From positions 1-32,183 of the forward strand of contig JARXAU010000008.1 of assembly GCA_029865675.1 (NCBI GenBank): a stretch of 32,183 nt of DNA, read 5' to 3'. Below the pieces are notes generated by a model. It saw only the letters and a program-made list of their open reading frames with translations. It was not told the origin of the DNA and did not search any database. Of this stretch, positions 1 to 32,183 are shown in pieces (the stretch's first letter is position 1; each line of letters opens with the position of its first letter). The translations under genes were made by a program, and so were the position numbers. The stretch comes from Rhodoferax sp. (GTDB taxonomy: Bacteria > Pseudomonadota > Gammaproteobacteria > Burkholderiales > Burkholderiaceae_C).

Positions 1-2
1 TC

Positions 3-1403
3 CGCGCCAGTGCCGGCCTGGCCGCTGCGGCCGCCGCCCCAGGCCTGCGCCTGCACCTGCCTCTGGCCATGGGCCTGGCCGGCCTCGGGGCACTGGCCAG
101 CCAACGCGCCCAGGGCGCCGGCATCCAGGACGGCTACAAGGCCCTGGTGTGCCTGTACCTGGCTGGCGGCAACGACAGCCACAACTGGCTGCTGCCCACC
201 GACCCCGGCAACCGCGCCACTTACGCCACCGCCCGGGGTGAACTGGCCTGGCCCACCGCCCGCGTGCAAGACATCGGCCAGGGCGGCCAGGCCAGCGGCC
301 GCAGCTTTGGCATGCCGGTGGAACTGGCGCCGCTGCGGCGGTGGTACAGCCAGGGCAAGCTGGCCTGGCTGGCCAATGTGGGCACGCTGGTACGGCCCGT
401 CACCAAGGCCGATTTCCAGGCCGGCGTGGGCCTACCGGCCAAGCTGTTCAGCCACAACGACCAGGCCGCCACCTGGCAGAGCCTGCAGCCCGAAGGCGCG
501 CGCAGCGGCTGGGGCGGGCGCATGGGCGACATCCTGATGGCGGCCAACCAGCAACCGGTGTTCACCGCCGTGTCGGCCAGCGGCAATGCGGTGTTTCTCA
601 GTGGCAGCCAGGTCACGCAATACCAGGTGGGCACCAACGGCCCGGTGGCCATCAATGGCGCGCAAGACGGCTGGCGTGCCGGCAGCAGCACCGTACCGGG
701 TGAACTGCGCAAGCTGCTGGCCGGCAGCGGCGCCAACGCCTTCGAGGCTGAATACCTGCGGGTGGTGCAGCGCAGCCTGGCCACCAGCGGCGCGCTGCAG
801 GCCGCCCTGGCCGCCGGCCCGGCGCTGGATCTGCCCACCGCCCCCATCACCTTGCCCGCCGGCACGGCACTGGCGCTGAACAACGACACCCTGGCCCGGC
901 AGCTGCGCATCGTGGCGCGCATGATCGCCGCCGGCCCGGCCATGGGCATGAAGCGGCAGGTGTTCATGGTCAGCGTGGGCGGCTTCGACACCCACAGCTT
1001 CCAGATGCGCGACCAGCCGCTGCTGATGGGCCGCCTGGCCCATGCGGTCGATTGGTTCCTGCAGACCATGCAGGCCCAAGGCCAGTTCAACAACGTGGTG
1101 CTGTTCTCGGCCAGCGACTTCGGCCGCGCCTTGGCCAGCAACGGCGACGGCTGCGACCACGGCTGGGGCGGGCACCATTTCATGGCTGGCGGTGCGGTGC
1201 GGGGCGGGCGCATCCACGGCACCATGCCCATCAATGCCCTGGGCACCACCAACGACCTGGGCGCCGGCCGCCTGCTGCCCAGCACCGCGGTGACGCAGTA
1301 CGCCGCCAGCCTGGGCAGCTGGATGGGCCTGGGGCCGGCTGATCTGGCCACGGCGCTGCCGGGGTTGGGCAACTTTGGGGGTGGGTTGGCGCTGGTGGCT
1401 TGA
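3..1403 (+). CDS. DUF1501 family protein, 5'-truncated by window edge (frame is open from base 3; Tat/secretion-like N-terminus)
   Basis: Open frame from the window start (RASAGLAAAAAAPGLRLHLPLAMGLAGLGALASQRAQGA...). DUF1501-like motifs GGNDSHNW, SVGGFDTHS.QMRDQP, SASDFGRALASNGDGCDHGWGGHHF. Strong similarity to the second DUF1501 copy at 12371..13783. Confidence 0.88.
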   Translation, partial: RASAGLAAAAAAPGLRLHLPLAMGLAGLGALASQRAQGAGIQDGYKALVCLYLAGGNDSHNWLLPTDPGNRATYATARGELAWPTARVQDIGQGGQASGRSFGMPVELAPLRRWYSQGKLAWLANVGTLVRPVTKADFQAGVGLPAKLFSHNDQAATWQSLQPEGARSGWGGRMGDILMAANQQPVFTAVSASGNAVFLSGSQVTQYQVGTNGPVAINGAQDGWRAGSSTVPGELRKLLAGSGANAFEAEYLRVVQRSLATSGALQAALAAGPALDLPTAPITLPAGTALALNNDTLARQLRIVARMIAAGPAMGMKRQVFMVSVGGFDTHSFQMRDQPLLMGRLAHAVDWFLQTMQAQGQFNNVVLFSASDFGRALASNGDGCDHGWGGHHFMAGGAVRGGRIHGTMPINALGTTNDLGAGRLLPSTAVTQYAASLGSWMGLGPADLATALPGLGNFGGGLALVA

Positions 1404-1434
1404 CGCGTTGCAGTGAGCGGCAGTTGGCGGCCAG

Positions 1435-1545
1435 CTACAGCGCTGCAATGAAATCGTCGATGGACACGTCAGCTTGCCTCAGCAGGCCAGCGAGTGTGCC
1501 GACCTTCAACTCGTCATGCATGGGGATCACACGAGGCCCAACACT
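1435..1545 (-). pseudogene. hicA toxin C-terminal remnant
   Basis: Minus-strand frame reads SVGPRVIPMHDELKVGTLAGLLRQADVSIDDFIAAL*, matching the HicA C-terminus (..VPMH.ELKVGTL..ILRQAG.S..EF). No N-terminal half or start is present; it abuts the hicB stop. Confidence 0.65.
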
Positions 1546-1751
1546 TAGGCAAGTGCAGGAACTGAAAATGTGGTGATGAACGTGTGGCCATGCGTGACCA
1601 GAGGAAACTCAGCCAGGTACAAGACCGTGGCTTCCTTGAGGTTCGCAACCGCCTCTTCGACTGTTTCACCTTGCGTCGTCGTACCAGTCTCGGGGTTCAA
1701 CGCCGCATAACCGCCCTCTTCGGCAGGTGTCAACACAGCGGTCAGTTCCAT
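1545..1751 (-). CDS. hicB: HicB-family antitoxin
   Basis: MELTAVLTPAEEGGYAALNPETGTTTQGETVEEAVANLKEATVLYLAEFPL...TTFSVPALA is typical of short HicB antitoxins. The start is set at the internal Met of ORF 1545..1787. Confidence 0.8.
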   Translation of the reverse strand: MELTAVLTPAEEGGYAALNPETGTTTQGETVEEAVANLKEATVLYLAEFPLVTHGHTFITTFSVPALA

Positions 1752-1859
1752 GGATGTTCTCTGTTGATGGGAAGAGGCAAATCGCATGCTATTGCAAGTT
1801 CACAACGCAATGGTCATGCAACGCAAGGGTTTCAAGGCGAAAGGCCAGAAGGCGATGGG

Positions 1860-1965
1860 CGCAGCCTGGCCACCAGATGCGCGACCAGCCGCTGCAGCGG
1901 CAACAGCGGGACCACGATGCACGTGTTGAGGTGGTTCAGCAAATCTGCCGGCAGGCAAGCGCCAT
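1860..1965 (-). pseudogene. Possible CcdB-like toxin fragment
   Basis: Minus frame ANGACLPADLLNHLNTCIVVPLLPLQRLVAHLVARLRPS resembles the CcdB core (..DLLd.L.TRvVvPL.p...arRL.P). Short, with no start and no C-terminus. Confidence 0.3.
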
Positions 1966-2091
1966 TTGCATCGGCTGACTCGCCAGTGGATCGTCACGTT
2001 CAACATCCGCGACTTTCAAGCTGCGACCGGTCTGGGCATCGGGGCCATCACGCCAGCCAAGTTTCTCAACCTTCTGGAGAACCCACGATGA
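1963..2091 (+). pseudogene. PIN-domain toxin C-terminal remnant
   Basis: Plus frame HLHRLTRQWIVTFNIRDFQAATGLGIGAITPAKFLNLLENPR* matches the C-terminus of PIN (COG1569-like) toxins (IVTfNiRDF...lTPaeFL..L). The stop overlaps the downstream antitoxin ATG (ATGA). Confidence 0.6.
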
Positions 2092-2345
2092 GTGCCATGA
2101 GCATCCGCCTGTCTGAATCCCTGCACTGCAATGCACGCGCATATGCAGAGCGTGAGGGCGTGTCGGTGAACCAGCTGATCGCGACCGCCCTGGCCGAAAA
2201 GCTGGCGGCGCTGGGCGCTGAGGATTTTTTGCAACAGCGTGCAGCGCGCAGCAACCGGCAGCAGTTTGAAGCGGCACTGGCCCAAGTGCCGGCCGATACG
2301 CCGATGACCGGCGACGAACTCAACTCTGGCACCTGCAAACCCTAA
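2088..2345 (+). CDS. Ribbon-helix-helix/HicB-like antitoxin (85 aa)
   Basis: MSAMSIRLSESLHCNARAYAEREGVSVNQLIATALAEKLAAL..., an Arc/RHH-like antitoxin pattern directly after the PIN remnant. Confidence 0.72.
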   Translation: MSAMSIRLSESLHCNARAYAEREGVSVNQLIATALAEKLAALGAEDFLQQRAARSNRQQFEAALAQVPADTPMTGDELNSGTCKP

Positions 2346-2434
2346 AACGGGTACCTTGCCACCCATCACCGCCGGATGAAACCAATCGGCGAGAGGTCTG
2401 GTTTCACCTGTCACCCGTCGAGCACTCGGCATCG

Positions 2435-2797
2435 GTGAGAGATCTGACGACGGAGACAAAGGCTTCCGGCAGTAAGCATGCAGCCGACCGGCCATCCTTG
2501 AAGCAACTGCTGCTGTCGGATGAGCCCCGCCCGCACGGCGGCGTGCTGGCCTGGCTTGACCAGGCCAACGAAGCAGACCTGCAGCTGTCGGTGGTGACGA
2601 TTGGGGAGATCCAGGCCGGCATCGAACTGACCAGAGACCAGGACGCAGCCAAGGCGGCCAGCATCGAGCGCAACGAAGACGCCATGATCGCGGCGACAGC
2701 CGCTGTCCACAAACTGACGGTTGTGACACGCAACGTGGCCGACTTTGCGGTCTTCGGGGCGCCGGTGATCAATCCGTTCCAACCGCCAAAGGCCTGA
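2435..2797 (+). pseudogene. Degenerate VapC/FitB-type PIN gene, apparently fused to an upstream antitoxin tail and internally deleted
   Basis: PRPHGGVLAWLDQANEADLQLSVVTIGEIQAGIELTRDQDAAKAASIE then directly NEDAMIAATAAVHKLTVVTRNVADFAVFGAPVINPF. The usual N-terminal (Y)LLDTNVISE catalytic motif and the central ~35 aa are missing. The leading ADRPSLKQLLLSDEPR resembles a Phd-type antitoxin tail. Confidence 0.6.
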
Positions 2798-2900
2798 GCT
2801 CGGCGGGGCATGGCGCTGCTGCCCAATGCGCACACGCGGCCAGGTCACCTTGCAGGTGTTGATGTGGTGCTTCGGGCACACACGGCGTCGCGGGTTCACC

Positions 2901-2916
2901 CTTAACACCAGTTAAG
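2901..2916. promoter_or_regulatory. Perfect 6-bp inverted repeat upstream of gmd
   Basis: CTTAAC-acca-GTTAAG at 2901-2916, 41 bp upstream of the gmd start. Operator-like symmetry only; function unknown. Confidence 0.25.
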
Positions 2917-2957
2917 CTTGGGCACCCTTCAACGCCCCAAACCACCAGCCTTCAACG

Positions 2958-4070
2958 ATGAAAACTGCCCTGATCACCGGCGTGACCGGCCAAGACGGCG
3001 CTTACCTGAGCGAACTGTTGCTGAAAAAAGGCTACATGGTGCACGGCATCAAGCGGCGGTCGAGCCTGTTCAACACCGACCGGGTGGACCACCTGTACCA
3101 GGACCCGCATGTCGACAACCAGCGCTTCAAACTGCATTTTGGTGACCTGACCGACAGCACCAACCTGATCCGCATCGTGCAGGAAACCCAGCCCGACGAG
3201 ATCTACAACCTGGGCGCCATGAGCCATGTGGCCGTGAGCTTCGAGCAGCCTGAATATGCAGCCGACGCCGACGGCATCGGAACGCTGCGCTTGCTGGAAG
3301 CCATCCGCATCCTGGGGCTGACCAAGAAAACCCGCTTCTACCAGGCCAGCACCAGCGAGCTGTATGGCCTGGTGCAAGAAATCCCGCAGAAGGAAACCAC
3401 GCCCTTCTACCCCCGCAGCCCCTATGCGGTGGCCAAGATGTATGCCTACTGGATCACGGTGAACTACCGCGAGGCCTATGGCATGTATGCCTGCAACGGC
3501 GTGCTGTTCAACCATGAAAGCCCGTTGCGCGGCGAAACCTTCGTCACCCGCAAGATCACCCGGGCCATTGCCCGCATTGCGCTGGGCCTGCAAGACTGCC
3601 TGTACCTGGGCAACATGAGCGCCCTGCGCGACTGGGGCCACGCGCGTGACTACGTGCTGATGCAGTGGATGATGCTGCAGCAAGAGCAACCCGACGACTT
3701 TGTGATTGCCACCGGCGTGCAGTACAGCGTGCGCCAGTTCGTTGAAAAATCAGCCGCCGAGCTGGGCGTCACGCTCAGCTTCCAGGGTGAAGGCGAAGCC
3801 GAGATCGGCGTGGTGGCCAAGGTGACGGGCGACAAAGCCAAGTGCAAGGTGGGTGACGTGATCGTGCGGGTTGACCCGCGCTACTTCCGCCCCACCGAGG
3901 TGGAAACCCTGCTGGGCGACCCGAGCAAGGCCAAGGCCAAACTGGGCTGGGAGCCCACCACCACCCTGGACGAGCTGGTGAAGGAAATGGTGCTGGCCGA
4001 CTACACCGCCGCCCGCCGCGATAGCCTGGTGAAAATGGCCGGCTTCCAGGCCTACGACTACAACGAGTGA
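2958..4070 (+). CDS. gmd: GDP-mannose 4,6-dehydratase
   Basis: [36 protein letters not shown]..., [58 protein letters not shown] are canonical GMD motifs. Confidence 0.97.
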
Positions 4071-4098
4071 CACAACAAGCCAGCAAGGGGCATAGACC

Positions 4099-4338
4099 GT
4101 GGATGCAATACGAGAGCTGTTGACGGTGGAAGGCCGCACAGTGACGATCACCTTGCCAGACCACTTTCACGCCAAGCGCGTGGAAGTCATCGTGCTGAAT
4201 GCCGATGAGCAGCTTGCGCCCACGCCAAAACTTGCATTCAGCGGCCGGCGCCCGTCACCCTTGCTGGCAGGCACACGCATCGTCGGAGACATCATGGCGC
4301 CGGTGGTTGCCGACGCCGACTGGGACACCCTGAAGTGA
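4099..4338 (+). CDS. VapB-like antitoxin of type II TA pair (GTG start)
   Basis: 79 aa, MDAIRELLTVEGRTVTITLPDHFHAKRVEVIVLNADEQ..., with a DUF2281-like beta-strand core and a C-terminal [19 protein letters not shown] typical of PIN-partner antitoxins. It overlaps the downstream toxin. Confidence 0.72.
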   Translation: MDAIRELLTVEGRTVTITLPDHFHAKRVEVIVLNADEQLAPTPKLAFSGRRPSPLLAGTRIVGDIMAPVVADADWDTLK

Positions 4339-4724
4339 TGCTTCTCGACACCCATGTGTGGCTGCGATGGCTTTCGCCCGTTGACATGCCATTGCCCACG
4401 CAGGTGATCGATGTGCTGGAGGCAAACACCGACCTTGCGGTGTCTGCGGTTTCTTGCTGGGAAGTGGCCTATCTGGCGAAGCGCGGCCGTTTGCAGTTGC
4501 CCTTGCCGCTGGCCGATTGGATGTCGGAGGCCCTGGCTGGATCTGGCATTTCCTGCATACCGCTCGACGCGCAGATTGCAACAACCGCAGCTGAGTTGTC
4601 AGACATCCACCGAGACCCGGCAGACCGCTTCATCATCGCCACCGCGCTGGCAACACGCAGGCGTTTGTTGACGCTGGACAGCGTGATTCCGCATTACCCC
4701 GAACTGCAGGGCCATTTGGCATGA
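4335..4724 (+). CDS. PIN-domain toxin (VapC-like), apparently intact
   Basis: [65 protein letters not shown]: conserved acidic residues of type II PIN toxins are present. GTG or the next ATG (4338) may be the start. Confidence 0.88.
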
Positions 4725-5701
4725 CCCCCCAATCCCGCATCTATATCGCCGGCCACCGCGGCCTGGTGGGCAGCGCCATCGTGCGCCGGCTGCAGGCCGC
4801 TGGCCACAGCAACCTGCTGCTGCGCACCCATGCCGAGCTGGACCTGACCGACGCCCGCGCCACCGAAGCCTTCTTCAAGGCTGAGCGGCCCGAGTACGTC
4901 TTCTTGGCCGCCGCCAAGGTGGGCGGCATCGTGGCCAACAACACCTACCCGGCTGAGTTCATCCGCGACAACCTGGCCATCCAGACCAACGTGATCCATG
5001 CGGCCTGGCAGGCCGGCGTGCAACGCCTGCTGTTCTTGGGCAGCAGCTGCATCTACCCCAAGCTGGCACCCCAGCCCATGCCCGAGAGCTGCCTGCTGAC
5101 CGGCCCGCTGGAGCCCACCAACCGCCCCTATGCCCTGGCCAAGATTGCCGGCATTGAAATGTGCTGGAGCTACAACCGCCAGTACGGCACCCGCTACCTG
5201 GCGGCCATGCCCACAAACCTGTACGGCCCGGGCGACAACTACCACCCGACCAACAGCCATGTCATCCCGGCGCTGATCCGCCGGTTTCATGAAGCCAAGC
5301 TGCGCGGCGACAGCGTGGTGACGGTGTGGGGCACCGGCACCCCCAAGCGCGAGTTCTTGTACAGCGACGACATGGCCGACGCCTGCGTGTTCTTGATGCA
5401 CCTGCCCGACGACCGCTACACCAGCCTGCTGGGCAGCGACGAAAGCGTGACAGGCCGATTTGAGCCGCCGCTGGTGAACATCGGCGTGGGCCATGACGTG
5501 ACCATTGCCGAACTGGCCGCCGTGGTGCAACAGGCCGTGGGCTACACGGGGCAGATCAATTTCGACCCCAGCAAGCCCGACGGAACGCCACGCAAGCTGA
5601 TGGATGTGGGCCGCATCAATGCCCATGGCTGGATCGCCAGCACGCCCTTGCAGGCCGGGCTGGCCGTGGCTTACCAAGAGTTTCTGGCCTCGGGCGCCTG
5701 A
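4721..5701 (+). CDS. fcl: GDP-L-fucose synthase
   Basis: [116 protein letters not shown]. Confidence 0.97.
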
Positions 5702-5859
5702 GCGCTGGCCACGCTAGCCACCAAGTGCGGTGGCTGCAGCGAACACACGCTGCCCTGTGCCGTGGACTGCAACATCGCCAGCGCGCTGCCGACATGGCCT
5801 TGGCGCGGCGCCCAGCTGCCAGCCACGAGCCACTTGACCGCCACACCGGCATCGGCCAT
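5671..5859 (-). pseudogene. N-terminal fragment of a PIN-domain toxin
   Basis: [53 protein letters not shown] resembles the PIN N-terminus vDAsVAvKWlv.....ALaLL....g...l.pPhl.aeVa. It lacks the remaining PIN half and runs into the fcl 3' end. Confidence 0.55.
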
Positions 5860-6521
5860 GCAGATCACAGGCAAAGCGTGCCGCATGCTGCGATGCACTG
5901 CGCTTCAGTGACCTGAGGGGCCTGCGGATGGCCAGCCAGGGTGCGGGCGACTGCAGCGTCTGCAAGGTGGCAGCCCGCATCACCAGGCGCAGGGCGCCCA
6001 TGCGCTTGACCTGACGAACCCGCCCCAGCGTTGGCAACTGGTTCGGCACGGTCAGGCCTTGCTTGCCCTGGAAAGTGAGCGCGCGGCGATAGCGCGTCAG
6101 ACATGCAGCAAAGTGCCGTGCAAAGCGGTGCGCCAAGCGGTGCCTCAGCACCAAGTTGTGGCGGTTGTTGGCGCCTGCACCCGCCTTGAGCACATCCAAC
6201 TACTTGCCCACGCCGTGCCCTGCGCGGACGCGGCAATTTCGCCATGCCGAAGCCGAGCACGGACTTTGCAAGTGATAAAAACGAGCAATAAGCTGTTACA
6301 AGATACAGCTCAAGCCTATTGAGAAATATGCCGATACCCGAACAACAGCGCTCTGTGGCCTAACCAAGGCAGTCGGGCGACGAGGGGTGCCCTGCGCACA
6401 CTTTGTCACAACAGCCGAAACAGACGTCTGTTTAGACGCATACCTGCAACCTAGGGATTGCAAGATGCAGATATCGGGTAGTCAGCCGTCCACGCGTCCT
6501 ATTTCTGAATGTCCTTCGACC

Positions 6522-9500
6522 ATGCTGCCCCCATTGAACTTGTTCCACAAGGCACGTTTTGCCTGCATGGTCTTGATTGTTTGTTTGACAACAGCTTGCG
6601 GAGGGGGGAGCCCGGCCGATACGGGGCCTGGCGCACAAGCTGAGCGTGCACCGGCGCCCGAGGCAGACAGCCAAGCTGGGCCCACAAAGCAACGGCAATC
6701 AGTAACGATAAACGCAGAAGGCCTGGCAACAGCGCTGGTTGTGCGCGCCCACGGTGTGTCGGCAGGTGGCGTCGGCCCGATCATGCAGGTGTGGGCAAAC
6801 GGCGTTCTGATTGGGACAGTTGAAGTCCGGGCGACGCTGCCCACTGACTACGGGTTCACAGTTCCGGGTCTGCTGGTTGGAACGCGTCTGGATATCGTGT
6901 TCACCAACGACGCTACCGTTGGTACATCCAACCGCGACTTGATCGTCACCCATGCTGTTGCCGGCAAGACGCTAGTACTGCCCACGGCACCCAACGTGAC
7001 CTATGACCGCGGTATCGGCACCGCCGCATTCGACGGCGCTGATGTGATCAGTGGTCGGTCAGACATGGGCTGGAGTGGAGCCTTGCGCATGACCTGGCCC
7101 GAACCCAACCTGACCAGCACTGTCACCGTGCGCGCCAGCGGCACGCTGGCCGACGGCGTGGGCCCTGTGATGGCCCTGCGCGTGGACGGCGTGGTGATGG
7201 GCAGCACCGAGGTGCGGTCCACCGAGCCCGCCGACCATGTGTTTGCCGTGTCCCCGCTGGCCGTGGGCAGCAGGATCGACGTTGTCTACACCAACGACGC
7301 CACCATCAACGGGCAAGACCGCAATCTCAACGTGCACTACCTGATGGCGGGCACCACCGTGCTGTTGCCTAACGCGCCAGGTGTCACGCTTGACCTGGGC
7401 AGCGGCCTGGCGGCATTTGATGGTGTGGGCGTGCAACCCGGCCAGTCCAGCATCACCAGCAACGGCGCGCTGCGCGGCCGATGGCCCGCCGCCAACATGA
7501 CCGACACGCTCACCGTGCGGGCCAGTGGCACGCTGGCAGGCAATGTCGGGCCCATGATGCTGGTGCTGGTCAACGGCGTGGTGCTGGGCACCACCGAAGT
7601 GCGCAGCACCACGCCCACTGATCTGCGCTTTGCCACCCTGCCCCTGCAACCCGGCGCCCAGGTGCAGGTGCGCAACACCAACGCCGGCAACCTGAACCTG
7701 GCCTACACCATGGCGGGCAAAACGGTGTTGCGCCCTACCGATGCAAGGATGCAAGCCAGTGCCGCGACGGCGCTGGACGGCCCTTGGCCGCAACCTAATC
7801 TCACCGACACCATCACCGTGCGCGCACGGGGCACGCTGGCCGGTGGTGTGGGCCCCGTGATGCAGGTGCTGATCGACGGCGTGTTGGTGGGCACCGCTGA
7901 AGTGCGCAGCACAGACTTTGCCGACTACAGCTTCCCCGCCTTCGCCATGCAACCAGGGCGCAAGGTCGATGTCGCCTTCACCAACGACGCATTGATCAAC
8001 GGGGCAGACCGCAATCTCTTCGTCGCCTACCTGCTCTCTGGCAACACCTTCCAGTTGCCCAACGCCAGCGGCAACACATTCGACCGTGGCGCTGGGGCAG
8101 CAGCCTTCGATAGCACCGACGTCATAGCAGGCACTGGCAACCTGCCCGACAACGGCGCGCTGCGCACCACCTGGCCGCTGCCCAACATCACCAGCAGCGT
8201 CACCGTGCGCGCCAGCGGCGCCCTGGCAGGCAACGTCGGGCCCATCATGCGGCTGTGGGTTGATGGCGTGGCCGTCAGCAGCGTCGAAGTGCGCGCAACC
8301 AGCCCTACCGACTACAGCCTGCCCACCCCACCGCTGCAGCCCGGCAGCAGGGTCAACGTCACATTCGACAACCCCGCCACCGTGGATGGCGCACAGCGCC
8401 GGCTAGACCTGGCCTACCTGATGGCCGGCACCACCGTGCTGAAGCCCAGCACCAGCGGCGCGGTGTATGCCGCCGGCAACCTGCAGGCCAGCTGGCCGAC
8501 GGCCAACCTCACCGACACCCTGACTGTGCGCGCCTACGGCGTGCTGGCAGGCAACATCGGCCCGATCATGCAGGTGCTGGTGGACGGCGTGCTGGTCGGT
8601 ACGCAGGAAGTGCGCGCCACCGACCCAGCCGACTATCGGTTTCTGGTGCCAGCCCTGAAGCCAGGCACCAAGATCGATGTGGCCTACACCAATGACAGCT
8701 CGGTCAACGGTGTGGACCGCAACCTGTTCGTCTTGCAGCTCATGTCGGGCAACACCTTCCAGTTGCCGACCGCCCCTGGCAGCACCTACGACCGCGGCGC
8801 GGGCGCCGCAGCCTTTGACGGGCTGGACCTGATCCCCAGCACGGGCGCCGTGCACAGCAATGGCGCTGTGCGCATGACCTGGCCCGAGCCCAACCTGACC
8901 AGCACTGTCACCGTACGCGCCAGCGGCACATTGGCCGAAGGCGTGGGCCCGGTCATGGCCCTGCGCGTGGATGGCGTGGTGGTGGGCAGCATCGAGGTGC
9001 GGTCCACCGAGCCCGCCGACCATGTGTTTGCCGTGCCCCCGCTGGCCGTGGGCAGCAGGATCGACGTGGTCTACATCAACGATGCCACCATCAACGGGCA
9101 AGACCGCAACCTCAACGTGCACTACCTGATGGCAGGCACCACCGTGCTGCTGCCAACCGCGCCAGGTGTCACGCTTGACCTTGGCAGCGGCCTGGCGGCA
9201 TTTGATGGTGTGGGCGTGCAGCCCGGACAGTCCAGCATCGCCAGCAACGGCGCATTGCGCGGCAGATGGCCCGCCGCCAACATGACCGATACGCTCTCCG
9301 TGCGCGCCAGCGGCACGCTGTCAGGCAATGTCGGGCCCCTGATGCAGGTGCTGGTCAACGGCGTGGTGCTGGGCACCACCGAAATACGCAGCAGCACCCC
9401 CACTGATTTGCGCTTTGCCACCCTGCCCCTGCAACCGGGCGCCCAAGTGCAGGTGCGCAACACCAACGTCGGCAACCTGAACGTGGCCTATGCCACCGCC

Positions 9501-12371
9501 GGCAACACCGTGATGCGCCCCACCGATGCAGGCGTGCAGGTCAGCGCCACCGCCCCGATGCTGGGCGCCTGGCCCCAGCCCAATCTCACCGACACCCTGA
9601 CTGTGCGCGCCAGGGGTGTGATTGCAGGCAATGTTGGCCCCATCATGCAAGTGCTGGTCGATGGCGTGCTGGTCGGGTCAACTGAAGTGCGCAGCACTGA
9701 CTTCAGCGATCACACCTTCTCCACCTTCCCCATGCTGCCTGGGCGCAAGGTGGACGTGGTCTACACCAACGACGCGACCATCAATGGGGTAGACCGCAAC
9801 CTCTTCGTCGCATACCTGATCGCTGGCAACACCTCTGTTCTACCCAACGCCGCCGGCAACACCTATGACCGCGGTGCAGGCGCAGCCGCCTTCGATGGCA
9901 AGGATGTCATCGCAGGCATGGGCACCATGGCCTGGTGGGGTGCATTGCGCACCACCTGGCCGCAACCCAACATCACCAGCACCGTCACCGTGCGCGCCCG
10001 CGGAACACTGGCAGGCAACATCGGGCCCATCATGCGTCTGTGGGTCGATGGCATCGCAGTCAGCAGCACCGAGGTACGTGCATCCACACCCACCGATTAC
10101 GTCATGCCAACACCAGCGTTGCGGCCGGGCAGCAGGATTGATCTGGCATACACGAATGACGCTGTGATCGATGGCGCCGACCGCAACTTGACAGTGCACT
10201 ATTTGCAGGCGGGCAACACCTATGTGCTGCCAACCATGAACATCGTGCAATACGACCTCGGCAACAACAACGCCGCATTTGATGGGGTCGATCAGCTGCC
10301 GGGGCAAGCCACGCTTGGCTTGGCTGGGGCGTTGCGGCTGGCATGGCCCACCGCCAACGTGACAGACACCATCACAGTACGCGCCTATGCCAACCTTGCC
10401 GGCGGCATTGGCGCGTTGATGCAGTTTCGGGTCGATGGTGTCGTGCTGGGGACCCAAGAAGTGCGGTCTACGACGGGCGCAGACTATCTGTTCGCTGCGC
10501 CACGTCTTTCAACTGGGACCCGCATCGATCTGGCGTTTCTGAATGACTTGAATCTCAATGGAGAGGATCGCAATCTCTACGTCCAGTACATCAAAGCGCA
10601 GGGCACAACCCTGGTTTCCACCGGATCAGGGGTTCAACTAGACCCCGGCGCAGGCGAAGCTGCGTTCGACGGCGTCGGGACTGCTGCAAGTAATGGCGCC
10701 CTCACTGGCAATGGCGCGCTGCGGTTCGCTATGCCCGCCCCCAAGCCAGCGCCAACAGACCTGCAAGCCCAATACGGCGTATCACGCTTCCTGCAGCAAG
10801 CAGCGTTCGGCGGGTCTCTGGCAGAGATCGCCCGATTACAAGCAATGTCCCCAAGCGCTTGGCTTGCTGAGCAGATGGCTATGCCGGCCACACCAGACTT
10901 TGTGACAGCGGTGCAGTCACGGTTTGATCTGGGCGACAGCTGGCGGCCCTTGGGGAACCAGTACTCGCCAACCTGGGCCGCACAGCGTTTCTGGCAGGGT
11001 GCTGCGAGCGGCACCGACGTTCTGCGCAAGCGGGTGGCGTTTGCGCTGCACCAGACCTTGATGGTGTCGCAAGCCGACAGCAATCTGTACTACCAGGTGC
11101 GGCCTTATGCGGCCTACCTCGACACGCTCAATCGCTATGCATTCGGCAACTATCGCCAGTTGCTGGAAGAAGTGGCGCTAAGCCCGGCAATGGGCCTGTA
11201 CCTGAGCCACATGCGCAATCGACCAGAAGACCTGGGAACCGGCCGCATGCCTGACGAGAACTTTGGCCGCGAAGTGATGCAGCTGTTCAGCATTGGCCTG
11301 CAAGAGTTGAACATCGACGGTACGCCGCGGCTGAATACCCGGGGCGAGCCGATAGAGACTTATACCAATGACGATGTGATGGCCATGTCCAAGGTTTTCA
11401 CGGGATGGAGTTGGGCGTTTCCTGACAATGAACTGACAACACAAAACTTCCGCTGGGGCAACCCCGGCACGTCCGCAGCGACCGATAGGCGCATTGACAC
11501 GCTGAAGATGAAGGCGTATCCCGGCCAGCACTCACTTGGCGAAAAGCGGCTATTTGCCGGCAAACCCAATGCCCTGGTGATACCAGCCGGTACCGCTGGC
11601 CCTGAAAGTGTGCGGCTGGCGTTGGACGCGCTGTTCCAGCACCCCAACGTCGGCCCGTTCATCGGCCGACAACTGATCCAAAGGCTGGTGACCAGCCACC
11701 CCAGCAATGGCTACGTGGCACGTGTGGCACAGGTGTTCAACAACAACGGCAGCGGCGTGCGGGGCGACCTGGGCGCAGTGGTGCGGGCCATTCTGCTGGA
11801 CCCCGAGGCATCAAACCCACCGGTAGGCAGCATCGGCAAACTGCGCGAGCCAGTGATGCGCGTGGCGCACTGGATGCGCAGCTTTGGCGCCACGTCGGTC
11901 AGCGGGCAATTCATGTTGGCCTATGAACTGGAATCGCAAGGACAACGCGCGCTTTTCGCCCCGTCTGTGTTCAGCTACTTCCGGCCGGGTTTTGTACCCC
12001 CGAACACAGCTTTCTCCGCAAACAGAATCACAGTGCCAGAGTTCCAGACCGTCAATGAATCAAGCACGGCAATGTGGGCCAACACCGCGTTGGCCATGGC
12101 CGGCACCGGACTTGGGTGGACGGGCACGCGCACCGATGTCACCGCCAACCTGCAGCCGCTGGCAGACCTGTCTGCAGTTGGCGATGTGGATGGCCTGATC
12201 GAACGGCTAAACCTTTTGCTGTATGCGGGCAGGATGAGCGCCACACTCAAGCAAGACTTGCTGGAATCAGTCACCAGCGTCTGGGGCAACGACGCTGCCA
12301 GCCACCTCAACCGTGCCAGAGTGGCCGTGTTCCTTGCCCTCGCATCCCCTGAATACTTGGTGCAACGCTGA
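6522..12371 (+). CDS. Giant lipoprotein: 11 tandem CBM60-like modules + C-terminal DUF1800 domain
   Basis: ORF 6387..12371; the best start is the internal ATG at 6522, giving MLPPLNLFHKARFACMVLIVCLTTAC|GGG (signal peptide + lipobox). Repeated TVRA.GtlaG.vGPiM.v.VDGV.vG..EVRst.p.DY.F......G..iDV.yTNDa.inG.DRNL.V.Yl. The C-terminus has YGVSRFLQQAAFGG, NFGREVMQLFSIGLQELN.DG, YTNDDVMAMSKVFTGWSW (DUF1800). Confidence 0.9.
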   Translation: MLPPLNLFHKARFACMVLIVCLTTACGGGSPADTGPGAQAERAPAPEADSQAGPTKQRQSVTINAEGLATALVVRAHGVSAGGVGPIMQVWANGVLIGTVEVRATLPTDYGFTVPGLLVGTRLDIVFTNDATVGTSNRDLIVTHAVAGKTLVLPTAPNVTYDRGIGTAAFDGADVISGRSDMGWSGALRMTWPEPNLTSTVTVRASGTLADGVGPVMALRVDGVVMGSTEVRSTEPADHVFAVSPLAVGSRIDVVYTNDATINGQDRNLNVHYLMAGTTVLLPNAPGVTLDLGSGLAAFDGVGVQPGQSSITSNGALRGRWPAANMTDTLTVRASGTLAGNVGPMMLVLVNGVVLGTTEVRSTTPTDLRFATLPLQPGAQVQVRNTNAGNLNLAYTMAGKTVLRPTDARMQASAATALDGPWPQPNLTDTITVRARGTLAGGVGPVMQVLIDGVLVGTAEVRSTDFADYSFPAFAMQPGRKVDVAFTNDALINGADRNLFVAYLLSGNTFQLPNASGNTFDRGAGAAAFDSTDVIAGTGNLPDNGALRTTWPLPNITSSVTVRASGALAGNVGPIMRLWVDGVAVSSVEVRATSPTDYSLPTPPLQPGSRVNVTFDNPATVDGAQRRLDLAYLMAGTTVLKPSTSGAVYAAGNLQASWPTANLTDTLTVRAYGVLAGNIGPIMQVLVDGVLVGTQEVRATDPADYRFLVPALKPGTKIDVAYTNDSSVNGVDRNLFVLQLMSGNTFQLPTAPGSTYDRGAGAAAFDGLDLIPSTGAVHSNGAVRMTWPEPNLTSTVTVRASGTLAEGVGPVMALRVDGVVVGSIEVRSTEPADHVFAVPPLAVGSRIDVVYINDATINGQDRNLNVHYLMAGTTVLLPTAPGVTLDLGSGLAAFDGVGVQPGQSSIASNGALRGRWPAANMTDTLSVRASGTLSGNVGPLMQVLVNGVVLGTTEIRSSTPTDLRFATLPLQPGAQVQVRNTNVGNLNVAYATAGNTVMRPTDAGVQVSATAPMLGAWPQPNLTDTLTVRARGVIAGNVGPIMQVLVDGVLVGSTEVRSTDFSDHTFSTFPMLPGRKVDVVYTNDATINGVDRNLFVAYLIAGNTSVLPNAAGNTYDRGAGAAAFDGKDVIAGMGTMAWWGALRTTWPQPNITSTVTVRARGTLAGNIGPIMRLWVDGIAVSSTEVRASTPTDYVMPTPALRPGSRIDLAYTNDAVIDGADRNLTVHYLQAGNTYVLPTMNIVQYDLGNNNAAFDGVDQLPGQATLGLAGALRLAWPTANVTDTITVRAYANLAGGIGALMQFRVDGVVLGTQEVRSTTGADYLFAAPRLSTGTRIDLAFLNDLNLNGEDRNLYVQYIKAQGTTLVSTGSGVQLDPGAGEAAFDGVGTAASNGALTGNGALRFAMPAPKPAPTDLQAQYGVSRFLQQAAFGGSLAEIARLQAMSPSAWLAEQMAMPATPDFVTAVQSRFDLGDSWRPLGNQYSPTWAAQRFWQGAASGTDVLRKRVAFALHQTLMVSQADSNLYYQVRPYAAYLDTLNRYAFGNYRQLLEEVALSPAMGLYLSHMRNRPEDLGTGRMPDENFGREVMQLFSIGLQELNIDGTPRLNTRGEPIETYTNDDVMAMSKVFTGWSWAFPDNELTTQNFRWGNPGTSAATDRRIDTLKMKAYPGQHSLGEKRLFAGKPNALVIPAGTAGPESVRLALDALFQHPNVGPFIGRQLIQRLVTSHPSNGYVARVAQVFNNNGSGVRGDLGAVVRAILLDPEASNPPVGSIGKLREPVMRVAHWMRSFGATSVSGQFMLAYELESQGQRALFAPSVFSYFRPGFVPPNTAFSANRITVPEFQTVNESSTAMWANTALAMAGTGLGWTGTRTDVTANLQPLADLSAVGDVDGLIERLNLLLYAGRMSATLKQDLLESVTSVWGNDAASHLNRARVAVFLALASPEYLVQR
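6723..10740 (+). repeat. Coding tandem array of 11 CBM60-like modules
   Basis: Module starts (by eye): 6723, 7110, 7497, 7800, 8187, 8508, 8895, 9282, 9585, 9972, 10359. Lengths 387, 387, 303, 387, 321 | 387, 387, 303, 387, 387 bp, plus the last module. Confidence 0.88.
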
Positions 12372-13783
12372 TGACCACTACCAACGCCCGCCGTCAATTC
12401 TTGCGGGCTGCCACCGCATTGGCAGCCAGCCCTGGCATGCCTGGGCTGAGCATGTCGCTGGCTGCACTGACCGCACTGGCAGCACAGACCAGCCAAGCTG
12501 CTGACGTGAGCGGCCCATACAAGGCCATCGTCTGCCTCTTCATGCACGGTGGTTGCGACACCCACAACTGGGTGGTGCCTACCGACCCAACCGGCTATGC
12601 ACAGTACGCCGCAGCACGAAGTGAATTGGCATGGCCCCTGCAAAAGCTGCAGCCCATCCTGGTCGCCGGCCAAGCCGCTGGTCGCACTTTTGGCATGCCT
12701 GAAGAGCTTGCGCCGTTACGCAAGTGGTATGAATCCGGCCAGGCAGCCGTGGTTGCCAACGTGGGCCCGCTGGTTCGGCCCGTCACGCGGGCTGAGTACC
12801 TGGCCGGCGTCGGCCTGCCGTCAAAGCTGTTTTCGCACAACGACCAGGCGTCCACCTGGCAGAGCCTGCAGCCTGAAGGCGCACCTTCAGGCTGGGGCGG
12901 GCGCATGGGCGACATCTTGATGTCGGCCAATGCTTACCCGGTGTTCACATCGGTGTCGCTCAACGGCAACGCAGTGTTCTTGTCAGGCAGCAGCGTCACC
13001 CAGTACCAGATGGGCGCGGACGGGCCAGTACAGATTGCCGGCCTGACAGGCAGTGCTGTGTATGGCGCCAGCGCCGCACCTGCAGCCTTGCGGCGCCAAC
13101 TGGCCGCTGGCGGCAGCCACCCATTGCAAGCCGAGTACACCCGCGTGCTGCAGCGCAGTATCGGCACCACCAGCGTATTGCAGGCTGCCCTGGCAGGTGT
13201 CTCAGTGCCTGCCATACCGGGCACCGTGCTGTCCAATGCAACAGGCGGCACCGCACTGGACAAGACCAGCCTGGCCCGCCAGTTGCGCATGGTGGCGCAA
13301 CTGGTGGGTGCCGGCCCGGGCCTGGGCATGCGGCGGCAGGTGTTCATGGTCAGCATGGGCGGGTTTGACACACACGCTAACCAGATGCGCGACCAGCCAG
13401 CCCACATGGCCCAAGTCGCCCATTCGATCGACTATTTCATGACGGCCTTGGCCACCATGGGCCTGCTCAATAACGTGACGCTGTTCACGGCATCGGACTT
13501 TGGCCGCACGCTGCTGAGCAACGGCGATGGTAGCGACCACGGCTGGGGCAGCCACCACTTTGTACTGGGAGGCGCAGTGCAGGGCCGCAACATCCACGGC
13601 AGGTTCCCCATCACCAGCCTGGGCACCAGTGACGACGTGGGCAGCGGCCGGCTGCTGCCAGCCTATGCTGTAAGCCAGGTGGCAGCCCCGTTGGGCCGCT
13701 GGCTGGGGCTGAGCGCCGGCGAGGTGGCAACAGTTCTGCCCGGCCTGGCCAACTTTGACGCACAGGCATTGCGGTTCATCTGA
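12371..13783 (+). CDS. DUF1501 family protein with Tat signal
   Basis: MTTTNARRQFLRAATALAASP... (twin-arginine RRQFLR); GGCDTHNW, SMGGFDTHANQMRDQP, TASDFGRTLLSNGDGSDHGWGSHHF. The start overlaps the DUF1800 gene stop. Confidence 0.92.
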   Translation: MTTTNARRQFLRAATALAASPGMPGLSMSLAALTALAAQTSQAADVSGPYKAIVCLFMHGGCDTHNWVVPTDPTGYAQYAAARSELAWPLQKLQPILVAGQAAGRTFGMPEELAPLRKWYESGQAAVVANVGPLVRPVTRAEYLAGVGLPSKLFSHNDQASTWQSLQPEGAPSGWGGRMGDILMSANAYPVFTSVSLNGNAVFLSGSSVTQYQMGADGPVQIAGLTGSAVYGASAAPAALRRQLAAGGSHPLQAEYTRVLQRSIGTTSVLQAALAGVSVPAIPGTVLSNATGGTALDKTSLARQLRMVAQLVGAGPGLGMRRQVFMVSMGGFDTHANQMRDQPAHMAQVAHSIDYFMTALATMGLLNNVTLFTASDFGRTLLSNGDGSDHGWGSHHFVLGGAVQGRNIHGRFPITSLGTSDDVGSGRLLPAYAVSQVAAPLGRWLGLSAGEVATVLPGLANFDAQALRFI

Positions 13784-13997
13784 AGGCAGTTGCCCTGCAG
13801 CGCGCGGGGCATCGGTAACATTTGCTGCACGGGTAGGCGGTGGACGCAGGCACACAAAATGCTGGTGTGCTTTGTGCGTTAGCATTTCTCTGCTGACGAC
13901 TTGTCACAGCCCTGACGGGTGCGAGGCGGATGATCAGGCCCATACATGATGGGCTGGCTACCACCGCCTGCAAGCCCGCCCCGAATCGCAATTGCTC

Positions 13998-15194
13998 ATG
14001 CATTTCATCTTGCTGGTGCACCACGACGCAGATCTTTATGGTGCAGACCAGTCGCTGCTAAGAACCGTGCGGGCCATGAAGGCGAGCCCGTTCACCCCCA
14101 TCGTCACCCTGCCTCACCAAGGCCCGCTGGTTGCGTTGCTGCTGGCTGAAGGCGCAGAGGTACACATTGGCCCGGTGGGCAAGCTGACCCGCCAATTGAT
14201 GCGCCCCGCCGCCCTGCACAGGTTGCTGGCCGACCTGTGGCGATCGGTCAGGTTCATGGGCCGCGTGGTTGCGGGCAGGCCAATCAGCTTGGTGTACACC
14301 AACTCTGTGGCTGCGTTGGGTGGCGCACTGTGGGCTGCGCTGCACCGCAAACCCAAGCTATGGCATGTGCGCGAAATCGTGGTGGCGCCCAAGCTGGCCG
14401 CCGTTGGGTTCCCTACAGTGCTGCAACTGCTTGGTGGTTGGTGCGTGTGCAATTCCAACGCCACTCGGCAGTGGATTGTGGGCACCCGGCCCGCGCTGGC
14501 GCAGCGCAGTTCAGTCATCTGGAACGGGCTAGAAGCCACTACGCCGATCAGGCCAGGCGCTGCTGCTGCGTTCCGCGCCAAGATGGGGCTACAGCCAGGC
14601 GACATAGTGGCCACCCTGGTGGGCCGCATCAACCGCTGGAAGGGCCAGGGCGTGCTGATCGAAGCCGCCCGCCTGCTGAAGGCGCAGGGGCATAGGCAGC
14701 TGAAGTTCTTGATCGTGGGTGACGTGGCCGACGGGCAGAACCATTTCAGGCAAGACATGCTTGCGCAGATTGATGGCGCAGGCGTGCAAGACAGCGTGCT
14801 GTGGCACCCCTTCACCCCCGATGTGAACACCGTGTGGGCGGCGTCTGACATTGCCGTGGCCCCGTCCATCGACCCCGAGCCCTTCGGCCGTGTGGCCATT
14901 GAGGCCATGGCCCAACAGCTGCCCGTGGTGGCCGCCGCCCACGGTGGGTTGGCTGAAATAGTGTTGGACGACGTGACCGGCATCCTGGTGCAGCCAGGCA
15001 GCGCGCCTGCCCTGGCCGCAGCCATTGCCCGCCTGGCCGATGCGCCCACCCTGCGCGCGCAGATGGGCCAGGCCGGCAGGCAACGCCAACAGCAATGCTT
15101 CAGCCAGGCCGAACATGATCAGAAGCTGATGGCGCTGCTGACCACCCTGGCCGCCCAGGGCACACCAACGCAAGCGGCTGCGGCCAAGCCATGA
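13998..15194 (+). CDS. Glycosyltransferase family 4
   Basis: MHFILLVHHDADLYGADQSLLRTV..., VATLVGRINRWKGQGVLIEAARLL, SDIAVAPSIDPEPFGRVAIEAMAQQLPVVAAAHGGLAEIV: GT-B/GT4 signature. Confidence 0.9.
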   Translation: MHFILLVHHDADLYGADQSLLRTVRAMKASPFTPIVTLPHQGPLVALLLAEGAEVHIGPVGKLTRQLMRPAALHRLLADLWRSVRFMGRVVAGRPISLVYTNSVAALGGALWAALHRKPKLWHVREIVVAPKLAAVGFPTVLQLLGGWCVCNSNATRQWIVGTRPALAQRSSVIWNGLEATTPIRPGAAAAFRAKMGLQPGDIVATLVGRINRWKGQGVLIEAARLLKAQGHRQLKFLIVGDVADGQNHFRQDMLAQIDGAGVQDSVLWHPFTPDVNTVWAASDIAVAPSIDPEPFGRVAIEAMAQQLPVVAAAHGGLAEIVLDDVTGILVQPGSAPALAAAIARLADAPTLRAQMGQAGRQRQQQCFSQAEHDQKLMALLTTLAAQGTPTQAAAAKP

Positions 15195-16321
15195 GTACCG
15201 CAACTTCAGGCAACCGCCCCCACTTGCGCATCTTGGGCATCCGCGGTGTGCCCGCAGCCCACGGCGGCTTTGAAACTTTTGCCGAGTACCTTGCACCGTA
15301 TCTGGTGCAACTCGGCTGGCAGGTGACGGTGTATTGCCAGCAAGACAGCGGCAACGGCATCACCCATGACCAATGGCAGGGTGTGCACCGGGTGCACATC
15401 CCCGTCAATGCGGCCGGTGCGGCCGGCACCATCGTGTTTGACTGGTTGGCCACCCGGCATGCATCGCGCACCCAAGACCTGTGCCTGACCCTGGGCTACA
15501 ACACAGCCGTGTTCTGCGCCCTTCTGCGCTTGAAGGGCGTGCCCAACGTCATCAACATGGACGGCATTGAATGGTCGCGCGCCAAGTGGGGCCCGCTGGC
15601 CAAGGCCTGGTTCTGGCTGAACGAGCGCGCCGGCTGCTGGCTGGGCAACCACCTGGTGGCCGACCACCCTGCCATCAAGCAGCACCTGGCCACCCGCGTG
15701 CGCGCCGACAAGATCACCACCATCCCCTACGGCGCTGACCAATTGCACGGCCTACCCACCAGCCCTGTGCTGGCACTGGGCCTGCAACCTGGCAAGTACC
15801 TGACAGTGATTGCGCGACCTGAGCCCGAAAACTCACTGCTGGAGATCGTGGCGGCCTTCTCGCGCCAGCCGCGCGGTGTGCAACTGGCCGTGCTGGGCAA
15901 CTACAGCGATGCCAACCCATACCACCGCGCCGTGAAGGCCGCAGCCAGTGCCGAGGTGAAGTTTCTGGGCGCCATTTACGACAAGACCGTGGTGCAGGCG
16001 CTGCGCCTGCACTGCATGGCCTACATCCACGGCCACCAGGTGGGCGGCACCAACCCGTCATTGGTGGAAGCGCTGGGCGCCGGCAACCCTGTGATAGCGC
16101 ATGACAATGCCTTCAACAGGTGGGTGGCGGGCGACGGTTCGCAGTTCTTTCGTGATGTTGAGAGCTTGGCAGAAGCTATCGATTTGATGATTGGCGACAG
16201 GAAACTGAGCCAAACCATGAAGCTAGCAAGTTTACGCAGATTCAAAGATGGATTGACTTGGCCGAGTGTTCTTGAGCAGTACAACGACTTGTTGGCCAAA
16301 TCAATGGCCAAAACCAGTTGA
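15191..16321 (+). CDS. Glycosyltransferase with DUF1972-type N-terminus (rhamnosyltransferase-like)
   Basis: LRILGIRGVPAAHGGFETFAEYLAPYLVQLGWQVTVYCQ, NMDGIEWSRAKWG, YIHGHQVGGTNPSLVEALGAGNPVIAHDNAFNRWV. Confidence 0.9.
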   Translation: MSTATSGNRPHLRILGIRGVPAAHGGFETFAEYLAPYLVQLGWQVTVYCQQDSGNGITHDQWQGVHRVHIPVNAAGAAGTIVFDWLATRHASRTQDLCLTLGYNTAVFCALLRLKGVPNVINMDGIEWSRAKWGPLAKAWFWLNERAGCWLGNHLVADHPAIKQHLATRVRADKITTIPYGADQLHGLPTSPVLALGLQPGKYLTVIARPEPENSLLEIVAAFSRQPRGVQLAVLGNYSDANPYHRAVKAAASAEVKFLGAIYDKTVVQALRLHCMAYIHGHQVGGTNPSLVEALGAGNPVIAHDNAFNRWVAGDGSQFFRDVESLAEAIDLMIGDRKLSQTMKLASLRRFKDGLTWPSVLEQYNDLLAKSMAKTS

Positions 16322-16335
16322 GGCAGAAAGCACAA

Positions 16336-17874
16336 ATGCAACAGCCTATCAAAGTACTTCCAATCTTCATTTGGATGCTGTTTCTGGTATTGGCACTGCT
16401 AATCGGCCTGGCAATTCCTTTACTGCCAATGAAAGTGTCCACAATCTTCGGGCTGATGATCATTACAGCAATGGGCATAATTGTTGCCTTCTTATTGCCA
16501 GCTAGAGAGTCGGTGCCAGAACGCATGATTGCGGCACTTTTGGTACTTGCAATTGCCAGCAAATTTTTATGGCCGAGCTTTTCTTATATTCCAATTCCAG
16601 GGCTGCCAACCAAGAACCCACAGCGCTTAATTTGGGCTGCCTGTTTGCTATATTGGGTGTACACCCTCATGGTAAACAAAGAACTTCGCGAGAGATTGGC
16701 GAAGAGACTATCACAATCAAGCACATCACTTTTGGTTGGTATATTTTTTACGTGGCGGTTCATTGCCATTTTCAATAGCGATTACCCTGACGTTTCAGTT
16801 CGCATATTTTTGTTAGAGCTTTTTGACTATGTTCCAGCCTATCTTTTTGCGTTAACTTGGCTGAAGCATTCAATTGATGTTCGGCGCATTACTACATCAC
16901 TGGTTGTGGTGTTGATTTGCATCCAGTTTATTACATTGATTGAAGTAATTACCAAAAGCAATCTGTTCTTGGCACTGGTGCCCACGGATACATCGAGCGA
17001 AGAATTTTTAGCTGCCGCGACTGAAACCAAGATGCGCGCTGGCTTTTACCGTGCACAGGCGTCATTCAACCATCCACTTCTATTGGCCCAGTTTGCGGTG
17101 TCCGTCCTGCCACTTGTATTGGCTGGCCTGTTCGCGAAAGGACAGATGCTACGTAGGGGACTGTCTGTTTTTGCCCTTCTGGGTATCCCAATGATTCTTT
17201 GGGCAACCCAGACAAGAACTGCCATGGCAAGCGCTGCAGTGGTGGTTGTTGTTGCGGGGCTGCTTGTTGCCTACAACGCCGCCACGGTAAAGCAACATGG
17301 TTTCAATAAGAATATCGGCGGTACCATTTTCCTTCTATGTGGTTCTCTTCTGGCAGTAGCCGCGCTGTTTTTGGTAATTGGCTTGGCGGAAGGGCGAACG
17401 GCTGAAGAATCTGGCAGTACTTTTGCCAGGGTTCTTATGCTGGAGCTGGCCTTGGATGCAGCAAAAGATTCGTGGCTATTGGGATATGGCCCAGGTGTGG
17501 GCGGCTACAAAGCAGCATTGACCAGCAGCAATGGCAGATCTTCTTTGGACAGCCAAATTCTGAGCCAATTGCTAGAGGCGGGCGTTGTCGCAATGGTCGT
17601 TTACAGTCTCTTCTTCTTCCAGGCTGGCAAGCGATTTTTCGGGTTAGCGAAAGTTGCGGGTACAGAAGCAGGGATTACCTATGCGATGTGGTGCCTGACC
17701 GTGGTCATATTCGGCTTCACGTCGCTCGTGCTATCGACACCGCACAACATGCCGCTACTGTTTTTTGCTCTTGGGGCGATTGTCGTCTTGAAGGAAACTT
17801 CCATCTCAGCGGCTTCGGCAACCCAAGAAAAACGACAGCTTTTCATGCGCCCGAATTTTCTTCGGCACGAATAA
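16336..17874 (+). CDS. O-antigen ligase/Wzy polymerase-like integral membrane protein
   Basis: Many hydrophobic segments; QTRTAMASAAVVVVVAGL and the large-loop motif LLGYGPGVGGYKAALTSSNGRSSLDSQILSQLLEAGVVAMVVYSLFF. Start set at the ATG at 16336; the ORF track extends to 16318 via TTG. Confidence 0.78.
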   Translation: MQQPIKVLPIFIWMLFLVLALLIGLAIPLLPMKVSTIFGLMIITAMGIIVAFLLPARESVPERMIAALLVLAIASKFLWPSFSYIPIPGLPTKNPQRLIWAACLLYWVYTLMVNKELRERLAKRLSQSSTSLLVGIFFTWRFIAIFNSDYPDVSVRIFLLELFDYVPAYLFALTWLKHSIDVRRITTSLVVVLICIQFITLIEVITKSNLFLALVPTDTSSEEFLAAATETKMRAGFYRAQASFNHPLLLAQFAVSVLPLVLAGLFAKGQMLRRGLSVFALLGIPMILWATQTRTAMASAAVVVVVAGLLVAYNAATVKQHGFNKNIGGTIFLLCGSLLAVAALFLVIGLAEGRTAEESGSTFARVLMLELALDAAKDSWLLGYGPGVGGYKAALTSSNGRSSLDSQILSQLLEAGVVAMVVYSLFFFQAGKRFFGLAKVAGTEAGITYAMWCLTVVIFGFTSLVLSTPHNMPLLFFALGAIVVLKETSISAASATQEKRQLFMRPNFLRHE

Positions 17875-17898
17875 AATATCTAGGGTAACTTAGGCAAT

Positions 17899-18915
17899 AT
17901 GTTCGAAAGCCAAGCCCCAAGCGGCAATCAAAATCGCATCTATGTAGTTCTTCTCAATTGGAACGGAGCTGCGGATACGCTAAACTGTTTACAGTCGCTT
18001 CTGCAAATTCAAACCAACCGGGTTGACTATGTGGTTTGTGACAACGCCTCCAGTCAGAAAGACTTCACCTCGCTTCAAACCGGTGTGGCTGATTTTTGCA
18101 CTGCCAACTCAATAAGGTTGCAGTGCTTCGAATCAAAAAACTGGCCAACGACGATTTGCCCAGCCAATGGCCCAAAGAATCTATTCTTGATTCAAACCGG
18201 TTCGAATCTCGGCTTCGCTGGCGGTGTAAATGTTGGACTTCGATTTGCGCAGAGTCGCGGAGACTTGGCTTATGCGTGGATTTTGAACAATGATTGCGAA
18301 ATTTCATCAGGTGCACTGGAAACATTGGTTTCGCGTTCAATGGCTGAGCAAACCATCGGCATCTGCGGGTCCACTTTGGTCTACCACGGCGACAGAAGCC
18401 GCGTGCAAGCCTTGGGCGGCGCACGCTACCTGCCATGGCGCGGGCGCTCACTGTCCATTGGCGCGTTTTCGGCAGCAAACACCATTCCCACCGATCCAAC
18501 CCGAGTGGAGCGCCAGTTGGACTATGTTGTCGGCGCGTCAATGCTGGTCAGCCGCAAGTTTCTGGATGTGGTTGGCTTGATGGACGAGCGCTATTTCCTC
18601 TATTCCGAAGAACATGACTGGGCACACCGTGGCCGGCAAGCTGGCTTCACATTGGGTTGGGCACCAGATTCAGTGGTGTTCCATAAACACGGTGCCAGCA
18701 TCGGCAGCTCGGCCAGTGGCGGTTCGCCGCTTTCGATGTTCTATCTTTTCCGTAGCAAAGTCCTTTTTACTTCACTGCACTTCCGCAGACGCTTGCCGGT
18801 TGTGTTGATGTCGCTCGCAATGGACGCGTTGAAGTTCGCATTGAAAGGCCACCCCAGCAAGACATGGGCAGCTTTGCGCGGCATGCTGTCCTACAACGGC
18901 CCAGCTCGTTTTTGA
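17899..18915 (+). CDS. Glycosyltransferase family 2 (rhamnosyltransferase-like)
   Basis: IYVVLLNWNGAADTLNCLQSLLQ, VDYVVCDNASSQ, GSNLGFAGGVNVGLRFA, WILNNDCEIS, DERYFLYSEEHDWAHRGRQAGF. Confidence 0.9.
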   Translation: MFESQAPSGNQNRIYVVLLNWNGAADTLNCLQSLLQIQTNRVDYVVCDNASSQKDFTSLQTGVADFCTANSIRLQCFESKNWPTTICPANGPKNLFLIQTGSNLGFAGGVNVGLRFAQSRGDLAYAWILNNDCEISSGALETLVSRSMAEQTIGICGSTLVYHGDRSRVQALGGARYLPWRGRSLSIGAFSAANTIPTDPTRVERQLDYVVGASMLVSRKFLDVVGLMDERYFLYSEEHDWAHRGRQAGFTLGWAPDSVVFHKHGASIGSSASGGSPLSMFYLFRSKVLFTSLHFRRRLPVVLMSLAMDALKFALKGHPSKTWAALRGMLSYNGPARF

Positions 18916-18933
18916 CCATTCGGCAGCGCGGCC

Positions 18934-19641
18934 ATGCTCAGGAACCTGCTTAACAAATTTGCAACGCGCGTTAAGGGCAGCGACTACCAACTCGATCCAA
19001 AGCTGCCACTGCTCAGTCTGGTTGGTTTGGCTTCGCGTCGTTTGACATGGCTGATCCGTGGCAGGTTGGCTTTTCCTTTGCGACGATCAGCCATCTATTT
19101 GGGTGACGGTAGCGTGCTGCGCAACCGTGCGCAAATGTCTTTCGAGCCCGGTGTCACCATCGGCCGTGGTTGCGTAGTTGATGCGCTGTCTGCCAATGGC
19201 CTGCGCATTGGCAGAAACGTCAACATCGGCCCCTACACCACCATTCAGGCCAGCGGCGTGTTGTCACGCCTCGGCACGGGCTGTTCGATCGGCGCAAATT
19301 CGGGCATTGGTGGCTATTCATTCATTGGTTGTGGTGGCGGCGTTGCCATCGGCAGCAATGTGATCATGGGCCAATACGTCAGCTTTCATTCCGAGAACCA
19401 TGTCATTGACCGAACTGATGTGCCGATTCGAGTCCAAGGTGTGGTCCGCAAAGGGATCGTGATTGAAGATGACTGCTGGGTTGGCGCCAAAGCCACGTTC
19501 CTGGACGGCTGCCACGTTGGTAAGGGCTGCGTTGTCGCCGCAGGCGCCGTGGTGCGCGGCAACATCCCCCCTTACTCCATCATCGGTGGCGTGCCAGCTA
19601 AGGTCATTCGCAGCCGACTGGCAGTAGACAGTAGTGCATGA
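18934..19641 (+). CDS. Left-handed beta-helix (hexapeptide repeat) acyltransferase
   Basis: Hexapeptide repeats (IGRGCVVDALSANGLRIGRNVNIGPYTTIQ...IGSNVIMGQYVSFHSENH...DDCWVGAKATFLDGCHVGKGCVVAAGAVVRGNIPPYSIIGGVPAKVI). Confidence 0.9.
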   Translation: MLRNLLNKFATRVKGSDYQLDPKLPLLSLVGLASRRLTWLIRGRLAFPLRRSAIYLGDGSVLRNRAQMSFEPGVTIGRGCVVDALSANGLRIGRNVNIGPYTTIQASGVLSRLGTGCSIGANSGIGGYSFIGCGGGVAIGSNVIMGQYVSFHSENHVIDRTDVPIRVQGVVRKGIVIEDDCWVGAKATFLDGCHVGKGCVVAAGAVVRGNIPPYSIIGGVPAKVIRSRLAVDSSA

Positions 19642-20894
19642 ACCCAATGCCGATCATGAAGCGCGTCACACTGTTTTCAACGGACATTCCATACCCAGCC
19701 AACCGCGGAGGTAGAGCGGATATCTGGCGCAGAGTGTTGGCGCTTTCGAGATTGGGCGTTGCAGTTCAGCTTGTGTGCTTCTTCGATGACGTTTCTGGCA
19801 AGCGGCCAGAGCAACAGCACCTTGAAGCAGTTCGCGCAGCCACGGCGGGCTTGCTGCTCTATCCGATCAAGCAAGGCAAGCGCGCATTGCTTGAGGCACT
19901 TATCAAGTTGCCGCAGATGCCCTGGCACGTTGCACGCCGGAGCCTGGGCGCGCTGGACCTGCGCGACCTGTGCAGCGTTGTCCAAGAGTTTCAGCCCGAC
20001 TGGCTTTGGTGTGAGGGCCCCTGGTGCGGGCCGCTAGTCCTTGCAGTGCATGACCATATCCAGGTCCCTGTCGCTTACCGTTCCCACAACCTTGAACATG
20101 TGTACATGGCGCGGCAAGCCAGTGCTGCCCGCCGCCCGCGCGATCGACTGGCATGGACCATTGCATGCGTGGGGCTGAGACGGTTTGAGCAGCAAATGCT
20201 GACCACAGCCGACTGGGTGTTCGACATCTCCTTTGACGACATGGCTTTCTGGCAGGCCCAAGGCATCCGAAACATCAGTTGGTTGCCACCAATTGCCGAG
20301 TCTGCGTTGGGCATGGGCACCAGCGCAGATCTGCCGTATACCGAACAAAAGCACGATGTGCTCTTTCTCGGCAACCTGACCACACCCAACAACGTGCGCG
20401 GGGTCGAGTGGCTGGTGAATGAGATTCGGCCCCTTGTGCTGGCGCAACGGCCGGGCACGCAGTTTGTGGTGGCGGGGTCCAACCCTGGCGAGCATGTTCG
20501 CAACCTGTGCAAAGCACCCAACGTCACCTTGCTGCCCAACGTCGCCGACGCTTTGGCTCTATACCGCCAGGCCCGCGTACTGGTAAACCCGGTGCGCACG
20601 GGCAGCGGCACCCATGTCAAGGCGATCGAGATGCTGATGATGCGTACGCCCATCGTCACGTCCACCCAAGGCACGCAGGGCATGCCCGCCGAAGTGAAGC
20701 GCCTGTTCAAGGTAGCCGACACCAGTGAAGCCTTTGCCAGCCATGTGCTGACAGCGTTGGACCAGCCCACTGACTGCTGGCATGAGCGATCAGACGCGCG
20801 GCGCCTGTTTAGTGTGCAGGGTCTGGCAGACGCATTGGCCAAGCTGCCGATGGCGACGGCCTTGCCCGCATTGCAACGCGCTGGTACGGCATGA
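19638..20894 (+). CDS. Glycosyltransferase family 4
   Basis: VTLFSTDIPYPANRGGRADIWRRVLALSRLG, DVLFLGNLTTPNNVRGVEWLVNEIRPLV, FVVAGSNPGEHVRNL, RQARVLVNPVRTGSGTHVKAIEMLMMRTPIVTST. Confidence 0.88.
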   Translation: MNPMPIMKRVTLFSTDIPYPANRGGRADIWRRVLALSRLGVAVQLVCFFDDVSGKRPEQQHLEAVRAATAGLLLYPIKQGKRALLEALIKLPQMPWHVARRSLGALDLRDLCSVVQEFQPDWLWCEGPWCGPLVLAVHDHIQVPVAYRSHNLEHVYMARQASAARRPRDRLAWTIACVGLRRFEQQMLTTADWVFDISFDDMAFWQAQGIRNISWLPPIAESALGMGTSADLPYTEQKHDVLFLGNLTTPNNVRGVEWLVNEIRPLVLAQRPGTQFVVAGSNPGEHVRNLCKAPNVTLLPNVADALALYRQARVLVNPVRTGSGTHVKAIEMLMMRTPIVTSTQGTQGMPAEVKRLFKVADTSEAFASHVLTALDQPTDCWHERSDARRLFSVQGLADALAKLPMATALPALQRAGTA

Positions 20895-23026
20895 CAACGC
20901 CGGCGCGCAGCAGCAGGCTGACTGGGCAACGCCGCTGGCTGCTGCAACGGCTGGCCATGTTGGCCACAGCCCCCGCATGGCTGCGCCCAGTGAACGCTGC
21001 CGCAGCAGGGGCAAACACGGAGACATTCTTTGCGATGGTGTTGCGCAGGGTGCGTGACGACTACATGGCAGAAGGCGGGCCGGGCGACGCCACGCGCTTT
21101 GTAGCGACCATCAACACCAACGGCACCTGGGACGACGTGGACTATGCAGACCGCGGCATTGGCGACTGGCGCCCGATGCCGCACTTGGTGCGCCTGCGCC
21201 GCATCGCCCGTTCGCTGGCACAACCGGGGCAGGCGCCCCCAGCCATGCAGACGGGCACTGATGCCCTGAACCGTGGGCTGCGCGCCTGGTTGCAACGCAA
21301 GCCCATGTCTGACAACTGGTGGCACAACACAATTGGCCAGCAAAGGGAAATTGGTCGCGTCATCGTGCTTGGTCGCGCATTGTTGGATGAAGACATCGCG
21401 GTGCAGGCCATAACCCTGCTGCAAGACCCAGGGATGGTGCCACCAGCCCAAGCGACGGGACAAAACCTCACTTGGTACGCCACACAGCAAGTGCTGCGTG
21501 GCGCATTGCGGAACGATGCTGGTGATCTGGTGCGCGCCAGCGCCGCGCTGGCATCCACCTTGCGCATCACGTTGGACGAAGGAATCCAGCCCGACTTCAG
21601 CTTTCACCAGCACGGTGCCCAGTTGTATACCGGCGGCTATGGCCTCGGCTTTTTGCAAGACAACGTGCAGCTTGCCGCATGGCTGGCAGGCACGCCCTGG
21701 GCATTGTCTGGCAGCGGGCTGGACTTGCTTGCCAACTACGCGTTGCGCGGCATGGTGCCGCTGCTGCGGGGCACGCAGTGGCTGGAGTGGGGGGCGCGTG
21801 GGCGCGAATTCACCCGCAAGGAAGACTTGCCACGGCCCGGTCTGGTGGCCAATGCGATGGTGCGGCTGGCGCCGCTGGTGCCAAGGCGCAGCACCGACCT
21901 GTCAGCCGCTGCGGCGCGCACCAAGGTGGGTGGGCCACCACCGGCGACAACCAACCAGTTGTTCTGGCGATCCGACTTCATGGTGCACCAGACGCGCAGT
22001 GTCTACATGTCAGTCAAGATGTGCAGTGCCCGCACGGTGGGCACCGAGTCAGGCAACGGCGAAAACTTGCAGGGGTTCTGGTTGCCCTTTGGCGTGACTT
22101 ACCTGTTGCGCCGGGGTGATGAATACGATGGCTTACCGCCGGTATGGAACTGGTCGGCCCTGCCAGGCTTAACGGCACCCGATGCCGTACCACCGCTAAA
22201 GGGCTACCAGACTCACCAAGCGCAGTTTGTCGGCGGCGTGTCGGACGGTGCAACCGGCGTGGCGACCATGGCGCTGGACAAGTTGCAGACAACCGGCAGA
22301 TTGAGCTGGTTCTTCATGGGCGACACGATGGTGGCCATGGGCGCTGGTATCCGATCCACCCATGACCACCCGATAGCGACCACGCTGAATCAATGCCGCT
22401 GGACTGGCCTGGTACACACCAGCGCCGGCCCATTGCCCGAAAGGGGCGACCGCACATCGACTGCAGGGGCCCGGTGGCTTTGGCACGACGGGCTGATGTA
22501 CCTGCCGCTGGACGGGCCGGATCTACTGGTCCAACGTGAGCACCGCACGCAGAGCAGCAGTGCTATCAACAGTGCCCTTGGTGCGACCAATGCCAACGCC
22601 AAAGTGTTGACGATCGCCATGCAGCATGGCCTGCGGCCTGCTGGGGCGAAGTTTGCCTACGCTGTGTCTACCCCTACAGCAATGCCAGTTAGTGCCACTG
22701 TGGACTTGAAGCTGCAAATTCTTTCGAACAGCGAATCCCTGCAAGCCCTGCGCTGGCTGACGACCAGCCAAATCATGGCGGTGTTTCACGCCAAGGGGAG
22801 CCTTCTGATTCGAGAGGGCCTCACGCTGGACGTTGACTCGCCCTGCATCTGTCTCATCACTGCGCAAGCTGGCGAATTTGCGATCGGCGTTGGCGATCCA
22901 ACACGGCGCCTGGGCCAGATCGGGTTGAACCTGCGCAACAACGCCGGCAAATCACCCAGCATCAAGTTGACACTTGGCAGTACGACGCCCATACCTTACC
23001 AGGACACGTGGGTAGGGCAACTTTGA
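20891..23026 (+). CDS. Polysaccharide lyase family 8-like (hyaluronate/chondroitin/xanthan lyase fold), exported
   Basis: N-terminal GQRRWLLQRLAMLATAPA (twin-arginine-like signal); NWWHNTIGQQREIG, ITLDEGIQPDFSFHQHGAQLYTGGYGLGFLQD (PL8 Asn/His/Tyr motifs), LLRGTQWLEWGARGREFTR, FFMGDTMVAMGAGI. Confidence 0.85.
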   Translation: MTTPARSSRLTGQRRWLLQRLAMLATAPAWLRPVNAAAAGANTETFFAMVLRRVRDDYMAEGGPGDATRFVATINTNGTWDDVDYADRGIGDWRPMPHLVRLRRIARSLAQPGQAPPAMQTGTDALNRGLRAWLQRKPMSDNWWHNTIGQQREIGRVIVLGRALLDEDIAVQAITLLQDPGMVPPAQATGQNLTWYATQQVLRGALRNDAGDLVRASAALASTLRITLDEGIQPDFSFHQHGAQLYTGGYGLGFLQDNVQLAAWLAGTPWALSGSGLDLLANYALRGMVPLLRGTQWLEWGARGREFTRKEDLPRPGLVANAMVRLAPLVPRRSTDLSAAAARTKVGGPPPATTNQLFWRSDFMVHQTRSVYMSVKMCSARTVGTESGNGENLQGFWLPFGVTYLLRRGDEYDGLPPVWNWSALPGLTAPDAVPPLKGYQTHQAQFVGGVSDGATGVATMALDKLQTTGRLSWFFMGDTMVAMGAGIRSTHDHPIATTLNQCRWTGLVHTSAGPLPERGDRTSTAGARWLWHDGLMYLPLDGPDLLVQREHRTQSSSAINSALGATNANAKVLTIAMQHGLRPAGAKFAYAVSTPTAMPVSATVDLKLQILSNSESLQALRWLTTSQIMAVFHAKGSLLIREGLTLDVDSPCICLITAQAGEFAIGVGDPTRRLGQIGLNLRNNAGKSPSIKLTLGSTTPIPYQDTWVGQL

Positions 23027-23038
23027 ACAGAAGCGATC

Positions 23039-23058
23039 GGCGCTAAACGCACAGCGCC
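23039..23058. terminator. Possible hairpin between convergent genes
   Basis: GGCGCT-aaacgcac-AGCGCC between the PL8 stop (23026) and the convergent acyltransferase stop (23072). No clear U-tract. Confidence 0.3.
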
Positions 23059-23071
23059 CAGTATCAAGGCA

Positions 23072-23943
23072 TCAAGTGACCTTTGCGCCTGCCACCGGCG
23101 CAAACCGGCGTATCAATATCACCAGCCCCAAACTGAGCCCGAAAGTCAGTGGCAACGCCAACCAATCACCCGCAAGCCCGAAGCGGCGGGCAATTGGAAT
23201 GAATAGCGGATGAACCAGGTAAACCCCAAAAATGTAGCTGGAGAACTTGGCTATCTGATACTTGATGGCCAGCAGACCTGGGAAAGCCACGGGCACAACC
23301 AGCAGCAAACCAACCAGATAAGCTGCCCCGTAGCCATGCATCACCATGCCCGGTAAAACCGATAACGTCAAGATAAGAAAAGCGCCGAGCCGAGCACTTA
23401 CAGCCGATGCCGACATACCGGCCAGTGCCCAACCCAATCCGACAGCCGGAAGGGCATGGACGTATTGCGCATAGGGATATGGCATTGCTGCATGCTCGGC
23501 CAGCAGCAAGCCAACCGATGAAAAGCCAAGGCTCGCGACGACGAACCCAAACCCAACTGTGAACGACGACTGAGTACTTGACCAAGAATCCCTGAAACAA
23601 CGGCAACCACCAGCGCAAAGGGTAAGTACCACAGGTGTACGCTAGGCCCAATCAAAATGGCTGCAGATGTGGAATCGCCTTTGGGAAATGCTGGGTAGCC
23701 CCGGACAATATTGATCAACCCGAATATGAACACCCAAAATAACCAAGGGATGAGAATTCTGACCGCTCGCTTGACAAAGAACTGACTCGACAACCTGCCG
23801 CTGGTTACGATTGAGAAATAGGCGCCAAGGGCAATGAAGAGTACGAGGCCACCATATCCAATTTCCTGCGCGGATATACCCAAGTGGAACCATACAACTC
23901 CGGCGGCGCCCAAGATTCTCAAAAACTCAATATCTTGGCGCAT
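23072..23943 (-). pseudogene. Acyltransferase-3 family membrane protein, interrupted by one frameshift
   Basis: ORF 23398..23943 gives MRQDIEFLRILGAAGVVWFHLGIS...FFVKRAVRILIPWLFWVFIF...LWYLPFALVVAVVSGILGQVLS. The continuation is in another frame (ORF 23072..23632): SFTVGFGFVVASLGFSSVGLLLAEH...YIFGVYLVHPLFIPIARRFG. Confidence 0.82.
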
Positions 23944-24187
23944 AATTTGAATGATCGGTTCAAAATTTATATAGTATTTACATAGCCTTCATGACTGTCA
24001 AAAAATCTTTCGATTAATAATGAGTGGGACCAATTTCCAAGGTGGCGCTCCTGATAAGGACTAAGTGGCAGCGCTCTCATTCAGCTACAGCAAGTCCAAT
24101 TCAAATTCACTCATACAATGAAGCGGCAAAAGAATGCACCGGAACAATGCTTCGCGCTGCGATGCGCAGCGCATTCTTAGGAATCTT

Positions 24188-26260
24188 TCACGATCCGCCC
24201 AAATGCACAGCACGGATAAAGGACAGCAACAAATAATCATTTCCGAATGCACTCAGGTGATCAGTGTCGTAATACAGCGGACGACCGCGCATGCTGCCGG
24301 CGCACAGCGCGTCTCCACAAAGCATATTCGCTGGATTCCAAGTCGTGGCCCGGAACGTCTTTGCGGCCTCCTCAATTTTCTCTCGCGCAAGTGTGCTCGA
24401 AGCTAGGAACTCCGTTTTGGAAACAGCTTGCCCGGCGCAATGTGGACCCCGCTCATTGAACCAATCTGAACATCGGAACTGAGAACTTTGCATTACCGGC
24501 TTGGGCAGTTCCAAAACAGTCATGACGCCAGCCAAGTGCACTGCTTCAAAAAATTTCTCCTCCGCAAAGTTTACTCGTTGTGCAATTTTTATTTGGCGCG
24601 AACTGCCAGCCATGGATTCAGGCACTGGCGAGTCGTCCCATACTTCGCGATATCTCTGCATATAAAAACCTGCGACAAACAAAACGTCTTGGCTTTTCAT
24701 CGACTCAAGAATGCTCCGCCGCGACATTTCGCGGAACTTTTTACAAACCGCTTGACCTTTGCTGTCGAACGCTGTCAGCGCCGCACACCCTCCCAGTGAG
24801 TAGAGTTGGACAGCCCATCCGGTCTGCGCAGAAAAGCGATATAGCATGCGCTCATAGGCCCCCGAATGCGAATCACCAATCACAAACAAGGTTTTTGTGG
24901 CGGTCGGGCATGTTTTCGGCTGAAAAGATATCTTGTTTCCCGCATAAAAGCGCACCCAAGTTCTACCGATATCACATGTCGCGCCCTCGCCTTTATCCAG
25001 GGCTGATGGATCCCAAGTGTGCCGGTCACTCACAACACTCAGGCTAATCTCATTTTTCTTAAGGTAAAAAACTGAACAGCTGGCAGCAACAATAGCGGTG
25101 GATGCCAGAACCATCGCTATCGTCCGCGTTGGCCGTGGATCAGGAGTTCTCAGGTGATTTCGAAACGGCTGCTCAACCCAGTAATAACTTGCGAGCGCGC
25201 CGGCAACCATGCAGCAGAGCGCAATCGCTTTATGCTCGATTTGTTCTAAACCAATCGTCCATCTGAAAGCAACGATGACGCCCCAATGCCACAGATAAAG
25301 AGAATACGATATTTTCCCAATGAACCTGAGCGGCGCGAGTGAAAATATGTGGCCGACAGCGTTTTTCTTGTCAGAACACAAAACATGCAGGACAACAACC
25401 GTAGCAAGACAAACGAATATTGCACCTGGCGCAGGAAATAATTCCTCGATGGAGGTAAATATACTTACTGCCAAACAGGCGACTGCGAGGCATCCGATGG
25501 GCGTGATGTAGCGGTCGCGCATGCGGCTAATAACTGAAAAGGTCCCGTTGGAATGTATTAAGTACAGACCAAATCCGGCAACCAACTCCCAAAGGCGAGT
25601 TGGCAGCATATAAAATGCAAAGCTGGGCGATATTCTTGTCAGCCACAGGGCCGCACAAAATGACGCCAGCCCCGTCAGCCCAACGACTGCGATAGCAATA
25701 ACCCTGGATTTTTCTGCACTTTTTAAGCCCAGTCGAAATATAAAGTAGGCCGCAAATGGAAATAAAAGGTAGTACTGCTCCTCTACCGCCAAAGACCACG
25801 TATGGGTGAATGGATTGAATGCACTGGATGACGCAAAGTAATCGCCAGCCTTCCAGAACAAAATAAAGTTACTCAGCCCGAAAATCGCGGATACCCCTGT
25901 CGGTTCTACCCATTTGGTAACCGGGGTCGGCGGGATGAAAAGAACTGAGAACACCAACATCACCGCCACGAAAAATAATGCGGCCGGGAAAATTCTGAGC
26001 AACCGACGCCGGTAAAACCAGCCAAAGAATGAGGCCAACGACACGGCGCGCGGGGCGTTGCGGATAGAAGCCGCGACCACGTAGCCCGAAATTACAAAGA
26101 AGATGTCGACACCCGCAAATCCGCCAGGTAGCCACGCAGGGTCTAGGTGATAAATCACCACAGCCAACACAGCAATTGCGCGTAGGCCATCAATGCCTGG
26201 GATGTGGCCCACCTTTTCGGCCGAATGTTGACCAGCATCCACGATCTGATTACTCTTCAT
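24188..26260 (-). CDS. Acyltransferase-3 + SGNH domain protein (OafA/YrhL-like O-acetyltransferase)
   Basis: IPGIDGLRAIAVLAVVIYHLDPAWLPGGFAGVDIFFVISGYV; FYRRRLLRIFPA; SLAVEEQYYLLFP; C-terminal LFVIGDSHSGAYERML and YYDTDHLSAFGNDYL (SGNH blocks). Confidence 0.93.
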   Translation of the reverse strand: MKSNQIVDAGQHSAEKVGHIPGIDGLRAIAVLAVVIYHLDPAWLPGGFAGVDIFFVISGYVVAASIRNAPRAVSLASFFGWFYRRRLLRIFPAALFFVAVMLVFSVLFIPPTPVTKWVEPTGVSAIFGLSNFILFWKAGDYFASSSAFNPFTHTWSLAVEEQYYLLFPFAAYFIFRLGLKSAEKSRVIAIAVVGLTGLASFCAALWLTRISPSFAFYMLPTRLWELVAGFGLYLIHSNGTFSVISRMRDRYITPIGCLAVACLAVSIFTSIEELFPAPGAIFVCLATVVVLHVLCSDKKNAVGHIFSLAPLRFIGKISYSLYLWHWGVIVAFRWTIGLEQIEHKAIALCCMVAGALASYYWVEQPFRNHLRTPDPRPTRTIAMVLASTAIVAASCSVFYLKKNEISLSVVSDRHTWDPSALDKGEGATCDIGRTWVRFYAGNKISFQPKTCPTATKTLFVIGDSHSGAYERMLYRFSAQTGWAVQLYSLGGCAALTAFDSKGQAVCKKFREMSRRSILESMKSQDVLFVAGFYMQRYREVWDDSPVPESMAGSSRQIKIAQRVNFAEEKFFEAVHLAGVMTVLELPKPVMQSSQFRCSDWFNERGPHCAGQAVSKTEFLASSTLAREKIEEAAKTFRATTWNPANMLCGDALCAGSMRGRPLYYDTDHLSAFGNDYLLLSFIRAVHLGGS

Positions 26261-26301
26261 ATCTTGTCGATGCAACTAATAAGTGCACCTGCGCATTTGG
26301 T

Positions 26302-26673
26302 TCAGGCTCGCGCAATAAAAGCCACCCCAATGACGATGAATCCAATTCCAAGCATCTTGTTGATGGACAAGGATTCACCAAAAAAGAAATAGGCGACCAC
26401 GGCGCCGATCACATAACCGATCGACAAGAGTGGGTAGGCCGCGCTCACATCCAGCCGCGCTAGCACGCCGATCCATAAGCCAAAGCTGGCCACATAGCAA
26501 GCCAAGCCTGCCAGCACAGGCAAGCTGGTGATGCCTGCAAACAGCAGGCCCCAGGCAGACGCGCCACCTGCCGCCAAACCCGACAGGGCCGTGGCACCGG
26601 CTTTGAGCAAGAACTGCGCTGCCGTGTTCAGCACCACGGCTGACATGATGAGCGCGAAGGTGGTCAGCGTCAT
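26302..26673 (-). CDS. SMR/EamA-like small membrane transporter (ArnE/EmrE-like)
   Basis: 123 aa with four hydrophobic helices; VSAAYPLLSIGYVIGAVVAYFFFGESLSINKMLGIGFIVIGVAFIARA. Confidence 0.82.
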   Translation of the reverse strand: MTLTTFALIMSAVVLNTAAQFLLKAGATALSGLAAGGASAWGLLFAGITSLPVLAGLACYVASFGLWIGVLARLDVSAAYPLLSIGYVIGAVVAYFFFGESLSINKMLGIGFIVIGVAFIARA

Positions 26674-26685
26674 GGTGTGTAGGCC

Positions 26686-28134
26686 TCAACCCTTTGCGCT
26701 GGCCAGCATGGCAAACACTGCCAAGGCACACGCAATCACCAAGCTCTGCCAGTCCTTGGCTGCAAACACCACCGGGTCGTCGTGCATTTCACCGCGGTGC
26801 GTCTTCAACCACACCCGGCTGATCCAGTAGGCCAGGGCCGGCACCGCCAGCCACAGCATGTAGGGGCGGGCATACATCTTGGCCACGTCGGCGCTGTTCA
26901 CATACAACGCCAGCACCAGCACGGCGGTGTAGCCGCTGGCGGCACCCAGGGCCAGCAGCACGACCAGGTCGTCTGTGGAATAGCCACGGCCTGCGGCCTT
27001 GCGTGATTTGCTTTGGGCGGTCTTGATCATCTCGGCATAACGTTTCACCAGCGCCAGGCTCAAGAAGATGAACATTGAAAACGCCAGCAACCAGAACGAC
27101 GGCACGATGGCCGTGGCCGCTGCGCCCGCAAGGATGCGCACCGTGTACAGGCCTGACAGCAGCATCACGTCCACCATCACCTGCGCCTTCAGCTTGATGG
27201 AATAGCTGAGCGTGACCACGTAGTACAGCATCAGCACCAGCAAAAACATGCGCGGCAGCTGCCAGGCCAGGCCGAAGGCCACCCCCAGCAGCGCCAGCTT
27301 CATCGCAGCCCCAAGCGGGATAGACAACGACCCGGCAGCAAACGGCCTGTTCTTCTTGCTGCTGTGCTGGCGGTCGGCAGTGATGTCCAGCATGTCGTTC
27401 AGGATGTAGACGCTGGAGGCACACAGGCCAAACGCAAAGAAGGCCATCACCGCCTGCTGCAGCAATTGCAGATCCGTGGCGCGGTGGGCGGCCAGCAGCG
27501 GCACGAACACCAGAATGTTCTTCAGCCATTGGTGCAGGCGCATGGCCTTCAGCGCCGCACGCATGGCATTGAACGGGGTCGGCGCCAAGAATGCCAACGG
27601 CGCCATGGCCTGTGCTGCAGCCAGCACCTTGGGGCTGGCATTGGCCACCGACACCAGGCCTGCGGCCCGCCACACTGGCAGGTCGTCTTTGCTGTTGCCG
27701 ATGTAGTCAAACCCCTTCTCGCCAAACACCTTGGTCAGGTGGTCAGCCTTGCGCTGGCTTGACAGGTTGATGGCTGGCCCCGTGGTGGCCATCACATCGT
27801 CAAAGATGCCCAGGTGGCGTGCAATGTCTTGTGCGTAGCGGTCGGCGCTGGCCGTTACCAGCACGGTGCGGCGCCCCAGGGCACGCTGCGCCGTCACATG
27901 CTGCACCACAGCGCTGCAGTAGGGCAGCGTGGTGACGTCCACCTGCACCAGTTGGGCAATGCGCAATTTGGTTGCCGCCTTGCCGTGCCGCAGCAGCCAG
28001 AAGGGCACGGCCAATGCGGCCAGGAAGTTCTGCTTCAACAACAGGAGAAAGGATTCAAACAGCAGATCGGTGTGGATCAACGTGCCGTCGCAATCCACGC
28101 ACAGGGGCAGGTTGGCGGGGGTGGGTTGGTTCAT
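26686..28134 (-). CDS. HAD-phosphatase-UbiA prenyltransferase fusion (polyprenyl-phosphate phosphopentosyl/prenyl transferase-like)
   Basis: N-terminal CVDCDGTLIHTDLLFESFLLLLKQ (HAD motif I) and GNSKDDLPVWRAAG; C-terminal LHQWLKNILVFVPLLAAH and NDMLDITADRQHSSKKNRPFAAGSLS (UbiA aspartate motif). Start set at the internal Met. Confidence 0.88.
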   Translation of the reverse strand: MNQPTPANLPLCVDCDGTLIHTDLLFESFLLLLKQNFLAALAVPFWLLRHGKAATKLRIAQLVQVDVTTLPYCSAVVQHVTAQRALGRRTVLVTASADRYAQDIARHLGIFDDVMATTGPAINLSSQRKADHLTKVFGEKGFDYIGNSKDDLPVWRAAGLVSVANASPKVLAAAQAMAPLAFLAPTPFNAMRAALKAMRLHQWLKNILVFVPLLAAHRATDLQLLQQAVMAFFAFGLCASSVYILNDMLDITADRQHSSKKNRPFAAGSLSIPLGAAMKLALLGVAFGLAWQLPRMFLLVLMLYYVVTLSYSIKLKAQVMVDVMLLSGLYTVRILAGAAATAIVPSFWLLAFSMFIFLSLALVKRYAEMIKTAQSKSRKAAGRGYSTDDLVVLLALGAASGYTAVLVLALYVNSADVAKMYARPYMLWLAVPALAYWISRVWLKTHRGEMHDDPVVFAAKDWQSLVIACALAVFAMLASAKG

Positions 28135-28159
28135 GCCTGGGTTCCGTGCGCGGGCAGTT

Positions 28160-29668
28160 TCATGGTGAGCTGGGGCGCGTGGTGCTGCCGTTTGGCACAG
28201 CGAGCTGGTAGTGCACAAACGCAGCTGCTTTCGCAACCTGCTTGTACTGACCTGTGTCCAACAGGGGGCGTGCCCGGCGGCCAGGATCAACCCCCTCACG
28301 CGGTGAAAACACGATGTCGTCGGGCAACTGGGCGGGGTTGAGTCCTGGCTTGGGATAGCGGCTGAATGGGATCAACCGTAGCGGCACACTGTCACGGTAA
28401 CCAATGCCAGGCACGGCCAGCCCGTAGTAGGCCAGGGCACGCTCATCGGCCAGCCACACCACGGTGCGGCCGGCAGCCAATGATTGCTGCGCCCATGCAG
28501 CAGCCAGGCGATAGTCGTCCTTGTCATGGCGGGGTGCCAGACGATTTGAAACGGCGCTGGTCAGCAGCCCAAGTGCCAGCGTACCCGCCACAAGGCGGCT
28601 GCCCAGGCTGCGCTGCCCGGCGGCATGCTGCAAGAACACGGCATGCGCCAGCACCACCACCGGCAATACAGCTGACAGATGGCGGCCCATCACGCGCCAG
28701 TGCAGCACCAGGCCCAGGATCACCATCACCACAAACGGCAGGCCGGCGGCAATTGCAAATGCAAGCCGGGTACGGCGTGTCGGCAGCCGCCACCAACTGG
28801 CGGCCACAGCCCAGGCTGACAGTGCGGCCAACAGCGCCATCAACACCAACTGGGCAGGGTTGGACTGCAGCACGCTGATGCGCAAATCGTGCCGAGACGG
28901 CCCCAGCCCTGTAGCCCCCAGCAGCTCGATCAGCCCATAGCCCATGCCTGGCACAGAAAACGCAGCGGTCTGATTGGCACGCGCACCCGATATGTGGCTG
29001 TGCACGGCCACTGCCAGCATGGCGCCGCCCATCAGCAGCGTCAGGGCGACCCACCACCACTGCCGGCACGCGGCGTACAGCACCTGCTTGGCCACTTGGG
29101 GATAAAGCAGCCCCAGCACCAGCAGGCAGCTGGCCACCCAGAACACACCCAGGACACTGCCACCCACCAGCACCACGGCCCCCAGCAGGCATTCACGCAG
29201 GCCCTGGGCCAGGGCAACGTCGGTGCTGTCCGGGCGACACAGGCGCAGCATGCCGGCCATCAGCCAGCAGGCGCCGGCCACATACAGCACGTAGGGCCTG
29301 GCGTCATTCACGTAGTACCAGACAAAGCCATTCAGGGCAAAGCTGGTCAAGAGCCACGGGGTCTGCACCTTGCCCGCGGTTGCCCGCTGCAGCCCGGCCA
29401 GCGCCAAAACAAGCCAGGGCAGGTTTGCCACGCGTAACACCCATTCTTGGGTTCCAAAAACCTCAGTCCACACCCACATGTAGGCGTGGTACAGCGGCAA
29501 CTGGCCGTCGCTGTTGTAGTGAAGCCAGAACCCCGCTGCCCACTTGCTGAAAGTTGGCGGCAGGGCCAGTTCCCATGTGCCGATCTCGTCGGTCCACAGG
29601 GACCGGTTGTCGATCGCCAGCAGGCCCAACACCAGTGCCAGTACAACCGGCAGCAATCGCGCAGTCAT
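28160..29668 (-). CDS. GT-C fold membrane glycosyltransferase-like protein (PMT/ArnT-like)
   Basis: MTARLLPVVLALVLGLLAIDNRSLWTDEIGTWELALPP... (Asp-Glu after TM1), HYNSDGQLPLYHAYMWVWTEVFGTQEWVLRVANLPWL; multiple TMs. The ORF-track start at 29887 is probably too far upstream. Confidence 0.7.
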   Translation of the reverse strand: MTARLLPVVLALVLGLLAIDNRSLWTDEIGTWELALPPTFSKWAAGFWLHYNSDGQLPLYHAYMWVWTEVFGTQEWVLRVANLPWLVLALAGLQRATAGKVQTPWLLTSFALNGFVWYYVNDARPYVLYVAGACWLMAGMLRLCRPDSTDVALAQGLRECLLGAVVLVGGSVLGVFWVASCLLVLGLLYPQVAKQVLYAACRQWWWVALTLLMGGAMLAVAVHSHISGARANQTAAFSVPGMGYGLIELLGATGLGPSRHDLRISVLQSNPAQLVLMALLAALSAWAVAASWWRLPTRRTRLAFAIAAGLPFVVMVILGLVLHWRVMGRHLSAVLPVVVLAHAVFLQHAAGQRSLGSRLVAGTLALGLLTSAVSNRLAPRHDKDDYRLAAAWAQQSLAAGRTVVWLADERALAYYGLAVPGIGYRDSVPLRLIPFSRYPKPGLNPAQLPDDIVFSPREGVDPGRRARPLLDTGQYKQVAKAAAFVHYQLAVPNGSTTRPSSP

Positions 29669-29852
29669 GGCTGGCCTGACCCGCAGACACTGCGGAAGGA
29701 GTGGTTCGCCGGCGTCTGCAACATCTGGCACCAGACTTTCAAGAGTCGCAAGAGACCCGCCTTTCGGTTCAACAAGGAGTACATCAATTTCAGACGCCGG
29801 TGCAGCAGGTTCAAAGGCAACACCAGGGGCATGCGGCTGGCTGGAAGTTTGG

Positions 29853-30806
29853 CTAAGCGCGCCGAAGCACAAACCCGGCCTGGTCACCCCGTTTGTCTGT
29901 GTTCAATTGCCGCGCACGCGCATCGAATGCGGCGATGTCGGCAGCACTGAAGATCGACGCATCAGGGTTCACCGAATTTGACTTGGGGCCGGATAAGGCA
30001 ATGCCTTTGCGGTTTTGCTCACTGCCCCAAAACTGGAATGCCGTCGAATCAAACCGCACGTGCTCACAGCTGAACCCGGCATCGCGCACAAGGCGCTGCA
30101 TGCTGTCAACGCTGTGCAGATAAAAGTGCCTTGGTGCGTCGAGCTGCACCCAATCCAGCCCGTAATGCGCCCAGGCTTCAGACGACGACAAAGGCACCCG
30201 CACGATGCAATGGCCACCCGGGCGCAAGCACTGGTAGGCCAGCCGCAAGGTGCCCAGTTGATCGGGCATGTGTTCCAGCGAATGGTGGAACATGATCAGA
30301 TCAAACGTGCCATCCATGGCGTCAAGCGTGGACCGACGCACCAGTGGTTGCCCGGCATGCATCAGGTCAGCGTCGGCAAACGGGTCGATGCCCAAGGCAT
30401 TGCGCATGCCGGCTTCTCGCAACAACAGCACCAGCGCACCGCTGCCACAGCCCACGTCAAGCACGGCTGAATCGATGCGCAGGGCAGCCTTGGCGGGCCC
30501 AAGAAAGTCAAACAACTTCGTGGGCTGCAGCTTGTTGAGCAATGCACCCGCAAGACCACCGCCGATGACCGCGTGTCGATTTCTGGCAGCCACCACGCGG
30601 CGATACAAGCCACCAGACTTTCTGGGCTTGAATGAGTAATAGCCAGCACCGTAATAGCGGGCCATATCATCTGGAATGCTGCAGATTTGCAGGCACCCAC
30701 ACTGGTTGCATTGAAAGTATGGGTGCAAATCCCCAATGCCGTACATCTTCTCCGTGGCATTGAAAACTTGGAACTCACCTTCTGACCCACAAATTCTGCA
30801 AAGCAT
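29853..30806 (-). CDS. Class I SAM-dependent methyltransferase with N-terminal zinc-ribbon-like Cys pairs
   Basis: MLCRICGSEGEF...CNQCGCLQ; AVLDVGCGSGALVLLLREAG; FDLIMFHHSLEHMPDQLGTLRLAYQCLRPGGHCIVRVP. Confidence 0.9.
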   Translation of the reverse strand: MLCRICGSEGEFQVFNATEKMYGIGDLHPYFQCNQCGCLQICSIPDDMARYYGAGYYSFKPRKSGGLYRRVVAARNRHAVIGGGLAGALLNKLQPTKLFDFLGPAKAALRIDSAVLDVGCGSGALVLLLREAGMRNALGIDPFADADLMHAGQPLVRRSTLDAMDGTFDLIMFHHSLEHMPDQLGTLRLAYQCLRPGGHCIVRVPLSSSEAWAHYGLDWVQLDAPRHFYLHSVDSMQRLVRDAGFSCEHVRFDSTAFQFWGSEQNRKGIALSGPKSNSVNPDASIFSAADIAAFDARARQLNTDKRGDQAGFVLRRA

Positions 30807-30952
30807 TGAAAAACCTCCTGGTGCTTGCAATTCAGCCACATTAAATCAAGACAATATGCGACGCCGCCCGAAAAAGCCGCACCTGGGCCGCATGCAAAAA
30901 AAGAAAGTGAAGGTTGTTGACCAAACCAGTCATTCCCATGGGTACTGCGGGC

Positions 30953-32182
30953 TCATGCGCGCCTGTTGAACAGGCCAATCGCTGTTGACAAGATCAGCCG
31001 GCGATCGTCGGCAGTCAGCACGGCGAACGCACCCACAAGTAAGGCCACCACGGTCGCGCCGGCAGCTACATTCGTCGAGCCGCCCGCCAGAACATATTGA
31101 TGTGCTTGCCAGGCACAGACACATGTACCCAGCATGAGCAATACCTTAAAAGCACCCAAGCCATGGCGTATAGGCATCAACCTGCTTTGCACCCAAAGCA
31201 GCAACACAAAGTCGACTGTGGCCCGCACCGCCCAAGCCAGTGCAGCACCTTCGATACCAAACCGCGTCGTTAGCCAAAACAACAGCAACAGAAATATCGG
31301 AAACTCGCAAAGATGCAGCTTGGCGGTTGTGTCCGCACGACCTGCACTTTGGATGGCAGTGAAAGTAACCCGCGCCACGCAATTGATTGCGAAGCCCAGA
31401 GCCAAGATTTGCAACACCCAAAAGCTCTTGTCGGCAAACTCGGTCGTGATCCAGATCGCCAGTAGCGGTTGCGCGAACGCCACCACCAAAGCAGCAACGG
31501 GCAACATCACGGCAACCATCACACGCAGGCTTTGACCGAAGAGTTGGTGCGCGCGCTCGGGGTTTGTCGCCATGGCCGCCCCAAGGGCCGGAAAAAGTAC
31601 GCCCAATATGGCCTCAGGGATGATGGTGAGCCTGCTTATTGCTTCATAGGGCGTGGTGTAGTACGCGACCATGCTGGCCCCGACGACATAAGCGACCACG
31701 AATCGATCCAGATACGACAGCACCGGCGAGATGATGTTGGACACTGTCATCCAGCCGCCCGATACAAGCAACTGGCGCAACTCTGCACGGTTGAACCATC
31801 GTGGGTACTCTGAATTTGCAGGCAGCACACGACCTACTGCATAAGCATGGACTGCCCAAGTCACAGCACGCGCAGCCGCCAGAAATATGACGACTGGAAC
31901 AAGGCCACTGTAAAACTGCAACACCACGAGCGGGCCACCGTAGGTGATGAAACCCATGCTGAGGCGGATTGCACTCGTCACGTCAAAGCGACCGTACGCC
32001 TCAAGTACACCGCGCAATGCAGCTGTGGTGGTGACAAAAGGCAGCGCAGCCGACACAGCAAACAAGGATGCTTGCGCCTGTGCCACAAGGGCTGCGTCGT
32101 CGCCGCCCATCAATCCGGCTAGGTTTGGCGTCACCAGCGCCAATAATCCGCCACCTGCTGCGCCCAGCGCAGCTGTGAGCAC
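30953..32182 (-). CDS. Wzx-like oligosaccharide flippase, truncated by window edge (N-terminus missing)
   Basis: Polytopic protein with FVTTTAALRGVLEAYGRFDVTSAIRL, PVLSYLDRFVVAYVVGASMVAYYTTPYEAISRLTIIPEAILGVLFPALG: MATE/MOP polysaccharide exporter pattern; frame open to the window end. Confidence 0.85.
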   Translation of the reverse strand: MLTAALGAAGGGLLALVTPNLAGLMGGDDAALVAQAQASLFAVSAALPFVTTTAALRGVLEAYGRFDVTSAIRLSMGFITYGGPLVVLQFYSGLVPVVIFLAAARAVTWAVHAYAVGRVLPANSEYPRWFNRAELRQLLVSGGWMTVSNIISPVLSYLDRFVVAYVVGASMVAYYTTPYEAISRLTIIPEAILGVLFPALGAAMATNPERAHQLFGQSLRVMVAVMLPVAALVVAFAQPLLAIWITTEFADKSFWVLQILALGFAINCVARVTFTAIQSAGRADTTAKLHLCEFPIFLLLLFWLTTRFGIEGAALAWAVRATVDFVLLLWVQSRLMPIRHGLGAFKVLLMLGTCVCAWQAHQYVLAGGSTNVAAGATVVALLVGAFAVLTADDRRLILSTAIGLFNRRA

Positions 32183-32183
32183 C

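Follow-up and report, generated by a model that had tools for sequence, protein, structure and literature searches.

A DUF1800 protein with eleven CBM60 modules and its DUF1501 partner in a polysaccharide gene cluster of Rhodoferax sp.

Genes of the locus

The DNA analysed (hereafter the window) is a stretch of 32,183 nucleotides from Rhodoferax sp. On the forward strand, positions 6522-12371 form a single open reading frame encoding a 1949-aa protein that begins with the N-terminal signal MLPPLNLFHKARFACMVLIVCLTTAC. The signal peptide with its lipobox (6522..6599, +) fits a PROSITE-type pattern, with Cys26 encoded by 6597-6599 and followed by GGG, and the LTTAC signal described in the earlier note was thus recovered. 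Asp is absent at position +2 of the LTTAC-GGG stretch (aa 22-29), by which the protein is predicted to be an outer-membrane lipoprotein. The same CGGG start is found in the array proteins of Rubrivivax pictus and Pelomonas. The array protein of Burkholderiales C2 (L032, 5693-11587) has YSNGGG where its relatives have the lipobox Cys-GGG, and it may escape lipidation because there is no Cys at this position. Two DUF1800 proteins without CBM60 (L037 and L038) start with a RRVFAQHSALAASAAAALTACGGG-like sequence, in which a Tat signal and a lipobox are combined.

When the protein was compared with Pfam, 11 matches to CBM60 (E 5.1e-135; 440.8 bits against a cut-off of 28.2) and one to DUF1800 (10785..12359, +; aa 1422-1946; E 1.2e-77; 266.7 bits) were obtained, in agreement with the earlier assignment of 11 CBM60-like modules and DUF1800 to one polypeptide. 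The DUF1800 match reaches across profile positions 1-418 of 419 and a DUF1501 gene is adjacent, as in DUF1800 (PF08811) proteins. This DUF1501 gene (12371-13783, +; Pfam E 8.4e-29) encodes the partner of the array protein. The stop codon of the array gene and the ATG of the DUF1501 gene share one base (TGATG), which bears out the reported overlap with a Tat-signal DUF1501 gene, the match to the Tat motif being weak. The match scores exclude chance as the source of the CBM60, DUF1800 and DUF1501 calls.

The pair is surrounded by genes for polysaccharide synthesis. On the plus strand, a GDP-mannose 4,6-dehydratase family gene (2958..4070; Pfam E 2.2e-153) and a gene for an NAD-dependent sugar epimerase/dehydratase (4721..5701; Pfam E 3.9e-66) precede the array gene. 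The DUF1501 gene is followed, also on the plus strand, by genes for a GT4 glycosyltransferase (13992..15194), a glycosyltransferase with DUF1972 that resembles the rhamnosyltransferase Cps2T (15191..16321), a membrane protein of the Wzy_C / O-antigen ligase type (16318..17874), a GT2 glycosyltransferase (17899..18915), a hexapeptide acyltransferase (18934..19641), another GT4 glycosyltransferase (19638..20894) and a PL8 polysaccharide lyase (20891..23026; E 4e-60), which is predicted to be exported by virtue of its twin-arginine-like N-terminus QRRWLLQR. A Wzx-type flippase (Pfam) is encoded on the minus strand (30953..32182), and the cluster also contains further acyltransferases. Relatives of the Cps2T-like glycosyltransferase scoring 557-559 bits lie beside the C2 and Paucibacter arrays. 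Between a UbiA/HAD gene and a methyltransferase gene there is a 575-aa open reading frame (28163-29887, -), for which Pfam gave no match at E <= 0.01.

The first 1403 positions of the window hold a second DUF1501 gene (1..1403, +; Pfam E 2e-28), a member of a second pair that was absent from the earlier note. Its reading frame (3-1403) is entered within the signal region, the 5' end being cut by the contig start (position 1 is the start of contig C32). The encoded protein is 90% identical to that of a Burkholderiaceae MAG relative, and in the DUF1501 tree it groups with the partners of single-CBM60 proteins (100/100) and not with array partners. In Rubrivivax pictus and Pelomonas Root405 a single-CBM60 pair and an array pair stand complete in the same tandem arrangement, part of which is also visible in the MAG RIFCSPHIGHO2_12_FULL_69_20. 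Taking into account this tandem and the position in the tree, a single-CBM60 DUF1800 gene very likely lies just upstream of position 1, off the contig. A third, unrelated DUF1800/DUF1501 pair is located at the end of contig C74 of the same genome.

Architecture and relatives of the CBM60 array

All 11 modules exceeded the CBM60 family cut-off when the genome was searched, ten of them singly and one only together with its neighbours, so that the HMM check proposed in the earlier note ended with a match to a carbohydrate-binding family. The array has a 2x5+1 layout: a five-module block occurs twice and is followed by a single terminal module. The first block (all modules on the plus strand) comprises m1 (6714..7100) with the variant loop TNDATVGTSNRDL, m2 (7101..7487) with an intact loop, m3 (7488..7790) without loop and without the C-terminal extension, m4 (7791..8177) with an intact loop, and m5 (8178..8498) with a degenerate loop and without the extension. 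The second block starts with m6 (8499..8885, loop intact) and continues with m7 (8886..9272, loop INDATINGQDRNL), m8 (9273..9575, without loop and extension), m9 (9576..9962, loop intact) and m10 (9963..10349, loop intact). The terminal-type module m11 (10350..10736, loop LNDLNLNGEDRNL) adjoins DUF1800. The module lengths are 129, 129, 101, 129 and 107 aa in the first block, 129, 129, 101, 129 and 129 aa in the second, and 129 aa for m11. Between the blocks, identity is 95% for m2/m7, 79% for m3/m8, 74% for m4/m9 and 60% for m5/m10.

The TND..DRNL loop, previously ascribed to all 11 modules, was present in eight (m2, m4, m6, m7, m9, m10 and m11, and as a variant in m1), but it is lost from m3 and m8 and degenerate in m5. 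These three modules are short, and the array is thus not the uniform series that had been described. In the sequence alignment the TND..RN/DL loop of the eight modules coincides with FTNDATGRDV of the xylan-binding vCBM60 (2xfd), a correspondence of aligned letters rather than of ligand residues superposed in three dimensions. The Pfam match spans about 86 residues of each module of about 129 aa; the remainder is a conserved extension with the motif ..YDRG.G.AAFDG....G...NGALR..WP, which is absent from xylanase CBM60s. When the modules of the window and its relatives were taken together, none of the 13 short modules had the loop and most of the 43 long ones did, in counts of modules that are not independent of each other and with a search pattern that overlooked a few intact loops starting with V. 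Loop and C-terminal extension therefore tend to vanish jointly, and m3, m5 and m8 may be spacers.

Module order and module types recur in the 11-module arrays of Rubrivivax pictus and Burkholderiales C2, and partly in Pelomonas and Paucibacter; the three complete arrays, from three genera, have 11 modules each. The C2 modules follow the same rhythm of lengths (125, 130, 94, 129 and 109 aa; 129, 130, 94, 129 and 109 aa; 129 aa), and in protein sequence m2 equals m7 and m3 equals m8 in this array. In a tree of 56 modules, types 2, 3 and 5 each formed one clade across genomes, as did the terminal type (across five genomes) and all single modules, and types 1 and 4 gave no clean clades. The loop or a close variant is kept in most species by types m1, m4 and terminal. 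These observations suggest that the array is ancient and ordered, with copies kept alike inside each lineage. The Pelomonas array has six modules in the public assembly, a count that is not reliable because four lone Ns fit a collapse of near-identical copies during assembly, and the array of Paucibacter PLA-PC-4, which ends at a contig end, has at least seven. The four single N bases of the Pelomonas locus (L031) are at 8272, 8479, 8875 and 9468, all within the array. The six Pelomonas modules had suggested that array length is free to vary, a notion dropped on account of these Ns and of the contig end in Paucibacter.

The array-type DUF1800 domains formed one clade (support 99/98) and their DUF1501 partners a matching single clade (97/98), from which it follows that the pair is inherited as a unit. 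Between R. pictus (L030) and the window the path was 0.12 for the single-type DUF1501 and 0.40 for the array-type, which points to faster evolution of the array pair or to a recent move of the single pair.

That so long an array is unusual, as had been supposed, was confirmed by the survey of genomes. DUF1800 was found in 108 of the 151 genomes of the family and CBM60 in nine, with more than three CBM60 matches in just three, the window's genome included; the one congener searched had no array. In a phylum sample of 399 genomes CBM60 occurred in six, and more than two matches were found in the window's genome only. A joint literature search for CBM60 and DUF1800 yielded no paper.

The DUF1800/DUF1501 pair and its genomic context

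The AlphaFold model of the DUF1800 domain (pLDDT 91.3, pTM 0.92) is almost entirely helical and gave no match to solved structures (best E 0.053, probability 0.13). In comparison with solved structures the modelled fold may thus be new, and, the model being confident, an experimental structure would probably show a new fold. When the sequences of DUF1800 and DUF1501 were compared with those of solved structures, no usable relative was obtained, and a function was not found in the literature for either. In all 24 DUF1800 loci of named genomes DUF1501 was immediately adjacent. The N-terminal parts of other DUF1800 proteins carry CHRD, PA14/GLEYA with Calx-beta, PKD, cadherin or Ig domains. A plasmid search returned DUF1800 genes at less than 60% identity only.

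The model of the DUF1501 protein, built with 28 sequences (pLDDT 82.7, pTM 0.83), had 73 PDB matches at E <= 0.001, and the 50 listed were nearly all sulfatases and alkaline phosphatases, the best among them being the choline sulfatase 6g5z (E 6.7e-6). By this model DUF1501 has the alkaline phosphatase/sulfatase fold, in line with the clan to which the earlier note had assigned it. The superfamily members with a similar fold include SPAP (3q3q), the E. coli alkaline phosphatase and a carrageenan sulfatase (6b0j), but identity is about 10%, the TM-scores are low (0.25-0.38) and DUF1501 has no sequence relative in the PDB. Residues D63, H156, D333, H335, D389 and H390 are invariant across the 28 sequences and, as D, D/H and DH residues of the metal-site type, are candidates for the metal site that would be expected in this superfamily; S155/H156 is the candidate nucleophile site.

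All five array loci lie within polysaccharide-biosynthesis clusters of differing gene content, a linkage which, since the loci share descent, does not amount to five independent events. The C2 locus has glycosyltransferases, a pyruvyltransferase, an exosortase and a chain-length-type protein; that of R. pictus has a glycosyltransferase, Wzy, Wzx, Wzz, a pyruvyltransferase, a heparinase-type lyase and, by panel match, an exosortase. ManC and WbsX-type genes are found at the Pelomonas locus, GT4 and WbsX-type genes at that of Paucibacter. No exosortase was found in the window's genome, of which the assembly is 70% complete, and the exosortase link is therefore not claimed here.

At 11 loci encoding DUF1800 without CBM60 there was no match to a panel of 28 proteins, and among the 25 listed of the 143 Pfam families found in 111 neighbouring open reading frames of CBM60-free loci there was no glycosyltransferase family. 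Single-CBM60 loci away from arrays had panel matches in two cases of six (L028 and L039) and none in the other four. Since the panel was drawn partly from array loci, for the array loci themselves it is the Pfam calls that constitute the evidence. A general tie between DUF1800 and polysaccharide clusters was rejected on the evidence of the control loci without CBM60 and of the single-CBM60 loci. Because most CBM60-free loci and four of the six single-CBM60 loci away from arrays are outside such clusters, the core job of the pair cannot be confined to a cell's own exopolysaccharide. The survey of CBM copy number and EPS adjacency called for in the earlier note thus found arrays that are rare and in all five cases in polysaccharide clusters, and sampled CBM60-free loci that are not; together with the CBM60 matches, these results speak against both outcomes named there as refuting, i.e. 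modules resembling no carbohydrate-binding fold, or similar arrays being common and without a link to polysaccharide loci.

Relation to known systems and possible function

The pair and CBM60 are themselves already known, and the array protein is a new variant of the former. CBM60 has been described from xylanases (PMC9107766, PMC4444583). With the vCBM60 of the Cellvibrio japonicus xylanase (2xfd, 2xfe, 2xhh, 2xhj) and the GH11-CBM60 enzymes, the array modules share the core strands, the ND..RD/RN loop and PF16841 scores well above cut-off, whereas the array protein has 11 copies, in a chain in which no catalytic enzyme domain is recognised. The modules lack the Cys/Trp-rich C-terminal part of vCBM60 and have the extra AAFDG..GALR extension of about 43 aa; with the Cys/Trp-rich part absent, the ligand of the array may differ from xylan. 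With A3, a narrow profile of the modules, 2xfd was not matched directly. DUF1800/DUF1501 pairs (PF08811/PF07394; COG5267/COG4102) elsewhere have the same two domains, adjacent and co-oriented, with a Tat-type DUF1501 (PMC5122149), but are without CBM60 or have CHRD, PA14, PKD or cadherin domains at the N-terminus. Bacterial chitin synthase genes have been reported in operons with DUF1800/DUF1501 (PMC5122149), which independently connects the pair with a gene for making a polysaccharide, although with chitin synthase and not with a Wzx/Wzy-type cluster.

We consider it quite possible, if short of probable, that the array protein is an outer-membrane-anchored, multivalent, calcium-dependent binder of the polysaccharide that the cell itself exports, on which DUF1800 docks a DUF1501 hydrolase or transferase. 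This reading builds on the observed domains, gene order, module order, clades and cluster linkage, and on the modelled fold of DUF1501. After export and lipidation at Cys26 the array protein would be anchored in the outer membrane, where the two five-module blocks and the terminal module would grip recurring sugars of the polysaccharide that the neighbouring genes produce, the eight modules with the calcium-type loop binding and the three short ones serving as spacers. The C-terminal DUF1800, beside the terminal module, would dock the co-translated, Tat-exported DUF1501, as the pairing of the genes suggests. DUF1501 might then act on an ester of the bound polymer, such as a phosphate or sulfate, and take it off or transfer it, which would modify the polymer or fix it to the cell. 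The single-CBM60 sister pair would do the same job at low valency. A wider proposal, which we regard as doubtful, is that DUF1800 is a new all-helical fold and forms a two-protein machine with the AP-fold DUF1501, in which its part is docking or catalysis, that the machine is retargeted by swaps of N-terminal binding domains, and that in these Burkholderiales the conserved 2x5+1 array directs the machine to the cell's own exported polysaccharide, to modify or attach it.

The array might instead be an adhesin or scavenging lectin for plant or algal polysaccharides from the environment, to be degraded by the PL8 lyase and DUF1501, the position in the cluster being secondary. The occurrence of CBM60 in xylanases, the lyases at the window and R. 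pictus loci and the adhesion-like N-terminal parts of other DUF1800 proteins would fit such a role, but neither a TonB receptor nor genes for sugar uptake were identified among the window genes scanned, and the array loci are biosynthetic clusters with Wzx, Wzy and glycosyltransferase genes. Lyases frequently belong to polysaccharide biosynthesis clusters in any case. Capture of foreign glycans appears rather unlikely. It is improbable, too, that most modules are structural and that only m11 or a few bind, the array being a stalk of set length that projects DUF1800 or the anchor across the capsule or matrix. The absence of the loop from three modules, its loss along with shortness, the constant number of 11 modules and the sufficiency of one module in single-type paralogues are what such a stalk would predict, yet a pure stalk needs no loop, and the loop is kept in eight modules and, in most species, by three types.

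The array paralogue might also be a chance neighbour, hitchhiking in a variable genomic island with EPS genes while the pair performs a job unrelated to polysaccharide. DUF1800 is widespread in the family, the sampled CBM60-free loci are not near EPS genes and the arrays are patchy, all of which would suit an accidental association. Against it stand the linkage of every array locus to clusters of different content, the sugar-binding modules on the protein itself and the independent chitin synthase operons, and we hold it to be very improbable. Eleven sugar-binding modules inside polysaccharide clusters point to a substrate class for a widespread, uncharacterised pair.

The array locus is also present in isolates (Rubrivivax pictus and Pelomonas sp. 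Root405), so that the function of the pair is open to experiment, and in the 2x5+1 array nature has supplied a series in which avidity and the evolution of repeats can be studied. Another genome of the family encodes single CBM60 modules in two long proteins (L023 and L025), the former of the RTX type by Pfam.
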